DNA from: Streptomyces sp. NBC_00775
GTDB lineage: Bacteria; Actinomycetota; Actinomycetes; Streptomycetales; Streptomycetaceae
DNA: 64,000 bases
Assembly (NCBI RefSeq): GCF_036347135.1
Contig: NZ_CP108938.1
Coordinates: 1,116,001-1,180,000, forward strand
Direction: 5' to 3'
Part shown: piece by piece, positions 1 to 64,000 of the stretch
How the letters are laid out: each line of letters begins with the position of its first letter
How positions within the stretch are numbered: the stretch's first letter is position 1
The notes under the pieces: model-generated
The model's database searches: none
Seen by the model: only the letters and a program-made list of their open reading frames with translations
What the model was told of the DNA's origin: nothing
Translations under genes and position numbers: made by a program

Positions 1-44
1 CAGACCCGGGAGCCGGCCTCCATCACGACGAGCTGACGGGCGGA

Positions 45-74
45 GCCACCGCCACCGCCACCGCCACCGCCACC
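45..74. repeat. (GCCACC)5 simple repeat
   Basis: Five perfect head-to-tail copies of GCCACC lie in the first 123 bases, before the first gene. On the minus strand they read as GGT GGC triplets (a Gly run), so they could sit in or near the 5' end of a gene running off the left edge: ATG at 23-21 on the minus strand opens a frame MEAGSRV. I cannot recognise a protein there, so the left edge is otherwise unassigned. Confidence 0.7.
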
Positions 75-123
75 GCAGGAAAACGACGTGCTTCCCGCCG
101 CCCGCGGTCGCCATACTCGTGCG

Positions 124-639
124 ATGGCCAGGCCCCAGTCCTCCGCTCCCGTCCGTTTCCGCGACCCGCGGCGCACCAAGTACGACTTCACCGAGTCGAT
201 CCTGGTCCGGTGTCCGCGGTGCGAGCGGATCGCTCACGTACAGCCGGCGCCGGACGAGGAGCGACAGGGCAGACCCGGCGGGGTTTTCGCGCCGCGGCGC
301 CTGATCTGCCGGGGCTGCGGGCTCTCACGGCAGACGGACAGCAATCGCATCGCTCTGTGGCGGAGTTCCGCCGGGCCCGCCCTGGACCCCTACTTCGGCA
401 CCCCCCTCTGGCTCCAGACCGAGACCCGGCACGGCTGGCTGTGGGCCTACAACCTCGAACACCTCACATTCCTCCGGCAGTTCGTCGCGGCCTCGCTGCG
501 GGAGCGGGCGCCCTGGTACGACACGGGCCAGAAGATGACGGTGGTCGCCCGGCTGCCGGTGTGGATCAAGAGTGCGAAGAACCGGGACGAGGTGCTGCGG
601 GCCGTCGAGCGGATCCGGGGGTCCGTCAGCGCGGGCTGA
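124..639 (+). CDS. Zinc-ribbon protein, 171 aa, function unknown
   Basis: A small cytoplasmic protein with a zinc ribbon near the N-terminus: CPRC at about residue 29 and CRGC about 33 residues later give a four-cysteine knuckle pair. Behind it is an aromatic-rich region (Y/F/W clusters around PYFGTPLWLQT and GWLWAYNLEHL). Streptomyces genomes carry similar proteins annotated as TFIIB-type zinc-ribbon proteins, with no known function. I chose ATG 124 over the upstream frame start at 88 because a -10-like CATACT (112-117) stands 6 bases before it, as expected for a leaderless mRNA. Its last 14 bases overlap the convergent cobK stop. Confidence 0.75.
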   Translation: MARPQSSAPVRFRDPRRTKYDFTESILVRCPRCERIAHVQPAPDEERQGRPGGVFAPRRLICRGCGLSRQTDSNRIALWRSSAGPALDPYFGTPLWLQTETRHGWLWAYNLEHLTFLRQFVAASLRERAPWYDTGQKMTVVARLPVWIKSAKNRDEVLRAVERIRGSVSAG

Positions 640-1372
640 GGTCCAGCCGGGCCAGGGCCGATGCCACGTCCGGTACCGCCGTCACACCCTCCGGGAGTGG
701 TGGGCGGCGTACGACGACCACGGGGAGGCCGAGGTCACGGGCGGCGGTGAGTTTGGCCGCCGTGGCATCGCCTCCGCTGTCCTTGGTGACCAGGACGTCG
801 ATGCGGTGCTCGCGGAGCAAGGCCTTCTCTCCGTCCGGCGTGAACGGGCCGCGCGCCAGCAGCACTTCGGCGTCGGGGGGCAGCGGCGGCTCGGGCGCCT
901 CCACCGAACGTACGAGGAAGTGGAGTCCGGCGAGATGTGCGAAGGCCGCCAGGCCCAGCCGGCCCGTGGTGAGGAAGACGCGGCGGCCCAACGCCGGGAG
1001 CAGTGCGGCGGCTTCGGTGAGGGAGGCCGCCGAGTGCCACCGGTCGCCGGGGCCGGGGCGCCAGCCCGGGCGGCGCAGCACCACGGCCGGAACTCCGGTG
1101 ACCGCAGCGGCCCGCGCGGCGTTCGCCGTGATGCCGGAGGCGAACGGGTGCGTCGCGTCCACCACGGCAGCCACGCCGTGCTCGCGCAGCCACTCCGCCA
1201 GCCCTTCCGACCCGCCGAATCCCCCGATCCGTACGTCCCCTTCGAGCGCCCCGGGCCGGGACACCCGTCCCGCGAGGGAGGTCGTCACCCGCACCCCGGG
1301 ACGCGCCGCCAGCCCGGCGGCGAGCTCGCGCGCCTCGGTGGTGCCGCCGAGGACCAGGACGTGGGGGGACAT
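626..1372 (-). CDS. cobK: Precorrin-6A reductase
   Basis: CobK/CbiJ family (248 aa, normal family length). It reduces a macrocycle double bond of precorrin-6A (or cobalt-precorrin-6A) with NADPH in corrin-ring (vitamin B12) synthesis, in the cytoplasm. The N-terminus has the family opening VLVLGGTTEAREL, then a conserved DATHPFA stretch near residue 93 and FLTTGRLGL in the middle, followed by a VTKDSGG motif near residue 197. No other cobalamin gene is in the window, so it is a stand-alone copy here or the rest lies elsewhere. A -10-like TACGCT (1380-1385, minus) is 7 bases upstream of the ATG, suggesting a leaderless transcript. It is convergent with, and overlaps by 14 bases, the zinc-ribbon gene. 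Confidence 0.9.
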   Translation of the reverse strand: MSPHVLVLGGTTEARELAAGLAARPGVRVTTSLAGRVSRPGALEGDVRIGGFGGSEGLAEWLREHGVAAVVDATHPFASGITANAARAAAVTGVPAVVLRRPGWRPGPGDRWHSAASLTEAAALLPALGRRVFLTTGRLGLAAFAHLAGLHFLVRSVEAPEPPLPPDAEVLLARGPFTPDGEKALLREHRIDVLVTKDSGGDATAAKLTAARDLGLPVVVVRRPPLPEGVTAVPDVASALARLDLSPR

Positions 1373-1434
1373 GGGGTCGAGCGTACGGGGGTGGGGTGGG
1401 GAGCGGAGGTTCGGGTGGACTAGTAGGTGCGGGC

Positions 1435-1461
1435 GTCCGGCGGGTCCGGCGGGTCCGGCGG
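1435..1461. repeat. Three perfect 9-bp tandem repeats
   Basis: GTCCGGCGG is repeated three times without interruption in the short gap between cobK and the HAD gene. It lies upstream of the HAD promoter. No function is apparent; it may be a slippage product of GC-rich DNA. Confidence 0.7.
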
Positions 1462-1528
1462 AGTGAGTCGGCGGCGCAGGGCGCCTGCGTGCACGTGCGT
1501 CGCGGTCGCTGATCGGTATCGTCCGGAC

Positions 1529-2347
1529 ATGGAGTCGGTACGCGCGGTCCTGATCGACATCGACGGTGTGCTCACGGTCTCGTGGGAGCCGCTGCCCGGT
1601 GCGGTCGAGGCGCTACGGCGGATCCGGGCGTCCGGGCTCGGTGTCGCCCTGGTCACCAACACGACGTCCCGTACACGCGCGTCGATCGCCGCGACCCTGG
1701 CCGGAGCCGGCTTCCCCGTGGACGCCGAGGACATCCTCACCGCACCCGCCGTCACCGCCGCGTATCTCGCCGAGCGCCATCCGGGCGCCCGGTGCACCCT
1801 GCTGAACAGCGGTGACATCGCCGAGGACCTGGCGGGCGTCACGCTGCTCGACGACACAGACACGGGCGCCGACTCCGACACCGACACCGTGCCGGATGTG
1901 GTCGTCGTGGGCGGCGCGGGTCCCGAGTTCGGCTATGCCGCGCTCAACCGGGCCTTCGGGCACCTCCAGCGGGGCGCCCGGCTGGTCGCCATGCATCGCA
2001 ATCTGTACTGGCGGACGGACCGCGGGCTACAGCTCGACAGTGGTGCGTTCCTGCTCGGTCTGGAGCGGGCGGCCCGCACCGAGGCGGAGATCACCGGCAA
2101 ACCGGCGCCCGCGTTCTTCGAGACGGCGCTGGCACGTCTCGGGGTCGGTCCCGGGGAGGCGCTGATGGTCGGCGACGACATCGAGTCGGACGTACTCGCG
2201 GCGCAGCGCACCGGCATCACGGGTGTCCTGGTCAAGACCGGCAAGTACCTGCCGGAGAGCCATCGCGCGGCGAGCGGCGAGCCCGACCACGTGCTGGACT
2301 CCTTCGCGGATCTCCCCGCCCTGCTGAACGCCGCCGCCGGCCGGTAG
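1529..2347 (+). CDS. HAD-superfamily IIA phosphatase (NagD/phosphoglycolate-type)
   Basis: A 272-aa HAD hydrolase of subfamily IIA, probably a cytoplasmic sugar- or nucleotide-phosphate phosphatase; the substrate cannot be read from sequence. Motif I is DIDGVL near residue 8 (nucleophile Asp plus general acid Asp), motif II is VTNTTSRT near residue 45, Lys follows in ITGKPAP, and motif IV is MVGDDIESDV near residue 213. An Asp/Thr-rich insertion (DTDTGADSDTDT) near residues 109-120 is unlike the rest. Start ATG 1529 fits an SD-less, leaderless start: TATCGT at 1517-1522 is 6 bases upstream. The frame stays open upstream to 1427 but that stretch is low complexity. It is convergent with the TauE gene, 3 bases apart. 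Confidence 0.88.
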   Translation: MESVRAVLIDIDGVLTVSWEPLPGAVEALRRIRASGLGVALVTNTTSRTRASIAATLAGAGFPVDAEDILTAPAVTAAYLAERHPGARCTLLNSGDIAEDLAGVTLLDDTDTGADSDTDTVPDVVVVGGAGPEFGYAALNRAFGHLQRGARLVAMHRNLYWRTDRGLQLDSGAFLLGLERAARTEAEITGKPAPAFFETALARLGVGPGEALMVGDDIESDVLAAQRTGITGVLVKTGKYLPESHRAASGEPDHVLDSFADLPALLNAAAGR

Positions 2348-2350
2348 CGG

Positions 2351-3124
2351 TCAGCGCAGCAGCAGCTGCACTCCGCCCACCACCGTCGCCGCGATCACCA
2401 GCCGTTCGAACAGCAGCTGGTTGATCCGGTTCACAGCCCATTTGCCGATGAACGCCCCCGGCACGACGAACGCCGCCAACGCCGCGTCCAGCAGCAGCGA
2501 GTGGCCGTCGATCAGCCCGAGGCCCACGCTGAAGGGCACCTTGGAGACGTTGACGATCAGGAAGAAGAAGGCGGAGGTGCCGAGGAAGCCCAGCTTGCGG
2601 AAGCCCGCCGAGAGGAGATACATCGACATCACCGGGCCGCCCGCGTTGGCGACCATCGTCGTGAAGCCGCCGAGCACCCCGTACGAACGCGCCTTGATCC
2701 GGCCGGTGCGGGTCGCCACCGAGTCGGGTTCGTCGTCCTGGGCGGCAGCCCGGCGACGCCACATGGTGACCGCCGCCATCAGCAGCAGGATCGCGCCGAT
2801 CGAGGTCCGCACGACCCCGTCGTCGGCCCACACCAGGAACAGCGTGCCGAGGACGACGCCCGCGGCGACCGCCGGGAACAGCCGCCAGAGCGTCGGCCAG
2901 TGGGCGTGCCGCCGGTAGGTGAGTACGGCGAGCACGTCCCCGACGATCAGGATGGGCAGGAGCACCCCGGTCGAGGCGCGGGCGGGCAGCACGGCGGCGA
3001 AGATCGCCAGGCTGACCGTGTTGGCCCCGCTCACGGCGGTCTTCGAGAAACCGACGAGCAGGGCCGCGGCGGCGAGAGCGGCGAACTCCCAGATGGATAT
3101 GTGCCAGAGCGTCATCGTGTTCAT
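2351..3124 (-). CDS. TauE/SafE-family membrane permease
   Basis: A 257-aa inner-membrane protein of the sulfite exporter TauE/SafE family (PF01925): about eight hydrophobic helices in two repeats, the first beginning FAALAAAALLVGFSKTAVSG (GFSKTxxxG is the family's first-repeat signature), the second around YGVLGGFTTMVANAGGPVMSM. These proteins move sulfite, sulfoacetate or other small organic anions; the substrate here is unknown. I placed the start at ATG 3124. An earlier in-frame ATG at 3151 follows GGTGAG directly and is less likely; ATG 3115 is also possible. A TAGCAT box (3135-3140, minus) lies 10 bases before ATG 3124. Confidence 0.85.
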   Translation of the reverse strand: MNTMTLWHISIWEFAALAAAALLVGFSKTAVSGANTVSLAIFAAVLPARASTGVLLPILIVGDVLAVLTYRRHAHWPTLWRLFPAVAAGVVLGTLFLVWADDGVVRTSIGAILLLMAAVTMWRRRAAAQDDEPDSVATRTGRIKARSYGVLGGFTTMVANAGGPVMSMYLLSAGFRKLGFLGTSAFFFLIVNVSKVPFSVGLGLIDGHSLLLDAALAAFVVPGAFIGKWAVNRINQLLFERLVIAATVVGGVQLLLR

Positions 3125-3246
3125 GCGGGGACCGATGCTATGCGCACGCATCTCACCGCGTAAGCAGCGTCTCGCCAGGTGACCTCCGCGGCACGTCGCG
3201 GCGGTCCCGCCGACGGACCGTCCCGCCGACGCCTGGTGCCCCCGCG

Positions 3247-3466
3247 TCAGCTCCCGTGGCGCGCCCGCGGCTCCCGCTTGAGGACCTTCGCGCTCGGGCC
3301 CAGCGGCAGCGCGTCGGTGGACTCCACGCGGCGCGGGTACGTGTGGCGGCCCAGGTGCTCCTTGGACCAGTCGGTGATCTCCGCCGCGTCCGAAGTGGTT
3401 CCCGGGGCGCGTACGACGACCGCGCACGCCTCCTCTCCGTGCGGCTCGGCCGAAGGCGTGGAACTG
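3247..3466 (-). pseudogene. C-terminal remnant of an acyl-CoA ligase (FadD-like)
   Basis: The minus-strand frame ending at TGA 3249-3247 encodes only the last ~70 residues of an ANL-superfamily acyl-CoA synthetase. It begins near PSAEPHGEEACAVVV, continues through EITDWSKEHL and HTYPRRVESTDALP, and ends with the A10-type catalytic loop GPSAKVLKRE. That lysine-containing loop and the surrounding order are what an intact ligase has at its extreme C-terminus. The first ~430 residues are absent: upstream of about 3466 the frame has no recognisable homology and stops at 3547. No start codon or RBS is present. The frame is not interrupted inside the fragment, so the loss was a large deletion or replacement. 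Both flanking gaps hold nothing else recognisable. Confidence 0.85.
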
Positions 3467-3651
3467 CGGCAGCGCGCCGAGCGCCATGTCGTCGGGTCGG
3501 ATGTCTCCGTTCCTTGCTGCGGCTCTGGTTCCGCATGCCCTCGCGGTCAGCCGGGCGGCCGCGAGTCGCCCGGGGGTGGCAGACTGCTCGCACGTCGTGT
3601 CGAACGCGGGTCGGCAGGGCGAACTGGACAGCCGAGCAGAGGAGTTGACGC

Positions 3652-4464
3652 ATGACGGGGACCGAGCCCGCCGCCCACCAGATCGACACCAGCAAGCCGC
3701 ATCCGGCGCGGGTGTACGACTGGTACCTGGGCGGCAAGGACAACTACCCGGTCGACGAGCAGCTCGGGCAGCACATCATGTCGCTCGATCCGGGCGCCAA
3801 GCGTGCCGCGCACAGCAACCGCTGGTTCATGCAGCGGGCCACCCGCCACCTGGTCCGCGCGGCGGGCATCCGCCAGTTCCTCGACGTCGGCACCGGCATT
3901 CCCACGGAACCCAACCTGCACCAGATCGCCCAGTTCACCGCTCCGGACGCACGGGTCGTGTACGTCGACAACGACCCGATCGTCCTTGCGCACGCCGAGG
4001 CCCTGTTGCGCGGAACCCCGGAGGGAGTGACGGAGTACGTCCAGGCCGACGCGCGCGAGCCGCGGAAGATCCTCGAAGAGGCGGGGCGCGTACTCGACTT
4101 CGACCGTCCCGTAGCCCTGTCGCTCATCGCCCTGATGCACTTCATCGCCGACGAGAGCGGCGCGTACGAGCTGGTGGAGACCCTCGTGGAGGCGCTGGCG
4201 CCGGGCAGTTGTCTGGTTCTGTCCGCGATGACCGCCGACTTCGAGCCCGAGAACGTGCGGCGGGGCATCGAGACGTATGCGAAGGGAGGCGTGACCCTCG
4301 TGGGCCGCTCGCGCACCGAAGTGAGCCGCTTCTTCAAGGGACTTGACCTGGTCGAGCCGGGAATCGTGTCCGTGAAGGACTGGCATCCGGAACTCGGGGA
4401 GGGCGAGACCCCGATCGGCGACGCGCCTGTCTCCTTGTACGGCGGAGTCGGTTTCAAGGCCTAG
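3652..4464 (+). CDS. SAM-dependent methyltransferase, DUF574/Methyltransf_19 family
   Basis: A 270-aa class-I methyltransferase of the PF04672 (Methyltransf_19) group, greatly expanded in Streptomyces, with no assigned substrate. The family opening is visible: IDTSKPHPARVYDWYLGGKDNYPVD at residues 11-35. The SAM-binding motif I FLDVGTGIPT is near residue 76, VVYVDNDPIVL near 103, and a YVQADARE acidic turn near 125. The start is supported by GAGGAG at 3639-3644, 7 bases before ATG. It stands alone between two gene remnants (acyl-CoA ligase and amidohydrolase), so context does not suggest a pathway. Confidence 0.88.
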   Translation: MTGTEPAAHQIDTSKPHPARVYDWYLGGKDNYPVDEQLGQHIMSLDPGAKRAAHSNRWFMQRATRHLVRAAGIRQFLDVGTGIPTEPNLHQIAQFTAPDARVVYVDNDPIVLAHAEALLRGTPEGVTEYVQADAREPRKILEEAGRVLDFDRPVALSLIALMHFIADESGAYELVETLVEALAPGSCLVLSAMTADFEPENVRRGIETYAKGGVTLVGRSRTEVSRFFKGLDLVEPGIVSVKDWHPELGEGETPIGDAPVSLYGGVGFKA

Positions 4465-4496
4465 CAGGGCCCTCGGCCCCAAGGCGGCACGGGGGC

Positions 4497-4634
4497 GAAT
4501 CCCGGGACGACGGTGCGGCCCGTCATGTCGAGCACCTCGGCATCGGCGGTGATCTCGCGCTCCATCGCCGCGATCCTCCCGTCCTCGGTGAGGACGTCGC
4601 CCTGGGGCAGGTCCCCGATGTCGGGGTCCAAAAA
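4497..4634 (-). pseudogene. N-terminal remnant of an amidohydrolase
   Basis: A 46-residue island of homology on the minus strand: FLDPDIGDLPQGDVLTEDGRIAA, then EITADAEVLDMTGRTVVPGF. This is the N-terminal beta-sandwich of a metal-dependent amidohydrolase, ending exactly where the first metal-binding H-x-H motif should follow (PGFvDtHxH). Here it runs into APVPPWGRGPC and a stop at 4461. Upstream of position 4634 the frame changes character and no start codon leads into it. Both ends of the gene are therefore lost. The neighbouring minus-strand frame (about 4634-4741, IRQLIGVLQEIEMLQEAV) may be debris of another gene that I cannot identify. Confidence 0.75.
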
Positions 4635-4831
4635 CGCTGTGCCGCACGGACGGCGACAGCCTCCTGGAGCATCTCGATCTCCTGGAGCACCCCGATCAGC
4701 TGCCTGATGGCGGGCCCGCGGGCCGCGCCCGGCCGGATCACGGCGAAGACGGTACGGCTGACGGTGAGAACCGTACGGCTGACGGGCTGCGCGAGCGGAC
4801 AGCAGTGGTACGCGCGAGTCGGACAGCAGTG

Positions 4832-5365
4832 TCAGCAGGACTCCTCCGCCCCGGCGCACGACTCGTCCACGATCCCGAGCGTGACAAAGGCGCGGGTGAA
4901 CGACATGAAGCCCTCCTCGCCCAGGGGCTCCACCACACGTCGGCGGACCGCCTCGGCGAACACCTTGGCCGCAGTCGTGGCGGTCTCCCGGCCGAGCGGT
5001 GTCAGCGCGGCGTACGTCACCCTGCGGTCGGAGCTGGACGGGCGGCGCTCGACGAATCCGGCGTCGGCCAGCCGGTCGACGACTCCGGTCGTCCCGGCGG
5101 TGGAGAAGCCGAGCGTCTGGGCGAGGAGCCGCATGGGGGCGGCCTGATCGGGCGCGGTGACCAGGAAGCAGAGCACTTCGAGCGACGAGGGCGGCAGACC
5201 GACCTCGCGCTGCGCCTCGGCGAGCAGTTCGTCGGTGAGGTCACGGAATCCCGACGCCAACGCATTCCAGCGCTGCAGCAGCTCGGTCAACTCGGCGCTC
5301 GGGCACGCCTCGTCGGCAGCGCCGGGGCACTCGACCTCTTCGGCTGACTGCTGGGACTCCCCCAT
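4832..5365 (-). CDS. MarR-family transcriptional regulator
   Basis: A 177-aa winged-helix repressor, dimeric and DNA-binding in the family. The wHTH runs from about residue 55 (LPPSSLEVLCFLV) through the recognition helix RLLAQTLGFSTAGTTGVVDRLADAGFVERRPSSSDRR to the wing, followed by the C-terminal dimer helix. The N-terminus is Glu/Gln rich and the C-terminus ends CAGAEESC with two cysteines, which might sense oxidation (inference). ATG 5365 is chosen because GGGAG (minus, 5373-5377) stands 7 bases upstream. The frame extends further upstream, through a 24-bp tandem repeat, but without an RBS. It is divergent from the YceI gene, and repeated TAATAGCT elements in the shared gap are its likely operator. 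Confidence 0.88.
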   Translation of the reverse strand: MGESQQSAEEVECPGAADEACPSAELTELLQRWNALASGFRDLTDELLAEAQREVGLPPSSLEVLCFLVTAPDQAAPMRLLAQTLGFSTAGTTGVVDRLADAGFVERRPSSSDRRVTYAALTPLGRETATTAAKVFAEAVRRRVVEPLGEEGFMSFTRAFVTLGIVDESCAGAEESC

Positions 5366-5385
5366 GCGCTGACTCCCGTCGTCCA

Positions 5386-5433
5386 ATCCCAAGGCCTGCC
5401 CCGTTCTTGATCCCAAGGCCTGCCCCGTTCTTG
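5386..5433. repeat. Two perfect 24-bp tandem copies
   Basis: ATCCCAAGGCCTGCCC followed by CGTTCTTG occurs twice head to tail, directly upstream of the MarR gene in its 5' region. The unit length is a multiple of three, so it would not break a frame reading through. No function seen. Confidence 0.8.
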
Positions 5434-5472
5434 ATTCCGGGGCCCGACCCGCTTGCCGAGGATACCTCGCAC

Positions 5473-5517
5473 AGCTATTATCTCGCCAACTACCTAATAG
5501 CTGCCTAGGTAATAGCT
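5473..5517. promoter_or_regulatory. Probable MarR operator in the marR-yceI divergent region
   Basis: The AT-rich core of the divergent gap carries one inverted and two direct copies of TAATAGCT: AGCTATTA at 5473-5480, TAATAGCT at 5495-5502 and again at 5510-5517. Between the last two, ACCTA (5492-5496) and TAGGT (5506-5510) form an inverted repeat with a 9-base spacer. Such a cluster in an otherwise GC-rich intergenic region fits autoregulation of the MarR gene and control of the YceI gene. This is inference from position and symmetry. Confidence 0.6.
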
Positions 5518-5575
5518 AGCGGTGTATTGATCCTTCAAGCAACCCGCACCCGTCCCCCGAAAGGCATGAACGACC

Positions 5576-6127
5576 ATGTCCCACACCACTTCGCACTCCC
5601 CCCAGTCCGGTTCGCTCGCGGAGGTCGCCGCCGGTCGCTGGACTCTCGACCCGGCGGGCACGACGGTCCGTGTCCAGCACAAGACGTTCTGGGGCCTGGT
5701 CAACGTCAAGGGCGTCTTCACCGAGGTCAGCGGCGACGGCGAGGTGCTCGCCGGCGGCGGCGCGCACGGCAGCGTGACGATCGACGCCGCTTCCCTGGAC
5801 ACCAAGAACGCCAAGCGCGACAAGCACCTGCGCTCCGCGGACTTCTTCGACGTCGACAAGCACCCCTCGCTCGTCTTCACCGCCAACGAGGTCACCGCGA
5901 CCGGCAACGGCAGCGCCCAGGTCACCGGCGAACTGACCGTGACGGGCGTGAGCCGCGAGCTGTCCTTCACCGCCGAGGCGTCCGAGATATCGGCCGACGC
6001 GGTCACCCTCACCGCCGAGATCCCCGTGGAGCGCGCGCAGTTCGGCATGACCTGGAACCAGGCCGGCATGCTGAAGCCGCTGACGTTCGTCACGATCACC
6101 GCGCGCTTCACCCGCCAGGCGTCCTGA
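5576..6127 (+). CDS. YceI-family protein
   Basis: A 183-aa YceI-domain protein (lipocalin-like beta-barrel that binds isoprenoid or other amphiphilic lipids in characterised members). The domain starts at GRWTLDPAGTTVRVQHKTFWGLVNVKGVF near residue 17 and includes the conserved KRDKHLRSADFFDVDKHP stretch near 82 and LTVTGVSRELSF near 121. No signal peptide is visible, so it is probably cytoplasmic, as for many actinobacterial YceI proteins. GAAAGG precedes the ATG by 12 bases; another ATG at 5566 is out of frame. Divergent from a MarR gene that probably controls it. Confidence 0.9.
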   Translation: MSHTTSHSPQSGSLAEVAAGRWTLDPAGTTVRVQHKTFWGLVNVKGVFTEVSGDGEVLAGGGAHGSVTIDAASLDTKNAKRDKHLRSADFFDVDKHPSLVFTANEVTATGNGSAQVTGELTVTGVSRELSFTAEASEISADAVTLTAEIPVERAQFGMTWNQAGMLKPLTFVTITARFTRQAS

Positions 6128-6225
6128 CACCGCGCCCGTCCCGGCCGTCCTCCCCCGCTGCCACGCCGAACTACTCCACTAGGGTGAGCGTCTACGCGGG
6201 TGCGCGGGGCGGAGGGAAGCGAGCG

Positions 6226-7290
6226 GTGGGCAAGAAGGCGGTGACCTCGCCCCAGGGCGATACCTCGACGGTCAGGGACGTCGCGGCCCGGGCGGGCGTG
6301 TCGGCGTCCACCGTCTCCCGTGTGCTCGGCGGCACCTACCCCGTGGCCAAGGCCACCCGCGCCAAGGTCCTCAAGGCCATACGCGAGCTCGACTATGTGG
6401 TCAACGCACACGCCCGGGCGCTGGGCGGCTCCACCAACAACACGGTGGCGTTCGTCGTAGACGACGTCACCGGATCGTTCTACGCCCATATCGCTCGCGG
6501 TGTGGAGGAGCAGGCGTCCGCCGAGGGCCGGCTGTGCATGCTGTGCACCACGCACAACGACCCGCAGCGCGTTCTCGCGGTGGTCGAGACGATGCGTGAA
6601 CAGCGCGCCGACGCCGTCATCGTGGTCGGCGGCGCCTGGGACGACCAGGCCTACCAGGACCGCATGACCCACTTCGCGCACGCCCTCGACCGGGCGGGCT
6701 CGCGGCTCGTCCTCGTCGGTCGGCCGCCGCTAGGCCCGGGAGTGCCCGCGACCGTCGTGGACTACGACAACGAGGGCGGCGCCTTCGCCATGACGACCCA
6801 TCTGCTGAGCGCGGGCCACCGCCGGGTCGCCTATCTCGGCCGGGTGCCGGGCCTGTCCACCAGCGGCCAGCGCATCAGCGGCTTCACCCGGGCACACGAG
6901 ATGCTCGACGTCGAGCCCGACCCCAAGCTGATCATCGACGGCACCTTCAGCCGCGGCTTCGGCTACCAGGGAATGCGTGAACTCCTCATATCCGGCGCCG
7001 AGTTCAGCGCCGTCTTCGCGGGCACCGACATGGTCGCGGCGGGAGCCCTGCAGGCGCTGAGGGAGGCCGGAGTGCGCGTTCCCGAGGACGTCGCGCTGGC
7101 CGGCTACGACGACATCCCGACCGCCATCGACGTGTACCCGACGCTGACCACCGTCCACGTACCGGCCGAGGCGCTGGGCCGTGCGGCCGTCCGGTTGGCG
7201 CTGCACCGCGAGGAGTTCCCGGAGAGCCAGCACCACGTGCTCGGCACCCACATCGTCGTACGGGACTCGACGCGGCGCCACGGCCGCTGA
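6226..7290 (+). CDS. LacI-family transcriptional regulator
   Basis: A 354-aa LacI/GalR repressor: N-terminal HTH plus hinge (TVRDVAARAGVSASTVSRVLGG, residues about 15-36, then the hinge helix region VVNAHARALGG) and a periplasmic-binding-protein-like sensor from about residue 70 to 345. The start is GTG 6226, with GGAGGG at 6211-6216 upstream (spacing 9) and a TAGGGT -10 box at 6180-6185. Frames upstream of this overlap the YceI gene in another phase and are not coding. Ligand unknown; no sugar transporter or hydrolase follows it, only a broken MFS gene, so its regulon is probably elsewhere. Confidence 0.88.
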   Translation: MGKKAVTSPQGDTSTVRDVAARAGVSASTVSRVLGGTYPVAKATRAKVLKAIRELDYVVNAHARALGGSTNNTVAFVVDDVTGSFYAHIARGVEEQASAEGRLCMLCTTHNDPQRVLAVVETMREQRADAVIVVGGAWDDQAYQDRMTHFAHALDRAGSRLVLVGRPPLGPGVPATVVDYDNEGGAFAMTTHLLSAGHRRVAYLGRVPGLSTSGQRISGFTRAHEMLDVEPDPKLIIDGTFSRGFGYQGMRELLISGAEFSAVFAGTDMVAAGALQALREAGVRVPEDVALAGYDDIPTAIDVYPTLTTVHVPAEALGRAAVRLALHREEFPESQHHVLGTHIVVRDSTRRHGR

Positions 7291-7342
7291 TCGCACCCCC
7301 TTCTCCGATCGCGCTCCCTTCTCTGATCGCGCCCCCCTTCAC
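7289..7342. repeat. Three imperfect 18-bp tandem repeats
   Basis: Three adjacent 18-base units beginning GATCGC and ending CCTTCTCC, CCTTCTCT and CCTTCAC follow the LacI stop codon. They differ at two to four positions. The rest of the gap to about 7540 holds no recognisable gene or element. Confidence 0.6.
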
Positions 7343-7540
7343 GGAACGCGCCGACCGGTACCGCCGCACGGGTACGTCGCCCTGGCCAAGGCGCGCCGGG
7401 ACTGGTGCATTCGGCCGACGGCAGGCAGACGGCCATTGCACGTGATGGTGTCCCGCCGCGCATACGAGGAGTGCCCGGCAGTGGCAGTGCGCCGATTGAA
7501 CTGGCCCAAAATGCGTCAATATCACCCATATGCGAACTAA

Positions 7541-8074
7541 CGTCAGGGGCGCGCCCTGATGGCGATCGGCCTGGGCGCCCTGACCGCGGGTTTCGCGCTG
7601 CTCGCCCTCTGGCCGGAGCCCACCGGCTACGGCGTGATCGCCGTCGTACTGACCTCGCTCGGCCTGGGTGACGGCCTGGCCATCACCACGTCCGCGGCCG
7701 TGCTGGTCTCCGCGGTTCCCGCCGAACGGGCCGGGCAGGCCGGCGCGGTCTCGGAGACGAGCTACGAGCTGGGGGTGGGCCCGGGCGTCGCTCTGCTCGG
7801 CTCCATCCATGCCGCCGTCTATCACGCGAGGCTCGGCCCTCTCCCCCTGGAGGGCGAACAGCTCCGCACCGCCAGGGAGTCCGCGGGCGGCGCCCATGAT
7901 GTCGCCCAGGACATCGGCGGCGCCCAGGGCGCGGCCGTACTGAGGGCGGCGAGTGACGCCTTCGACAGCGCGCTCACCACAACCGCGTACGTCTCCGCCG
8001 CCCTCGTGGCGGTCGCCGCCGTCCTCACGGTCGCCCTCGTGCCCAAGGACTTCAAAGTGACCGGCACCCACTGA
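7541..8074 (+). pseudogene. C-terminal remnant of an MFS (DHA2-type) transporter
   Basis: The open frame begins just after an in-frame TAA at 7538-7540 and gives ~177 residues that match only the last third of a 14-helix drug-exporter type MFS protein. Seen are GRALMAIGLGALTAGFALLALWP, a helix with GLGDGLAITTSAAVLVSAVP, the conserved ERAGQAGAVSETSYELGVGPGVALLGS loop/helix, and a last helix before the stop. An intact member would be 450-500 aa, so about ten N-terminal helices are missing. No RBS precedes ATG 7559. The AT-richer sequence at 7500-7545 marks the breakpoint. It cannot work alone as a transporter. Confidence 0.8.
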
Positions 8075-8103
8075 CCGCGACGGCGAGCGGTCACGACCCG
8101 CGC

Positions 8104-8122
8104 AAAAAGGGCCTCCGCAGGC
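8104..8122 (-). terminator. Intrinsic terminator after tRNA-Pro
   Basis: On the minus strand GCCT-GCGG-AGGC (8122-8111) forms a compact GC hairpin followed by CC and TTTTT (8108-8104). A second hairpin, GCGAAG-acc-CTTCGC (8131-8145), lies between it and the tRNA 3' end. Together they look like the tRNA transcript terminator. Confidence 0.7.
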
Positions 8123-8149
8123 TCTCGCCCGCGAAGACCCTTCGCACCG

Positions 8150-8223
<74 letters not shown>

Positions 8224-8351
8224 GTGCCCGTCTGACCTGGTGTTTTCCCTGGCCGAACGTGCACCGAAACAATACCGCACTCGTGCCGGTGGTCGCGCAC
8301 TCCTTTATTCGGGGCGAACGCGCCCTACGGGTTCGGCGCTACGGTTCGATG

Positions 8352-8382
8352 TTGACCTCAAGTTTGGTTGAGGTTGCACGAT
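8352..8382 (+). promoter_or_regulatory. MerR/SoxR-type promoter driving the transketolase genes
   Basis: A -35 box TTGACC (8352-8357) and a -10-like CACGAT (8377-8382) are 19 bases apart, the long spacer typical of MerR-family-activated promoters. Centred in the spacer is a palindrome ACCTCAA-N6-TTGAGGT (8355-8374), close to the SoxR box core CCTCAAG...TTGAGG. The -10 ends 7 bases before ATG 8390, so the mRNA is probably leaderless, consistent with the lack of an RBS. No MerR-family gene lies nearby; the activator must be encoded elsewhere. Confidence 0.75.
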
Positions 8383-8389
8383 CGTCAGC

Positions 8390-9091
8390 ATGAAGATCAC
8401 GGCTCAGCGGAGCTACGCGTACACGGACCTGCCCCGGCTGATGGGGCTGATGACGGGCGACGAGAAGCACGGACCGGCGGCGACGTCCACCATGGACGCG
8501 CTGTGGGTGCTCTATGACCGGGTGCTGCGGCTCGGGCCCGGGCGGATGGAGGATCCGGGGCGCGACCGGTTCCTGCTGTCCAAGGGGCACGGGCCGATGG
8601 CGTACTACGCGGTGCTCGCGGCCAAGGGTTTTGTGCCCGTCGAGTGGCTGCCCGGCTTCGGCTCGTACGACTCGCCGCTGGGGCACCACCCGGACCGGGT
8701 GCTGGTGCCGGGTGCCGAGATCGGCAGTGGATCCCTCGGGCACGGGCTGCCGATCGCCGTGGGCACGGCGCTCGGGCTGCGGGCGCAGGGGCTCGACGAG
8801 CCGCATGTGTGGGTGCTGATCGGTGACGCGGAGCTGGACGAGGGCAGCAATCACGAGGCGATCGCATACGCCGGGCCCGCCGGTCTCGAACAGCTGCACA
8901 CCGTCGTGATCGACAACTCCTCCGCCAGCCATGCCCGGCCCGGCGGGATCGCCGCCCGGTTCGAGGCGGCCGGCTGGTCCGCCGCGACGGTCGACGGCCG
9001 GGACCACGAGGCGCTGTACGACGCCTTCACCGCCCCTCATCCGGGCCTCCCGCGCGTGGTCGTCGCCCAGGTCGAGCCGAAATCCGCCTGA
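8390..9091 (+). CDS. Transketolase, N-terminal (TPP-binding) subunit
   Basis: A 233-aa protein equal to the N-terminal third of transketolase, the pyrophosphate/Mg-binding half of a split enzyme. Visible are DRFLLSKGHGPMAYYA (the conserved LSKGHG motif, about residues 62-77), the GSLGHGLPIAVGTALG stretch near 119, and the TPP motif variant IGDAELDEGSNHEA near 144. It ends AQVEPKSA without the Pyr domain, which is supplied by the next gene. The pair should move two-carbon ketol units between sugar phosphates, although split transketolases in secondary-metabolism or stress contexts can have other substrates. There is no RBS; the MerR-type promoter directly upstream suggests a leaderless start. 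Confidence 0.88.
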   Translation: MKITAQRSYAYTDLPRLMGLMTGDEKHGPAATSTMDALWVLYDRVLRLGPGRMEDPGRDRFLLSKGHGPMAYYAVLAAKGFVPVEWLPGFGSYDSPLGHHPDRVLVPGAEIGSGSLGHGLPIAVGTALGLRAQGLDEPHVWVLIGDAELDEGSNHEAIAYAGPAGLEQLHTVVIDNSSASHARPGGIAARFEAAGWSAATVDGRDHEALYDAFTAPHPGLPRVVVAQVEPKSA

Positions 9092-9138
9092 GCCGCGCCC
9101 GCCCCTCTCGTACGCCTTCTGGAAGGACACGACATCTC

Positions 9139-10050
9139 ATGGACACCATGCGTGACCGATTCGCCCCTGTCGTCTCACGGCTGCTCGACGAGGACCCGCG
9201 CGTCGCGGTCGTCCTCGCCGAGATCGGCAAGGACGGATTCACGGAGGCACAGCGCCGGCACCCGGATCGGGTGATCAACGTCGGGATTCGCGAACAGCTC
9301 CTGATCGGGGCGGGCGCGGGACTGGCCCTGACCGGGCTGCGCCCCGTGGTCCACACCTTCGCCAGCTTCCTCGTCGAGCGCCCCTTCGAGCAGGTCAAGC
9401 TCGACCTCGGGCACCAGGACGTGGGCGCGGTGCTGGTGAGCGCCGCCGCCTCCTTCGACTGGCCCGCCGGCGGCTTCACGCACATGGCGCCCGGTGATGT
9501 GGCCCTGCTCGACACGCTGGACGGCTGGACCGTGCATGTCCCCGGCCACCCCGACGAGGCCGAGACACTGCTGCGCCATGCCGTCGCCGCCGGGGACGAC
9601 AAGGTGTACGTGCGGCTGTCCGCGCAGTCCAACACGCACGGGCACGCGGTCGACGGGACACGCTTCCTCACCGTCCGCGAAGGCCGTGCCGGTGTCGTGG
9701 TCGCCGTCGGGCCGATGCTCGACGCCGTACTGGCCGCCACGGAAGGGCTCGACGTCACCGTGCTGTACGCCACCACCGTGCGCCCGTTCGACACGGCCGC
9801 GCTGCGCCGCGCGACGGAGACCGCGGGCACCGATGTCGTCCTTGTGGAGCCGTACCTGGCCGGTACGTCCACGACGGCCGCGAACGACGCGCTCGTCGAC
9901 GTACCCCACCGCGTCCTCGGTCTCGGCGTGGGCCGTCGTGAGCTGCGCCGGTACGGCACCATCGAGGAACACGTCGCCGCGCACGGCCTCGGCGCGAGGT
10001 CCCTGCGGGAGCGGATCGACGGCTTCCTGGGGGCACGGGTCGGCGTCTGA
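9139..10050 (+). CDS. Transketolase, C-terminal (Pyr-binding) subunit
   Basis: A 303-aa partner to the preceding gene. It has the Pyr domain with the catalytic-Glu motif INVGIREQLLIGAGAGLAL near residue 47 (Glu activates the cofactor), FEQVKLDLGHQ, and a C-terminal transketolase domain with VVLVEPYLAGTSTTA near 233. GGAAGG at 9121-9126 is 12 bases before ATG 9139; ATG 9148 is an alternative. It lies 47 bases after the first subunit in the same direction and must be co-transcribed from the MerR-type promoter. The two active-site halves together are complete. Confidence 0.88.
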   Translation: MDTMRDRFAPVVSRLLDEDPRVAVVLAEIGKDGFTEAQRRHPDRVINVGIREQLLIGAGAGLALTGLRPVVHTFASFLVERPFEQVKLDLGHQDVGAVLVSAAASFDWPAGGFTHMAPGDVALLDTLDGWTVHVPGHPDEAETLLRHAVAAGDDKVYVRLSAQSNTHGHAVDGTRFLTVREGRAGVVVAVGPMLDAVLAATEGLDVTVLYATTVRPFDTAALRRATETAGTDVVLVEPYLAGTSTTAANDALVDVPHRVLGLGVGRRELRRYGTIEEHVAAHGLGARSLRERIDGFLGARVGV

Positions 10051-10066
10051 TCCCCGCGCCCGGTCC

Positions 10067-10105
10067 CTCACACGGCTCGACGGTCGTCCCGCCGGGCCGT
10101 GTGAG
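10067..10105. terminator. Hairpin between convergent transketolase and MFS genes
   Basis: CTCACACGGC (10067-10076) and GCCGTGTGAG (10096-10105) form a perfect 10-bp stem with a 19-base loop, placed between the transketolase stop (10050) and inside the last codons of the convergent MFS gene. There is no U-run. It probably acts in both directions. Confidence 0.6.
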
Positions 10106-11546
10106 CCGCTTCAGGCATCACCGCGGTCGTACGCGACGGGGGTATAGGGGTATCGACGCGCACCAGGTTGCGTATCGCGGGCACCGACAGCAGGGCCGTC
10201 GAGACGACGAGGGTCATGACGCCTGCGATGAGGAGGACATGGTCCGCGCCTAGGGCCGTGGCGGCCGGTCCCGCCAGGGCCTGGCCGACGGGCATCATCG
10301 CGAGGGAGCCGGCGACGTCGTAGGCGTGGATGCGGTTGAGGACGTCCGGCGCGACCTGCGTCTGCACGCTGGTCGCCCACATCACGCCCCAGAGCGACAT
10401 CCCCGCCCCCGCTATCACCGCTCCGGCCGACATGGCCGCCACACCGAGCCCCGCCCCGACGGACGCGGGGAAGCAGGCGAAGGCGAAGAGGGCGAACGAG
10501 CCGGCCCGCAGCATACGGCGGGGGCACAGCCGCAGTGCGATCAGTCCGCCGATGACGGTGCCCGCGCCGAGGGCCGAGTTGACCAGGCCGTAGGCGCGCG
10601 GGCCGTGCTGCTGGACCACCTCCGTCGCCACCAGTGGGACGGTCGGGCCCCAGATGGAGATCATGTAGACGCACCAGATGACGATGACGCCCCATAGCCA
10701 GGTCCGGGATCTGAACTCCCGCCAGCCCTCGGCGAGATCGGCCTTGAAGCTGCCGCCGTGCGCCTGGCTTCCCGGCGCGACCGGGGGCAGCCGGAGCAGC
10801 AGCAGGCACAGGGCGCTCAGCGCGTACGTGGCCGCGTGGGCCGCGAAGACTCCGCCGGCCGAGGCGAAGGCGACCAGCAGACCCGCGAGGGCGGGGCCCA
10901 CGAGCTGGGCGGCGGACTCGGCGATCCTTATGGCTCCGTTGGCCCCCTGTACGTCGGTGGCGAGGCGCGGCACCGTGCTCGCGACGCCGGGCTGGAAGAC
11001 CGCGCCCGCCACTCCGTTGACGGCGCCGATCGCGCAGATCTGCCAGAGGACCACATGGTCGGCGAAGAACAGCACGGCGGCGAGGGACTGGGTGGCCAGC
11101 CGCACCAGGTCGGCACCGATCATCAGCTTGCGCGTGCTGAACCGGTCGGCGATGACCCCGCCGAAGATCACCAGGCCGGCGAAGGAGGCGGCCGACGCGG
11201 CCATGGCGAGGCCGACCGCGCCCACCCCGTACCCGTACTGCAGCAGTCCCGCGGCGAGCGCCACCGGCAGCATGGTGTCGCCGAGCCGGGCGAGGGCCCG
11301 CGCGACGAAGAACAGGGCGAAGTCCCGTGACCAGACGGGCCGACGGGGCCCGTCCTCGGCAACGATGTCAGGGCGGCCGGGACGTTCGTGCGACGTCTCG
11401 GTAGTTCCGGGCAGCGTCGCGAAGTCTTCGTGCGGTGCTCCGGAAGCAACGCGTCGCCCCTCAGAAGCTCCGCGTCGATTCTCCGAGGCTCCGCTCCGTG
11501 TCTCGGAAGCACATGACGGCTTCTCGCCCGATGACGTGCCGGCCAT
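10068..11546 (-). CDS. MFS transporter (efflux type)
   Basis: A 492-aa inner-membrane protein of the major facilitator superfamily with about twelve helices. The core resembles the enterobactin-exporter-like MFS_3 group: WSRDFALFFVARALARLGDTMLPVALA as helix 1, VIFGGVIADRFSTRKLMIGADLVR as the A-motif loop. The substrate cannot be inferred. The first ~70 residues are a hydrophilic, low-complexity tail with three copies of an ASExRxG-like unit, encoded by imperfect DNA repeats at about 11440-11510. ATG 11546 is preferred (GGGGAGGGG about 10 bases upstream); the frame extends to 11597. It converges on the transketolase operon. Confidence 0.85.
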   Translation of the reverse strand: MAGTSSGEKPSCASETRSGASENRRGASEGRRVASGAPHEDFATLPGTTETSHERPGRPDIVAEDGPRRPVWSRDFALFFVARALARLGDTMLPVALAAGLLQYGYGVGAVGLAMAASAASFAGLVIFGGVIADRFSTRKLMIGADLVRLATQSLAAVLFFADHVVLWQICAIGAVNGVAGAVFQPGVASTVPRLATDVQGANGAIRIAESAAQLVGPALAGLLVAFASAGGVFAAHAATYALSALCLLLLRLPPVAPGSQAHGGSFKADLAEGWREFRSRTWLWGVIVIWCVYMISIWGPTVPLVATEVVQQHGPRAYGLVNSALGAGTVIGGLIALRLCPRRMLRAGSFALFAFACFPASVGAGLGVAAMSAGAVIAGAGMSLWGVMWATSVQTQVAPDVLNRIHAYDVAGSLAMMPVGQALAGPAATALGADHVLLIAGVMTLVVSTALLSVPAIRNLVRVDTPIPPSRTTAVMPEAAHTARRDDRRAV

Positions 11547-11677
11547 CCCGCTCGCACCCCTCCCCTGTCGCGCCCTGTCCTGCCGATGCCCCACCACTCC
11601 CCCGCGGAGTGGAGCGTCCCGCTCTCCACTCCTGCTGCCGGATCATGCCACGGGGCACTGACAACGCCGGAAGAATT

Positions 11678-12037
11678 TCAGTCGCCGGACGGGAGGCCCA
11701 ACTCCGGGTAGGAGTCGAGCAGTCGGGGCGGGGCCGCCTGGCGCCAGGAGTCGGCGAGGATGTCGCGGAGTTCGTCGTCGTCCTCCAGGGAGGCGAGCCG
11801 GACCCGGACCCAGGCGAAAACCGCCTCGTGGTCGGCGATCCAGAACTTCCCCGGCTCGGCCAGGACGAGTTCGTCGCGCTCCTCCTTCGGGCAGCGCACG
11901 GCGATGGAGGTCTCCTCCTCGGGCAGCGTGGCGAACATCTTTCCCGCCACCCGGAACGTGGGCATGCTCCAGGCGATCTTCTCCGTCGTGTCCGGCAAAG
12001 AGAGGGCGATACGGCGTACGTCTTCGGCATCCGGCAT
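11678..12037 (-). CDS. MmcQ/YjbR-family protein
   Basis: A 119-aa protein with the YjbR fold (cyanophage/bacterial double-wing DNA-binding-like). Conserved elements are LPDTTEKIAWSMPTFRVAGKMFATL near residue 14 and EERDELVLAEPGKFWIADH near 52. Its biochemical role is unknown. ATG 12037 is chosen over ATG 12067 because a TACGGT box (12050-12045, minus) lies 7 bases before it, the leaderless pattern seen in several neighbouring genes; neither start has a good RBS. Confidence 0.8.
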   Translation of the reverse strand: MPDAEDVRRIALSLPDTTEKIAWSMPTFRVAGKMFATLPEEETSIAVRCPKEERDELVLAEPGKFWIADHEAVFAWVRVRLASLEDDDELRDILADSWRQAAPPRLLDSYPELGLPSGD

Positions 12038-12223
12038 GAGACGCACCGTAGCCAATGGCACTGACATCGCGGCTGCTCGGAGCTCGCGCCGGACCCGGTG
12101 CGGGTCTTCGAGACAGGTGACACCTGATCCTGGTGGTTGGCACCACCCTGAGAAACGCCGAAGCCGTACCTGATTTCCGCTGTGCCCGTTTCCGCGGTCC
12201 GCACTGCACTAGCGTCGGGTCCC

Positions 12224-12745
12224 GTGATCGTATGGCTCAACGGCACCCACGGTGCGGGCAAGACGACGACCAGTCCACTCGTGCAGCAGCTGATCCCGGA
12301 TTCACGGGTGTTCGACGCCGAGAAGGTCGGCGAGACACTCATGGACATCACGCCGGGGCTGCCCAGAACGGACAACTTCCAGCACTGGCCGCCGTGGCGG
12401 CAGCTCGTGGTCGAGACCGCCCGCCGCGTACTCGACTACACCGGCGGCACCCTGGTGATGCCCATGACTGTCCTGGTCGAGGAGTACTGGCGCGAGATCA
12501 GCACGGGCCTCGCCCAACATGCCATTCCGGTACGGCACTTCGTCCTCCACGCCGACCAGGACACCCTCCGCGGGCGTATCGAGGGGGACGCTCTTCTTGG
12601 CCCCTCCCCGTTCCGCCTCACATACCTTGAGCCCTACGCCGAGGCGGCCCGCACGTGGCTCCACGGCGAGGCCGAGGTCGTCGACACCACGCACCTCACG
12701 CCCGCCCAGGCCGCCCTGCGGATCGCAGAGGCCGTCAAGAGCTGA
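12224..12745 (+). CDS. P-loop NTPase / nucleoside-kinase-like protein
   Basis: A 173-aa AAA_33-type P-loop protein. The Walker A GTHGAGKTTT is at the very N-terminus (VIVWLNGTHGAGKTT), followed by DSRVFDAEKVGETLMDITPGLP and a conserved NFQHWPPWRQLVVETARRVL segment. The C-terminal half has LHADQDTLRGRIEGD, a lid-like arginine region. Such proteins are often annotated as ATP-binding or tunicamycin-resistance-like; whether this phosphorylates a small molecule is unknown. GTG 12224 fits the family's usual VWLNG opening, with TAGCGT (12210-12215) 8 bases upstream (leaderless); a GTG at 12182 is possible but adds an unconserved tail. Confidence 0.78.
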   Translation: MIVWLNGTHGAGKTTTSPLVQQLIPDSRVFDAEKVGETLMDITPGLPRTDNFQHWPPWRQLVVETARRVLDYTGGTLVMPMTVLVEEYWREISTGLAQHAIPVRHFVLHADQDTLRGRIEGDALLGPSPFRLTYLEPYAEAARTWLHGEAEVVDTTHLTPAQAALRIAEAVKS

Positions 12746-12750
12746 GGTCG

Positions 12751-13329
12751 TCACCTGCCGACGGCCGCCGCTTCCGCCCCGGCTTCTCCTCCCGCTCCTG
12801 CCCCCTCTCCGGCCCCCACGTGCTTGTAGAAGATCGTCGTCGGGCGCAACTCGCCCGACGGCGAAGCCGCGTAGTCGGGTATCGCCCCGAGCCGGGTCCA
12901 GCCCGCCGAGTGATAGAGGGACTCGGCGGGGCTGTCGGTCTCGGTGTCCAGATGCAGGAGGGTCACTCCCGCGGCGGCCGCCTCGGTCTCGGCGGCCGCC
13001 AGGAGCGTACGGCCGAGGCCTTGTCCGCGGCCGTCCCGGTGCACCATCAGCTTCACGAGTTCGGCACGGTGGCGGCTGTTGGGCTTGTCCGGGAAGGCGA
13101 GGCTGACGGTGCCGAGCAGCCGGGCCTCGTCAAGAGCCACCCACACGGCGAGATGACCGGCCGACACCGCGGCCGCGCGCCCCTCCCACCAGGCGACGGC
13201 CGCCGCGCGGTCGAGCGGCCAGAGGAAACCGACCGAGGCCCCGCCGGCCACGGTGTCCGTCAAGACGTCGGCCAACTCCTCGGCGGACGCGATGAGTTCG
13301 GCCGCACTGAGCCGGGAGACGGTGGTCAC
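12751..13329 (-). CDS. GNAT-family N-acetyltransferase
   Basis: A 192-aa acetyl-CoA-dependent acyltransferase. The GNAT core is visible: LLGTVSLAFPDKPN (beta4), AELVKLMVHRDGRGQGLGRTLLAAAE with the R-x-x-G-x-G acetyl-CoA loop near residue 106, and SLYHSAGWTRLGAIPDYA (beta5-6) near 147. It ends in a low-complexity Gly/Ala/Glu tail. The start GTG 13329 overlaps the stop of the upstream XRE-cupin gene as GTGA, so the two are translationally coupled and the regulator probably controls this acetyltransferase. This XRE-GNAT arrangement is common in actinomycetes. Substrate unknown. Confidence 0.87.
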   Translation of the reverse strand: MTTVSRLSAAELIASAEELADVLTDTVAGGASVGFLWPLDRAAAVAWWEGRAAAVSAGHLAVWVALDEARLLGTVSLAFPDKPNSRHRAELVKLMVHRDGRGQGLGRTLLAAAETEAAAAGVTLLHLDTETDSPAESLYHSAGWTRLGAIPDYAASPSGELRPTTIFYKHVGAGEGAGAGGEAGAEAAAVGR

Positions 13330-13898
13330 GGCAGCACCACCGCCAGCGCGTACCGCACGTCCTCGGGGCCGGGGCAGCGAAAACGCGTCGGGCCCCACAC
13401 CCGCAGCCGGAGGCAGTCGCCGGCGGCGAGGCGGTGGTCGACATCCTGCGCCGTCACGTCCAGCGTTCCGTCGAGGACCCAGATGTGCTGTTCCAGGCCG
13501 GGCACGGGAGGACGGTCGTACGCGATGTCGGCGCCGGCCGCGAGCCGTCCCTCGACGAGTTCGCCGCGCAGCCCGGCGTGCGGCGGCGACACCGATCGCC
13601 GTACGAAACCGGAGGCCTTGTCCTCCCAGATCACCTGGTCGGCCGCCCTCACCAACAGCGCGGGTTCCGCCTCGATCTCGCTGAGCAGCTGCGACATGGT
13701 CCGCCCGTACACCCCGCACAGGCGGTTCAGCAGCGAGGCCGTGGGGCTGATCTCCGCGCGCTCGGCACGGGACAGGGTCGAGCGGCTGACCCCGCTGCGC
13801 TCCGCCAGCTCTCCCAAAGACCAGCTGCGTTCGGCCCGCAGCTCGGCCAGCCGGGCCCCGAGCCGGACGTCGACGGCATCCTCAACATCGTTTCCCAT
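13326..13898 (-). CDS. XRE-family regulator with C-terminal cupin domain
   Basis: A 190-aa DNA-binding protein: HTH at about residues 14-70 (LGARLAELRAERSWSLGELAERSGVSRSTLSRAERAEISPT) followed by a small-molecule-sensing cupin (AYDRPPVPGLEQHIWVLDGTLDVT and AAGDCLRLRVWGPTRF). ATG 13898 is chosen because a TAGCAT -10 box lies exactly 7 bases upstream inside a GGGAT-AGC-ATCCC palindrome, giving a leaderless, self-repressed promoter; an upstream ATG at 13928 would place that palindrome inside the coding region. Its stop overlaps the GNAT start (GTGA). Confidence 0.88.
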   Translation of the reverse strand: MGNDVEDAVDVRLGARLAELRAERSWSLGELAERSGVSRSTLSRAERAEISPTASLLNRLCGVYGRTMSQLLSEIEAEPALLVRAADQVIWEDKASGFVRRSVSPPHAGLRGELVEGRLAAGADIAYDRPPVPGLEQHIWVLDGTLDVTAQDVDHRLAAGDCLRLRVWGPTRFRCPGPEDVRYALAVVLP

Positions 13899-13902
13899 AT
13901 CC

Positions 13903-13915
13903 GGGATGCTATCCC
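13903..13915 (-). promoter_or_regulatory. Autoregulatory operator over the XRE -10 box
   Basis: GGGAT-GCT-ATCCC is a perfect 5-3-5 palindrome. Read on the minus strand its centre contains TAGCAT, a good Streptomyces -10 box, 7 bases before ATG 13898. A repressor bound here would block RNA polymerase directly. Position and symmetry make it the likely operator of the XRE-cupin protein; this is inference. Confidence 0.6.
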
Positions 13916-13949
13916 AGATGCGAAACACACGACAGGGGAGGCATGCCCG

Positions 13950-14855
13950 TCATTCCACGGTCGCGGCCTCCGCCAGTGCCTCCAGTACCGGCCGGATCAG
14001 CGGGTGCCCCTCCGCTCCGCGGCGTACGGCGGCGAAGACGCGGCGGGTGGGCGCGACGCCGTCGACCGGGCGTACGAGGACCCCCGTGAGATCCATGCCG
14101 CGCAACGCCGAGCGGGGCACCAGAGCCACGCCCGCGTCGGCCGAGGCGAGGGCGACGACGGCGCGGAAGTCGTCCGAGGAGTGTTCGAGGCGCGGCTGGA
14201 ATCCGGCGTTCTCGCAGGCCAGGACGACCACGTCGTGGCACGGGTTGCCCGGGTACGGGCCGATCCACGGGTCCTTGGCCAACTCGGCGAGCGGGACCTC
14301 GTCGGCACCGGCCAGGCGATGGGTGACCGGGACGACCGCGTCGAAGGGCTCGGCGTACAGGGGCACGTGCGTGAGGCGCGGGTCGTCCGCGTCCGGGCCG
14401 CCCCGGTATTCGACGGCGACCGCGATGTCGACCTGCCGGTCGAGCACCATCGGCAGGCTGGCGTCACCCTCGGCGTCCTGGACGCGGATGTGGATACCGG
14501 GCGCCGTGGTGGCGAGGCGGGCCAGCGCGGGGGCGACGACCAGGCCGATGCCGGTCGCGAAGGAGGCGACGGTGACGGTACCCGCGGAGCCCGAGCTGTA
14601 CGCGGCCAGCTCGGCTTCGGCGCGCTCCAGTTGGGCGAGCACGGCGTTGGTGTGGCTGAGCAGGATCTCGCCGGCGGGCGTCAGCCGTACACCCTTGGCA
14701 CCGCGCTCGACGAGCCGGTGCCCCGTCTCCTGTTCCAGCGCGGCCAGCTGCTGGGAGACGGCCGAGGGCGTGAGATAGAGCGCGGCGGCAGCCGCCGTCA
14801 CCGTGCGGTGGTCGGCCACCGCACGGAGGATGTGGAGCCGCCGCGCTTCGATCAT
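13950..14855 (-). CDS. LysR-family transcriptional regulator
   Basis: A 301-aa LysR regulator: N-terminal HTH (MIEARRLHILRAVADHRTVTAAAAALYLTPSAVSQQLAALEQETGHRLVER, residues 1-51) and a type-2 periplasmic-binding sensor domain from about residue 90. Transcribed as the last gene after tdh and kbl, starting 31 bases after the kbl stop, so it is either part of that operon or responds to threonine or glycine metabolism. Unlike most LysR genes it is not divergent from a target. The ligand cannot be read from sequence. Confidence 0.87.
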   Translation of the reverse strand: MIEARRLHILRAVADHRTVTAAAAALYLTPSAVSQQLAALEQETGHRLVERGAKGVRLTPAGEILLSHTNAVLAQLERAEAELAAYSSGSAGTVTVASFATGIGLVVAPALARLATTAPGIHIRVQDAEGDASLPMVLDRQVDIAVAVEYRGGPDADDPRLTHVPLYAEPFDAVVPVTHRLAGADEVPLAELAKDPWIGPYPGNPCHDVVVLACENAGFQPRLEHSSDDFRAVVALASADAGVALVPRSALRGMDLTGVLVRPVDGVAPTRRVFAAVRRGAEGHPLIRPVLEALAEAATVE

Positions 14856-14886
14856 GTGACCGATTCTCTCAGGTCACGCGCGCCTT

Positions 14887-16080
14887 TCAGCTCTCCAGCT
14901 CCGCGCGTGCGGCCACGAACGCGTCCACCGCCCGGTTCACATCCTCCGTCGAGTGCCCCGCGGACAGCTGCACCCGGATACGGGCCTGCCCCTGCGGAAC
15001 CACCGGGTACGAGAAGCCGATCACGTACACCCCGCGCTCCAGGAGCAGCTCCGCCATGCGCCCGGCGACGGACGCGTCGCCGATCATGACGGGGGCGATC
15101 GCATGGTCGCCGGGGAGGATGTCGAAGCCCTCCTCGGTCATCCGGGAGCGGAAGAGCGCGGTGTTCTCGGCGAGCCGGACGCGCAGGTCGTCGGCCGACT
15201 CCAGCAGGTCGAGGACCTTCAGGGAGGCCGCCGCGATCACCGGGGCGAGCGTGTTCGAGAAGAGGTACGGACGCGACCGCTGGCGCAGCAGGGCGACGAT
15301 CTCGGCGCGGGCGGCGACGTAACCGCCGGACGCCCCGCCGAGCGCCTTGCCCAGGGTGCCCGTGATGATGTCGACGCGGTCCATCACGCCGTGCAGCTCG
15401 GGGGTGCCGCGGCCGCCGGGGCCGACGAAGCCGACGGCGTGCGAGTCGTCGACCATGACCATGGCGTCGTAGCGGTCGGCGAGGTCGCAGATCTCCTTCA
15501 GGGGCGCGACATAGCCGTCCATCGAGAACACGCCGTCGGTGACGATCAGCCGGCGACGGGCGTCGGAGGCCTCCTTGAGCTGGGCCTCCAGATCGGCCAT
15601 GTCACGGTTGGCGTACCGGAAGCGGCGCGCCTTGGACAGCCGGATGCCGTCGATGATCGAGGCGTGGTTGAGGGCGTCGGAGATGACCGCGTCCTCGGCT
15701 CCGAGAAGGGTCTCGAAGACACCGCCGTTGGCGTCGAAGCAGGAGGAGTAGAGGATCGTGTCCTCCTGGCCGAGGAACGCGGACAGCCGCGCCTCCAGCT
15801 CCTTGTGCACCTCCTGCGTACCGCAGATGAAGCGCACGGACGCCATGCCGTAGCCCCAGCGGTCGAGCGCCTCGTGGGCGGCGGCGACGACCTCGGGGTG
15901 GTCGGCGAGGCCGAGGTAGTTGTTCGCGCAGAAGTTGAGGACCTCGCCGGGGCGGCCGCCCGCGGTGACGTTCACGGTCGCGGACTGCGGGGTGCCGATG
16001 ACGCGCTCGGGCTTGTGCAGTCCGGCGGCGCGGATCTCGTCGAGGGTGGTGCGCAGGTCGTCGCGTACGGAATCGAACAT
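14887..16080 (-). CDS. kbl: Glycine C-acetyltransferase (2-amino-3-ketobutyrate CoA ligase)
   Basis: A 397-aa PLP enzyme of the alpha-oxoamine synthase family that cleaves 2-amino-3-ketobutyrate with CoA to glycine and acetyl-CoA, the second step of threonine catabolism. Family marks: [15 protein letters not shown] near residue 50, [21 protein letters not shown] near 115, [14 protein letters not shown] near 208, and the PLP lysine K245 in [20 protein letters not shown] stands 7 bases before ATG 16080 (ATG 16083 is adjacent). It follows tdh by 37 bases in the same operon, the usual order tdh-kbl. Confidence 0.95.
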
Positions 16081-16120
16081 CATCAGTTCCTTAGAGAGTT
16101 CCGTGGAGATCGTGGAGGTC

Positions 16121-17149
16121 TCAGACAGTCCAGTCGAGGATGACCTTGCCGCCGCGGCCGCCGGCCGCGTCCGCGAAGGCCGCCTCGTGGTCGCGGTAGC
16201 CGTACCGGCCGGTGATGACGGGCGCGAGGTCGAGGCCGCCTTCGAGGAGGACCGACATGGCGTACCAGGTCTCGAACATCTCGCGGCCGTAGATGCCCTT
16301 GATCGTGATCATGGAGGTGACGATCCGGGACCAGTCGACCGGGAACTCCTGGGCGGGCAGGCCCAGCATCGCGATACGGCCGCCGTGTGTCATGTTGGCG
16401 ATCATGTCGCGCATCGCTTCGGGGCGGCCAGACATCTCCAGGCCGATGTCGAAGCCCTCGCGCAGACCCAGTTCGCGCTGACCGTCGGCGATCGTCCCGT
16501 GCGCGACGTTCAGCGCGAGGCTCACGCCGATCTTGCGGGCCAGCTCCAGGCGCTCCTCGCTGACGTCGGTGATGACGACGTTGCGGGCACCCGCATGGCG
16601 GGCCACGGCCGCGGCCATCAGGCCGATCGGGCCCGCGCCGGTGATCAGGACGTCCTCGCCGACCAGCGGGAAGGACAGCGCCGTGTGCACGGCGTTGCCG
16701 AACGGGTCGAAGATCGCGGCGACGTCGAGGTCGACGGGGACGCGGTGCACCCACACGTTGGCGGCGGGCAGGACCACGTACTCGGCGAACGCGCCGTCGC
16801 GGCCGACGCCCAGGCCGACCGTGGCGCGGCAGAGGTGGCGGCGCCCGGCCAGACAGTTGCGGCACTTGCCGCAGACCAGGTGACCCTCGCCGCTGACGCG
16901 GTCGCCGACCTTGATGTCGGGGACGTCACGGCCGGTCTCGACGACCTCGCCGACGAACTCGTGCCCGAGCACCAGCGGCGTGTCGATGGCCTGCTGCGCC
17001 CAGCCGTCCCAGTTGCGGATGTGCAGGTCGGTGCCGCAGATCCCGGTCCTGAGGACCTTGATCAGTACGTCGCCGGGGCCGGCCTGCGGCTCCGGAACGT
17101 CCGCGAGCCAGAGCCCGGGCTCCGCCTTCTCCTTGACCAGCGCCTTCAC
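16121..17149 (-). CDS. tdh: L-threonine 3-dehydrogenase
   Basis: A 342-aa zinc-dependent medium-chain dehydrogenase oxidising L-threonine to 2-amino-3-ketobutyrate with NAD+. Catalytic zinc ligands are visible as C38 (GICGTDLH), H63 and E64 (GHEF); the structural zinc cysteines are C93, C96, C99 and C107. The NAD Rossmann motif is [13 protein letters not shown]. The start is GTG 17149, with AGGAG 7 bases upstream. First gene of the tdh-kbl-lysR transcript; the ~180-bp region before it carries its promoter but I see no clear operator. Confidence 0.96.
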
Positions 17150-17277
17150 GCTACGGCTCCTGTGGGTGAGGTCCCGGGGCAGGGCACGCCGAAGGAGCCC
17201 GTACCGGGGAGAGGGGTGAATTCCCGTAGGAATCTGCCGTACGCCGGTGCTCTTGGTCCATCGAGGTTTTCTTAAGC

Positions 17278-17338
17278 GCGGCCGCAGCTTTCCTTCACGC
17301 CTGTTCCCTGAGCAGCGGCCGCGGCTTCTTTCACGCCT
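17278..17338. repeat. Direct repeat duplicating the 3' end of the oxidoreductase gene
   Basis: Two 24-25-base copies (17278-17302 and 17315-17338) share GCGGCCGC, then C-G/A-GCTT and TTCACGCCT. The right copy includes the stop codon and last codons of the Gfo/Idh/MocA gene; the left copy lies just downstream of it. A local duplication has thus copied the gene end, giving a second in-phase-looking tail after the stop. Confidence 0.65.
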
Positions 17339-18524
17339 CCCCGCGGACCTGCCCCCGCTCGAAGTAGGCGACCAGTTCCGCGGCGAGCGGCGGCACCTCG
17401 CGCGCGCTGCCGCCGTCCCGCAGTGACTCGGTGGCCCGGAATCCGGCCGCCACCGCCATACGCGCGGCGACCGGGGAGGTGTCGGTGCGCCCGCCCTCCC
17501 GCACGAACCGCAGGAATTCGTCGATCAGCAGCGGGTCGGCACCCCCGTGCGCGGTGTCCTCGTCGGCCTGCGGCACCGGGTACTCGGCGTCGGCCCGGTC
17601 CCGCTGCCCCGAGCGGCGGCTGTTCCACACCTTCACCACGCCGCCGGGCCCGTCCCCGAAGTTCTCCAGGCGGCCCGCGTCACCGATGACGGTGTAGTTG
17701 CGCCAGTAGTCGGGGGCGAAGTGACACTGCTGGTAGGCCGCCAGGACCCCGTTGTCCAGGCGCATGTTGACGAGCGACACGTCCTCGACGTCGATCACAG
17801 GGTTCAGCGCCCGCTGGGTGTGCGGGGGCCAGTGGCCGTCCTTCGTGTACCAGTCGGCCGTCTTGGGCTCTCCCGGCGCCCGCCTGTGCGGAATGTCCCC
17901 GTACACCATGAGGTCGCCGAGCGCCTGCACCTGCCGGGTGTAGCCACCGGCCAACCAGTGCAGTACGTCGATGTCGTGGGCGCCCTTCTGCAGCAACAGG
18001 CCGGTGGTGTACCGGCGTTCGGCGTGCCAGTCCTTGAAGTACCAGTCTCCGCCGTAGCCGACGAAGTGGCGCACCCACACTGTTTTGACCGTGCCGATGT
18101 CGCCGCGCTCGATGATGTCGCGCATCAGCCGGATCACCGGCATGTGGCGCATGTTGTGGCCCACATACAGCCGGCTTCCGGTCTCGAAGGCGGTGCGCAG
18201 GATCCGGTCGCAGCGCTCGATGGTGATGTCCAGAGGCTTCTCGACGAAGACGGCCTTGCCCGCGCGCAGCGCCTCGCACGCGATGTCGGCGTGTGTGTGG
18301 TCCGGGGTGAGGACGAGCACGGCGTCGACTTCGGGGTCGCCGATGACCTTGTGGTGGTCGTCGACGGTCCGGGCGCCGGGGATGCGGTCGGCGGCGCGGT
18401 CCCGCAGCACCGGGTCGTGTTCGGCGACGACGGTCACGCGGGAGCCCCGGCCGGGACGGTGGGCGATGCGCGCGAGGGAACCGCGCAGGCCGAAGCCGAG
18501 GGCACCGAGACGCAGGTCGGTCAT
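17331..18524 (-). CDS. Gfo/Idh/MocA-family oxidoreductase
   Basis: A 397-aa NAD(P)-dependent sugar oxidoreductase. N-terminal Rossmann fold [16 protein letters not shown], the catalytic-lysine motif [11 protein letters not shown] near residue 99, and the substrate-side motif [16 protein letters not shown] near 185 with the histidine expected in the active site. Members act on inositol, glucose-fructose or N-acetyl amino sugars; the exact sugar is unknown and no sugar transporter is adjacent. ATG 18524 is preferred because GAAAGG lies about 7 bases upstream; ATG 18539 precedes it without an RBS. It is not obviously linked to tdh-kbl, from which a gap of ~180 bp separates it. Confidence 0.88.
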
Positions 18525-18709
18525 GGTGTGCCTTTCCATGCGGTGTCGAAGAGGCTCGGTGCGCAGCGTTCCTCCGTACCGGGCGGGTCAACCTCTCCTG
18601 GGCACCGACATACGACTGCCGACATGCGACTACGGAGACATGCCGTACGTACATCCCATGTGGGCGCATCACACACACCAACGCCGGGCGCCGACTGCCC
18701 GGCCCCTCG

Positions 18710-19300
18710 TCAGAACCCCAGGCCGCCCTCCCGCCGTGCCAGCAGCTCGACCAGTTCCGCCGCCAGCGACTTGATGGTCTCCAGCCCTGCCTTCCCCCAG
18801 GGGCGCGGCTCGACGTCGACGACGCAGACCGTGCCGAGGGCGATGCCCGTGTGGTCGATCAGCGGGGCGCCCAGGTAGGAGCGGACGCCGAAGTCGTCGA
18901 CGACCGGGTTCCCGGCAAAGCGCGGATAGTCGCAGACGTCCTCCAGGACCAGCGCCTTGCGGCGGACCACCACATGGGGGCAGAAGCCGTAGTCGCGGGT
19001 CATGTAGCGGCCCACCTGGGGGGCGGCGTTGTCCTCGGTGCCGCCTGCGGGCAGGACGCCCGGGCCGCCTGCGTCCGGGGTGTGCAGACCGGCGAAGAAC
19101 TGCCGGTTCTCATCGATGAAGTTGACCATCGAGTAGGGAACCGCGGCGACCTCGGCGAGCCGGTCCGCGAAGGCGTCGAAGGCCGGTTCCGTGCGCTCCC
19201 CCAGCCCCAGTCGGCGCAGCCGCCGCACCCGGGCCGGGGCGTCCTTGTCCTCAGGGGTGAGCAGCAGACGACCGGCCGTACGCGGCGGGTCGTAACTCAT
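18710..19300 (-). CDS. GAF-domain protein at the end of the conservon
   Basis: A 196-aa cytoplasmic protein consisting mostly of one GAF domain: VPYSMVNFIDENRQFFAG near residue 55, a conserved cysteine-histidine pair DYGFCPHVVVRRKALVLEDVCDYPRFAGNP near 100-130, and YLGAPLIDHTGIALGTVCVVDVEPR near 140. It resembles GAF proteins linked to two-component and conservon systems that sense small molecules or redox state; no output domain is attached. ATG 19300 has GGGAG 7 bases upstream. It follows cvnD by 28 bases and is likely the fifth gene of the cvn operon, where many conservons have a cytochrome P450. Confidence 0.83.
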   Translation of the reverse strand: MSYDPPRTAGRLLLTPEDKDAPARVRRLRRLGLGERTEPAFDAFADRLAEVAAVPYSMVNFIDENRQFFAGLHTPDAGGPGVLPAGGTEDNAAPQVGRYMTRDYGFCPHVVVRRKALVLEDVCDYPRFAGNPVVDDFGVRSYLGAPLIDHTGIALGTVCVVDVEPRPWGKAGLETIKSLAAELVELLARREGGLGF

Positions 19301-19328
19301 GTGCGGGCTCCCTGGCTCGGGGTGGGTG

Positions 19329-19928
19329 TCATGTGTGGGCTCCGTGGCTCGGGGCGTGTGCGGGCGCGTGGGCGAGCAGGTGGCGGACCAGGGTGAGCAG
19401 GGTCTGCACGCCCGAGCTGGAGATCCGGGCGTCGCAGCGCACGACGGGGATCCCGGGGTCGAGGTCGATGGCCGCGCGCACCTCCGCGGGGTCGTAGCGG
19501 TACGAGCCGTCGAACTCGTTGATCGCGACGATGAATCCGAGGCCGCGCTGCTCGAAGAAGTCCACGGCCGCGAAACAGTCCTCCAGTCGGCGGGTGTCGG
19601 CAAGGATCACCGCGCCCAACGCGCCTTCGGAGAGCTCGTCCCACATGAACCAGAACCGCTCCTGCCCGGGTGTGCCGAACAGATAGAGAACGTGTTCCGG
19701 ATCGAGGGTGATGCGGCCGAAGTCCATCGCCACGGTGGTCTCGACCTTGTTCTCGATGCCGTCGAGACTGTCGGTCGCTGCGCTGACCGTGGTGAGCAGC
19801 TCCTCCGTGCTGAGCGGCGCGATCTCGCTCACCGCGCCGACGAAGGTTGTCTTGCCGACTCCGAACCCTCCCGCCACCAAGATCTTCAATGCGGTGGGGA
19901 AGGGATCAGAGCTGTCGTCGTAGTCCAT
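19329..19928 (-). CDS. cvnD: Conservon GTP-binding protein CvnD
   Basis: A 199-aa small Ras/MglA-like GTPase. The P-loop is LVAGGFGVGKTTFVGAVSE near residue 17, the switch-II equivalent is LFGTPGQERFWFMW near 83 (the usual DxxG is changed to GTPGQ, as in this family), and NEFDGS near 137 stands in for NKxD. In Streptomyces conservons this protein works with CvnA, B and C as a membrane-associated G-protein-like complex. The start overlaps the end of cvnC by 23 bases, the usual conservon arrangement. Confidence 0.93.
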   Translation of the reverse strand: MDYDDSSDPFPTALKILVAGGFGVGKTTFVGAVSEIAPLSTEELLTTVSAATDSLDGIENKVETTVAMDFGRITLDPEHVLYLFGTPGQERFWFMWDELSEGALGAVILADTRRLEDCFAAVDFFEQRGLGFIVAINEFDGSYRYDPAEVRAAIDLDPGIPVVRCDARISSSGVQTLLTLVRHLLAHAPAHAPSHGAHT

Positions 19929-20277
19929 CGAGCACTGCCTCCAGAAGAGACCGGTCAGTGGGGTTGTGGTGGAAGGACGGGGGCTTCGTGGTGAGCGCCC
20001 CGCAGTCGACGAGGTCGGACAGCAGGACCTTGGTGACCACCGCCGGGAGCTTCAGATGGGCGGCGATCTCCGCGACCGAGACGGGCATCCGGCACAGTTC
20101 GAGTGCCTGGCTGTGCTCGGGGCCGAGGTAGCCGAGGGGGGTGGCTCCGGTGGCCATGACCTGGGACAGGAGGTCGAGCGCGGTCGTGGGCCGGGTCCGG
20201 CCGTTGCTGACCGTGTAAGGGCGCACCAGCCGTCCGGCCGCGTCGTCGAGCCAGGGCCCGTCGCCGGCCGCGGCCAC
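19906..20277 (-). CDS. cvnC: Conservon DUF742 protein CvnC
   Basis: A 123-aa DUF742 protein: GPWLDDAAGRLVRPYTVSNGRTRPTTALDLLSQVMATG followed by a winged-helix-like half ALELCRMPVSVAEIAAHLKLPAVVTKVLLSDLVDCGAL and the terminal DRSLLEAVLDGLRRQL. It probably bridges the kinase-like CvnA and the GTPase. GTG 20277, two bases after the cvnB stop, gives the family's normal length. TTG 20283, overlapping that stop, is an alternative. Confidence 0.88.
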   Translation of the reverse strand: MAAAGDGPWLDDAAGRLVRPYTVSNGRTRPTTALDLLSQVMATGATPLGYLGPEHSQALELCRMPVSVAEIAAHLKLPAVVTKVLLSDLVDCGALTTKPPSFHHNPTDRSLLEAVLDGLRRQL

Positions 20278-20279
20278 GC

Positions 20280-20714
20280 TCAAGGCCTCATCGCCGAGGG
20301 GCCGACGGCGGGCTGCCGGGGCGCGGTCATCAGATACGGCCGGACGCTCTTGACGAGCATCGCCATCTCGTAGCCGAGCACCGCCGCGTCCGCCTCGCGT
20401 CCGGCGAGCACGGCGAGACAGGTTCCGGAGCCCGCGGTGGAGACGAACAGCAGGGTCGAGTCGAGTTCGACGACGACCTGCCGTACGTCGCCGCCGTCCC
20501 CGAAGCGGACGCCCGCGCTGCGGCCGAGGGAGTAGAGGCCGGAGGCCAGCGCCGCCATGTGGTCGGCGCTGTCCGGGTCGAGGCCGTGGACCGACTTCAC
20601 GAGCCCGTCGCAGGACAGCAGTACCGCGCTGGTGGTGTGGGGTACGCGCTGTACGAGACCGCTCATCAGCCAGTCGAGATCGGATACATGGCCGGTCGGC
20701 GCATCGCTCGCCAT
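20280..20714 (-). CDS. cvnB: Conservon roadblock/LC7 protein CvnB
   Basis: A 144-aa roadblock/LC7-domain protein, the MglB-like partner or GTPase-activating factor for the conservon GTPase. The family sequence is textbook: DLDWLMSGLVQRVPHTTSAVLLSCDGLVKSVHGLDPDSADHMAALASGLYSLGR, then the central FGDGGDVRQVVVELDSTLLFVSTAGSGTCLAVLAG. The start is ATG 20714 (MASDAPTGHV), with AGGAG about 10 bases upstream. An upstream frame to 20792 is Thr/Pro-rich and unlikely to be translated. Confidence 0.93.
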   Translation of the reverse strand: MASDAPTGHVSDLDWLMSGLVQRVPHTTSAVLLSCDGLVKSVHGLDPDSADHMAALASGLYSLGRSAGVRFGDGGDVRQVVVELDSTLLFVSTAGSGTCLAVLAGREADAAVLGYEMAMLVKSVRPYLMTAPRQPAVGPSAMRP

Positions 20715-20788
20715 GGTGGATCGACTCCTTGGGGTACGAAGGTCTGCGGGAGCGGAGGAAGTGGGGGTGGGGGTGGTGAGGGGCGTCG

Positions 20789-22987
20789 TCATCCGGCCGG
20801 TGTGCTCCCGTCGTGCCGGGCAGTGAGGTCATGTCCGGGCGTGGGCGCGGTGTCCCGCGTCCCCTGCGCGTCGTGCGGCGCCGGCGCGTGCGCTTCGGCT
20901 ATCTGCGCCGTGGGCGCGGGTGTCGCGTCCATCAGCGGTACGTCCCTGAGGGCACCGACGTTGGGGGTGTCGGCGGCGGAGGACGACCCGTCCATCTGGG
21001 CCACGCCATCCATGTGCAATACATCCAGGTGCGGTCGCTCCATGTGGGCGTCGTCCATGTGCGAGTCGTCCATGTGCGCGCGCGTCACGTGGGCGTGGTC
21101 CATGTGCGCACCATCCAGGTGGGCCGCGCCCACCGGCGGCACGTCCACCCGGACCACCTCCAGAGGCGGCAGCGGATCCGTGTGCACCAGGTCCAGGTGC
21201 GCCCGGCTCTTGGACGATGACTGCACGGGCGATGCCCCCATGCGCTCCGTCTCCGCGTGAGCCGCCTCCGCGAGACCGATCCCCCGCTGGAACGCCGCCA
21301 TCAGGCCCGGGTCGTGGCCGGCGACGTACTCCGTCTCCTGGCGGGGTGCGGGCCCGTCGCGCAGTTGGGGCGCGATGTGCTCCTGGGCACGTCGCCTGGG
21401 CAGTTGGGGCTTGCCCATGGTGCCGCGGACGGCGCCGCCGCGCGGCGTGGGCGGCACGGCCGCGTTCTCCGCCGCGGTGCGCCGGTCTTCGGGGCGGATG
21501 CCGGGCAGGGCCTCCGCCGGGTTGGGCCGTTCCCTGTGGGTACCTCGCACGGGGAGCGGCGCGGGACCACTGCCGCCCACGACCGGTGCGAGCGGCGTGC
21601 CCGGTACGGCGGGCGGTGGTGCCTGGTCCCGCCGGGACTGCCGCGGCATGGGGGACACCGCGCGGCCGCCGGGCGACGCGGGTGCCGGCACCGGCTGCGT
21701 GACCTGCGGTCTCGCGGGCGGGCGCCCTCCCCCGGGCACCTCCTGCGGCTGCCCCTGCGTGACGTCCCCGGGGGTGCCCGGCGGGGTACCCAGCAACGCC
21801 TGCGGCACGACGAGTACCGCCTGGACACCGCCGTAGATGTTGGTCTGCAGCCGGACATGGATACCGTGCCGCCGGGCGAGCTGCGAGACCACGAACAGGC
21901 CGATGCGCCCGTCCTGCAGCAGGCTGGCGACATTGACCTGGTCGGGGTCGGCGAGCAGGGCGTTCATCTTGTTCTGCTCGCCGAGCGGCATGCCGAGGCC
22001 CCGGTCCTCCACCTCGACGGCGAGTCCGGAGGTGACCAGGTTGACGCGGAGCAGCACTTGGGTGTGCGGGGCCGAGAACACCGTGGCGTTCTCGACGAGT
22101 TCGGCCAGCAGGTGGATGACGTCGGCGACCGCGTGCCCGCGCAGGGTGCCGTCGATCGGGGGCACCAGCTTGACCCGCGAGTACTGCTCGACCTCGGCGA
22201 TCGCGGAGCGCAGCACCTCGGTCATGGAGACGGGGTTGCTCCACTGACGGCGCGAGACGGCGCCGCCGAGGACGGCGAGGTTCTCGGCGTGGCGGCGGAT
22301 GCGGGTGGCGAGGTGGTCGACGTGGAACAGGCCCTTGAGCAGGTCCGGGTCCTCGATCTCGTTCTCCAGCTCGTCCAGGATGGAGATCTCGCGGTGCACG
22401 AGGGACTGCAGGCGGCGGGCCAGGTTGACGAAGACCTCGACCTTCTGTTCGCTGCCCGCCTGGCTGGAGAGCTGCGAGGCCTGCACGACGGCCACGACGG
22501 CACCGTCGTGCGCCCGCGAGAGGTCGGCGGCGAGCAGCTCGAAGTCGTCGGCGTCCGCCGGGGGTTGGCGACGGGCCTTGCGCGCGGGCGGGGTCTCGCC
22601 CCGGCGCAGTCCCTCGACGAGGCCGCGCAGGTCGTCCTCCGTCCGCGCGCTGGTGCGGCGCAGAGCGCCGATGCGGTCCCGTACGGACTTGGCGGCACGG
22701 TCGGCGGCCACGGCGGCGATCAGGATGCCGGCCAGGGCCACGCCCACGGCTCCGGCGAGTACGGCCCACAGGATGAGGCCGGGCCGGGCGCCGGTGGAGC
22801 GGACGGTGAACAGTACGGCCGCGCACGCGCTGAGGGCCACCGCGATCGGTGGCAGGACCGCCAGACGCAGCAGCTGGGGCCGCAGGTGGGTCTCGGGCAG
22901 CGAGGGGGCGGTATGGGCGACCGGTCGCCCGTGCCGTCCGCCCTCACGGCGGTCTGCGCGTGCGGCCGGTGCGCGAAGGTGAGACAT
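20789..22987 (-). CDS. cvnA: Conservon sensor-kinase-like protein CvnA
   Basis: A 732-aa membrane protein, first gene of the conservon. Two transmembrane helices (LLRLAVLPPIAVALSACAAVLFTV and LILWAVLAGAVGVALAGILIAAVAA, residues about 40-100) precede a coiled linker. A dimerisation helix (VNLARRLQSLVHREISILDELE) and a HATPase_c domain follow, with the N-box LLAELVENATVFSAP near 340 and VEDRGLGM near 375. No phosphorylatable H-box is obvious, as in other CvnA proteins. A long Pro/Arg-rich tail follows, ending in a His/Met pentapeptide repeat (see the repeat entry). ATG 22987 has GAGG 6 bases upstream; a long frame upstream of it is not coding. Confidence 0.9.
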   Translation of the reverse strand: MSHLRAPAARADRREGGRHGRPVAHTAPSLPETHLRPQLLRLAVLPPIAVALSACAAVLFTVRSTGARPGLILWAVLAGAVGVALAGILIAAVAADRAAKSVRDRIGALRRTSARTEDDLRGLVEGLRRGETPPARKARRQPPADADDFELLAADLSRAHDGAVVAVVQASQLSSQAGSEQKVEVFVNLARRLQSLVHREISILDELENEIEDPDLLKGLFHVDHLATRIRRHAENLAVLGGAVSRRQWSNPVSMTEVLRSAIAEVEQYSRVKLVPPIDGTLRGHAVADVIHLLAELVENATVFSAPHTQVLLRVNLVTSGLAVEVEDRGLGMPLGEQNKMNALLADPDQVNVASLLQDGRIGLFVVSQLARRHGIHVRLQTNIYGGVQAVLVVPQALLGTPPGTPGDVTQGQPQEVPGGGRPPARPQVTQPVPAPASPGGRAVSPMPRQSRRDQAPPPAVPGTPLAPVVGGSGPAPLPVRGTHRERPNPAEALPGIRPEDRRTAAENAAVPPTPRGGAVRGTMGKPQLPRRRAQEHIAPQLRDGPAPRQETEYVAGHDPGLMAAFQRGIGLAEAAHAETERMGASPVQSSSKSRAHLDLVHTDPLPPLEVVRVDVPPVGAAHLDGAHMDHAHVTRAHMDDSHMDDAHMERPHLDVLHMDGVAQMDGSSSAADTPNVGALRDVPLMDATPAPTAQIAEAHAPAPHDAQGTRDTAPTPGHDLTARHDGSTPAG
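21007..21126 (-). repeat. 15-bp tandem repeat encoding AHMDD-like pentapeptides in CvnA
   Basis: About eight consecutive 15-base units within the 3' part of cvnA encode pentapeptides AHLDG, AHMDH, AHVTR, AHMDD, SHMDD, AHMER, PHLDV and LHMDG. Position 2 is always His, position 3 Leu/Met/Val and position 4 usually Asp. The spacing fits a pentapeptide-repeat (A-x-L-x-x) beta-helix with His in place of Asp/Asn, or a short metal-binding tail. The DNA is well conserved between units, so expansion was recent. Confidence 0.8.
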
Positions 22988-23282
22988 CGGTGTCCTCGTA
23001 CTGTGGCGTCGGAAGCGCGGGGGCTCCCGCGGTCTGCGCGACTCGGGCGTGCGCCATCGCGGTGTCGGTCGAGAGTGCCGAAAAAATCGGCCCTGCGTCG
23101 CCCGACGGCAACTCACAGTAGTCGGCAACGCATCATGTGCGGTGGGCAGTTGACAAAGTCCCACGGTCAGCGTCCCGCTCTGGTATGAGGCCTCGTACGA
23201 CAGACCGATAACTCCATCGGACACGCGTTCCAGCGGGGCGTCGATCCGATCGGAGCTGGTCAGGAGTGGTCATAAACAGGCA

Positions 23283-23319
23283 GCGAGGGCCGGGGAGCAG
23301 TTCGCTCCCCGGCCCTCGC
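23283..23319. terminator. Strong hairpin downstream of the MBL-fold gene
   Basis: A perfect 16-bp stem (GCGAGGGCCGGGGAGC at 23283-23298 with its complement at 23304-23319) and a 5-base loop stand between the MBL gene stop (23343) and the cvnA promoter region. There is no U-tract, as is common for Streptomyces terminators. Confidence 0.75.
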
Positions 23320-23342
23320 CGTCCATCGGAAATTCAGGAAAT

Positions 23343-24560
23343 TCAGCCCGCGGGCACCGTCTCCGGCTCCCCGGTGCCCTCGGTCGCGTCGGCGGCGACG
23401 TCACCCGGTGTGGCGGCGACGGCCTTCTCGACGGCCGGCCATCCGCCCGCCGGCGGGAGGGACACGCCGCGCCACCAGGGTTCGGACGGGATGGTCTCGG
23501 CCGTGGGTTCGAAGGGCTCGCCGGGGCGCGGCAGCGCGACGCGCGCGCCGACCGCGTGCGCGGCGGCCATCGTGCCCTCGCCGGGCTCCGCCCAGGGGTG
23601 CGTCGCCAGGTTGAACGTCGCCCAGTGGATCGGCAGCATCACTCCGGAGGGCCGCCCGCTCTGGAGGTCCAGGTGCGCGCGCATACCCTCCTCGGGCGTC
23701 ATGTGGATGTCGGGCCAGAACTCGCTGTACGCGCCGATCTGGATCATCGTGGCGTCGAACGGGCCGTGCTCGGCGCCGATGTCCTTGAAGCCCTGGAAAT
23801 AGCCGGTGTCGCCGCTGTGGTAGATCCGATGCTCGTCGCCCGCGACGGCCCAGGAGGCCCACAGTGTGTGCTGTGTGTTGCGCAGACCGCGGCCGCAGAA
23901 GTGACGCGCCGGTGTGGCGGTCAGGGAGATTCCGCCGATCTTCGTCGTCTCGTTCCAGTCCAGCTCGCGCAGCCGGTCCGCCGAGACACCCCAGTGCTCG
24001 AGGTGGGCGCCGACGCCGAGCGGCACCGCGAACACCGTGTCCGTGTCGGCCAGGGCCTTGATGCTGGGCAGGTCGAGATGGTCGTAGTGGTCGTGCGAGA
24101 TGACGACGACGTCGACCGGACCGAGCGCCGCCAGCGGCAGGGGCGCCGGATGCAGCCGCTTGGGCCCGGCGAAGTTGAACGGGGAGCAGCGCTCGCCCCA
24201 GACCGGGTCGAAGAGCACGCGGTGCCCGTCGATCTCCGCGAGGACGCTGGAGTGCCCCATCCAGGTGATCCGCAGGCCGCTCGCCGCGGGCCTGGCCAGG
24301 TCGGCGAGCGTCGTCGCGTGCACCGGCACCGTCCCAGTCGGGGCGCGGTGGGCGCGCTCCTCGCTGCGGAAGTAGACCTTCGCGAACTCGACCATGGAAC
24401 CGTCGGGGCGGGTCCGGGCACTCTCCGGATTCTGGAAGACACCGTCCGCGAAGTTCGGCGACCTGCGGATGCGCTCCATGCGCTCACCACCCGGATCCGC
24501 GCCGAAGGCGGCGGGCCGCAGCGAGCGGAGCCCGGAGCTCAAGGTACGGAAACCGGTCAC
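23343..24560 (-). CDS. MBL-fold metal-dependent hydrolase (UlaG/NAPE-PLD-like)
   Basis: A 405-aa metallo-beta-lactamase-fold hydrolase. The metal-binding H-x-H-x-D-H is SHDHYDHLDLPS near residue 155. Further ligands are His in TPARHFCGRG near 216, Asp in IYHSGDTGYFQGF near 245, and His in MLPIHWATFNLA near 310. The LRITWMGHSSVLAEIDGHRVLFDPVWGERCSPF segment is typical of the NAPE-PLD/UlaG group, which cleaves phosphodiesters or lactones; the substrate here is unknown. The start is probably GTG 24560: GGAGG (24566-24570, minus) lies 5 bases before it and overlaps an upstream in-frame ATG (24572) that would have no RBS. Confidence 0.85.
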   Translation of the reverse strand: MTGFRTLSSGLRSLRPAAFGADPGGERMERIRRSPNFADGVFQNPESARTRPDGSMVEFAKVYFRSEERAHRAPTGTVPVHATTLADLARPAASGLRITWMGHSSVLAEIDGHRVLFDPVWGERCSPFNFAGPKRLHPAPLPLAALGPVDVVVISHDHYDHLDLPSIKALADTDTVFAVPLGVGAHLEHWGVSADRLRELDWNETTKIGGISLTATPARHFCGRGLRNTQHTLWASWAVAGDEHRIYHSGDTGYFQGFKDIGAEHGPFDATMIQIGAYSEFWPDIHMTPEEGMRAHLDLQSGRPSGVMLPIHWATFNLATHPWAEPGEGTMAAAHAVGARVALPRPGEPFEPTAETIPSEPWWRGVSLPPAGGWPAVEKAVAATPGDVAADATEGTGEPETVPAG

Positions 24561-24860
24561 GGATACCTCCATATGGAGTCGGTCAGGCTTTCATTATGGT
24601 CGTCGCCTCTGACAGCGCCGGGTCGCCCCTGTCACAGCACGATGTCCGTGGCCCTGGGTCTGTCTCTCCTCAACCCCACCGCGCCCGCACTTCTTCCGCG
24701 CCAGGGAACCGTACTCGAGCACCCCGGGCACAGGGGTGCTCACCGGTGACGGAGGCGAGTACAACCTGAAGTCGCCGGGCGGACCCGCTCCGCTCCCTCA
24801 CTGACCCCCCTCGGAGGGGTGCGTCCGACGGACCGGGCCCGCGCCGCCCCAGCCGCCCTC
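24561..24860. other. Intergenic region, left part of the MBL-dehydrogenase gap
   Basis: About 300 bases with no supported gene. It should hold the promoter of the MBL gene (AT-rich stretch around 24585-24605). A short inverted repeat (CCCGGGCACAGGGGTG region, about 24722-24740) and CCCCCCTCGGAGGGG (24806-24820), a possible small hairpin, are visible. Nothing else recognised. Confidence 0.5.
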
Positions 24861-24928
24861 TACTGATGATCCATTCAGTACGTTGACAGGACCCCGCGCC
24901 AGTTCCGATACTGACCAATGATTCAGTA
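24861..24928 (+). promoter_or_regulatory. Promoter flanked by two TetR-type operators
   Basis: Two 20-bp elements with the form TACTGA-N8-TCAGTA occur at 24861-24880 and 24909-24928, centres 48 bp apart. Between and across them is a good promoter: -35 TTGACA (24883-24888), an 18-base spacer, and -10 GATACT (24907-24912), which overlaps the second operator. A TetR-family dimer (or pair) bound at both would shut the promoter. It faces the TPP-enzyme remnant and the amino-acid dehydrogenase. The cognate regulator is not known; the TetR gene at 27261 is a candidate. Confidence 0.75.
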
Positions 24929-24944
24929 ACCGCTCCGGTGACCC

Positions 24945-25338
24945 GTGTGGAGGCTGACAAGGACGCTTTCGCAGGCGCGCGCCTTGCGGGCCGCCCGTGA
25001 TGCCGGGACCGCCGAACGCGACGCGCGCTGGATCCCGTACCTCCCGCTCGGTGCCGAAGGCCGCTATCTTCACCCGACCGGCTTCGGCACGCTCGGCCAC
25101 GCGCCGCCCGTCTTGGTGTTCGACAACGGCGGCTACCGCGAGAACCGCGCCGAGATGGCCGCCCGGGGCGACACCCCCACGGCGGCCGGCCACGCGCCGG
25201 TCGACCTGCCCGCCCTGGCCCGCGCCTACGGAGGGCAGGGCACGCGCGCGCGGCGCGGACGAGCCGGCCGCCGCGCTCACCGAGGCACTGCGTACCCCCG
25301 GCCCCACCCTGATCGCCATCCCCGAGGAGAACCGATGA
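24945..25338 (+). pseudogene. Broken thiamine-diphosphate enzyme (acetolactate-synthase/decarboxylase-like)
   Basis: Pieces of the C-terminal TPP-binding domain of a ThDP enzyme remain. RYLHPTGFGTLGHA (the conserved YPTGFGTLGYA turn) is followed at once by PPVLVFDNGGYRENRAEMAARGDTPTA. The ~45 residues containing the GDGGF-type cofactor motif that should separate them are missing, and only a short scrap of the preceding domain remains in front. After LPALARAYGGQGTRA (about 25240) the reading frame shifts: the end ADEPAAALTEALRTPGPTLIAIPEENR is in another phase. Its TGA overlaps the dehydrogenase start as ATGA, showing that an intact enzyme was once translationally coupled to it. Confidence 0.85.
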
Positions 25339-26513
25339 CCGCCCCCCTGATGACGCTCACCTGGACGGACCATGTCACCGGCCGCCAGGGCTTCCTCGTC
25401 GTCGACCGGCTGGTGCGAGGTGTCTCCAGCGGCGGTCTGCGGATGCGTCCCGGCTGCACGCTGGAGGAGGTCGCCGGGCTCGCCCGCGGCATGACCATGA
25501 AAGAGGCCCTGCACTACAACCCCGAGGGCCGCTATATCCCGCTGGGCGGCGCCAAGGGCGGCATCGACTGCGATCCCCAGGACCCGGCGGCGTACGGCCT
25601 TCTGGTGCGCTATCTGCGCGCCATGCGCCCGCACATCGAGAACTTCTGGACCACCGGCGAGGACCTCGGCCTCACCCAGGACCTGGTCGACCGGGCCGCC
25701 GAGGAGGCGGGGCTCGTCTCGTCCATCCAGGCCGTGTACCCGCTGCTCGACGACGAGGCGACGGCCCGGCAGCGGCTCGCCGACGCCTTCGCGGTCGAGG
25801 TGGACGGTATCGGCCTCGACGAGCTGGTCGGCGGCTGCGGTGTCGCCGAGTCGGTGCTCGCGGCCCTGGACCGCGCCGCGGTGGCCTACGCGGGGACGCG
25901 CGTCGCCGTCCAGGGCCTGGGCACCATGGGCGGAGCCACGGCCCGCTTCCTCGCGCGCGCGGGGCTCGACGTCGTGGCCGTCGCCGACATCAAGGGCACG
26001 ATCGCGAACCCCGGTGGCCTCGATGTCGAGGCGCTGCTCGCGGCGCGTGACGCGTACGGGACGGTCGACCGCTCGGCCCTGCGCGCCGCGGACCGTGAAC
26101 TCCCCGGCGACGCCTGGCTGTCCGTCGACGCGGAGGTGCTGGTGCCCGCGGCGGTCTCGTACGCGATCGACGCCGTGAACCAGCGGCGGATCAGCGCCCG
26201 CTGGATCGTCGAGGCGGCCAACATGCCCGTCCTGGCGGAGGCGGAGGAGCTGCTCGCCGCGCGCGGGGTCACCGTCCTGCCGGACGTGGTCGTCAACTCC
26301 GGGACGAACGCCTGGTGGTGGTGGACGCTGTTCGGCGACATCGGCGCCGACGCGGACGAGGCGTTCGCGTACACGCGGCGCTCCATGCGCGCCCTGATCG
26401 ACCAGATGCTGGCCCGCGCGGAGGCCGACGGGACCACCGCGCGGGCCGCCGCACACGCCATCGTCACCGACCGGCTGCCGGTGATCGCGGAGCGGTTCGG
26501 GTGGTACAGATGA
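25335..26513 (+). CDS. Glu/Leu/Phe/Val-dehydrogenase family protein
   Basis: A 392-aa NAD(P)-dependent amino-acid dehydrogenase family protein. The dimerisation/substrate domain has SSGGLRMRPGCTLEEVAGLARGMTMKEALHYNPEGRYIPLGGAKGGIDCDP, including the glycine-lysine PLGGAKGGI loop with the catalytic-region lysine near residue 76. FWTTGEDLGL follows. The Rossmann domain has VAVQGLGTMGGATARFLARAG near 193, and VVNSGTNAWWWWTLFGDIG lies near the C-terminus. The four-tryptophan run is unusual. It may oxidise a branched or aromatic amino acid, or a modified substrate linked to the former ThDP partner. GAGGAG 5 bases before ATG 25335 supports the start. Probably TetR-controlled from the promoter at 24883. 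Confidence 0.88.
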   Translation: MTAPLMTLTWTDHVTGRQGFLVVDRLVRGVSSGGLRMRPGCTLEEVAGLARGMTMKEALHYNPEGRYIPLGGAKGGIDCDPQDPAAYGLLVRYLRAMRPHIENFWTTGEDLGLTQDLVDRAAEEAGLVSSIQAVYPLLDDEATARQRLADAFAVEVDGIGLDELVGGCGVAESVLAALDRAAVAYAGTRVAVQGLGTMGGATARFLARAGLDVVAVADIKGTIANPGGLDVEALLAARDAYGTVDRSALRAADRELPGDAWLSVDAEVLVPAAVSYAIDAVNQRRISARWIVEAANMPVLAEAEELLAARGVTVLPDVVVNSGTNAWWWWTLFGDIGADADEAFAYTRRSMRALIDQMLARAEADGTTARAAAHAIVTDRLPVIAERFGWYR

Positions 26514-26662
26514 CGGACGGGCCGCCACGGGCGGGCCTGACCGCCCGTGCCGGCCCGCGCTCGGTGGCCGTGGTGGGCGCTCCGACCACGGAGTCCTGGC
26601 ACAGGGCAGCCATACCCTGCGGGGAATTGAGGCGCGGGCCGTGCGGAAGCAGAGTCGGTGGT

Positions 26663-26717
26663 GTCAGAAACCGCAACCGAGGTGACGTCGGAAACCCCAT
26701 CCCGAGGTGACGTCAGA
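26663..26717. repeat. Two ~25-bp tandem repeats upstream of the SnoaL-like gene
   Basis: GTCAGAAACC-GCAA-CCGAGGTGAC is followed directly by GTCGGAAACC-CCATC-CCGAGGTGAC and a third partial GTCAGACC. The shared CCGAGGTGACGTC blocks are at 26677-26689 and 26702-26714; the second contains the palindrome TGACGTCA. They lie 31-85 bases before ATG 26748 and could be direct-repeat regulator sites. Confidence 0.65.
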
Positions 26718-26747
26718 CCTCGCGTACCGACCCGCGCAAGGAGCACC

Positions 26748-27167
26748 ATGTCCGCCATCGACGCACAGGACCTGATCGAGCGCTACATAGGCGTGTGGAA
26801 CGAGCCCGACCCCGAGATCCGCCGCAAGACCGTCCACGAACTGTGGGCGGACGACGGTCTGCACATCCTGCGGCCGCCCCAGGAGATGCACGAGCGGGCG
26901 GTGGGCCTCGGCTTCGCCACCGCCGCGCTGGAGGCCCGCGGCCACGACGAGCTGCACGCACGCGTGACGCGCGCCTACGAGGAGTTCGTCGCCCCAGGGA
27001 CGAATGTGTTCAGGATCCAGGAGGCCGCCCGGCAACTGCGTGACGTGATCACGTTCCGCTGGGAGTCCTTCCACACCGGGGAGGGACAAGCGACGGGCGG
27101 TGGCCTGGAGTTCCTCGTCGTCGGCGAGGACGGTCGCATCAAGGTCGACTACCAGTTCGTGGACTGA
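26748..27167 (+). CDS. SnoaL/NTF2-like protein
   Basis: A 139-aa cone-fold (NTF2/SnoaL-like) protein: DAQDLIERYIGVWNEPDPEIRRKTVHELWADDGLHILRPPQEM is the characteristic N-terminal helix pair and first strand, and the end GGLEFLVVGEDGRIKVDYQFVD is the last beta strands. No catalytic function can be assigned; members are ketosteroid-isomerase-like enzymes, cyclases or binding proteins. AAGGAG stands close upstream of ATG 26748. It lies between the dehydrogenase and a TetR gene, all in the same direction but with separate upstream regions. Confidence 0.82.
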   Translation: MSAIDAQDLIERYIGVWNEPDPEIRRKTVHELWADDGLHILRPPQEMHERAVGLGFATAALEARGHDELHARVTRAYEEFVAPGTNVFRIQEAARQLRDVITFRWESFHTGEGQATGGGLEFLVVGEDGRIKVDYQFVD

Positions 27168-27260
27168 TCCGCGCGCGGGCGCCGCGGTCCCGTCCAGCCG
27201 GGGAGACCGGAGGAAGCGGCCTCCTCCGGCGCTGTCCCCGGCGGAGGATAGGGTTGCCGC

Positions 27261-27881
27261 GTGGCGAGAGTGCGGTTGAGCGTGGCGGAGCGGCGCGAGG
27301 AATTGCTGCGGGCTGCCGTCGAGCAGATCGAGGCGCGGGGTGTGGCGGCGGTGCGGATCGCCGACGTGGCCTCCTCGCTCGGGGTGAGCAACGCGCTGGT
27401 GCTGTACCACTTCTCGACGAAGGAGAAGCTGGTCGCCGCCGCGTTCACCTACGCGGCCGAGGACGACCTCGCCCATCTGCGCAAGCTGCTCGGCCGCCGT
27501 ACGACGGCGCTGCGGCGGCTGCGGGCGGCCGTGCGCTGGTACGCGCCGACCGGGCAGGCCAAGGGCTGGCGGCTGTGGATCGAGGGCTGGGCGGCGGCGC
27601 TGCGCGAGCCCGCGCTGCGGGAGGTCACCCGTGATCTCGACCGGCAGTGGAAGGCCGCGATCATCGAGGTCATCGCGGAGGGTGTGGCCGCGGGCGAGTT
27701 CCACTGTCCGGATCCCACGGGTACGGCCCTGCGGCTCACCGCGCTGCTGGACGGACTGGCCGTCCAGATGACGGCGTACGCGGGCGCGGTGTCACGGGCG
27801 CGGACCCACGAATGGGTGGACGAGGCGCTCGCTCGCGAACTGGGACTTGAGCGGGCTGCGTTGGTGGCGGCGGTGCGCTGA
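27261..27881 (+). CDS. TetR-family transcriptional regulator
   Basis: A 206-aa TetR regulator. The HTH is at about residues 10-55: REELLRAAVEQIEARGVAAVRIADVASSLGVSNALVLYHFSTKEKLVAAAF. The C-terminal ligand domain resembles the BetI-type TetR_C_6 group (GWRLWIEGWAAALREPALREVTRDLDRQWKAAI). The start is GTG 27261; a TAGGGT -10 box at 27249-27254 is only 6 bases upstream, so the mRNA is probably leaderless. It may act on the TACTGA-N8-TCAGTA operators at 24861-24928 or on the repeats at 26663, both within 2.4 kb, but this is untested. Confidence 0.9.
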   Translation: MARVRLSVAERREELLRAAVEQIEARGVAAVRIADVASSLGVSNALVLYHFSTKEKLVAAAFTYAAEDDLAHLRKLLGRRTTALRRLRAAVRWYAPTGQAKGWRLWIEGWAAALREPALREVTRDLDRQWKAAIIEVIAEGVAAGEFHCPDPTGTALRLTALLDGLAVQMTAYAGAVSRARTHEWVDEALARELGLERAALVAAVR

Positions 27882-28007
27882 CGCGTGCCCAAGCGCTCCG
27901 CCGGCAGTCCGGTGCGCCGGGTGCGGGTTCGTCGTGGCTGGTCTCGCCCACGCGGCGGAGCCGCGTGATGTCACAGCCCCGCGCCCCTTCACCACCGTCC
28001 GTCCCCC

Positions 28008-28754
28008 TCAGTCCAGCTCGTACACCACCGTCACCGTGATCGTGTCCCGGATCTCCCCGGGAGCCACCGGTACGCCCGACCCGCCCTGGTCGAAGGCGGC
28101 CGCCGCGATGGGCACGGGACGGAGGTCGCCGCTGCCGCTCTCGGTGAGGGAGACGAGTCGGGCGAGGCGCCGTCCACTGAGGCGGGCGTAGTCCAGAGCC
28201 TTCGTATGGGCGTCGTCGTGCGCGGCCTCGCGGGCGCGGGAGTGCAGCGGGGCCGGGTCGGCGATGTCGAAGGCGACGGAGTGGATGCGGCCCGCGTCGC
28301 CGGTCGCGTCGGTGACGGCCTGGAGGACCGCACCCGTCGTACCGATGGCACGGACCTTCACCGAGAACGACTGCGTGGCCTCGTAGCCCTTCAGCTGGGA
28401 GACGCCGTTCTGGTCCTCGTAGACCGGGGACAGCGAGATGCCCTCGGTACGGATGTCCCGCTCTTCGATGCCTTGGGCGCGTACGGCGTCGAGCAGGGCG
28501 TTCGACGCGACGCTCTGCGCGGCGAGCGCCTCCTTCGACGTCTTGGCGATGACGTCGACACCCGCGCCGATGACGGCGATGTCCGGCGCGGCGGTGGCGC
28601 TGCCCTGGCCGGTGACGGTGACCGTCGAGGGGCTGGGCTCGGCGGTGAGCCCGGGCCGGCTGGGCAGCGCGAACGCGGGTGCCGCCGCGGTCTGCGGAAG
28701 GGTGAGGGCGAGGAGGGTCACGGCGAGTGCGGTGGACGCGCGGAGGGCGGGCAT
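28008..28754 (-). CDS. Secreted SIMPL (DUF541) domain protein
   Basis: A 248-aa exported protein. The first ~30 residues (MPALRASTALAVTLLALTLPQTAAAPAFA) are a Sec signal peptide. The SIMPL domain follows: STVTVTGQGSATAAPDIAVIGAGVDV near residue 45, the AQGIEERDIRTEGISLSPVYE segment near 103, and GRRLARLVSLTESG near 205. These domains occur in outer-membrane or secreted proteins of unclear role. ATG 28754 has AAGGAG about 8 bases upstream; earlier frame starts lack it. It stands alone, convergent with the TetR gene. Confidence 0.85.
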   Translation of the reverse strand: MPALRASTALAVTLLALTLPQTAAAPAFALPSRPGLTAEPSPSTVTVTGQGSATAAPDIAVIGAGVDVIAKTSKEALAAQSVASNALLDAVRAQGIEERDIRTEGISLSPVYEDQNGVSQLKGYEATQSFSVKVRAIGTTGAVLQAVTDATGDAGRIHSVAFDIADPAPLHSRAREAAHDDAHTKALDYARLSGRRLARLVSLTESGSGDLRPVPIAAAAFDQGGSGVPVAPGEIRDTITVTVVYELD

Positions 28755-28905
28755 ACGGAAGTCTCCTTCGGCGCCGCCCCTCGGGACGTCGGGGCGGTTC
28801 GCGGTCATCCCAGCACCGCCGACCGCGCCCCGCCCCACGCCACTCCCGCGCTGTCACCTCACCGGTCGAGCCACCGGCGGCCCGTCCCGCCGCCGCTTCT
28901 GCCGC

Positions 28906-29724
28906 TCAGGCGACCGATTCGATCCGCATCTTGATGTCGTCGGGCGAAAGGGCCCCCTTGGCCGCCACGTGGTCCCCCGACGACTCCCCGCGCAACCGCC
29001 GCCCGATCCACGGAACCAGGTACTCGCGCGCCCAGTGGATGTTGTCGCGCCGCATTTCGAGCGTGCCGCGCGGAGGCAGCGGCGGCCAGGGCTGGTCCGG
29101 GTCGGCGGGCACTTCGAGGCCGAGGACCTGGCCGGCGCGGAGCGCGACCCTGGTGTGGCCCTCGGGTGAGAGGTGCAGGCGGTCACCGTCCCAGGCACGG
29201 CGGTCCTGGATCGTCTTGAGCGACCACAGGTCGAGGACGGGACAGCCGTACCGGTCCGCGATGGCCCGCACATGTCCGTTGTACGTGGCGATCTTGCCGC
29301 GCAGATGCTTGAGCACGGGGACGCCACGGGTGTCGAAGCCGGTGGTCACCAGGACGGTGCCGACGGCGGCGGTGAGGTCGGCGATCGCCCGCTCGAAGCG
29401 CTCCGCGACCTCGTCGGGGTCGGTGCCGGGCCGGATGATGTCGTTGCCGCCCGCACAGAACGAGACCAGATCCGGGGCGAGTTCCTTGGCCCGCTGGAGC
29501 TGGTCCTCGACGATCTGGTCGAGCAGTTTGCCGCGCACGGCGAGATTGGTGTAATTGAAGTCGCCTTCGGGCCGCCGGTCCGCGAGAAGTACCGCGAACC
29601 GGTCGGCCCAACCGACAAATGCCCCGTCAGGGCCGGGGTCGCCGACGCCTTCGGTGAAGCTGTCCCCCACCGCCACGTACGACCCGATCACTGATCTGTT
29701 GTCACTCTTCGAATCGTCTGCCAC
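28906..29724 (-). CDS. SGNH/GDSL-family hydrolase (cytoplasmic)
   Basis: A 272-aa esterase/lipase-like SGNH hydrolase with no signal peptide. The catalytic Ser is in SYVAVGDSFTEGVGDPG near residue 20 (block I), the oxyanion Gly in NLAVRGKLLD (block II), Asn in SFCAGGNDIIRPG (block III) near 93, and Asp/His in WDGDRLHLSPEGHTRV (block V) near 186. Substrate unknown. The start is GTG 29724; GAAAGGTG is about 14 bases upstream, a long spacing. It is separated from the rhamnogalacturonan genes by 110 bp and is probably independent of them. Confidence 0.87.
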   Translation of the reverse strand: MADDSKSDNRSVIGSYVAVGDSFTEGVGDPGPDGAFVGWADRFAVLLADRRPEGDFNYTNLAVRGKLLDQIVEDQLQRAKELAPDLVSFCAGGNDIIRPGTDPDEVAERFERAIADLTAAVGTVLVTTGFDTRGVPVLKHLRGKIATYNGHVRAIADRYGCPVLDLWSLKTIQDRRAWDGDRLHLSPEGHTRVALRAGQVLGLEVPADPDQPWPPLPPRGTLEMRRDNIHWAREYLVPWIGRRLRGESSGDHVAAKGALSPDDIKMRIESVA

Positions 29725-29836
29725 ATCGGCCCATGATTCACCTTTCGATGTGAGCTACGCGACCGTAAGGAAGGGTTGACGGATGGTGAGATAAACCACT
29801 CGTCAAGTGTTGTCCAAACTCGGAATAAGCCTCTGA

Positions 29837-30556
29837 TCAGGGGCGTTGAGACAGCCGCCACACACGGAAGTCCGTAATCCGGAAGTGGCTCCACACGGTA
29901 CGGAACGCGAAGTGCCCGCTCGCGTAAGGCTCCGGGTCGGTGTAGTCGAAGACCAGTTGCCCGTTGTTCCACCATTGCACGAGGGAGCCGTCCGAGACGA
30001 TCCGCACGCGGTTCGGCTCGTTCGCCGTGAGCAGCGGTTGCGTGTAGTCGTAGATCAGCGGACGGACGCCCGCCTCGCCGACGTACCGGCGCAGCCGTGT
30101 CGTGGTGTTGGTGTTGGCGCCGTATCCCACGTAGTAGGTCTTCAGATAGTCGTACTCCGCGAGGGCACCTGCCCGGGGTGTGGCGAAGAGGTCGTCCGGG
30201 GAGCGCACGTCGACGGCGTTCCAGAAGTTGTTCAGGTCGGAGACCCGGTCGTTGACGCCGCCCTCGGAGACGGGTGTGGCGGTGTACTCGATGGCGTACG
30301 GCCCTTCGAGCTTCCGCTTGAACCAGACCGTCGCGCCGCTGGGTACGTCGATCTCCAGGACGCCGCGCGAGGCGGTGACCGTGCCGCCGTCCTGGAGTTC
30401 GGTGGCCCACTGTCCGAGTCCGTGCCGGAAGTCGTCGGCGGCGAGCAGCCGTCCGTGACGGTGACGGGGCGAGGCGCTCGCCTCCTGGACCGGGACGAGC
30501 GCGGCCAGCGCGGCACCGGCGGCGAGTGCGCCGAAGGCTCTACGAGTGGTTGTCAT
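29837..30556 (-). CDS. Secreted DUF6250 protein of the rhamnogalacturonan operon
   Basis: A 239-aa exported protein. The N-terminus MTTTRRAFGALAAGAALAALVP is a Tat signal (RRAF with following hydrophobic segment). The rest is a beta-rich, jelly-roll-like DUF6250 domain: DDFRHGLGQWATELQDGGTVTASRGVLEIDVPSGATVWFKRKLEGPYAIEY. It has an aromatic-rich middle (LKTYYVGYGANTNTTTRLRRY) and the end FRITDFRVWRLSQRP, reminiscent of concanavalin-like glycan-binding folds. It overlaps the PL11 lyase gene by 17 bases, so it is the last gene of the pectin operon and probably binds or trims rhamnogalacturonan. Confidence 0.82.
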   Translation of the reverse strand: MTTTRRAFGALAAGAALAALVPVQEASASPRHRHGRLLAADDFRHGLGQWATELQDGGTVTASRGVLEIDVPSGATVWFKRKLEGPYAIEYTATPVSEGGVNDRVSDLNNFWNAVDVRSPDDLFATPRAGALAEYDYLKTYYVGYGANTNTTTRLRRYVGEAGVRPLIYDYTQPLLTANEPNRVRIVSDGSLVQWWNNGQLVFDYTDPEPYASGHFAFRTVWSHFRITDFRVWRLSQRP

Positions 30557-32435
30557 GAGAGGCGTCTCCTTCAGTCGAGGTGGTGGTGATCGCGGGCTTC
30601 GGCACCCGCCGGGTCCCGGTGCCCAGGTAGTAGTCCGTGTACGTCGACTGGAGATAGCCGCGTACGGTCCAGCCGAGGCGGTACTCAGGGTTCTGGGCGA
30701 GCGTGTAGAGGCGGGTCTTCGTCGGTTCGGTGGTGGTGTAGAGGCGCAGCGCGGTGTGGTCGCCGGTCTCGGCGAGGATCTCCTCGCGCCAGTCGCCGAG
30801 CAGGTCGCCGTAGAACGGGGTCGCGTTGCGGGCGCCGGAGACGACGCCGTCCGGGTCGAAGAGCCTGGCGCTGGTCTCGGTCTTCGGGTCCCACTCGTCG
30901 ACGTGCGTGGAGTCGAGGAGTTCGGCGCCCTTGTCGCCGTCCCACCAGATGCGGAAGTTGACGCTGGGGGTGGTCGTGGAGACCTTGCCGTCCTGGACGT
31001 TGAAGACGCCGGCGCCGGGCCGGGTGACGTCGGCCGTGGAGGTCCAGTACTCGTAGCCGGGGTGGGACGGGTCGATGTCGGCGGCGCTGCCCCGGCCGAC
31101 GTCGAGGTCGGCGTCGCTGGTCGGGTTCGCCGGGTGTTCGCCGGTCACCAGGCGCTCCCCGGTGTCGGCGTCGTAGTAGTACCAGGGGAACTTCGATACG
31201 ACGCCCAGTTCGGACTGCTGGATGGCGAAGCCCTCCAGGCCCGGCCGGTCGGGGTCCAGGTCCGCGATGTCGAAGCGGTCGCCGTGTCCGGCGCCGTCGA
31301 CCACGTACCGCAGCGTGCCGTCACTGTTGACGACGTAGTTGCCGTCGGCGATCTCGTCCTTGCCATCCTGGTCGACGTCGACGGTCCGGATCTGGTGGAA
31401 GCTGGTGGCGCCGCTGTCGGACGGGACGACGTACTTCCAACGCCGGGTCAGATCGGTCCCGTTGAAGTCCCATGTCTGGAAGAGGATCCGGAAGGAGCCA
31501 CGCCTGGCGCCGACCCGCGTGACCAACTTCGTGACCAGGCTGGGGTGTTCGCCGTCGAGGTACGCGATCCCGAAGTGGCCGCCGGAGGGGCCGTCGGCCA
31601 CGAGGTCGTCGGGCACGGGCTGCCGGGTGCGTTCGGTGCCCCTCTCGCCGTCGATCACCGAGATGAACTGGTTCGCGGGCGAGTCGGCCGTCACCTTCGA
31701 GCCGTCCGCGAAGGTGGTCCCGTCGGCCGTGTGCACCAGCACCTCGGCCTTCCCGTCGCTGTCGAGGTCGTAGACGGTGACGTTGTCGTCGTTGCGATAG
31801 CCGCCGATCGCCGTCGAGCCGCTGATCGCGGCGGGCGCCGGGTCGTTGGCGCCGTTCCCGGACACCTGGGTGTACGAGCCGGGCCCGAGGTCGACGCGCC
31901 ACAGGCGTTCACCGGTGAGCGTGTACGCCTCCAGGAGGTCGGGCTTGGTCCGGTCGGTGGCGAGGCGGCTGACGACGAGCTCGTACCGCCCGTCCCCGTC
32001 GAGGTCCCCGGGCCAGGCGTGCTGCACGGTGTAGCCGTCGGCAGTGGCCAGCGGGATTTCCGCGTACCCCTCGGCGAAGCCGAGCGCCGCTGAACTCGGT
32101 TTCTGCTCATGACCGTTGACGACGGCGCGCACGGTGTACGTGCCCGTGCCGGGGCTGTTGTCCTGGTAGGTGGTCGACTTGGTGACCGGTTCGTGGTTGA
32201 GCCGTCGGCCGCCCTTGTAGACGTTGAACGCGATGGCGTTCCCGTAGCGGGCGTACTCCGTGCCGAGCAACCGCCAGCTCAGGAAGGTGCCTTGGCCCGA
32301 GGGGACGGCGACCAGGCCGCGGTCCAGGTTCTCCACGACGCGGCGCGTGGAGGCCTCGGCACCCTGAGACGGGGTGGCGACGAGGCCGGCCAGCAGCGTG
32401 ACGGCGGCGATCGCTCCGAGTCTTCGAGGTCTCAC
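30540..32435 (-). CDS. Rhamnogalacturonan lyase, polysaccharide lyase family 11
   Basis: A 631-aa secreted PL11 enzyme that cleaves the rhamnogalacturonan-I backbone by beta-elimination. A Sec signal (residues 1-28, LGAIAAVTLLAGLVATPSQGAEA) precedes an N-terminal beta domain (RRVVENLDRGLVAVPSGQGTFLSWRLLGTE, the PL11 opening). An eight-bladed beta-propeller follows, with calcium-binding D-x-D-x-D-G loops: GDLDGDGRYELVV near 143, YDLDSDGKAEVLVH near 223, and DVDQDGKDEIADGNYVV near 352. The start is GTG 32435, with AAGGAG 10 bases upstream and 4 bases after the SGNH gene. This sits in the middle of the operon. Confidence 0.93.
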   Translation of the reverse strand: MRPRRLGAIAAVTLLAGLVATPSQGAEASTRRVVENLDRGLVAVPSGQGTFLSWRLLGTEYARYGNAIAFNVYKGGRRLNHEPVTKSTTYQDNSPGTGTYTVRAVVNGHEQKPSSAALGFAEGYAEIPLATADGYTVQHAWPGDLDGDGRYELVVSRLATDRTKPDLLEAYTLTGERLWRVDLGPGSYTQVSGNGANDPAPAAISGSTAIGGYRNDDNVTVYDLDSDGKAEVLVHTADGTTFADGSKVTADSPANQFISVIDGERGTERTRQPVPDDLVADGPSGGHFGIAYLDGEHPSLVTKLVTRVGARRGSFRILFQTWDFNGTDLTRRWKYVVPSDSGATSFHQIRTVDVDQDGKDEIADGNYVVNSDGTLRYVVDGAGHGDRFDIADLDPDRPGLEGFAIQQSELGVVSKFPWYYYDADTGERLVTGEHPANPTSDADLDVGRGSAADIDPSHPGYEYWTSTADVTRPGAGVFNVQDGKVSTTTPSVNFRIWWDGDKGAELLDSTHVDEWDPKTETSARLFDPDGVVSGARNATPFYGDLLGDWREEILAETGDHTALRLYTTTEPTKTRLYTLAQNPEYRLGWTVRGYLQSTYTDYYLGTGTRRVPKPAITTTSTEGDASHDNHS

Positions 32436-32439
32436 GATG

Positions 32440-33507
32440 TCAGTGCTCCTTGCTCTTGATCAGTGAAGCGAGCCGGTCGGCCACCTTGCGGTGACCCTGG
32501 GCATTCGGGTGGACGGTCCCGTTGAAGTCCCCGTCCTCCGGGGAGATCCAGCCCGTGGTGTCGACGAACTCGGCGTGCGGGTCGGCGAGTTCACGGACGA
32601 CGGCGGCGATGTCGTCGGCGTGCTCACCGCCGAAGGGGCGCAGCGCGAGGATGCGGGCGTGCGGGGCGGCCGACCGCAGCCGGTCCAGGTACGCCCGATA
32701 GGCGGCCCGGAACTCCTCCGTGCCGTACGCCGCGTCGTTCGTCCCCTGGTTCACGACGATCACATCGGCGCGGCGGTCCGAATCCGCCCTGGAATCCGCG
32801 TAGTTCCAGCCGTACGCGTCCCCGGCGGCCGGGACTCCCCCGTTGCCGGTCCGGAGGACGCCCTGTCTGCCGAAGCCGACCTGGGTGAGGGAGGCGTGCA
32901 GATCGTCGGCGACCAGGGTCGGATAGGCGGCCGTGCCGTCGGCGCAGTCGGAGGTGTTCACCTCGCACAGCGCCATGACGCCTTGGGTGATGGAGTCGCC
33001 GTAGAAGGCCAACCGGGGCCCTGGCAGGGCGTGTTGGGGAAGCAGGCGCGCGCCCTCGTCCAGCCGCAATCCGGTGAGGACGACTCCGGTCTCCAGAGGC
33101 GGAGTCCAGCGGTTGGCCCGCGAGGAGACGTCCTTCACGGAGATCTCGGCGGTGTGCGTCCCCCGGCCCGGCAGGGCGATGTCGAGGTCGTCCCGGTCGA
33201 CGGCGTACAGCCGCTTCGGCCCACCGTCCACCGACACATAGATCTGTGCCGGCACGGTGATCGACGAGACGTCGAAGAGGGCGTGCAGGGTGCCGCCGGT
33301 GAAGCGTAAGCGCAGCCGCGAGCCGGAGTTGACGGTCGTCGCGGACGTCGCCGTCCTCCCCCAGTGCCCTTCGTAGGCAAGACGCCGGTCATCGGGGCGT
33401 ACGACGTTCGACGTGCCAGACACAGAGACGGGCGATGCGGACACCGCAGGAGTCAGCGCGCACAGCACACCGGCCGTCACCGCCCCGATCAGGAACGTAC
33501 GACTCAT
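32440..33507 (-). CDS. Secreted SGNH/GDSL esterase, likely pectin deacetylase
   Basis: A 355-aa exported esterase. Signal peptide at 1-25 (FLIGAVTAGVLCALTPAVSASP), then a CE2-like N-terminal beta-sandwich (VVRPDDRRLAYEGHWGRT to about residue 130). The SGNH domain follows: LAFYGDSITQGV (Ser) near 160, VVNQGTNDAAYG (Asn) near 250, and NGTVHPNAQGHRK (His) near 335. In this operon the likely job is removal of acetyl groups from rhamnogalacturonan so that lyases can act (inference). The ATG 33507 overlaps the stop of the upstream exolyase gene as ATGA. Confidence 0.85.
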   Translation of the reverse strand: MSRTFLIGAVTAGVLCALTPAVSASPVSVSGTSNVVRPDDRRLAYEGHWGRTATSATTVNSGSRLRLRFTGGTLHALFDVSSITVPAQIYVSVDGGPKRLYAVDRDDLDIALPGRGTHTAEISVKDVSSRANRWTPPLETGVVLTGLRLDEGARLLPQHALPGPRLAFYGDSITQGVMALCEVNTSDCADGTAAYPTLVADDLHASLTQVGFGRQGVLRTGNGGVPAAGDAYGWNYADSRADSDRRADVIVVNQGTNDAAYGTEEFRAAYRAYLDRLRSAAPHARILALRPFGGEHADDIAAVVRELADPHAEFVDTTGWISPEDGDFNGTVHPNAQGHRKVADRLASLIKSKEH

Positions 33508-36230
33508 GACGGGATCCGATCGCCGATGAGCGCCAGGTTCTGGATCGCCGCGAGGGCCCACTGCGCCGAGGAGTTGGTGGAGATCCAGGGAATCTCCTCG
33601 GTGGTACGGAGCACGGCCGGGGTCCTGATGGTCACGCGCGACCAGTCGTTGGACGGGAAGTACGTGTCGGTGCCGGTGTAGAACTCGTTCCACGCGCGCT
33701 TGGCGAGCGTCGGATCGTCCTTGTGCCGTGCCGCGTAGGCCGTGATCCGGGAGTGCGCGGCGGGCAGCGCGGACTTCCAGGTCGAGCCGGTCAGCGCGGT
33801 CTTCTCGGCGTTCGTGGCGTTGTAGTACTGCGCGTAGTCCAGCCAGGCGGCGGCGAATTCGGGCTCGTCGTCGCCGAGCAGCGACACGATCTCGCTGTTG
33901 GTCTCGACGAGTCCGAAGACGGCGGACAGATGCGAGACGTTCACCGCCTTGTCCGTCGTGACCGCGAACTCGCCGGTGTCGGCGTCGAGAAGACCGGTGC
34001 CGGTGAAGAAGCCGTTGGGCTGGGCGGCGATCGTCCGCAGGGAGTTCACCAGTTTCGTACGGGCCTTGTCCGCGTGCGGGCCGCGTCGCTCCCACTCGGT
34101 GAGCCAGGCCGCCGACAACCCGCCCCAGTCGGTGCCGAATCCGACGGACAGGGCGTGCCGGTCGCCGGGCGCGTAGCCGTCGTTACGGACCTTGCGCTGC
34201 GGGTCGACCTCCAGGAACGTCAGCTCCACGTCGACGAGTTCGCGCAGCAGGTCGCCGGTGCGCTCGTCGCCCGTGAGGAAGTAGTAGAAGCGGCGGTTGG
34301 CGGCCGTGGAGATACGGACCTGCTTGGCACTGTCCGCGTAGTGCTGCACCCCGTGCCGGGTGCCGAGCCCGGCCCGCTTCCCCAGGTGGTACACGTCGAC
34401 CTCACCGGTGTGCCGCGTCATGGCCTCCGCGAAGCGGAACACCTCGGCGGAGCCGGTGCGCAGGAAGTGGTACCAGAGCCACAGGTCGGTGCCCAGCTCG
34501 GAGTTGTCCCAGGCGAAACCGCCGACGTCGTAGCGCCAGACGTGCCGGTCGTTGTCGTAGGTGTGCTGCACGTCGCCGTAGTCGAGGAAGCCGTACCAGC
34601 GGCGGTCCTCGCGCTGGTCGCGGTAGTAGGCGAAGAGGTCGTCGAGGTGGTCCTCGATGACCTCGCGGGCCGCGTTCGAGCGGTCGACCGGCGCCCAGTC
34701 GCCGAAGATCCCCGCGGAGTGCAGGCGTTCGGGGGTGGCGGTGAGCAGCGGCGGGGTGGCGACGGCGGCGGCCTGCGCCGCGAGATCCGCCGCGCTCGGG
34801 GTCGACTCGTGGGCCCAGAAGGTCAGTTCACTGGTCCGGGCGATCCCGTACGGGGTCCCGAAGCCCGGCTCGTAGTCCTCGTATGTGATCTCCAGGCCCT
34901 CGGCCTGCTTCTCGTATGTGTCCTGGCCGAGGCCGTCGTGGTAGAAGCGCAGGTCGAGCGGTTGTGCCTCGGGCGAGTAGAGCCAGAGGGTGACCTCGGC
35001 CGTGTCCGTGGCGGCGCCCCTGATGTCGAGCTGCGTGGGGTGCCGTTGCCAGAAGTCCCGCAGCCCGAAGGAGAGTCCGCCGCTCGGGCCACCGACATGG
35101 CCGAAGCCACCGGCCCGCCGTCCGGCCGCGGCCTGGATCCAGCCGTGTCCGTCCTTGGTGCGCTTGCGGATCACATAGCCGTCGGCCGTCGGCTGGGTGA
35201 GCGTGAAGTCGCCCCACCGCGGGATGTACGCGAGGCGGCTCGACACGCGGGTGTCCCAGGTCGAGGTGTCGGGCAGCTTCTCGCCGGCGATCTGCGCGGT
35301 GCGCACCGCCTCGCCGGGATCCCTGCGCAGTCCTGTGACGCCCTGGACCGCCTCGCTGAAGAGACCCCCGCCGGAGTCTGCGAGGCGGATGTGGCGGTCG
35401 TACGGCTGATCGCTCAGCGGCACGGAGAAGCGGACACCGAGGCCTCGCAGGAAGTCGCCGTCCGCCTTGCCCGGCTCCTGCTCGCCGTCCCAGACGAAGG
35501 AGTGCACCAGCCGGAAGGACTCGGCGCCGGCGTGGAAGGAGAAGCGCAGCACGAAGGGCAGCCAGCCCCGGCCGCCGTGCCGGTGCCTGCCCTCGACCCG
35601 GATGACGGCGCGGACCGGCCCGTCCTGCTCGACCTCGGCCCTCTCGATCCGGCCCGTGAAGTCCTCCGTCGCGACGCCGTCGCGCAGCGAACCCTGGCGC
35701 AGGGCGACCAGCCGTCCGTCCCGGGCGATCTCGGCCGCGCCGCGTCGGACACTGCGTACGACGGTGTCGGAGCCCTTCGCGCCGAAGGCCACCGTGATGA
35801 CACCGGTCGACACCTCGATCCGGCCGCCGGAGCGGGTGACTCTCAGCTGCTGCGAGGGAGCGGCCGGGGTACCCGCGGAGAGTGTGTACGTCTCGGCCTT
35901 GGGCGCGCCCGGCGCGATGGCGTGCGCGGTCCACTTCACCGAGCCGTCGGGCCAGTGGCCGGTGACCCAGCTCTGCACGGGCACCTCGTCGCCGGAGGCG
36001 GTGGCCAGCCGGAACGTCTGGCCGGGCTGGTGGGTGCCGCGGGACCAGGGCACGCCCCAGACGGTGCCCGCGTGGGTGTCGGGCGCCGTGCCCTCCAGCC
36101 AGCGCAGTGCGGTGTCGCCCCCGGCCGGCGGCGCGGCGGCGGCGCTTCGGGAGAGCGCCCAGGAGAACGGAGCGGTGGCGGCCGCGGCTGCGGCGCCCTT
36201 GATGACGGTGCGTCGGTAGACGCCGGGCAC
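33504..36230 (-). CDS. Exo-rhamnogalacturonan-lyase-family protein (PcRGLX/YetA-like)
   Basis: A 908-aa secreted protein, first gene of the operon. The N-terminus YRRTVIKGAAAAAATAPFSWAL is a Tat signal. The body resembles the PcRGLX/YetA (PL26) family: WLEGTAPDTHAGTVWGVPWSRGTH near residue 43, a central beta-sandwich, and an alpha/alpha-toroid C-terminal half with YYRDQREDRRWYGFLDYGDVQHTYDNDRHVWRYDVGG near 510 and VRISTAANRRFYYFLTGDERTGD near 640. It should release disaccharides from RG-I ends. GTG 36230 is the likely start: GGAGG (36236-36240) lies 5 bases before it and overlaps the upstream in-frame ATG 36248, which has no RBS. Confidence 0.85.
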   Translation of the reverse strand: MPGVYRRTVIKGAAAAAATAPFSWALSRSAAAAPPAGGDTALRWLEGTAPDTHAGTVWGVPWSRGTHQPGQTFRLATASGDEVPVQSWVTGHWPDGSVKWTAHAIAPGAPKAETYTLSAGTPAAPSQQLRVTRSGGRIEVSTGVITVAFGAKGSDTVVRSVRRGAAEIARDGRLVALRQGSLRDGVATEDFTGRIERAEVEQDGPVRAVIRVEGRHRHGGRGWLPFVLRFSFHAGAESFRLVHSFVWDGEQEPGKADGDFLRGLGVRFSVPLSDQPYDRHIRLADSGGGLFSEAVQGVTGLRRDPGEAVRTAQIAGEKLPDTSTWDTRVSSRLAYIPRWGDFTLTQPTADGYVIRKRTKDGHGWIQAAAGRRAGGFGHVGGPSGGLSFGLRDFWQRHPTQLDIRGAATDTAEVTLWLYSPEAQPLDLRFYHDGLGQDTYEKQAEGLEITYEDYEPGFGTPYGIARTSELTFWAHESTPSAADLAAQAAAVATPPLLTATPERLHSAGIFGDWAPVDRSNAAREVIEDHLDDLFAYYRDQREDRRWYGFLDYGDVQHTYDNDRHVWRYDVGGFAWDNSELGTDLWLWYHFLRTGSAEVFRFAEAMTRHTGEVDVYHLGKRAGLGTRHGVQHYADSAKQVRISTAANRRFYYFLTGDERTGDLLRELVDVELTFLEVDPQRKVRNDGYAPGDRHALSVGFGTDWGGLSAAWLTEWERRGPHADKARTKLVNSLRTIAAQPNGFFTGTGLLDADTGEFAVTTDKAVNVSHLSAVFGLVETNSEIVSLLGDDEPEFAAAWLDYAQYYNATNAEKTALTGSTWKSALPAAHSRITAYAARHKDDPTLAKRAWNEFYTGTDTYFPSNDWSRVTIRTPAVLRTTEEIPWISTNSSAQWALAAIQNLALIGDRIPS

Positions 36231-36249
36231 GGGGACCTCCGAAGGCATA

Positions 36250-36261
36250 GAAAGCGCTTGC
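36250..36261. promoter_or_regulatory. LacI-type operator upstream of the rhamnogalacturonan operon
   Basis: GAAAGCGCTTGC contains the perfect 8-bp palindrome AAGCGCTT (36252-36259) with a central CG, the hallmark of LacI/GalR-family operators. It lies 20-31 bases before GTG 36230. The regulator is not adjacent; the LacI gene at 6226 or one elsewhere could be responsible. Confidence 0.6.
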
Positions 36262-36358
36262 GGAGATCACTGTGGGGCCACTGTCGCACGCCTGTCGATA
36301 CCTCGTGCAGGCATGCCACAGGACCGCAATGTGCCGATCATGAATCGCTCACGAAAGA

Positions 36359-36399
36359 CCAAAGGCCGAACCCCGGGGATCGTGGGGTCCGGCCTTTGG
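36359..36399 (-). terminator. Terminator downstream of the M23 peptidase gene
   Basis: CCAAAGGCCG (36359-36368) pairs with CGGCCTTTGG (36390-36399), extended inward by ACCCC/GGGGT, forming a long stem. It lies downstream of the minus-strand M23 gene (stop at 36543) and upstream of the rhamnogalacturonan promoter, insulating the two. Confidence 0.75.
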
Positions 36400-36408
36400 C
36401 TGCTGTCC

Positions 36409-36534
36409 TGCCTTGGGGAGCAGGGAGTCCTGCTGTGGGGAGCAGGGGTCGTGCCTTGGGGGGCACGGAGTCTGCCGTGGGGGGCAGGGTGTCGCGCCCT
36501 GGAGGCACGTGGTCCGCCTTGGGGGGCGGCAGGG
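36409..36534. repeat. Six imperfect 20-22-bp tandem repeats, each with a small dyad
   Basis: Units start at 36409, 36431, 36452, 36473, 36495 and 36515. The shared pattern is TGCCTTGGGGGGCA followed by C/G-GGAGTC; most carry a TGCC...GGCA inverted pair, so each could fold into a tiny hairpin. They fill the whole gap between the M23 stop codon (36543) and the terminator, i.e. the 3' untranslated region of that mRNA. No coding function is supported. Confidence 0.75.
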
Positions 36535-36542
36535 GGAAGGCG

Positions 36543-37457
36543 TCAGCCGACGGCGACACCGTGCGAGCGCAGGTACGCGACCGGGTCCACGTCCGAGCCG
36601 TAGTTCGGGGTGGTGCGGATCTCGAAGTGCAGGTGCGGTCCGGTGACGTTGCCGGTCGCGCCGGAGAGGCCGATCTGCTGGCCCGCGGTCACCGTCTGGC
36701 CCGCCGAGACGGAGAGCGCGGACATGTGGGCGTACTGGGAGTACTGGCCGTCGGCGTGCTGGATGACGACCTGGTTGCCGTACGCGCCGCCCCAGCCGGC
36801 CGAGACGACGGTGCCCGCGGCGATGGCCTTGATCGTGGTGCCGGTCGGGACCACGAAGTCCACGCCGGTGTGGTAGCCGCTGGACCACATGCTGCCCGCC
36901 ACCTTGTAGCCGGTGCCGACGGTGGCGCCCTCGACCGGCAGGGTGTAGCCGGAACTGCTGCTGGTGGAGGCGGTGTTGGCGGCCGTGGTGGCCGTGGCGG
37001 TGTCCGCGGCCGACGTCGTCGACTTGGTGGACGAAGGCGTCGTCTTGGCGGACGACCGGGTGACGCTGCCGGACGCGGCCTTCTTGCCGATCGTCAGCTT
37101 CAGACCGGGGTGGATCAGCGACGGGTCGCTGCCGACGGCCGAGCGGTTGTCGGAGTAGAGCTTCTTCCAGCCGCCGCTCACGTTCTGCTCGTCGGCGATC
37201 TTCGAGAGCCAGTCGCCGGCCTTCACCGCGTAGGTCTTCGTCCCGGCCGCCTTCTTGGCGGCCGCGGGAGCGGCGGTGGCGGTCTTTTCCGCGGCCTTCT
37301 CGGCGGCCTTCGCGACGGTGGCCGTCGGGGTCGCGGCATGGGCGCCGGTGGCCCCCATCAGAGGCAGCGCGAGCGCGGCGCCGCCGGTTCCGGCCACGGC
37401 GATCGAGCGGGTGAAACGCTGGGACTTGGGACGGCGGTGCTTACCCTTCGCGGGCAT
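36543..37457 (-). CDS. LysM-M23 peptidase (cell-wall endopeptidase)
   Basis: A 304-aa secreted peptidoglycan hydrolase. A signal segment (FTRSIAVAGTGGAALALPLMGATGAHA, to about residue 41) is followed by an Ala/Lys linker. A LysM domain (KTYAVKAGDWLSKIADEQNVSGGWKKLYSDNR, about 73-125) and a Ser/Thr/Ala linker come next. The M23 domain carries the zinc motifs HTGVDFVVPTGT (H-x3-D) near 195 and GPHLHFEIRT (H-x-H) near 275. It probably cuts peptide cross-links during growth or spore germination. A c-di-AMP riboswitch occupies its 5' leader, tying expression to second-messenger level, as for other Streptomyces cell-wall hydrolases. Confidence 0.95.
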   Translation of the reverse strand: MPAKGKHRRPKSQRFTRSIAVAGTGGAALALPLMGATGAHAATPTATVAKAAEKAAEKTATAAPAAAKKAAGTKTYAVKAGDWLSKIADEQNVSGGWKKLYSDNRSAVGSDPSLIHPGLKLTIGKKAASGSVTRSSAKTTPSSTKSTTSAADTATATTAANTASTSSSSGYTLPVEGATVGTGYKVAGSMWSSGYHTGVDFVVPTGTTIKAIAAGTVVSAGWGGAYGNQVVIQHADGQYSQYAHMSALSVSAGQTVTAGQQIGLSGATGNVTGPHLHFEIRTTPNYGSDVDPVAYLRSHGVAVG

Positions 37458-37470
37458 GACGAGTTCCTCT

Positions 37471-37645
37471 CCGGCGCCTGCGGGGTGAGCTGTCGGGTGC
37501 GGACTGGAGATGCCCGGCCGCGCTGGTGCGCGGCTGTACCCCTAGCCGTTCCGGAGACCGGAACAGGCACGGAACCTGTGGGTCCCCCGCTCCTGCCGTG
37601 TGCGGGTGAGTGTGCGGGTTCCGGGCGGCGGCAGGATTGGGCGTC
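37471..37645 (-). ncRNA. Cyclic di-AMP (ydaO/yuaA) riboswitch
   Basis: On the minus strand the leader of the M23 gene contains the conserved ydaO blocks in order: AATCCTGCCG near 37636, ACGGCAGGAGCGGGGGACCCA around 37600-37580, GGCTAGGGGTA near 37545, and GGGCATCTCCAGTCCG followed by CCCGACAGCTCACCCCGCAGGCGCC ending at about 37473. The family is an OFF switch that ends transcription when c-di-AMP is abundant. Boundaries are approximate. Confidence 0.88.
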
Positions 37646-37920
37646 CGTCCGGATTGGGGCCGAACGTAGGCGAGATGAGAGCGCGGCGACAACCATGTGC
37701 CTTTTCTGCGCGTCCGCCCTTCTTGATCCACGCCGGAATTCCGGTCACCCTCCGTGGATCGACGATCTTTCCGGCCCCGCAACCCGCCCGGGAATTCGGG
37801 CATGTTGCGAAATAGGGGTCGCAACACATCGTCACGAATATGACGCTGCTCACGCACCTCGGCCCACGATGCTTTATTCCAGGGCCAGTTGGAATGAAGC
37901 CCCTAATTCGGACAGAACAG
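37646..37920. other. Intergenic region upstream of the riboswitch
   Basis: No gene is supported. It must contain the promoter of the riboswitch-M23 transcript and the 3' region of the alpha-galactosidase gene. An inverted repeat around GGAATTCCGG (37734-37743) and GGGAATTCGGG (37790-37800), and TTGCGAAATAGGGGTCGCAA (37804-37823, arms TTGCGA...TCGCAA), are visible; the latter is a possible operator or terminator hairpin. Confidence 0.5.
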
Positions 37921-39990
37921 TCACATGCGACGCAGCCGGATAACTGCCGCATCGAGATCCCCGCGCAGCCCCGTCCGCACCCCGTGATGCAGCAGCACCG
38001 CACCTCGGTGCACTTCGCCCGTTTCGCGGCACTCATACGCTTGTGTCGGGTCGAGCCCGCGCAGCCGCAGCGGGGCGACCGGCTCGCCGTACCGCTGGGC
38101 CTGGAGCCAGGCGAGGACGACGGTCTCGTCGCCGTGGACGTACTGCACCGCACTCAGCCCGCCCTCCGGGGGCCGCAGCCGGTAGAGGTCGCCGCGCTGG
38201 ACGACGGGCCGGATCTCCTTGTAGAGATCCACCCAGTCCCGCGCCTCGGCGAGCTCCTCCTCGCTCCACTCGGCCAGGTCTCCGCCGACGCCGAGCACCC
38301 CGGCCATGGCGCTCACAAAGCGGAAGCGCAGCGAGCTGACCCGCCCATTGAGCTGCGTGTTCGGGCTGTCCGTGACCCAGGCGGCCATGATCCGGGCCGG
38401 GTGGATCTGACCGAAGCCGTGCTGGATGGCGAGCCGGTCGAGCGGGTCGGTGTTGTCGGAGGTCCACACCTGGTCCGTACGCGCCATGACGCCGAGGTCG
38501 ATGCGGCCGCCACCGCCCGAGCACGACTCGAAGGCGACCTTGGGGTGCGCGGCCCGCAACCGGTCGAGAAGGGCGTACAGGGCCTCCACGTGCTCGACCC
38601 ACAGCTTCTGCGGGTAGCGCTCGCCGGGCCAGCCGGCGTCCGTGAAGCAACGGTTGAAGTCCCACTTCACATAGTCGATCGGCGCACTGGAGAGCAGGCC
38701 GTCGAGCTGCCCCCACAGGTACTCCTGGACGTCCGGGCGGGCGAGGTTCAGTACGAGCTGATTGCGGTACTCCGTCCTGGTTCGCCCCGGCTGGAACTGC
38801 ACCCAGTCCGGGTGGGCGCGGTACAGCTCGCTGTCCGGATTGACCATCTCCGGCTCGACCCAGATGCCGAACTGCATCCCGAGCGCGTGCACGTAGTCGC
38901 CGAGCGGCTTGAGCCCCGCCGGAAAGCGGTCCGGGTTGGGGGTCCAGTCGCCGAGCCCGGCCCGGTCGCTGGTCCGCGTCCCGAACCAGCCGTCGTCGAC
39001 CACGAAGAGCTCGACGCCCATCGCGGCGGCCCGCCGCGCCAGCACCCCCTGCTGGTCCTCGGAGATGTCGAAGGTGGTGGCCTCCCAGGAGTTGAACAGC
39101 ACCGGCCGGTCCTGGTCCGCGTCCGGGATGACGTACGCGCGCTGGTACGCGTGCCAGGCCCGGCTCGCCCCGCCGAAGCCGCCGTCGCTCCACAGTCCGG
39201 CGAAGACGGGGGTGGTGAACGACTCCCCCGGCTCCAGTCGCAGCAGCCCGGAATCGTCGTACCCTGCGCCGCCGGAGATCTGTACGCGCGCGTCGGGGAG
39301 CTGGGCCACGGCGATCCGCCACGAGCCGGACCAGCCGAGCGCGCACCCGTACACCTCGCCGCTCTCCTCGGTCGCCTCGCTGTCGAGGGCGACCCAGGGC
39401 AGGTGCTGGTGACCGGTGTGTCCGCGCCGGCTGCCGATGACCTTCTCACCGTAGGTGAGGGGGGAACGCACGAGCCGGGACTCGGCAGCCCAGCGCCCGT
39501 GCAGCTGGGACAGCCGCCAGCCGTCGCGCTCGGGCAGTGTCCAGGTCGCGGAGTCGGCGCGCAGCAGCTCCAGGGCGGGGCCCTGGTTGGCGAGGGTCAC
39601 CCAGCGTTCGACGACATCGCCGCGCATCCGGTAGTGCAGGGTGATGCCGAGCCCGGCGTCCGAGAAGCGCAGCCGCAGCTCGTCGCCGTCCGCCTCGTGC
39701 TCCTCGAAGCGCCACTCGGTGCCGCGCCGCTCGTCCGTCCGCACGGAGAGGGCGGGGCGGACGAAGCGGGGGCCGCCCTCGACCGGGTATTCCTCGCGCC
39801 CGTCGAGCGGGGACTCGAAGGGCCAGTACTGCGGCGCGGGCAGGGCGGCGAATGCCTCGGCGTCGGCGAGCGCGATCCGTGGGCCCCAGTGCAGATGCAG
39901 CAGCTCGTCGAGGTCGGTGAGCCGTAGCGCGTAGCTGCTCGTCGGCCCCGAAAGAAGCCAGGTACGACCGTCCGTGCCGACCTCGATCAT
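37921..39990 (-). CDS. Alpha-galactosidase, glycoside hydrolase family 36
   Basis: A 689-aa GH36 enzyme without signal peptide, so cytoplasmic; it removes alpha-linked galactose from imported oligosaccharides. An N-terminal beta-supersandwich is followed by the TIM barrel with VLFNSWEATTFDISEDQQ near residue 295, VVDDGWFGTR near 325 and FGIWVEPEMVNPDS near 370. The catalytic nucleophile Asp is in IDYVKWDFNRCF (about residue 443), ESCSGGGGRIDLG is near 493, and the acid/base Asp is in VWTSDNTDPLDR (about 511). A GGGGGA box stands just upstream of ATG 39990. Pectin side chains carry galactose, but physical linkage to the rhamnogalacturonan operon is interrupted by the M23 gene. Confidence 0.95.
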   Translation of the reverse strand: MIEVGTDGRTWLLSGPTSSYALRLTDLDELLHLHWGPRIALADAEAFAALPAPQYWPFESPLDGREEYPVEGGPRFVRPALSVRTDERRGTEWRFEEHEADGDELRLRFSDAGLGITLHYRMRGDVVERWVTLANQGPALELLRADSATWTLPERDGWRLSQLHGRWAAESRLVRSPLTYGEKVIGSRRGHTGHQHLPWVALDSEATEESGEVYGCALGWSGSWRIAVAQLPDARVQISGGAGYDDSGLLRLEPGESFTTPVFAGLWSDGGFGGASRAWHAYQRAYVIPDADQDRPVLFNSWEATTFDISEDQQGVLARRAAAMGVELFVVDDGWFGTRTSDRAGLGDWTPNPDRFPAGLKPLGDYVHALGMQFGIWVEPEMVNPDSELYRAHPDWVQFQPGRTRTEYRNQLVLNLARPDVQEYLWGQLDGLLSSAPIDYVKWDFNRCFTDAGWPGERYPQKLWVEHVEALYALLDRLRAAHPKVAFESCSGGGGRIDLGVMARTDQVWTSDNTDPLDRLAIQHGFGQIHPARIMAAWVTDSPNTQLNGRVSSLRFRFVSAMAGVLGVGGDLAEWSEEELAEARDWVDLYKEIRPVVQRGDLYRLRPPEGGLSAVQYVHGDETVVLAWLQAQRYGEPVAPLRLRGLDPTQAYECRETGEVHRGAVLLHHGVRTGLRGDLDAAVIRLRRM

Positions 39991-40171
39991 CAGTCCCCCA
40001 CAGATTCGAACAGGTGCGATCAGGCCCCAACATCATCATGGGCTCGGCGCCCTGGAGGCAACGCCTGTGGACAACTCATTGCCCCAGGAACCCATGTCGT
40101 ATCGTCGAGAGCGCAACCTCCGTCGGCAGGCAACGCCGAGCAGCGCCGACGGCCGAAGGGGAGGAGCCCCA

Positions 40172-40969
40172 GTGACGCAGCAGGTCCCGTCGACCGAGCC
40201 CGAGCTGGCAGGAGTGCGCAACTTCCGGGACGTGGGCGGCCTGCCCACCACGGACGGTCGGCGGGTGAAGCACGGGCAGCTGTTCCGCAGCGGCCACCTG
40301 GCGCACGCCACCGAGGAGGACGCCGCGTTCCTCTCCTCCCTGGGCCTGCACACGATCTTCGACTTCCGCAATGCCTCCGACCAGAAGCTGGAAGGCCCGG
40401 ACGTCGAGCTGCCGGGCGTGCGGAACATGAATCTTCCGCTGACCGACCCGGCCGACGGCTCCGAGTTCTGGAAGATGGTCCGCGACGGCGAGATCGACCA
40501 GCTCCGCTCGATCCTCGCGGACGGCAAGGCCGCGAACCGCATGATCACCTCGTACCGCACGATCATCAAGGAGCGCACGGCCGAGCACTCCCAGGTGCTG
40601 CACGCGATGGCCGAGGACAGCGTGCCGGCGCTGATGCACTGTGCGGCGGGCAAGGACCGCGCGGGCCTGTCGATAGCCGTGACGCTCCTCGCCGTCGGCG
40701 TCGAGCGCGACGCGATCGTGGCCGACTACCTGGAGTCGAACGCGAAGCACCGCCGCTACAAGGTGCATCGCAACGGCAGCTCCGCCTCCGCGTACTCCCC
40801 CGAGGTCATGGAGCTGCTGAGCCCGCTGTTCGACGCGCGCGCCGAGTACCTGACGGCGGCCTTCGAGACGATCGAGGAGACCTGGGGCGGGGTCGACCCC
40901 TACCTGGAGCGGGCGCTGCGGATCACCCCGGAGCTGCGGGAACGGCTGCGCGAGCGGCTGCTGGACTGA
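40172..40969 (+). CDS. Tyrosine-protein-phosphatase-like protein
   Basis: A 265-aa DSP-like (Y_phosphatase3/PTPB-type) phosphatase. The family opening AGVRNFRDVGGLPTTDGRRVKHGQLFRSGHLAHAT is at residues 15-50. The active-site loop HCAAGKDRAGLS has Cys157 as nucleophile and Arg in the C-x5-R signature, and an Asp-bearing FDFRN lies upstream. Members dephosphorylate phosphotyrosine or phosphoinositides. The start is GTG 40172, with GGAGGAG 6-7 bases upstream; the long frame before it is not coding. Divergent from the alpha-galactosidase gene. Confidence 0.92.
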   Translation: MTQQVPSTEPELAGVRNFRDVGGLPTTDGRRVKHGQLFRSGHLAHATEEDAAFLSSLGLHTIFDFRNASDQKLEGPDVELPGVRNMNLPLTDPADGSEFWKMVRDGEIDQLRSILADGKAANRMITSYRTIIKERTAEHSQVLHAMAEDSVPALMHCAAGKDRAGLSIAVTLLAVGVERDAIVADYLESNAKHRRYKVHRNGSSASAYSPEVMELLSPLFDARAEYLTAAFETIEETWGGVDPYLERALRITPELRERLRERLLD

Positions 40970-41005
40970 GCCGGCTCCGAAGGGGATCCACTGCCCGAGA
41001 GGGAT

Positions 41006-41158
41006 CTACTGGTTGTGCGCGCCCAGCGTGAACAGCAGGAAGATGAAGGCCGCGAAGAGGTGGCCGACAGCGATGTAGATGATCAGTCGCACCCAGAGGG
41101 AGCGGGGGAACCGCTCCTCCATGGACCGTCGCGTGCCAGGTTCCGTGGGTTCGGTCAT
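41006..41158 (-). CDS. Small membrane protein, DUF6126-like
   Basis: A 50-aa protein with one central transmembrane helix, LIIYIAVGHLFAAFIFLLFTLG (residues about 26-47), preceded by a charged N-terminus (EPGTRRSMEERFPRSLWVR). It matches the DUF6126 small proteins found beside XRE-cupin regulators in Streptomyces; the function is unknown. ATG 41158 overlaps the regulator's stop codon as ATGA, so it is translationally coupled to it and probably works with it or is controlled by it. Confidence 0.85.
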   Translation of the reverse strand: MTEPTEPGTRRSMEERFPRSLWVRLIIYIAVGHLFAAFIFLLFTLGAHNQ

Positions 41159-41793
41159 GACGTCTCTCCCGAGGTCGGGTGCCCCGTCGCCGGGCCGAGG
41201 CACAGCGCGGCGGTGGGGCTCTGCAGCAGGGTGTGGACGAACAGGAGCTCCGCACCGCCGCGATCGGCGGCGGCGATGCGGTGCGGGGTGAGTGAGTCGA
41301 AGTGCGCGCTGTCGCCCGGCGCGAGCTGGTGCGCGGTGTCCCCGAGGCGCAGCCGCAGCCGCCCCTGGAGGACGTACAGCCACTCCTCGCCGGGGTGGAC
41401 GCGCACGATGTCGCCCTGCGAGCCGTAGGGAACGTGTACGCGCAGCGCCTGCATGCCGCGACCGGGCGCGCCCGCCTGCCAGTAGGTCCAGCCGCCCGCG
41501 GGGGTCGGGTCCATGTCGGCGGCGCGCACGATCGCGTCCCGGTCGGCGACCGTCTCACCCAGCAGTTCGGAGACCGTCGTACCGTAGATACGGGCCAGCG
41601 CGAGCAGCATGGGCAACGACGGCTGGCGCTGCCCGGTCTCCAGACGGGAGAGGTGGGCGGGCGAGAGCCCGGCGGCACGGGAGGCGGCCTCCAGGGTCAG
41701 GGAGGCGCGGCGGCGCAGCTCACGCAGTTGTGGTGCGACGGCGGGAAGCTCGACGGACGGCTCTTCGACCGCCCCCGGCTCGGCAGGGCTCAT
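41155..41793 (-). CDS. XRE-family regulator with cupin domain
   Basis: A 212-aa regulator: HTH at residues about 20-72 (VAPQLRELRRRASLTLEAASRAAGLSPAHLSRLETGQRQPSLPMLLALARIYGTTVSEL), then a cupin sensor with VRVHPGEEWLYVLQGRLRLRLGDTAHQLAPGDSAHFDSLTPHRI. The cupin keeps the His/Glu pattern of a metal- or ligand-binding site. The double operator directly upstream (41814-41848) suggests autoregulation. It is followed by the coupled DUF6126 gene. Such regulators often control polyamine or amino-acid transport, but no such gene is near. Confidence 0.9.
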   Translation of the reverse strand: MSPAEPGAVEEPSVELPAVAPQLRELRRRASLTLEAASRAAGLSPAHLSRLETGQRQPSLPMLLALARIYGTTVSELLGETVADRDAIVRAADMDPTPAGGWTYWQAGAPGRGMQALRVHVPYGSQGDIVRVHPGEEWLYVLQGRLRLRLGDTAHQLAPGDSAHFDSLTPHRIAAADRGGAELLFVHTLLQSPTAALCLGPATGHPTSGETS

Positions 41794-41813
41794 GTGTTCA
41801 TTGAGCCCGACGC

Positions 41814-41848
41814 TTGCCTCTGGGGCAATTTTCTTGCCCCAGAGGCAA
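41814..41848. promoter_or_regulatory. Double operator upstream of the XRE-cupin gene
   Basis: TTGCCTCTGGGGCAA (41814-41828) and TTGCCCCAGAGGCAA (41834-41848) are exact reverse complements separated by 5 bases, a perfect 15-bp inverted repeat. Each half is itself a TTGCC-N5-GGCAA dyad, so the site reads as two XRE-dimer operators in mirror image. The structure lies 21-55 bases before ATG 41793, just after the hpnO stop, and may also fold as a terminator for the hopanoid operon. Confidence 0.75.
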
Positions 41849-41856
41849 AAATTCGC

Positions 41857-43257
41857 TCAGCGGTTCGCCACCGCCTGCTTCACGAGGGTCTTCCCGAAGT
41901 CCCACATCAGCCCGCCCCCGTTGTGCGCGTCGTCCATCACCGCGGTGAAGGCCTCGACGAAGCGGTCCACGTCCCGCTCGCCGATGATCAGCGGCGGGAT
42001 CAGCTTGATCACCTCCAGGTGGTCGCCGGAGACCTGGGTGAGGATGCGGTGCCGTTGCAGCAGCGGTACGACCACCATCTGCGCGAACAGGCCCTTGCGT
42101 GCGGCCTGCAGCATCGTCCAGCGGCTGCGCAGCTTCAGTGAGGTGGGCCGCCCGAACTCGATGCCGATCATCAGGCCCCGGCCGCGTACGTCACTGAGCA
42201 GCTCGTACTTGTCCACGAGGGCCGCCAGCCGGGACTTCAGCTGCTCCCCGGTGGCCCGGGCGTTGGCCACGACCTGCTCGTTCTCCATCACGGAGAGCAC
42301 GGCCAGACCGGCCGCCATGGCCTGCGCGTTCGACCCGAAGCTCGCCGAGTGGACGAGGACCCGGTCCATCGACGAGTAGACCTTCTTGAAGATCCAGTCC
42401 TTGCCGAGGGTCGCGCCGACCGGCACATAGCCGCCGGAGAGCGCCTTGGCCACGCACACCAGGTCGGGCTCGACTCCGTCCTCGTGCTGGTAGGCGTAGA
42501 AGTCCCCGGTCCGCCCGAGGCCGGTCTGCACCTCGTCGGCGATGAGCAGCGCCTTGTGCTTGCGCAGCAGCTCCTGGGCGGCGCGCAGATATCCGGGCGG
42601 GGCCTCGTGCACGCCCTTGCCCTGGACGGGCTCGACGATGAGCGCGGCGACGTCGCCCTTCTTCAGCTCCCGGGCCAGGACGTCGAGATCGCCGAGCGGC
42701 ACGGCGGTGTCGGGCAGCAGCGGGGCGAAGCCGTCTCGGAAGCCGTCCTCGCCGTTCACGGACAGGGAGCCGGTGGTCAGCCCGTGGAAGGCGTGCGAGC
42801 AGTACAGGATCCGCGGCTTCCCGGTGGCGTACCGGGCGAACTTCAGCGCGGTCTCGACCGCCTCCGTACCGCTGTTGCCGAAGAAGACCCGGTCCAGATG
42901 CGGGCTGTGGGCGAGCAGCTTCTCCGCGAGCAGGCCGGGCAGGGGCTGGCAGTCGAAGCGGGTGAGGTCGGCGAGCGAGGCGTCCAGGACATCGTGCAGC
43001 GCCTTGCGGACGACCGGGTGGTGGCGGCCCAGGCCCATCACCCCGAACCCCGCGAGCATGTCCAGGTAGTCGTTGCCGTCCGCGTCCCAGAAGTGCGCAC
43101 CCTCGGCCCGCTCGTACACCTTGTCGAAGCCGATGGTGTGCAGCATGCGCGGGAGCTGGTGGTTCAGGTACTTGGTGTGCAGCTCGTAGCGCTCGGCTCC
43201 ACGCTCGGCGAGGAGCGCGCCGAGGTCGAACTCCCCCTTCTCAGCAGGGTCGCTCAT
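41857..43257 (-). CDS. hpnO: Hopanoid aminotransferase HpnO
   Basis: A 466-aa class-III PLP aminotransferase, last gene of the hopanoid operon. It converts the ribosylhopane-derived aldehyde to aminobacteriohopanetriol. Marks: [24 protein letters not shown] near residue 64, [18 protein letters not shown] near 125, [19 protein letters not shown] near 237, and the PLP lysine in [15 protein letters not shown] (about residue 270). The length and N-terminal extension match HpnO rather than ornithine aminotransferases. The ATG 43257 overlaps the dxs stop (ATGA). Confidence 0.93.
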
Positions 43258-45182
43258 TCCTGTTTCTCCTTGGACAACTCATCCTCGGACAGCGCGCCCT
43301 TCGACAGCGCGTCCTTGACGGCCAGGCCGGCACCGATCCGCCCGGCGATCTCGACGGGCGTGAGACCTATGTCGGCCAGCACCTCACCGCGCTTGGCGTG
43401 CGCGAGGAACTGCTCCGGGATGCCGAACCGCCGTACGGGTACGTCGACTTCGGCGTCCCCGAGCGCCAGCTCGACCGCCGCGCCGACACCGGCCGCCCGG
43501 CTGTTGTCCTCGACGACCGCGACGAGCCGGTGCTCGGCGGCCAGGCCGGGCAGCGACGGATCGACGGGCTTGACCCAGCGCGGGTCGACGACGGTGCAGC
43601 CGATGCCGCGGGCTTCGAGCAGCTCGGCGGCCTGGAGGCAGACGGGCGCCATGACGCCGACGGCGACCAGGAGGACCTGCGGTGTCTCCGGGGAACGGTG
43701 CAGGACGTCGAGCCCGCCCACATGGCCGACCGCGGGAATCACGGGCCCCACCGACTCCTTCGGGAAGCGGACGAGCGTCGGCGCGTCGTCGACGGCGACG
43801 GCCTCCCGCAGCTGGGCCCGCAGTTGATCGGCGTCGCGCGGCGCGGCGATCCTGAGGCCCGGCACGACCTGGAGGATCGACATGTCCCACATGCCGTTGT
43901 GGGAGGCCCCGTCGACACCGGTGACGCCGGCCCGGTCCAGCACGAAGGTCACACCGCAGCGGTGCAGCGCGACGTCCATCAGGAGCTGGTCGAAGGCCCG
44001 GTTGAGGAAGGTGGCGTAGACGGCGACGACGGGGTGCAGGCCGCCGGTGGCGAGCCCGGCCGCCGAGACGGTGGCGTGCTGCTCGGCGATGCCGACGTCC
44101 CACACCCGGTCGGGGAACCGCTCGGCGAACTTTCCGAGCCCCACCGGATGCAGCATCGCCGCCGTGATCGCCACGACGTCCGCGCGCTCCTCACCGATCC
44201 TGACGATCTCGTCGCCGAACACCGAGGTCCAGGAAGGCCCGTTGGAGGGCGCGAGCGGCTCGCAGGTGAGCGGGTCCATCACGCCGACCGTGTGGAAGTG
44301 GTCCTCCTCGTGCGCGAGCGCGGGCTCGTACCCCCGGCCCTTCTCCGTCAGACAGTGAATGACCACGGGCCCGTGGAAGCGTTTCGCGCGCCGCAGCGCG
44401 GACTCGACGGCCCCCACGTCGTGTCCGTCGATCGGCCCGACGTACTTGAGCCCGAGGTCCTCGAACATGCCCTGCGGCGCGAACGCGTCCTTGAACCCCT
44501 TCTTCGCGCCGTGCAGCGACTCGTAGAGGGTGTGTCCGACGACAGGTGTGCGCAGCAGTACGTCCTTGCCCCAGGCGAGGACCTGCTCGTAACTGTCCGT
44601 CGTACGAAGCGTCGCGAGGTGATTGGCGAGACCGCCGATGGTCGGCGCGTACGAGCGTTCGTTGTCGTTGACGACGATGATCAGCGGACGGTCCTTGGCC
44701 GCGGCGATGTTGTTCAGCGCCTCCCACGCCATGCCGCCGGTCAGCGCGCCGTCGCCGATGACCGCGACGACATGGCCCTTCTCGCCCTGCACCTGACGGG
44801 CCTTGGCGAGCCCGTCCGCCCAGCCGAGCGCCGTGGAGGCGTGGCTGTTCTCGATGATGTCGTGCTCGGACTCCTCGCGCGACGGGTAGCCGGACAGGCC
44901 GCCCTTGCCGCGCAGCTTGGAGAAGTCCTGACGTCCCGTCAGCAGCTTGTGCACATAGCTCTGATGGCCGGTGTCCCACAGGATCCGGTCGTCGGGTGAC
45001 TCGAAGGCCCGGTGGAGCGCGATGGACAGTTCCACCACTCCCAGGTTGGGCCCGAGGTGACCGCCGGTCCTGGCGACCGCGTGCACCAGGAACTCCCGTA
45101 TCTCGTCGGCCAGTTCACCGATCTCCGCCTCGGACAGCGCCTTCAGGTCGCGTGGTCCCCGGATGTTCTCCAGAATCGTCAC
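43254..45182 (-). CDS. dxs: 1-deoxy-D-xylulose-5-phosphate synthase
   Basis: A 642-aa ThDP enzyme joining pyruvate and glyceraldehyde-3-phosphate, the first step of the MEP isoprenoid pathway. The N-terminus has [22 protein letters not shown]. The TPP motif is [19 protein letters not shown] near residue 143, the Pyr domain Glu is in [16 protein letters not shown] near 363, and a C-terminal transketolase domain follows. The tail ([20 protein letters not shown]) is extra, low complexity, and overlaps hpnO. Placement inside the hopanoid operon gives dedicated precursor supply; a primary dxs elsewhere is usual in Streptomyces. Confidence 0.95.
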
Positions 45183-45209
45183 GTCGGGCCCCCTCTCGGT
45201 CCGTGCTGA

Positions 45210-46367
45210 TCAACTCACGGTGACGGCCGGTTCTCCGGACGCGACGCCGTCGTGCTCCATCTGTTCGGCGATCTTCATCGCCTCGTCGATGAGGGTCTCG
45301 ACGATCTTCGACTCGGGTACGGTCTTGATGACCTCGCCCTTGACGAAGATCTGCCCCTTGCCGTTGCCGGAGGCGACCCCCAGGTCCGCCTCCCGCGCCT
45401 CTCCGGGGCCGTTGACGACGCAGCCCATGACCGCGACGCGCAACGGGACCTCCATCCCCTCCAGACCGGCCGTGACCTCGTCGGCCAGCTTGTACACATC
45501 GACCTGGGCGCGCCCGCAGGACGGGCACGAGACGATCTCCAGGCGCCGCTGACGCAGCCCGAGCGACTCCAGGATCTGGATGCCGACCTTGCACTCCTCG
45601 GCGGGCGGGGCCGACAGGGACACCCGGATCGTGTCCCCGATGCCCTCGCTCAGCAACGCCCCGAAGGCGACGGCCGACTTGATGGTCCCCTGGAACGCCG
45701 GACCGGCTTCCGTCACGCCGAGGTGCAGCGGGTAGTCGCACTGGGCGGCGAGCTGCCGGTAGGCGTTGACCATCACCACCGGGTCGTTGTGCTTCACCGA
45801 GATCTTGATGTCCCGGAACCCGTGCTCCTCGAAGAGCGACGCCTCCCACAGCGCCGACTCGACGAGCGCCTCGGGCGTCGCCTTGCCGTACTTCTGCAGC
45901 AGCCGCCGGTCGAGCGACCCGGCGTTCACCCCGATCCGGATCGGGGTGCCCGCGTCCCTGGCGGCCCGCGCGATCTCCTTCACCTTGTCGTCGAACTGCT
46001 TGATGTTGCCCGGGTTCACCCGGACCGCCGCGCAGCCCGCGTCGATCGCCGCGAAGACGTACTTCGGCTGGAAGTGGATGTCCGCGATCACCGGGATCTG
46101 CGACTTGCGGGCGATGGTCGCGAGCGCGTCCGCGTCGTCCTGCGTGGGGCAGGCGACACGGACGATCTGGCAGCCGGACGCGGTGAGTTCCGCGATCTGC
46201 TGCAAGGTGGCGCCGATGTCCGACGTACGCGTCGTCGTCATCGACTGCACCGACACGGGTGCGCCGCCCCCGACCGCCACCGGTCCGACGTGGATCTGCC
46301 GCGACACACGGCGCTCCGCGATCGGTCGGACCGGCACCTCGGGGAGGCCCAAGGAAACGGCGGTCAT
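45210..46367 (-). CDS. ispG: 4-hydroxy-3-methylbut-2-en-1-yl diphosphate synthase
   Basis: A 385-aa [4Fe-4S] enzyme making HMBPP from MEcPP, the sixth MEP step. The TIM barrel starts [24 protein letters not shown]. Cluster cysteines are in [14 protein letters not shown] near residue 280 and the third in [20 protein letters not shown] near 315, with the Glu of the PGE motif. ATG 46367 is chosen, 4 bases after the hpnH stop; a longer frame to 46487 overlaps hpnH in another phase. Second-last enzyme set of the hopanoid operon. Confidence 0.95.
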
Positions 46368-46371
46368 GACG

Positions 46372-47394
46372 TCACCCGCGGCTTTCCGTGAAGGTCTCAC
46401 GGGCGGCGCGCAGGGACTCCTTGAGGGAGCCCATGGTGGCGAGGACCGCGGTCGGCTCATAGCCGCAGTGCGCCATGCAGTTGGCACACCGGTCGTCCTT
46501 GCCGCGGCCGTAGGAGTCCCAGTCGGTCTCCTCCAGCAGCTGCTTGTACGTCTGCACGTACCCGTCGCTCATCAGATAGCAGGGCTTCTGCCAGCCGAAG
46601 AGCGAATAGCTCGGGATCGCCCACGCGGTGCACGGGAAGTCGACCTTGCCCTCCAGGAAGTCCAGGAAGAGCGGGCTCTGGTTGAGCCGCCAGCGGCGCC
46701 GGTTGCCGCCCGCGAAGGCCTTCTTGAACAGTTCCCGCGTCTGCTGGACGCCGAGGAAGTGTTCCTGGTCGGGCGCCTTCTCGTAGGCGTAGGCGGGCGA
46801 GAGCATCATCTCGTCGACCTTCAGGTCGTCGTTGAGGTAGTTGAGGACCTCGATGATGGTCTGCGGGGTGTCGGTGTTGAAGAACGTCGAGTTGGTGGTG
46901 ACCCGGAAGCCGCGCCGCTTGGCCTCCTTGATGGCCTCGACCGCCTCGTCGAAGACGCCTTCCTTGGCGACGGATTCGTCGTGCCGCTCACGCAGCCCGT
47001 CGATGTGGACGGCCCACGCGAAGTACGGCGAGGGCTTGAACTTGTCCATCTTCTTGCGCATCAGCATCGCGTTGGTGCACAGGAAGACGAACTTCTTCTT
47101 GGCCACCAACTGCCGCACGATCTCGTCGATCTGCGGGTGCATCAGCGGCTCGCCGCCGGCGATGGACACCATCGGCGCACCGGACTCGAGCACCGCGCCC
47201 ACCGCCTGGGCCACGGGCATGCGCTGCTTGAGCACACCCGCCGGGTGCTGGATCTTGCCGCAGCCCTCGCAGGCGAGGTTGCACGCGAAGAGCGGTTCCA
47301 ACTCGACCAGCAGCGCGAACTTGTCCCGCTTCCTGAGCTTCTGTTCAAACAGGTACGCAGCGACCTTCATGGTCTGCCGAAGGGGCATGGCCAT
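46372..47394 (-). CDS. hpnH: Adenosyl-hopene transferase HpnH (radical SAM)
   Basis: A 340-aa radical-SAM enzyme that adds a 5'-deoxyadenosyl group to diploptene, giving adenosylhopane, the first side-chain step. The cluster motif C-x3-C-x2-C is [12 protein letters not shown] near residue 38, [16 protein letters not shown] near 75, and a C-terminal cysteine set ([15 protein letters not shown]) near 300. ATG 47394 is the true start: GGAGGTGA lies 5-6 bases upstream, overlapping the end of hpnG. Earlier in-frame starts lie inside hpnG. Confidence 0.95.
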
Positions 47395-47399
47395 CTGGC

Positions 47400-48041
47400 T
47401 CACCTCCGAGGGAGCAGCAAAGAACGGTGCCATTCAAAAAAAGCGGGAAGCACGGCACGAAGAACACGGAAAGCTGATATTCCACCGCGGACTGTGCCGA
47501 TACGGACGAGTTCATGTTCTGGAGCGTCCACGACCACCCGTACGGCCGCAACCGGGCGCGTGCCCGTGCGGACGGCGCTGTGGAGTGTGGACGCCGACTC
47601 CATGTCGACCGCGATTGCGCCGGTCGCGAGCAGATCCGACCGTTCGTGACCGCGGACGACGTGATCGGAGCCGGTGAGCGGCCCCGTGTGGACAGTGCGC
47701 CCCGGCAGGACCCGTACGAGTTCCTTGACCAGCAGCTCGGTGCCCACGCACGGCGTGGTGCCGCGCGGGTCCCGGGTCTCCTCGGCGACCACCAGGTCAC
47801 CGGGGTGCATGCCCGGGGCGAGCCCGGCACAGAAGCCCGTGGCCAAGACGGCGGCCTCGCACAGCGCCGGATCGGCGAGGACCCGGGTGACCGAGCGCTC
47901 CGCGGCCTTGGGCCCCATGCCGGTGCGCAGCACGGTGACGGGCCCGTCGGCCCCGGTCCGGTCGCCGCTGCGCAGGGCGAGGTGCTCGATGCCGAGCGCG
48001 CAGGCGATCAGAAGCGGGACCGGGTCGGGCTTGGTGCTCAT
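47400..48041 (-). CDS. hpnG: Adenosylhopane nucleosidase HpnG (phosphorylase-like)
   Basis: A 213-aa protein of the nucleoside-phosphorylase superfamily, acting after HpnH to remove adenine from adenosylhopane, giving ribosylhopane (via the phosphoribosyl form). Visible are LLIACALGIEHLALRSG at the N-terminus, GMGPKAAERSV near residue 42, ATGFCAGLAPGMHPGDLVVAEET near 67, and the M-E-x-A substrate motif AVDMESASTLHSA near 150. The ATG 48041 overlaps the shc stop by one base (TGATG). Confidence 0.9.
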   Translation of the reverse strand: MSTKPDPVPLLIACALGIEHLALRSGDRTGADGPVTVLRTGMGPKAAERSVTRVLADPALCEAAVLATGFCAGLAPGMHPGDLVVAEETRDPRGTTPCVGTELLVKELVRVLPGRTVHTGPLTGSDHVVRGHERSDLLATGAIAVDMESASTLHSAVRTGTRPVAAVRVVVDAPEHELVRIGTVRGGISAFRVLRAVLPAFFEWHRSLLLPRR

Positions 48042-50044
48042 CAACCCCCCTTGGCCTCGGCGAACGGCTCGCCGTGGACGTACCGGCCGAGCGCGGTGAG
48101 CGGGAAGACCTGCCGGTAGAGGTGGTAGTTGATCGAGAAGTCCCACGGGAACCCGGTGCCGGTGAAGTACGGCTCGTCCCAGGAGCCGTCCGCCAGCTGG
48201 GTCTCCGCGAGCCATTCGACCCCGCGCTCCACGGCCTTGGAGTCGCGCTCCCCCGCGGCGAGCAGCGCGAGCAGGGCCCACCCGGTCTGGGAGGCGGTCG
48301 AGGCGCCACGCCCGCTCCACTCGGCGACGTCGCGGTAGGAGCGCAGATCCTCGCCCCAGCCGCCGTCGTCGTTCTGCACGGTCTCCAGCCAGGCCACCGC
48401 CCGGCGGATCGCCGGATGCGAGGCGGGCAGCCCCGCGGCCATGAGCGCCGGGACCACCGACCCTGTGCCGTATACGTAGTTGACGCCCCAGCGGCCGAAC
48501 CACGAGCCGTTCGGTTCCTGGTGGGCGAGCAGCCACTGGATGCCCCGGCGGGTGCGCGGGTCGTGCGCGAGTCCCTCGACCGCGAGCATCTCCACGACGT
48601 GTGCGGTGACGTCCGCGGACGGCGGGTCGATGACCTCCCCGAAGTCGCAGAACGGCAGCCGGTTGGGGAAGGTGCTGGTGTTGTCGACGTCGAAGGCCCC
48701 CCAGCCGCCGTCCTTGGACTGCATACCGAGGTTCCAGCGGATCCCGCGCCCGATGGCGTTGTCCACACGCTCCGGATCATGGTGCTTGACGCGGCGCAGC
48801 GCGAGGGCGACCTCGGCGGTGTCGTCGATGTCGGGGTAGTTGTCGTTGTGGAACTCGAACGCCCAGCCGCCCGGCGGCAGTTGGGGGCGCTTGACCGCCC
48901 AGTCCCCCGGCCGGACGATCTCCTCGCCGAGCATCCAGTCCGCGGCCTTCACCAGCTGCGGATGGTCGGCGGGCAAGCCCGCGTCGGCGAGCGCGATGGT
49001 CGCCAGGCAGGTGTCCCACACCGGCGACTGGCAGGCCTCGATCATCCGGGCGCCGTCCTCGCGCCATACGGCGAAACGGTCCAGCGACGCCAACCCCTCG
49101 CGCATCACCGGGTGTTCGAGGTCGTAGCCGAGCAGATGCAGGGCGATGACCGAGTACACGGCAGGCGGCTGGATGCCTCCCCAGCAGCCGTCGTTCTCCT
49201 GCCGCTCGATGATCCAGCGGGCGGCCGTGCTCATCGCCGCCCTGCGGAGCCGGCGCGGCGCGACCTTGCGGTACTGGTGCAGCGCCCTGTCGAGACGCTG
49301 GAAGACACCGTCCCAACTCGCCACCGGAGCGAGGGGCTTGACCGGGTTGGGATGGTTTGCGTCGGTGTGCAGCTCGTCGAGCGGGAACGGCGCGGGCCGC
49401 ACCGGACGCTTCGCCGAGACGACGGTGAGCGGCACGATCGTCTGCCGCGCCCAGCAGCCGAAGTCGTAGATGTTGAGCGGCATCCACTTCGGGAAGTAGA
49501 TGAGTTCCGGCGGGAGTTCGGGCAGGTCGTCCCATTTCCACCAGCCGAACAGGGCGAGCCAGATCCGGGTGAAGACCCGGGCCGAGGCGATGCCGCCCCG
49601 CTCACGGATCCAGGCGGACGCCCGTGCCATGTGCGGTTCGTCCGGGGCGTCCCCGGCCAGCCTCAGGGCGACGTACGCCTCGACGGTGGTGGAGAGTTCA
49701 CCCGGTCCGCCGTAGAACGTGGCCCAGGCGCCGTCCTCCCGCTGCTCGCCGCGGATGAACAGCCCGGCGGCGTGCGTCGTCGACTCGTCACGGATGCCCA
49801 GGAACTGACGGAGAAGCAAGTCCTCGGCGTCCATCGTGACGTTCGTCTCGAGGTCGCCCTTCCACCAGCCCTCGGCGTCCTGCCGCGAGAGCAGGAAGTC
49901 GGTGGCGCGCCGCATCGCGTGCGTGGCGACATCTCGGGTCTCGACTGTCCCGGCCGCCACGGGAGTCGTCTGTGTCTGGATTTCGCTGGCCGAGGCAGCG
50001 CGGGGCGGCAGGGCCCCGGTGCTTCCGTCGGTCGTCGCTGTCAT
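48041..50044 (-). CDS. shc: Squalene-hopene cyclase
   Basis: A 667-aa monotopic membrane triterpene cyclase turning squalene into hopene/hopanol. The catalytic DxDDTA box is PDIDDTA at residues 404-410 (Asp407 as proton donor). QW repeats occur throughout, for example DAEGWWKGDLET near 56, REDGAWATFYGG near 102, NDGCWGGIQPP near 284, SKDGGWGAFDVDN near 445 and NDDGGWGEDLRS near 570. A hydrophobic stretch forms the membrane plug. The N-terminal 35 residues are a Thr/Ala-rich extension. There is a 113-bp gap before it after the prenyl synthase, the largest in the operon, so an internal promoter is possible. Confidence 0.97.
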   Translation of the reverse strand: MTATTDGSTGALPPRAASASEIQTQTTPVAAGTVETRDVATHAMRRATDFLLSRQDAEGWWKGDLETNVTMDAEDLLLRQFLGIRDESTTHAAGLFIRGEQREDGAWATFYGGPGELSTTVEAYVALRLAGDAPDEPHMARASAWIRERGGIASARVFTRIWLALFGWWKWDDLPELPPELIYFPKWMPLNIYDFGCWARQTIVPLTVVSAKRPVRPAPFPLDELHTDANHPNPVKPLAPVASWDGVFQRLDRALHQYRKVAPRRLRRAAMSTAARWIIERQENDGCWGGIQPPAVYSVIALHLLGYDLEHPVMREGLASLDRFAVWREDGARMIEACQSPVWDTCLATIALADAGLPADHPQLVKAADWMLGEEIVRPGDWAVKRPQLPPGGWAFEFHNDNYPDIDDTAEVALALRRVKHHDPERVDNAIGRGIRWNLGMQSKDGGWGAFDVDNTSTFPNRLPFCDFGEVIDPPSADVTAHVVEMLAVEGLAHDPRTRRGIQWLLAHQEPNGSWFGRWGVNYVYGTGSVVPALMAAGLPASHPAIRRAVAWLETVQNDDGGWGEDLRSYRDVAEWSGRGASTASQTGWALLALLAAGERDSKAVERGVEWLAETQLADGSWDEPYFTGTGFPWDFSINYHLYRQVFPLTALGRYVHGEPFAEAKGG

Positions 50045-50157
50045 GGCTTCCCCTTCGTGCAGTGGTACGTCTCTGCTGTGGGTCCGCCGTCGGCCGGTGC
50101 GTCCTTGTCCCGCGGCACCGGCCGGCGACTACGCGAGGTTTATTCGACCGATAGTGA

Positions 50158-51285
50158 TCATCTCTTCCGTACGACGACGAAGTCGGCGAGCGCCACGAAC
50201 TGGGCCCGCACCTGGTCGGGCATCTGGACGGCGTCCAGCGCCTCGATGGCGATGGTGTGCTGGCGGCGCGCCTCCTGGGCGGTCCACTCGCGGCCGCCCG
50301 CCTCCTCGATGAGCGCGGCGCGCACGGCGAACTCCTCCTCGGAGAAGTTCTCGAAGTCGCTGGCCTTGGCGTCCTTGGCGAGCAGTTCACCGAGGCGCTC
50401 GGAGGCGGGCCCGCCCGCGGCGAGCGCGGCCACGACCGGCAGGGACTTCTTGCGCTGGCGCAGATCGCTCCAGGTCTGCTTTCCGGTGGCCTCCGGGTCG
50501 CCCCAGATGCCGAGGAGGTCGTCGACGGCCTGGAAGGCCAGGCCCAGGTGGTAGCCGTACTTCTCCAGCGTGTCCGCCGTGAAGTCGTCGGCACCGCCGA
50601 GCACCGCGCCGATGGAGCAGGCGCAGGCGAGCAGGGCGCCCGTCTTGTTGCCCTCCATCTCCAGGCACTCCTCGACGGTGACGCGGTCGCGATGCTCGTA
50701 GGAGATGTCCTGTGCCTGACCGTCGATCAGGGCACGGGTCGCTGTGGTGAGGCGGCGCGTGGCGCGACCCGCCTCCACGGTGCCGAGCTCCAGGAGGATC
50801 TCGTTGGCCAGCGCGAACAGGGCGTCGCCGACGAGGATGGCCTGCGCGGGGCCGTGCACCTTCCAGACGGTGTCGCGGTGGCGGCGCTGCTCGTCGCCGT
50901 CCATCAGGTCGTCGTGCAGCAGCGAGAAGTTGTGCACCAGTTCAACGGCGACCGCACCCGGCACGCCCACCGCGGGGGCGGCGCCGGCGGCCTGCGCGGA
51001 CAGGACGGCGAGCGCGGGGCGTACAGCCTTGCCGCCGTCGCCGTCCGCGGGGTTGCCCTTGGCGTCGATCCAGCCGAAGTGGTAGGCGGCAACGGTGTCC
51101 ATGGGCGCTGCCAGCCGGTCGACGGCCGCCTTCAGCACCGGTGTGGCCAGGGTCCGGCCGCGCTCCAGGAGCGCGGTCACGTCCACCGCGTCGGCAGCCG
51201 TTTCGGCCGGGGGCACAGTGGGCACAGTCTCTCCTCTTGTTGCGGTACCGGGGGTGCGGGGGTCGGTCGCGCGCTGATCGAGCAT
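50158..51285 (-). CDS. Polyprenyl (farnesyl-type) diphosphate synthase
   Basis: A 375-aa trans-prenyltransferase making FPP (or GGPP) from IPP and DMAPP for squalene. The first Asp-rich motif is LLHDDLMDGDEQRRH near residue 122; KTGALLACACSIGAVLGG is near 217. The second motif is reduced to QAVDDLLGIWGDPEATGK (DDLLG in place of DDxxD), a variant common in actinomycete enzymes. The chain length cannot be decided from sequence; context favours C15. The ATG 51285 overlaps the hpnE stop by one base. Confidence 0.92.
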   Translation of the reverse strand: MLDQRATDPRTPGTATRGETVPTVPPAETAADAVDVTALLERGRTLATPVLKAAVDRLAAPMDTVAAYHFGWIDAKGNPADGDGGKAVRPALAVLSAQAAGAAPAVGVPGAVAVELVHNFSLLHDDLMDGDEQRRHRDTVWKVHGPAQAILVGDALFALANEILLELGTVEAGRATRRLTTATRALIDGQAQDISYEHRDRVTVEECLEMEGNKTGALLACACSIGAVLGGADDFTADTLEKYGYHLGLAFQAVDDLLGIWGDPEATGKQTWSDLRQRKKSLPVVAALAAGGPASERLGELLAKDAKASDFENFSEEEFAVRAALIEEAGGREWTAQEARRQHTIAIEALDAVQMPDQVRAQFVALADFVVVRKR

Positions 51286-52703
51286 CAGGCCGCCTCCTCA
51301 AAGACGTCGAAGAGGTGATCGCGAGGCCGGCCCAGGGCGCCCAGCGCGGCTCCCGCCGCACTGATGCCACTGCGGACCGCACTCTCCATGGTCGCGGGCC
51401 ACCCGGTGGCGGTCCACGATCCGGCCAGGTACAGGCCGGGTGCCTTGGTGCGGGCGCCGGGCCGCAGCCGCCCGACGCCCGGGGTGGGGGCGAACGTCGC
51501 CGTGCGCTCCCGGGTCACGAAGAAGTCCTTCACTCCGGCGCCGCGCGCGGCGGGCAGCAGCCGTTCCAGCTCCGGCAGATAGCGCTCGCGCAGTACGGCG
51601 ACGGGCTCGTCGATCTCGTCCTGCGCGGCCGACTGCGACAGCGCGAGGTACTGGCCCTCGCGCAGACCGGACGCCTCGGTCCGGTCGAACACCCACTGCA
51701 CCGGGGAGCCCAGCGCCGCGAAGAACGGCCGGGCGAGCACCTTGCGGTCGTAGACGACATGGATGTTGAGGATCGGCGCGGTGCCGATCTCCAGGAGCCG
51801 CTCAGGGGCGTCGAGCGCCCCCTCGGGCAGCAGATCGTGGGCCTCGCGCTGGGGTACGGCGAGCACGACCGTGTCGGCTTCGAGTGTCTCGCCGGGAACC
51901 TGAACGCTCCAACGCCCGTTTTCGTTGGGGGAGATGGAGGTGACGCGTGTACGGACTTCGGTACGGACGCCCGCGGAGTCGAGCGCCTTGCGGGCCAGGG
52001 TGTCGTGCAGTTCGCCCAGCGGGACGCGCGCCCAGCCGATGTCGGCCGCGCCCGGGTCGGACAGCAGACCGGTCTTGAACACCATCGCGGCGAGCGCCAG
52101 CGACGAGTCGCCGGCCACCGCGTTGAGGGTGGCGACCCCCACGAGGTCCCACAGTGCTTCGACGGCACGCTCCGACTGACCGTGCGCGGCGAGCCAGTCG
52201 CCGAAGTTCTGCGCATCGAGCGCCAGATCGGAGAGATCCAGGCCCTTGAGCGCCAGCGCGGCACGGCCGACCTTGGCGCGCTCGGCGAGCGACAGATGCT
52301 GGTACGTGGCGAGGCTGCGCGCGAGATGCAGCGGTACGGGCAGTGCCGTGCGGCCGATTCTGCCGAGCCGTCGTCCCGGTGTGCCCTCGGCGTCGAGAAC
52401 GGGCACGTCGAGACGATCCTGCAGGGGCGCCAGCAAGGCTCCGTCGACGCGGTCGAGGAACCAGCGGTAGGCGGTGCAGCAGCGCAGATAGACATGCTGG
52501 CCGTTGTCGACCGTCAGCTCGCCGCGCTGGAAGGAGAACGCGAGACCGCCGAGCCGCGGCCGCCCTTCGAGCAGGGTGACCCGCACCCCGGCGTCGGCGA
52601 GCGCGAGCGCCGCGGTGATCCCGGCGAGCCCTCCACCGACCACCACGGCAGCCGCCCCGTCCGGGCGGCCCGAAGCCCCCGCGGGCTGCGTGACCTCGCT
52701 CAT
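51285..52703 (-). CDS. hpnE: Hydroxysqualene dehydroxylase HpnE
   Basis: A 472-aa FAD-dependent amine-oxidase-fold enzyme removing the hydroxyl from hydroxysqualene to give squalene. FAD motif VVVGGGLAGITAALALADAG near residue 20, RPRLGGLAFSF near 48, NGQHVYLRCC near 67, and the C-terminal FAD-binding APGLYLAGSWTATGWPATMESAVRSG near 425. The ATG 52703 overlaps the end of the small ORF as ATGA. Part of the HpnC-D-E squalene route, the bacterial alternative to squalene synthase. Confidence 0.95.
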   Translation of the reverse strand: MSEVTQPAGASGRPDGAAAVVVGGGLAGITAALALADAGVRVTLLEGRPRLGGLAFSFQRGELTVDNGQHVYLRCCTAYRWFLDRVDGALLAPLQDRLDVPVLDAEGTPGRRLGRIGRTALPVPLHLARSLATYQHLSLAERAKVGRAALALKGLDLSDLALDAQNFGDWLAAHGQSERAVEALWDLVGVATLNAVAGDSSLALAAMVFKTGLLSDPGAADIGWARVPLGELHDTLARKALDSAGVRTEVRTRVTSISPNENGRWSVQVPGETLEADTVVLAVPQREAHDLLPEGALDAPERLLEIGTAPILNIHVVYDRKVLARPFFAALGSPVQWVFDRTEASGLREGQYLALSQSAAQDEIDEPVAVLRERYLPELERLLPAARGAGVKDFFVTRERTATFAPTPGVGRLRPGARTKAPGLYLAGSWTATGWPATMESAVRSGISAAGAALGALGRPRDHLFDVFEEAA

Positions 52704-52840
52704 CGTGCACCCTCCCCTGCGGCCGTGCCGCGGTGCTTGAACGGTGCACGGCAGGCCGTTGCAGTCAGGGACGCCACCCGGCCCCGGAGGGTTGCGTGCC
52801 GCTTTTCGCCGGTTGAATCACCTTGGACCGGATTGTCCAT
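52700..52840 (-). CDS. 46-aa conserved small protein between hpnD and hpnE (DUF6380-like)
   Basis: A 46-codon ORF exactly bridges hpnD and hpnE. Its ATG (52840-52838) overlaps the hpnD stop (TGATG) and its TGA overlaps the hpnE start (ATGA). The peptide begins MDNPVQGDSTGEKRHATLRG and ends TAAGEGAR: basic, with no hydrophobic helix. Both couplings and the perfect fit make translation very likely, and it matches the DUF6380 small protein seen at this place in other Streptomyces hopanoid operons. It may serve mainly to couple HpnD and HpnE levels, or be a small accessory factor; the function is unknown. Confidence 0.8.
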   Translation of the reverse strand: MDNPVQGDSTGEKRHATLRGRVASLTATACRAPFKHRGTAAGEGAR

Positions 52841-53790
52841 CAGGCGCGCCTCCTGACGGTACGGCGGGACACATGCCGGGCATCGAGGCCGGAGAGGCCG
52901 CGCACGGCGACGTACGCCTTCTCACGTCCGGGCAGCGAGACCCGGCCGCGCAGCACGGCCTCCGGCTCGCGCTCGATGCGGTCGAGCAGGCGGCGGTAGA
53001 TGCCGGCCATCGCCGCGACACACGCGCCGCTGCGCCGGTCGAGCATGGGCAGCAGCCGGTAGCCCTCGGCGAAAAGAGCGCGGGCCCGACGCACTTCGAA
53101 GTGCACGAGGCCCGCGAAATCGGAGCCGGGCGGTGGAGTCGGTCCGTTGAACCCGGCCGAGCAGCCGAACTTGGCCAGATCGTCGGCGGGCAGATACGTG
53201 CGCCCGCCCTCGGCGTCCTCGCGTACATCCCGCAGGATGTTGGTGAGTTGGAGCGCGAGCCCGAGCGTGTCGGCATACTCCGGCGCGCGCTCGGCGCCGC
53301 GCGCCCCCGGTTCCGTACCGAACACGCCGAGCGAGAGCCGCCCGATCGCCCCGGCCACGCAACGGCAGTAGACCTTCAGGTCGTCCCAGGTCTCGTACGT
53401 CTCTCCGCGTACGTCCATGAGGACGCCGTCGATGAGTTCGTCGAGGCCTGCGAGGGGCACCGGGAAGTACTCGGCGGTGTGGCTGAGGGCGACCGCGACC
53501 GGGTCGGTGTCGTCCTCGTCGACGGACCCGGCACGGACCCGGGCGAGCAGTGCCCGGGTGTCCTCCAGGCGGGCCGACTTGACGTCCGCTGCGAGCGTGC
53601 CGTCGCCGATGTCGTCGACACGCCGGGAGAACGCGTAGAGCGCCGACATGGCGCGGCGCTTGGGCGTCGGCAGAAGTCTGATGCCGTACGCGAAATTACG
53701 GGCCTGCTGACCGGTCACTGCCTCGCAGTAGCTGTACGCGGCGAGTACCGGTGCGGGCACGTGTTGTTCCGACTCCACGGTCCGGATCAC
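52840..53790 (-). CDS. hpnD: Presqualene diphosphate synthase HpnD
   Basis: A 316-aa squalene/phytoene-synthase-fold enzyme condensing two FPP to presqualene diphosphate. Substrate-Mg motifs are visible: SRRVDDIGDGTLAAD near residue 55 and QLTNILRDVREDAEGGRTYLPADDL near 177, with YCRCVAGAIGRL near 140. The GTG 53790 overlaps the hpnC stop (GTGA) and has GAGGAG just upstream; a second in-frame GTG at 53778 is less likely. Confidence 0.95.
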   Translation of the reverse strand: MIRTVESEQHVPAPVLAAYSYCEAVTGQQARNFAYGIRLLPTPKRRAMSALYAFSRRVDDIGDGTLAADVKSARLEDTRALLARVRAGSVDEDDTDPVAVALSHTAEYFPVPLAGLDELIDGVLMDVRGETYETWDDLKVYCRCVAGAIGRLSLGVFGTEPGARGAERAPEYADTLGLALQLTNILRDVREDAEGGRTYLPADDLAKFGCSAGFNGPTPPPGSDFAGLVHFEVRRARALFAEGYRLLPMLDRRSGACVAAMAGIYRRLLDRIEREPEAVLRGRVSLPGREKAYVAVRGLSGLDARHVSRRTVRRRA

Positions 53791-54689
53791 CCCTCTCCTC
53801 GCAGAGTCACTCCCACCTCGCGCAGCAACTGGAGCTTGCCGGGCTTGGGCGGGCCGGGAAGTACGTCGTATTCGGCGGCGGCAATCGCACGGATTGCCGC
53901 CCTTCCTCCCGCAACGAACCCCGCGAGCAGCAGCTTCAGCCTGCCGTGGACGCTACCCACGAGGGGGGTGCCTTCATTCAGGAGGTTCAAGGCGTGTTCT
54001 GCTTCGTATGCAACCAGTGCTCGCATCGATGCGCCTGCTGTGGCGGCGGCGAGATCCGCCTCCTGGACGTGGAAGCGTTTCATGTCCTCGGCAGGCAGGT
54101 AGATACGGTCGCGGCCGAGGTCCTCGGCGACGTCTTGGAGGTGTTCGACGATCTGCAGCGCCGTGCACACCGCGTCGGAGCGGCGGACGCGATCGGGCGT
54201 GGAGGTTCCGGTGACGGAGAGGACCAGACGGCCGACGGGATTGGCGGACAGCTCACAGTAGGCGAGCAGGTCGTCATAGGTCTCGTACCGCTTGACCAGC
54301 TGGTCCTGGCGGTTGGCCGCGATCAGGCCGAGGAAGGGCTCGGGGGTGAGGCCCGCGCGGCGGACAGTGGGCTGGAGCCGGCGCAGCAGCGGGTGGCGCG
54401 GTGTCGAGTCGAACACACGGTGAAGATCGGCTTCGAAGGCGTCAAGGAGGAGGAGACGGTCCTCGGCCTCCTCGGGCGACGCGCCGAGCAGGCGGGCGTC
54501 CGCGCCACCCGGGGCGAGGTCGCCGTCACCGATGTCGTCGACGAGACGGGCAAAGCCGTACACGGCCATCAGATCGTCGCGCCAGGCCTTGGGCAGGAAG
54601 AAGGGTGCCACGGGAAAGTTCTCGTCCGCGGCCTTGTCGAGGGTGCCGCGCTCCGGATCACCAGTACGCGCCGTGCCGGCTTCGGTCAC
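53787..54689 (-). CDS. hpnC: Hydroxysqualene synthase HpnC
   Basis: A 300-aa paralogue of HpnD that converts presqualene diphosphate to hydroxysqualene. Motifs: RLVDDIGDGDLAPG near residue 50 and IVEHLQDVAEDLGRDRIYLPAEDM near 180, ENFPVAPFFLPKAWRDDLMAVYGFAR near the N-terminus. The GTG 54689 overlaps the stop of a 21-codon ORF (GTGA) and gives the normal length; a GTG at 54719 would add ten unconserved residues inside that ORF. First enzyme gene of the hopanoid operon. Confidence 0.94.
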   Translation of the reverse strand: MTEAGTARTGDPERGTLDKAADENFPVAPFFLPKAWRDDLMAVYGFARLVDDIGDGDLAPGGADARLLGASPEEAEDRLLLLDAFEADLHRVFDSTPRHPLLRRLQPTVRRAGLTPEPFLGLIAANRQDQLVKRYETYDDLLAYCELSANPVGRLVLSVTGTSTPDRVRRSDAVCTALQIVEHLQDVAEDLGRDRIYLPAEDMKRFHVQEADLAAATAGASMRALVAYEAEHALNLLNEGTPLVGSVHGRLKLLLAGFVAGGRAAIRAIAAAEYDVLPGPPKPGKLQLLREVGVTLRGEG

Positions 54690-54751
54690 CGCTCGCCGCC
54701 CGGCGCGGGGACGGCACACGCGTCGCGGAGCTGGAGAGATTCCGTAGCCAT
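54686..54751 (-). CDS. Putative 21-aa leader ORF coupled to hpnC
   Basis: ATG 54751 opens a 21-codon frame (MATESLQLRDACAVPAPGGER) ending in TGA that overlaps the hpnC GTG as GTGA. GGGAG lies about 11 bases upstream of the ATG. hpnC itself has no good RBS, so ribosomes finishing this peptide could initiate it. The peptide has no recognisable domain; it may be an upstream coupling or attenuation device. It is supported by position and coupling only. Confidence 0.5.
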   Translation of the reverse strand: MATESLQLRDACAVPAPGGER

Positions 54752-55001
54752 TGCCGTCACATCTCCCGTTCTACACTGCCGACCCAATAGTGCCCTTTTC
54801 GGACACGCCGCCCGGAGGTCCGCGCGGCGCGCGGTGCCGGGTGTCGCGCATTATCGCCCTACTTGCCGCGAATCAGCACCGGTACAGCTTACGTTGTACA
54901 ACGCGGCACGCTCCGTCGGGGTGTCCTGCACATCACAACAACACACCGATTGATGTCAAGATTCCTAAGGCCAGGCGGAGTTGGCGTTTCCTTTGCAGAC
55001 G
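54752..55001. promoter_or_regulatory. Hopanoid operon upstream region with CGTTGTACAACG palindrome
   Basis: About 250 bases without a gene. The hopanoid promoter must be here: TAGAAC (54768-54773, minus) is a possible -10 near the leader ORF, and AT-rich patches lie at 54785-54800 and 54845-54860. At 54892-54903 is a perfect 12-bp palindrome CGTTGTACAACG, a plausible binding site for a dimeric regulator. I see no known sigma-factor signature with confidence. Confidence 0.5.
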
Positions 55002-55035
55002 CAGGGCCCCGCCGAAGAGTTCCGGCGGGGCCCTG
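55002..55035 (-). terminator. Terminator of the ABC-transporter/phosphoalcohol operon
   Basis: CAGGGCCCCGCCG (55002-55014) pairs with CGGCGGGGCCCTG (55023-55035), a 13-bp perfect stem with an 8-base loop, just downstream of the ABC ATPase stop (55047) on the minus strand. Confidence 0.85.
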
Positions 55036-55046
55036 GTCGAAATGGG

Positions 55047-55826
55047 CTACTTGCCCGTGAACTTCTCGTACTCCTTGAGGACCTCTTCGGTCGGGCCGTC
55101 CATGCGCAGCTCACCGCGCTCCAGCCAGAGCACGCGGTCGCAGGTGTCGCGGATCGACTTGTTGTTGTGACTGACCAGAAACACCGTGCCCGCGCTCTTG
55201 CGCAGCTCGCGGATGCGGGCCTCGGAGCGCTTCTGGAAGGAGCGGTCGCCGGTGGCGAGGGCCTCGTCGATCATCAGGACGTCGTGGTCCTTGGCGGCCG
55301 CGATGGAGAAGCGCAGGCGGGCCGCCATGCCGGACGAGTAGGTGCGCATCGGGAGGGTGATGAAGTCGCCCTTCTCGTTGATGCCGGAGAAGTCGACGAT
55401 CTCCTGGTAGCGCTCCTTGATCTGCTCGCGGGTCATACCCATCGCGAGCCCGCCCAATATGACGTTCCGCTCGCCCGTCAGATCGTTCATCAGGGCCGCG
55501 TTCACGCCGAGCAGCGAGGGCTGGCCGTCGGTGTAGACCTTGCCCTTCTCGGCGGGGAGCAGGCCGGCGATGGCACGCAGGAGCGTGGACTTGCCGGAGC
55601 CGTTCGAGCCGATCAGGCCGATGGCCTCGCCGCGGTACGCGGTGAAGGAGACGCCCCGGACGGCGTGCACCTTGCGTACGCCGGGCGACTCGCCGCGCTT
55701 GATGATGCGGCTGAGGGCGGCGGTCGCGCTGCCCTTGCCGGTCTTGGCGCCGTTGACGCGGTAGACGATGTGCAGCTCGTCCGCGATGACGGTGGGGATG
55801 TGGGAGTCGGTCCTCTGCTCAGCCAC
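55047..55826 (-). CDS. Polysaccharide/polyol-phosphate exporter, ATPase subunit (TagH/Wzt-like)
   Basis: A 259-aa ABC ATPase of the ABC-2 teichoic-acid/O-antigen export type. HIVYRVNGAKTGKGSA and RKVHAVRGVSFTAYRGEAIGLIG precede the Walker A GSNGSGKSTLLRAIAGLL near residue 80. TYSSGMAARLRFSIAAA is the signature and VLMIDEALATGD the Walker B near 185; SHNNKSIRDTCDR carries the switch His. It lacks the C-terminal carbohydrate-binding extension of Wzt, so it is of the TagH/RfbB short type. The start is GTG 55826, overlapping the permease gene's stop by 8 bases. Confidence 0.9.
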   Translation of the reverse strand: MAEQRTDSHIPTVIADELHIVYRVNGAKTGKGSATAALSRIIKRGESPGVRKVHAVRGVSFTAYRGEAIGLIGSNGSGKSTLLRAIAGLLPAEKGKVYTDGQPSLLGVNAALMNDLTGERNVILGGLAMGMTREQIKERYQEIVDFSGINEKGDFITLPMRTYSSGMAARLRFSIAAAKDHDVLMIDEALATGDRSFQKRSEARIRELRKSAGTVFLVSHNNKSIRDTCDRVLWLERGELRMDGPTEEVLKEYEKFTGK

Positions 55827-56748
55827 GGCCGTACCTCTCCTCTGCCTTCCAGAAGTACACGAACCCGCCGAGGGCGACGACCACGGCCCAGAAGACGGCG
55901 ATGGCCCACACATGCGGGGGCAGGTTGGAGGAGCCGTAGCCGTCGATGAGGGCGTAGCGCATCAGGTCCATGTAGACGGCGGCCGGGTTCGCCTGCAGTG
56001 CGCGGGCGATCCACTCCGGGCGGCCGGCGAGCATGGTGCTGATGGAGAACATGACGCCGGACGCGTACATCCAGGTCCGCAGGATGAACGGCATCAGCTG
56101 GGCGAGGTCCGGGGTCTTGGCGCCCATCCGGGCCACGATCAGCGAGAGTCCCACGTTGAAGAGGAACTGCAGCACGAGCACCGGCACGATCAGCAGCCAG
56201 GACGCGCTCGGGTAGCTGCCGAAGCCGATCGCCACGACGAACAGCACGATCATCGAGAAGAGCAGCTGCTGGAGCTGCTGGAGCGCGAAGGAGATGGGCA
56301 GCGAGGCGCGCGGGAAGTGCAGCGCGCGCACCAGCCCCAGGTTCCCGGAGATCGCACGGACGCCCGCCATGATCGAGCTCTGTGTGAAGGTGAAGACGAA
56401 GACACCCGTCACCAGGAACGGGATGTACACGTCGTGCGACATACCGCGGTTGGCCTTCAGGATCAGGCCGAAGATCAGGTAGTAGACGCCCGCGTTGAGC
56501 AGCGGGGTCGCCACCTGCCACAGCTGGCCCAGCTTGGCCTGGCTGTACTGGGCGGTGAGCTTCGCCTGCGAGAAGGCGAGGATGAAGTGCCGCCGCCCCC
56601 ACAGCTGACGAACGTATTCGGCGAGTCCGGGCCGGGCGCCGCTGACCGCGAGCCCGTACTTGGTGGCCAAGTCGGCCGCGGAGAGCCCGTCATCGGGCGA
56701 CGGTCGGTCGCTCACCGCGACTCCGCCGTCATGCGTTGTCTCACTCAC
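55819..56748 (-). CDS. Polysaccharide/polyol-phosphate exporter, permease (TagG-like)
   Basis: A 309-aa ABC-2 membrane protein with six helices: an amphipathic lead (YVRQLWGRRHFILAFSQAKLTAQYSQAKLGQLWQVATPLLNAG) then LIFGLILKA, FLVTGVFVFTFTQSS, LQQLLFSMIVLFVVAIGF, LLIVPVLVLQFLFNVGLSLIVAR, and a final helix. The amphipathic start and RYQSxLGxLWxxxxP pattern are diagnostic of TagG/Wzm. GTG 56748 is taken as start; an alternative upstream ATG at 56799 is also in frame. It pairs with the ATPase to export an undecaprenyl-linked product. Confidence 0.88.
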   Translation of the reverse strand: MSETTHDGGVAVSDRPSPDDGLSAADLATKYGLAVSGARPGLAEYVRQLWGRRHFILAFSQAKLTAQYSQAKLGQLWQVATPLLNAGVYYLIFGLILKANRGMSHDVYIPFLVTGVFVFTFTQSSIMAGVRAISGNLGLVRALHFPRASLPISFALQQLQQLLFSMIVLFVVAIGFGSYPSASWLLIVPVLVLQFLFNVGLSLIVARMGAKTPDLAQLMPFILRTWMYASGVMFSISTMLAGRPEWIARALQANPAAVYMDLMRYALIDGYGSSNLPPHVWAIAVFWAVVVALGGFVYFWKAEERYGRG

Positions 56749-56847
56749 AGTGGAAACTTTCGTCTTCAAGATGCGCACAGCCAGGACGGGCGTAGGCATG
56801 AGCCGGGGACCGGGGTACGGCCACGAATGCTCTCAGAAACGAGCTTG

Positions 56848-57720
56848 TCAGATCACAGGAGGTCGGCCCAGTCGAGTCAGCCGCCACACCGTACGCCACT
56901 TCATGGGACGCCGGGGCCCGCACGGAGTGGTCCAGCCCTCCTTGAAGCCGCCGAACCAGGCCTTGAGCGCCGGTTTCGAGGGGCGGCGCAGCAGCGTCAG
57001 GAGCATCCAGACACCGAGGTAGACCGGAACGAGCGGCGCCGGAAGGTTTCGGCGCGCGAGCCAGACGCGGTTGCGGGCCACCATGCGGTGGTAGACCGCG
57101 TGCCGCGAGGGCGCGGTGGTCGGGTGGTACAGCACCATGTCGGACCGGTAGTCGATCATCCAGCCCGCGTCGAGGGCCCGCCACGCGAGGTCGGTTTCCT
57201 CATGGGCGTAGAAGAACTCGTCCGGGAGCCCGCCGACCTCGGCGAAGACCTCCGTACGGACGGCGTTGGCGCCGCCGAGGAAGGTGGTGACCCGCGAGGA
57301 GCGCATCGGGTCGGAGGCGCGCAGCCGCGGAACGTGACGGCGCTGGGTCTCGCCCGTGTCCGGGTCGGCGATGCGGAAGCTGACGATGCCGAGCTTCGGG
57401 TCTGCCGTGAAGGCCCGGCGGCACAGCTCGGCGGTGTCGTGCGTGGCGAGGAGGCCGTCGTCGTCCAGGAAGAGAAGGACGTCCACGTCGGTGCCGCCGG
57501 GGCCGAAGGCCTCGATGCCGACGTTGCGGCCGCCGGGTATGCCGAGGTTCTCGGGCAGCTCGACGGTCCGCACTCCGGCGGGGACGTCCGGGACGGGCGA
57601 GCCGTTGCCGACCACGACCACCTCGACGCGGTCGCCGTCCTGCTTGGCGACGGAGTCCAGCAGGGCCCGGAGTTCCTCGGGTCGGTTGCCCATGGTGATG
57701 ATCACCGCGCCGACCTTCAT
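56848..57720 (-). CDS. Glycosyltransferase family 2
   Basis: A 290-aa GT-A-fold glycosyltransferase. VGAVIITMGNRPEELRALLDSVAKQDGDRVEVVVVGNGSP opens the nucleotide-sugar fold. ENLGIPGGRNVGIEAF near residue 58 resembles rhamnosyl/galactofuranosyl transferases. The metal-binding Asp triad is LLFLDDDGLL near 85, and EVGGLPDEFFYAHEETDLAWRALDAGW (ED-x-D-like acceptor motif) is near 165. A C-terminal hydrophobic helix (LVPVYLGVWMLLTLL) suggests membrane association. Starts 8 bases after the CDP-alcohol transferase stop. It probably adds a sugar to the exported product. Confidence 0.88.
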   Translation of the reverse strand: MKVGAVIITMGNRPEELRALLDSVAKQDGDRVEVVVVGNGSPVPDVPAGVRTVELPENLGIPGGRNVGIEAFGPGGTDVDVLLFLDDDGLLATHDTAELCRRAFTADPKLGIVSFRIADPDTGETQRRHVPRLRASDPMRSSRVTTFLGGANAVRTEVFAEVGGLPDEFFYAHEETDLAWRALDAGWMIDYRSDMVLYHPTTAPSRHAVYHRMVARNRVWLARRNLPAPLVPVYLGVWMLLTLLRRPSKPALKAWFGGFKEGWTTPCGPRRPMKWRTVWRLTRLGRPPVI

Positions 57721-57728
57721 CGCGGCAC

Positions 57729-58508
57729 TCACTTCAGCCTGCTGGAGACGAGGATGGACACGAGGTGCAGCAGGGTCTGCAGGAGCGCGATGGCGGCCAG
57801 TACGGCGACGCCGAGCCGGGTGAAGAACAGGTCCCCGCGCACCTGGTCCAGGATCGCCAGGACCAGGATCAGCAGGGACGCCTCGATCCCGAGCACCAGC
57901 CGGTGGAACTTCAGCGCCGCGGCGGCCTTGCGGGCCAGCGCCATGCCGGACGAGCGCGGCTCGGACGCCGCCTCCTTGACCGGCGGCAGCCCGCCCTGGT
58001 GGCGGGCGACGCCGACGAGGTCGGTCTCGGCCTTGATCAGGATCGCGCCGAGGGCCGCCAGCGTGCCGAGGAAGGCCCAGAGCCAGTCGATCCGCCCGGA
58101 GCCCCACAGATCGGCGGCGCGCAGGCCGAAGCCGACGAGCACCGCCGCGTCGGTCAGATAGGCGCCGACCCGGTCCAGGTAGACGCCGCTGAGCGAGAAC
58201 TGCTGCCTCCAGCGGGCGATCTCGCCGTCGACGCAGTCCAGCAGCAGATACAGCTGGACGCACACCACGCCGAGCACGGCGCCCGCGATCCCCGGCACCA
58301 GCAGGGCCGGGGCCGCGAGCACGCCGAAGACGGTCATCAGGTACGTGAGCTGGTTGGGCGAAACCCTGGTGTTCACCAGGTAGCGGTCGACCCGCAGGGA
58401 CACCTCACGCATGTAGAGGCGTCCCATCCAGTGCTCACCGCTGCGCCGGTCCTTCACCCCCGGGGGGTGAACGACGGGGCGGAGTTCAGCTACCGATGGC
58501 CTTGGCAT
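57729..58508 (-). CDS. CDP-alcohol phosphatidyltransferase-family protein lacking one catalytic Asp
   Basis: A 259-aa polytopic membrane enzyme of the CDP-alcohol phosphotransferase family, which transfers phosphoalcohol groups from CDP-alcohols. The motif D-x2-D-G-x2-A-R-x8-G-x3-D-x3-D is DCVDGEIARWRQQFSLSGVYLDRVGA at residues 91-116. All positions are kept except the last: Ala116 replaces the fourth Asp, the proposed general base. About six helices follow. It overlaps the dehydrogenase gene by 23 bases. It may be inactive in the usual chemistry, or use a different base; its full-motif paralogue is encoded at 60284. Confidence 0.85.
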   Translation of the reverse strand: MPRPSVAELRPVVHPPGVKDRRSGEHWMGRLYMREVSLRVDRYLVNTRVSPNQLTYLMTVFGVLAAPALLVPGIAGAVLGVVCVQLYLLLDCVDGEIARWRQQFSLSGVYLDRVGAYLTDAAVLVGFGLRAADLWGSGRIDWLWAFLGTLAALGAILIKAETDLVGVARHQGGLPPVKEAASEPRSSGMALARKAAAALKFHRLVLGIEASLLILVLAILDQVRGDLFFTRLGVAVLAAIALLQTLLHLVSILVSSRLK

Positions 58509-59547
58509 AGTCGGTGTAGATGTCCTTGATCTGGTTGGTTTTCAGGTCGAGGTGTTCGAGGATCGTGTAGCGGCCGGGCCGGGTCTGCGGAGCGAACTCC
58601 ACGACCTGCACGAACTCGTCCACGGTGAAGCCGATCTCCTCCGGCAGCACCGGCAGTCCGTGCCGGTGCAGCACCTCGGCCATGTACGCCGACTCCTCGT
58701 GTGCCCCCCGCAGATACATCGCGAAGGCCGCGCCCAGACCGCACTGCTCGCCGTGGCTCGCCGCGCGCTTGGGGAAGAGGAGGTCGAAGGCGTGGTTGAT
58801 CTCGTGGCAGGCACCGGACGAGGGCCGTGAGTCACCGGACACCGACATGGCGATCCCGCTGAGGACCAGCGCCTCGGCGAGCACCTGGAGGAAGGCGTTG
58901 TCACCGATGCCGCCCGGGTGCCGCAGCACGGCCTCACCGGCCTGGCGGGCCATCGCGGCGGCGAGACCGTCGATCTTCTCGCCGTTGACGCGGTTCGCCA
59001 GCTCCCAGTCCGCGATCGCGGAGATGTTGGAGACGGCGTCGCCGATGCCGGCGCGCACGAACCGTACGGGGGCCTCGCGGATCACATCGAGGTCGATGAC
59101 GACCGCGATGGGGTTCGGCACACCGTACGAACCGCGGCCCGCGTCGTTGTCGAGGGTCGCGACGGGCGAGCAGAGGCCGTCGTGCGCGAGGTTCGTGGGC
59201 ACGGCGACCAGCGGGAGGCCGACGCGTGCCGCGGCGAACTTCGCGCAGTCGATGATCTTGCCGCCGCCCAGGCCCACGACCGCGTCGTAGTGCCCGGCCT
59301 TTATGGCACCGGCCAGCCGGATCGCGTCGTCGAGGGTGCCGCCGCCGACCTCGTACCAGGTGGCGCCCGGCAGGGCAGGGGCGATCCGCTCGCGCAGCCT
59401 GGCGCCGGAGCCGCCGCTCACCGCGACGGCGAGCTTGCCCGAATGCGAGATCCGCTGGTCGGAGAGCACACTCGCCAGGTCGTCCAGGGCACCCGGCCGG
59501 ATGTCGACGACGACCGGCGAGGGGATGAGCCTCGTCAGTACAGGCAC
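58486..59547 (-). CDS. Iron-containing alcohol dehydrogenase, glycerol-1-phosphate-dehydrogenase-like
   Basis: A 353-aa enzyme of the Fe-ADH/EgsA-AraM group. The NAD-binding GGGTLDDAIRLAG and VVGLGGGKIIDCAKFAA (GGG-S/K-x2-D) are near residues 68-100; VAVPTNLAHDGLCSP is typical of glycerol-1-phosphate dehydrogenases. The metal ligands appear retained: Asp in AGIGDAVSN, His in ACHEINHAFD and His in AASHGEQCG. It would reduce DHAP or a related ketose phosphate to an sn-1-type polyol phosphate, supplying the nucleotidyltransferase. The start is GTG 59547, overlapping the upstream gene by 13 bases. Confidence 0.88.
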   Translation of the reverse strand: MPVLTRLIPSPVVVDIRPGALDDLASVLSDQRISHSGKLAVAVSGGSGARLRERIAPALPGATWYEVGGGTLDDAIRLAGAIKAGHYDAVVGLGGGKIIDCAKFAAARVGLPLVAVPTNLAHDGLCSPVATLDNDAGRGSYGVPNPIAVVIDLDVIREAPVRFVRAGIGDAVSNISAIADWELANRVNGEKIDGLAAAMARQAGEAVLRHPGGIGDNAFLQVLAEALVLSGIAMSVSGDSRPSSGACHEINHAFDLLFPKRAASHGEQCGLGAAFAMYLRGAHEESAYMAEVLHRHGLPVLPEEIGFTVDEFVQVVEFAPQTRPGRYTILEHLDLKTNQIKDIYTDYAKAIGS

Positions 59548-60287
59548 GCGATCTCACGTCCCTTGGCGAGGTCGTCGTGGTTGTCGATCTCGACCCACTT
59601 GACGTCACCGATCGGCGCGACATCGATCCGGAAGCCGCGGTTGACGAGTTCCTGGTAGCCGTGCTCGTAGAACTGCTGCGGGTCGGTCTCCCACACCGTC
59701 TTCAGAGCGTCGGTCAGGTCGGCGGCGGCGTCGCCCTCGATGAGGGTGACACCGATGTACTCACCGGTGGCCTCGGACGGCTCCATCAGCTTGGTGATCT
59801 TCTGGACGCCCTTGGCGGGGTCCACGACGACCTTCATCTCCTCGTCCGCGAGGTTCTTCACCGTATCGAGGGCGAGGATGATCTTCTTGCCGTCGCCGCG
59901 GGCGGCGAGCAGCGTCTTCTCGACGGAGACCGGGTGCACGGTGTCGCCATTGGCGAGGATCACACCGTCCTTGAGGGCGTCACGGCCGCACCACAGGGAG
60001 TAGGCGTTGTTCCACTCCTCGGCCTTGTCGTTGTCGATGAGGGTGATCTTGAGGCCGTACTTCTCCTCAAGGGCCGCCTTGCGGTCGTACACGGCTTCCT
60101 TGCGGTAGCCCACGATGATGCCGACCTCGGTCAGACCGATCTCGGCGAAGTTGCCGAGGGTCAGGTCCAGGACCGTGATGCTGTCCTCTATGCCCGCGGG
60201 CCCCACCGGCACGAGAGCCTTGGGGAGGCTGTCGGTGTAGGGACGCAGACGCCGTCCGGCGCCGGCCGCCAGCACGAGGCCGATCAT
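59535..60287 (-). CDS. Nucleotidyltransferase for a sugar/polyol phosphate (LicC/IPCT-like)
   Basis: A 250-aa NTP transferase activating a phosphorylated alcohol as its CDP (or UDP) form. The signature LAAGAGRRLRPYTDSLPKALVPVG is at residues 6-29; EWNNAYSLWCGRDALKDGVILANGDTV near 90 gives the NGD metal motif, and VKWVEIDNHDDLAKGREI near 233 resembles the inositol-1-phosphate and phosphocholine cytidylyltransferases. It is small, without a hexapeptide tail. With the CDP-alcohol transferases on both sides, a CDP-polyol product is likely (inference). Overlaps the DUF5941 gene start/stop as ATGA. Confidence 0.9.
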   Translation of the reverse strand: MIGLVLAAGAGRRLRPYTDSLPKALVPVGPAGIEDSITVLDLTLGNFAEIGLTEVGIIVGYRKEAVYDRKAALEEKYGLKITLIDNDKAEEWNNAYSLWCGRDALKDGVILANGDTVHPVSVEKTLLAARGDGKKIILALDTVKNLADEEMKVVVDPAKGVQKITKLMEPSEATGEYIGVTLIEGDAAADLTDALKTVWETDPQQFYEHGYQELVNRGFRIDVAPIGDVKWVEIDNHDDLAKGREIACLY

Positions 60288-62089
60288 GCGGGTTCTCCTT
60301 CATCGTGTACGGCGGGCGCCCCGGAGGACACCCAGAAGCGGATGCTCTCGACGAGCACCAGCAGCGCCACGGCCACGGCGAGCACCGTGAGCGCGACCTT
60401 GAACTGTTCGGCGGTGAGCAGCGCGGCCAGGACGGTGACCAGCAGCGTCCTGCCTTCGTGCCCGCCGATCGCCCGCACCAGCCAGTGCGGGGGGGCTCCG
60501 GCGTTGCCGCGGATGCGGTACACCGTGTCGTAGTGATGGTAGGCGACGGCGGCCACCAGGCCGAAAGCCGCAGGAAGCGCTCCGTTCACGTCGGCGTTGG
60601 CCGCCAGTACCAGAACGGTGAGGTATTCGGCCGCGCGGAAGAACGGCGGGACCAGCCAGTCGAGGGCGCCCTTGAGGGGGCGGACGACGGCCAGCGGCGA
60701 CAGCAGTACGTAGAACACGGCGCCCAGCACGGGCCACCAGCTGCCGTAAGGGGCGAGCCAGGCCGCGAGGACGACGACGGCGCCGCCGGCCAGCGCGGTG
60801 ACCGCCGGTGCCCGCAGGGGCACGCGGCGCGCGAAGCGCGTCAGCAGCTCGGCGAGCGGTCCGCTGTCCGTGAGGTCGGCCAGCGCCTGCGCCGCGCGGT
60901 CCGTGCGTCGCGCCTTGCGGGTCAGGGAGCGCAGTACGCGGCCCGCCGTGGTGTACGTCGCCGCGAAGGCGCAGCCGATGATCAGCGCGTAGAAGGTGAT
61001 GCGCGGGGTGGTCAGCGCCGTGAGCACGGCGATCATCGCCCAGCGTTCGCCGATGGGCAGGACTATCATCCGGCGCACCCAGACCGTCCAGCCGACGCTG
61101 TCGAGCTTGTCCGAGAGGGCCGCGGTGGGGCTGGTGTTGGCGGTGGCGTCGTGGTTCGCCTCGTTGAAGGAGAAGTCGACGACATGCCGGCAGGTCTGCA
61201 GGATCATCGCGCCGAGGGCGAGCGCCCACACGTCGTCGCCGCCACGGGCCGCTCCGAGGGCGAGGCCCGCGTAGTAGGCGTACTCCTTGGCGCGGTCGAA
61301 GGTCGCGTCCAGCCAGGCGCCGAGCGTCGAGTACTGCAGGGCGTAGCGGGCGATCTGACCGTCCACGCAGTCCAGGACGAAGGAGAACATGAGCAGCAGA
61401 CCGGCCGCGACGAACCCGGCGCGGGTGCCGGTGGCGGCGCAGCCCGCTGCGATCAGCGCGGTGATCAGTGAGGCGGTGGTGACCTGGTTCGGAGTCAGGC
61501 CGCGGCGGGCGCACCAGCGGGCGATGTAGCGCGAGTACGGGCTGATGCAGTACGTGGTGAAGAAGCCGTCGCGGGCCTTCACGGCGCTGCGCAGTCGTAC
61601 GGCCTCGTCGTCCACGGCCGAGACGGCCTGCCGGGCCTCGTTGCGCTCCTGCGGGTCGGCCGGTACGGCCGCGACCAGCGTGCCGAGCTCGGGGCGGTAC
61701 ACGGCGACGCCGTCCGCGTCGAGCGACGCGGTGAGGCGTTCGGCGAGGTGGTCCGTGGCGACGGCGAGGCCGCCGGAGGCGGAGCTCTCGCGGGCCACGG
61801 CCCGGGTCAGGGCCTTGCGGGCCTCGGGCTGCACCGATATGGCTCCGGGCAGCGCGGAGGCCGCGAACCGGGGGTCCGTGAGGCCGAGGCGCAGCGCGTG
61901 CGGGTGCCCCACGAAGCGGGCGTCGACGACGGCGACCCGCTGGTCCAGGGGGACGGCGGCAAGGAGCGTCTCGGCGTCACCGGCGTCGGCGGCGAGCCGT
62001 ACGTCGAAGCCGAGCGACCGCAGATCGCCCTCAAGCGACGATCCGGGAACCGGCTGGCCGGTGAGGATGGCGGTCGACAGCGAACTCAC
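60284..62089 (-). CDS. CDP-alcohol phosphotransferase with DUF5941 domain
   Basis: A 601-aa membrane protein, first gene of the operon. The N-terminal ~170 residues are soluble (TGQPVPGSSLEGDLRSLGFDVRLAADAG..., a degenerate nucleotidyl-like or regulatory region). Then come FFTTYCISPYSRYIARWCARRGLTPNQVT and the complete CDP-alcohol transferase motif DCVDGQIARYALQYSTLGAWLDATFD with both terminal Asp residues. A polytopic C-terminal half (DUF5941) follows with many helices. The architecture recalls archaeal/bacterial IPCT-DIPP synthase fusions. GTG 62089 is preferred; the frame extends to ATG 62173 without clear support. Confidence 0.82.
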   Translation of the reverse strand: MSSLSTAILTGQPVPGSSLEGDLRSLGFDVRLAADAGDAETLLAAVPLDQRVAVVDARFVGHPHALRLGLTDPRFAASALPGAISVQPEARKALTRAVARESSASGGLAVATDHLAERLTASLDADGVAVYRPELGTLVAAVPADPQERNEARQAVSAVDDEAVRLRSAVKARDGFFTTYCISPYSRYIARWCARRGLTPNQVTTASLITALIAAGCAATGTRAGFVAAGLLLMFSFVLDCVDGQIARYALQYSTLGAWLDATFDRAKEYAYYAGLALGAARGGDDVWALALGAMILQTCRHVVDFSFNEANHDATANTSPTAALSDKLDSVGWTVWVRRMIVLPIGERWAMIAVLTALTTPRITFYALIIGCAFAATYTTAGRVLRSLTRKARRTDRAAQALADLTDSGPLAELLTRFARRVPLRAPAVTALAGGAVVVLAAWLAPYGSWWPVLGAVFYVLLSPLAVVRPLKGALDWLVPPFFRAAEYLTVLVLAANADVNGALPAAFGLVAAVAYHHYDTVYRIRGNAGAPPHWLVRAIGGHEGRTLLVTVLAALLTAEQFKVALTVLAVAVALLVLVESIRFWVSSGAPAVHDEGEPA

Positions 62090-62402
62090 TCCCTGGGTGC
62101 CGACGCGTCCGCGCCGGGCAAGTGCGTGGTGGGATGGCCCCGCGCCAGGCGACAGGGCCTGTCCGGGCGGCATGTCGGCAGAGGTTATCGGATGGACGGC
62201 AGCGGGCGTTCACCACCCGTTCACGGCCCGATCCACCCGGTTTTGCATGGCCTCCGCCGAGATCATCATCAGGGATCCGGGGCCCGCGCCACAAACCGTG
62301 CCCTCAGACCGGCGCATTCTCGGCATCGCACACGGCACCCGGCGCTCCGCCCGGAGCGGGACAGGACGGACACCGCGCGGGACCGGCATAGGGTGGGCGT
62401 CC
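62090..62402. other. Divergent promoter region, phosphoalcohol operon and galE
   Basis: A 313-bp gap without a supported gene. TAGGGT at 62389-62394, 8 bases before the galE ATG, is a strong -10 box for a leaderless galE mRNA. Nothing comparable is clear on the minus side, whose promoter should lie within about 62090-62220. Confidence 0.55.
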
Positions 62403-63380
62403 ATGACATGGCTGATCACAGGCGGAGCCGGATACATCGGGGCCCACGTGGCGCGGGCGATGGCGGAGGCCGGGGAGCGCGTCGTCGCCCTCGACGACCT
62501 CTCGTCAGGGGTGCCGAAGCGGCTTCCGGAGAGCATTCCCCTCGTGCAGGGCTCGTCACTGGACGGAGATCTGCTGAAGCGGGTCTTCGCGGAGCACGCG
62601 GTGACGGGTGTGGTGCACCTCGCCGCACGCAAGCAGGTCGGCGAGTCCGTGGCCCAGCCGACGCGCTACTACCAGGAGAACGTGGGCGGGCTCGCGACGC
62701 TCCTGGAGGCGGCCGCCGGGGCGGGCGTCAAGCGGTTCGTCTTCTCCTCGTCGGCGGCCGTCTACGGCAACCCTGATGTGGACCTCATCACGGAGGACAC
62801 CCCCTGCGCCCCGATGAGCCCGTACGGCGAGACGAAGCTCGCCGGGGAGTGGCTGGTGCGGGCGGCGGGCCGGGCGCACGGCATCGCGACCGTGTGCCTG
62901 CGCTACTTCAACGTGGCGGGCGCGGCCACGCCCGAGCTCGCCGACACCGGGGTGTTCAACGTGATCCCGATGGTCTTCGACCGCCTCACGCGCGACGAGG
63001 CCCCGCGGATCTTCGGCGACGACTATCCGACGCCGGACGGCACCTGCGTCCGTGACTACATCCACGTCGCCGACCTCGCCGAGGCGCATCTCGCGGCGGC
63101 CCGGCGGCTGGCCGACGGCGCGACGGGCGATCTGACGGTGAACATCGGCCGCGGCGAAGGCGTTTCGGTCCGCGAACTCATCACCCTCATCGGCGAGGTC
63201 AGCGGGGACACCCGGGAGCCGCTCGTCGAACCGCGCCGCCCCGGCGACGCCCCGCGCGCGGTCGCCTCGGCCGAGCTGGCCGCGCGGGAGCTCGGCTGGA
63301 GCGCGCGGCGCGGGGTGCGCGAGATGGTCGGGTCGGCGTGGGAGGGCTGGCGGCTGCACCGCCCCCGGACACAGGATTAG
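62403..63380 (+). CDS. galE: UDP-glucose 4-epimerase (SDR family)
   Basis: A 325-aa extended SDR interconverting UDP-glucose and UDP-galactose (or another UDP-hexose pair). The Rossmann motif is WLITGGAGYIGAHVARAM at residues 3-20, AARKQVGESVAQPTRYYQENVGG near 75. The catalytic Ser is in FSSSAAVYGNP near 118, and the Tyr-Lys pair is in MSPYGETKLAGEW near 139. FNVIPMVFDRLTRDEAPRIFGDDYPTPDGTCVRDYIHV is typical of GalE. ATG 62403 follows a TAGGGT box by 8 bases. Divergent from the glycan/phosphoalcohol operon, for which it may supply a UDP-sugar. Confidence 0.93.
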   Translation: MTWLITGGAGYIGAHVARAMAEAGERVVALDDLSSGVPKRLPESIPLVQGSSLDGDLLKRVFAEHAVTGVVHLAARKQVGESVAQPTRYYQENVGGLATLLEAAAGAGVKRFVFSSSAAVYGNPDVDLITEDTPCAPMSPYGETKLAGEWLVRAAGRAHGIATVCLRYFNVAGAATPELADTGVFNVIPMVFDRLTRDEAPRIFGDDYPTPDGTCVRDYIHVADLAEAHLAAARRLADGATGDLTVNIGRGEGVSVRELITLIGEVSGDTREPLVEPRRPGDAPRAVASAELAARELGWSARRGVREMVGSAWEGWRLHRPRTQD

Positions 63381-63392
63381 CGATCTTCCCCA

Positions 63393-63429
63393 TGCCCTGA
63401 CCTGCGGATCGTTTCCGCAGGTCAGGGCA
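63393..63429. terminator. Terminator of galE
   Basis: A perfect 15-bp stem, TGCCCTGACCTGCGG (63393-63407) with its complement at 63415-63429, and a 7-base loop (ATCGTTT), immediately downstream of the galE stop. No U-run follows. Confidence 0.85.
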
Positions 63430-63517
63430 CATGACAACGGTGTTCAGTGCCGCATTGCCCGATACCCCCCGCCCGTAGTTCACTGTGAGCCCGAGCAGAA
63501 CACAGGAGGCGGCTTCC

Positions 63518-64000
63518 ATGGGGGCTGGGCACGACCACGGGCATGCGCACGGCGCTCCCGCCACGGGTACGGCGACAGCGGCGTACCGCGGGAGGCTGCG
63601 CGTCGCGCTGTCGATCACGCTCACCGTCATGGTGGTCGAGATCGTCGGCGGTCTCGTCGCCGATTCGCTCGCGCTCATCGCCGACGCGGCACACATGGCG
63701 ACGGACGCGCTGGGCCTGGTCATGGCGCTGCTGGCCATCCACTTCGCGAGCCGCCCGCCGAGCGAGACCCGCACGTTCGGGTACGCGCGGGCCGAGATCC
63801 TCGCCGCGCTCGCCAACTGCCTGCTGCTGCTCGTCGTCGGCGGGTACGTCATGTACGAGGCGATCCAGCGCTTCGTGACGCCCGCCGACACCGACGGCGC
63901 TCAGGCCATCGTGTTCGGTCTGATCGGCCTGGTCGCGAACACGATCTCGCTCACGCTGCTCATGCGCGGCCAGAAGGACAGCCTGAACGTGCGCGGCGCC
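63518..64000 (+). CDS. Cation diffusion facilitator (CDF) transporter, 5' part
   Basis: The first 161 codons of a CDF metal exporter (CzcD/ZitB-like); it runs off the right edge. The His-rich N-terminus GAGHDHGHAHGAP is a metal-binding lead. Helix 1 is VALSITLTVMVVEIVGGLVA. Helix 2 carries the H-x3-D metal site DSLALIADAAHMATDALGLVM (about residues 49-69). Helices 3 and 4 follow (ILAALANCLLLLVVGGYVMYEAIQRF and AIVFGLIGLVANTISLTLLM, whose Asn-Thr region belongs to helix 5). GGAGG 8 bases upstream supports the ATG. Zinc, cobalt or cadmium efflux is the usual role. Confidence 0.9.
   Translation, partial: MGAGHDHGHAHGAPATGTATAAYRGRLRVALSITLTVMVVEIVGGLVADSLALIADAAHMATDALGLVMALLAIHFASRPPSETRTFGYARAEILAALANCLLLLVVGGYVMYEAIQRFVTPADTDGAQAIVFGLIGLVANTISLTLLMRGQKDSLNVRGA

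Follow-up and report, generated by a model that had tools for sequence, protein, structure and literature searches.

Seven adjacent minus-strand genes at positions 55047-62089 of the window (the whole 64,000-nucleotide stretch of Streptomyces sp. NBC_00775 that was analyzed) form a well-conserved operon, which we confirmed, and its products probably generate glycerol-1-phosphate units, transfer them to an acceptor, and export them for an envelope polymer of the teichoic-acid type. In the proposed pathway, the product of gene C would convert dihydroxyacetone phosphate (DHAP) to sn-glycerol-1-phosphate, and that of gene B would combine sn-glycerol-1-phosphate with CTP to give CDP-1-glycerol, which would be the mirror image of the activated glycerol that TagD produces and that many Gram-positive bacteria need for their wall polymers. 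The membrane proteins A and D could then place glycerol-1-phosphate on a lipid-linked acceptor as a priming or linkage unit, E would add a sugar to the lipid-linked product, and F/G would export the finished product; TagF-type polymerases, whose genes lie in another part of the genome, would also draw on CDP-1-glycerol. We infer the substrates, stereochemistry, order of steps, acceptor, and roles of A and D in this scheme, and the sn-1 enantiomer is the one pointed to because the donor would be supplied by B and C. From the most upstream gene downward, the operon comprises:

Gene A, 60284-62089, minus strand: CDP-alcohol phosphotransferase domain with a C-terminal DUF5941.
Gene B, 59535-60287, minus strand: cytidylyltransferase of the LicC/PntC/inositol-1-phosphate type.
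Gene C, 58486-59547, minus strand: glycerol-1-phosphate-dehydrogenase-like, EgsA/AraM family.
Gene D, 57729-58508, minus strand: second CDP-alcohol phosphotransferase.
Gene E, 56848-57720, minus strand: GT2 glycosyltransferase.
Gene F, 55819-56799, minus strand: permease of a TagG/Wzm-type ABC exporter.
Gene G, 55047-55826, minus strand: ATPase of a TagH/Wzt-type ABC exporter.

An earlier note had described seven minus-strand genes, five of them with overlaps or short gaps, and all seven were present when the junctions were computed. With gene starts chosen from candidates, those of E, F, and G being the least certain, A and B overlap by 4 bases (ATGA), B and C by 13, C and D by 23, and F and G by 8, and gaps of 8 and 48 bases separate D from E and E from F, respectively. 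The GTG start of gene A at 62089 was chosen because aligned relatives begin there. A hopanoid-like cluster lies directly downstream of the operon.

The gene order is conserved well beyond this genome. A-B-C and C-D-E were linked in 12 of 12 Streptomyces genomes of a phylum sample (n = 396; our genome included), and the order A-B-C-D-E was kept on one strand in four genomes outside the class (G086, G338, G317, and G183) at ~34–54% identity; thus, the arrangement is not a chance one. B was also present in all 23 Streptomyces genomes of a class sample, again counting our own. A profile of C was used to collect further loci, and of 587 relatives the best 80 were taken, 39 of them titled Micromonospora. 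B overlapped C at every one of the 76 loci where B was found, with gene ends in the relatives estimated from alignments; B was not found at the other 4, three of which had at least 5 kb upstream of C. A CDP-alcohol phosphotransferase motif directly followed C at 72 of these 80 loci. The operon core is B overlapping C and then a CDP-alcohol phosphotransferase. In genome G108, B and C are ~15 kb apart.

The assignment of the donor-forming steps depends on B and C. Gene B encodes an NTP_transferase domain; the solved structures nearest to B are those of PntC, LicC, and 4jd0, an inositol-1-phosphate cytidylyltransferase, and the AlphaFold2 model of B is confident (mean pLDDT of 95). We propose that B is a CTP:glycerol-1-phosphate cytidylyltransferase. 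Family membership does not imply this substrate, because a cytidylyltransferase from Caulobacter that is related to 4jd0, CpgD, formed no product when given glycerol-1-phosphate, according to the available part of PMC12275187. Gene C matches Fe-ADH_2 (98 bits against a Pfam cut-off of 28), a wide family that also has matches in 13 of 14 control genomes, and no other gene of its own genome gives such a match at E ≤ 1e-15. Its best NCBIfam model is NAD(P)-dependent glycerol-1-phosphate dehydrogenase (E 4e-72), which scored 243 bits compared to 92 for glycerol dehydrogenase, although the curated equivalog cut-off of NF002022 is 413 bits. Among solved chains, C scored 89–148 bits with glycerol-1-phosphate dehydrogenases and at most 72 with named glycerol dehydrogenases, except for 3ce9 at 148. 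D170, H248, and H265 of C fall at presumed metal-ligand positions, and relatives keep the GD (GE in 1 of 10), HEIxH, and HG positions. From these features, C is predicted to reduce DHAP to sn-glycerol-1-phosphate.

The remaining genes encode candidate transfer and export functions. Gene A combines CDP-OH_P_transf and DUF5941 (E 2e-99 in a domain profile search); no paper on DUF5941 was found in the open-licence literature. The CDP-alcohol phosphotransferase motif DxxDGxxAR(8)GxxxDxxxD is intact at residues 240–265 of A, and none of its D, G, A, or R positions varies among 17 aligned sequences. AF2299 (PDB 4o6m) is both the top solved-structure match of A and the nearest solved relative of D, which also has a CDP-OH_P_transf domain. 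The fourth motif Asp is replaced by Ala in gene D of the window; at the 72 motif-bearing loci among the best 80 of 587 relatives, this position is Asp in 53 and His in 19. Relatives of E, a GT2-domain protein, come after D in several distant genomes. F has an ABC2_membrane domain and G is an ABC ATPase with TagH as its best model (184 bits against a cut-off of 320); this genome also carries a second TagG and TagH close to its TagF genes, to which F and G are 68% and 86% identical, respectively. The missing fourth Asp in D and the scores of C and G below NCBIfam cut-offs count against our preferred pathway.

A separation of the operon from teichoic-acid synthesis was not supported. B-C is tied to TagF both in an operon and by co-occurrence without strong TagD. 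The physical linkage is seen in another family. At locus L198 (genome G452), B, C, TagG, TagH, TagF (Glyphos_transf E 2e-100), and a GT4 gene all lie on one strand; when first start codons are taken, TagG and TagH abut and the TagH/TagF and TagF/GT4 junctions are 4-base overlaps. No phosphotransferase gene was found from C to TagF at this locus. At L197, TagF (Glyphos_transf E 6e-95) is encoded after E, on the opposite strand, and in G108 a gene with a weak Glyphos_transf match (24.5 bits against a cut-off of 22.1) shares 4 bases with B. Two further sets of loci were set aside: L099, a second C copy in G334 ~5.6 kb from TagF, is weak evidence of linkage because ribosomal-protein and obg genes intervene, and at L206, L207, and L202, which were not counted as having TagF neighbors, the match to TagF1 is confined to its N-terminal GT part.

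Across 256 genomes of the class (thresholds of E ≤ 1e-10 for TagB/F, 1e-25 for B, and 1e-30 for strong TagD), TagB/F was present in 59 of 62 genomes with B compared to 39 of 194 without it, and strong TagD in 0 of 62 genomes with B compared to 13 of the 39 that have TagF and lack B, in counts that ignore ancestry and in which 45 of the 62 B genomes come from this genus or one other family (f89). Neither B nor strong TagD was present in 26 of the 98 TagF genomes. Nine families have B, and in every one at least one genome combines B with TagF. TagD matches numbered 20 genomes at E ≤ 1e-30 and 98 of 256 at E ≤ 0.001. At the latter threshold, 12 of 23 Streptomyces matched TIGR01518, seven of them nearly full-length (E 2.5e-15 to 1.5e-17), and these seven medium TagD-like genes could be another source of CDP-glycerol. 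The genome studied here had no TagD match (TIGR01518, E ≤ 0.01) and no TagA match (PF03808, WecG/TagA/CpsF, E ≤ 0.001), with B. subtilis controls positive in both searches, and TagA was rejected as a pathway member in this genome for lack of a PF03808 match. Its four full-length TagB/F genes (PF04464) lie outside the operon, at 6.56–6.59 Mb compared to 1.18 Mb for B-C. This distance, the 26 TagF genomes with neither gene, and the medium TagD-like genes weigh against the preferred pathway, as do the G108 spacing and the loci where B was not found.

As an alternative, CDP-1-glycerol might serve only A and D, in a separate glycolipid or lipoteichoic-acid-like molecule, with TagF drawing on a different donor, either CDP-ribitol or CDP-3-glycerol that a TagD-like protein supplies. 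Consistent with such restricted use, a phosphotransferase motif directly follows C at most of the best 80 loci, the TagF region carries its own TagG/TagH pair and galE, and the genome encodes a TarI/TarJ-like (ribitol) IspD-SDR fusion, with a distant Glyphos_transf gene ~2 kb away; this fusion also counts against the preferred pathway. Moreover, the accessible text of PMC3196553 reports that S. hygroscopicus makes poly-glycerol-phosphate lipoteichoic acid and that actinobacteria are without clear LtaS orthologues; the same text, however, favors a route common to lipoteichoic acid and wall teichoic acid. The L198 operon, with no phosphotransferase found between C and TagF, and the co-occurrence of B with TagF across the class also argue against use by A and D only, and we consider it unlikely.

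TagF phylogeny bears on the identity of the activated alcohol. In a tree of 24 domains (four of our own and 20 hand-picked from listed matches), our TagF1 grouped with the TagF proteins of L198 and G399 (100/100), and this clade was sister (95/93) to the TagF of four TagD genomes; TagF1 therefore presumably uses a glycerol donor. B-genome and TagD-genome labels did not form two clades, the B genome G462 grouped with TagD genomes, and both G595 TagF proteins were unplaced. Conceivably, C reduces some other ketose phosphate and B makes a CDP-polyol (ribitol, arabinitol, or inositol). In favor are the matches of B to inositol-1-phosphate cytidylyltransferases, those of A and D, far under cut-off, to profiles of DIPPS and PIP synthase, and the score of C, which falls short of the glycerol-1-phosphate dehydrogenase equivalog cut-off. 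The TagF1 sister clade, the retained GD, HEIxH, and HG positions of C, and its best matches by family and among solved chains (with 3ce9), which are glycerol-1-phosphate dehydrogenases, make this quite improbable. A di-inositol-phosphate-type osmolyte pathway, to which weak IPCT/DIPPS profile matches might point, is scarcely credible: A, B, and D scored 41–54 of 580 bits (NF041135), no inositol gene is among the seven, and an exporter and GT2 would make no sense for a cytosolic solute. Di-inositol-phosphate and PIP-synthase membership was rejected on matches far under cut-offs.

We also considered as the product a membrane lipid built on glycerol-1-phosphate, comparable to the heptaprenylglyceryl lipid of Bacillus, or else the head group of a phospholipid. 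C belongs to the EgsA/AraM family, most CDP-alcohol phosphotransferases are enzymes of lipid metabolism, and the downstream cluster is hopanoid-like. Head groups, however, need neither a TagGH exporter nor a GT2, and elsewhere B or C is near TagF, sugar transferases, or TagA, which in genome G003 (L093) follows the pair formed by C and a phosphotransferase. This alternative is very unlikely, and a lipid-only role was rejected because no prenyl-ether synthase gene is among the seven and the neighbors in other genomes are of wall-polymer type.

A glycerol-1-phosphate pathway for a teichoic-acid-type polymer keeps the general scheme of the earlier note (CTP activation of a polyol phosphate, transfer, sugar addition, and export of a lipid-linked polymer), which fits every family assignment. 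The chemistry given in that note was partly supported, with C pointing to glycerol-1-phosphate, and the note lacked the TagF link. The description of the pathway as undescribed also needs qualification, as the region is apparently listed in PMC13118837 (2026), whose available portion names a cluster of a CDP-alcohol phosphatidyltransferase, a GT2, and a sugar-phosphate nucleotidyltransferase in one syntenic region together with crtB, tagG, tagH, and araM. That portion links the region to teichoic acid biosynthesis and proposes no pathway. We infer from these gene names that the region is this operon. No pathway for the operon was found among the open-licence papers covered. A tagF study in S. 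coelicolor is cited in the available part of PMC7831098.

If the proposed pathway is correct, it would explain the production of glycerol-phosphate polymers in a large group of soil bacteria that lack the usual enzyme. CDP-1-glycerol is likely absent from bacteria according to a 2021 paper (PMC8262930). The accessible section of PMC3196553 raises the question of glycerol-phosphate lipoteichoic acid in actinobacteria without a clear LtaS orthologue, for which this operon offers candidate genes. The predicted chirality of the polymer bears on hydrolase recognition and immunity and could be checked by one enzyme digestion (GlpQ). More tentatively, and less likely than not, a large share of the Actinomycetes may build teichoic acids from CDP-1-glycerol, with both wall and lipid-anchored polymers of sn-glycerol-1-phosphate and CDP-alcohol phosphotransferases acting as teichoic-acid glycerol-phosphate transferases; CDP-1-glycerol would then have a bacterial route, and lipoteichoic acid one that needs no LtaS.

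Compared to known systems, the operon shares parts with several. The mycobacterial galactan exporter Wzm/Wzt provides the best NCBIfam model of F (the permease) and the third-best of G, but at 55 of 380 and 159 of 400 bits, respectively, and no galactan gene was recognized among the seven. Like PntC and LicC, cytidylyltransferases of B's family that prepare small phosphate compounds of phosphonate and phosphocholine tailoring for transfer to surface glycans or lipids (per the available text of PMC6697681), B would activate a small phosphate, but its predicted substrate is glycerol-1-phosphate and no Ppm or choline gene is among the seven. In Archaeoglobus fulgidus, a cytidylyltransferase activity takes both glycerol phosphates and prefers glycerol-1-phosphate (PMC8262930), whereas that step leads toward archaeal glycerophosphoinositol and the enzyme is called unidentified there. 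AF2299 has the fourth motif Asp that gene D lacks in the alignment. C resembles the AraM/EgsA glycerol-1-phosphate dehydrogenases in family and active-site pattern but scores under the NCBIfam cut-off and sits beside a cytidylyltransferase and wall-polymer-type genes rather than ether-lipid genes. Finally, the system resembles B. subtilis wall teichoic acid synthesis (TagO-A-B-D-F-GH, as given in the available part of PMC7086022) in its predicted CDP-glycerol donor, lipid-linked polymer, and putative TagGH-type export, and in having TagB/F genes in the same genome. The gene set matches neither this Bacillus set nor the di-inositol-phosphate set, as the earlier note had said: our genome is without a TagD or TagA match, the operon's donor would come from B and C, and the operon carries the additional CDP-alcohol phosphotransferases A and D.

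The set of seven tightly spaced minus-strand genes reported in the earlier note is present as described, and a domain search assigned genes A to G, from upstream to downstream, as follows.

Genes of the operon in the window, with types from the domain search
A, 60284-62089, minus strand: CDP-alcohol phosphotransferase plus DUF5941
B, minus strand: nucleotidyltransferase
C, minus strand: glycerol-1-phosphate-dehydrogenase-like protein
D, 57729-58508, minus strand: CDP-alcohol phosphotransferase
E, minus strand: GT2
F/G, minus strand (G at 55047-55826): ABC exporter

The phosphotransferase motif is complete in A, and D has Ala where the fourth motif Asp is expected. Among the named loci (the best 80 of 587 relatives), such a motif directly follows C in 72, with Asp (53/72) or His (19/72) as the fourth residue; all 53 Asp-type loci are titled Micromonospora or other genera, which we take to be Micromonosporaceae. 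The phosphotransferase and DUF5941 parts of A match in different frames in two distant genomes (L081, L086), reflecting either two genes or a frame error. Minus-strand hopanoid-like genes (48041-54719), which from their translations we presume to be squalene-hopene cyclase, polyprenyl synthase and HpnE/D/C, begin ~330 bases downstream of G.

Comparison with characterized families suggests substrates for B and C. The best curated model for C was glycerol-1-phosphate dehydrogenase (243 bits, below the curated cut-off, versus 92 for glycerol dehydrogenase), and solved chains of that enzyme (G1PDH) head its PDB list together with 3ce9, named a glycerol dehydrogenase. The first profile matches of B, whose predicted structure is confident (pLDDT 95), were 6pd1, which is PntC of Treponema (PMC6697681), LicC (1jyk), and 4jd0, the inositol-1-phosphate cytidylyltransferase of Thermotoga (PMC12275187). 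From the chemistry of these families, C would yield sn-glycerol-1-phosphate and B would yield CDP-1-glycerol. CpgD, a relative of 4jd0, is described in PMC12275187 as not using glycerol-1-phosphate. Actinobacterial G1PDH sequences, one from Streptomyces, were already known (PMC5059525), and PMC13400652 discusses bacterial G1PDH mainly in Bacillus.

The operon is real and conserved. The 120 nearest proteins to C among the matches listed are 89-95% identical, with all named sources in Streptomyces. Across 396 phylum genomes, B (E<=2e-45) occurs in 20 and C (E<=2e-94) in 21; 20 genomes carry both, and in the remaining C genome (G370) the contig bearing C is 4.3 kb long. DUF5941 was detected in 19/396, including all 12 genomes of the genus (own counted), which also all retain the A-B-C and C-D-E linkages. 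Outside the genus, A-B-C-D-E lie on one strand in four of eight strong-B genomes (G086, G338, G317, G183); the others have B-C-D-A-E (G386), TagG-TagH-B-C-D-E with A not found within the 20 kb fetched (G045), B-C plus a diverged phosphotransferase (G204), or B and C ~15 kb apart (G108). B is present in 76 of the best 80 of 587 loci, overlapping C in all 76 (gene ends estimated from alignments), and was not found in four, three of which have at least 5 kb available upstream of C. These 80 loci include records of Micromonospora (39), Salinispora, Actinoplanes, Nocardiopsis, Frankiaceae, Solirubrobacter and Nitriliruptorales. In three loci from other phylum genomes (L092, L094, L096), a C of 37-41% is paired with a B-like gene of just 25-29% identity, perhaps a second version of the B-C pair; DUF4012 and sugar-transferase genes adjoin the pair in L092. 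A second C copy (75%) in G334 (L099 9378-10505) has no B match and is separated from a TagF gene by ~5.6 kb. In three distant genomes (L081, L082, L088), sulfotransferase genes lie close to the block, which hints at a sulfated polymer.

Across 256 genomes sampled from the whole class, we found B (E<=1e-25) in 62, TagB/F (E<=1e-10) in 98 and strong TagD (E<=1e-30) in 20. TagB/F was present in 59/62 B genomes compared to 39/194 genomes without B (Fisher p 1e-27, uncorrected for ancestry); with families as units, p was 4e-5 (46 families, those with labels seen). Strong TagD was found in none of the 62 B genomes compared to 13 of the 39 TagF genomes without B, and 7/20 strong-TagD genomes lacked TagF. 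Each of the nine families containing B has a genome with B and TagF, and in family f7, which has 12 genomes with TagF, ten of them carry TagD, one (G595) carries B rather than TagD and one carries neither. Against the proposed CDP-1-glycerol supply stand 26 TagF genomes (in f8, f103, f85, f99 and f100 among other families) in which B and strong TagD are both missing, and medium TagD-like proteins in 7/23 Streptomyces.

The closest physical association is in L198 (G452, family f81), where B, C, TagG, TagH, TagF and GT4 genes share one strand as a single operon; taking first start codons, TagG/TagH abut, TagH/TagF and TagF/GT4 overlap by 4 bases, and ~100 bases separate C from TagG. This TagF has GT2 and Glyphos_transf (E 2e-100) domains, and the TagD match of G452 is weak and partial (E 3e-9, 65/125 positions). 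The link is looser elsewhere: L197 has a TagF gene (Glyphos_transf E 6e-95) after E on the opposite strand, L196 a TagF match of almost full length, ~4.5 kb away from C and also on the opposite strand, and L202, L206 and L207 (the last from G483, of the same family as G452) only a gene resembling the GT part at the N-terminus of TagF1. In a tree built from 24 TagF domains, own TagF1 groups with the L198 TagF and G399 (100/100), and the TagF proteins from four TagD genomes are the sister of this group (95/93), indicating that the same polymerase type occurs with either supply. B/TagD labels are clustered (4 changes versus 8.0 in shuffles) but do not form two clades, as TagF of the B genome G462 groups with TagD genomes; both TagF of G595 were unplaced. 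The remaining three TagF genes of the own genome fall into another, separate group together with B genomes.

The own genome is a single 11.1-Mb contig. It contains four TagB/F matches, all full-length, between 6.56 and 6.59 Mb, and in the same region another TagG (68% identical to F) and TagH (86% identical to G); profile searches of this genome gave no match to TagD or TagA. A galE-like gene divergent from A (62403-63380) shares 68% identity with another galE close to these TagF genes (6.58 Mb). Also against the CDP-1-glycerol reading, B-C is unlinked to TagF in this genome, and a ribitol-type IspD-SDR fusion lies near a distant Glyphos_transf gene at 7.17 Mb (L209 1426-2970; L184 472-2568), likely a separate CDP-ribitol-type module. 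On balance, the likely role of the operon in a teichoic-acid-type pathway is to supply CDP-1-glycerol and to carry out transfer and export. C would make sn-glycerol-1-phosphate, B would make CDP-1-glycerol, A, with D in some manner, would move glycerol-1-phosphate onto a lipid-linked acceptor, E would attach a sugar, and F/G would carry out export.

PMC13118837 noted what, judging by gene names, would be the same region in Streptomyces; the part of that paper covered here proposes no pathway. B. subtilis wall teichoic acid contains sn-glycerol-3-phosphate, via TagD, and its LTA sn-glycerol-1-phosphate, via phosphatidylglycerol (PMC7086022). PMC8262930 regards bacteria as likely lacking CDP-1-glycerol, and reports that TagD-type Cps3B/Cps7B accept both glycerol phosphates and that TagF-like Cps7D, but not Cps3D, can polymerise CDP-1-glycerol. 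The text of PMC3196553 contains none of the stereochemistry terms looked for; it reports no clear LtaS orthologues in actinobacteria and describes the poly-glycerol-phosphate of LTA and that of wall teichoic acid as very similar in S. hygroscopicus, and its authors prefer a teichoic-acid route common to both polymers.
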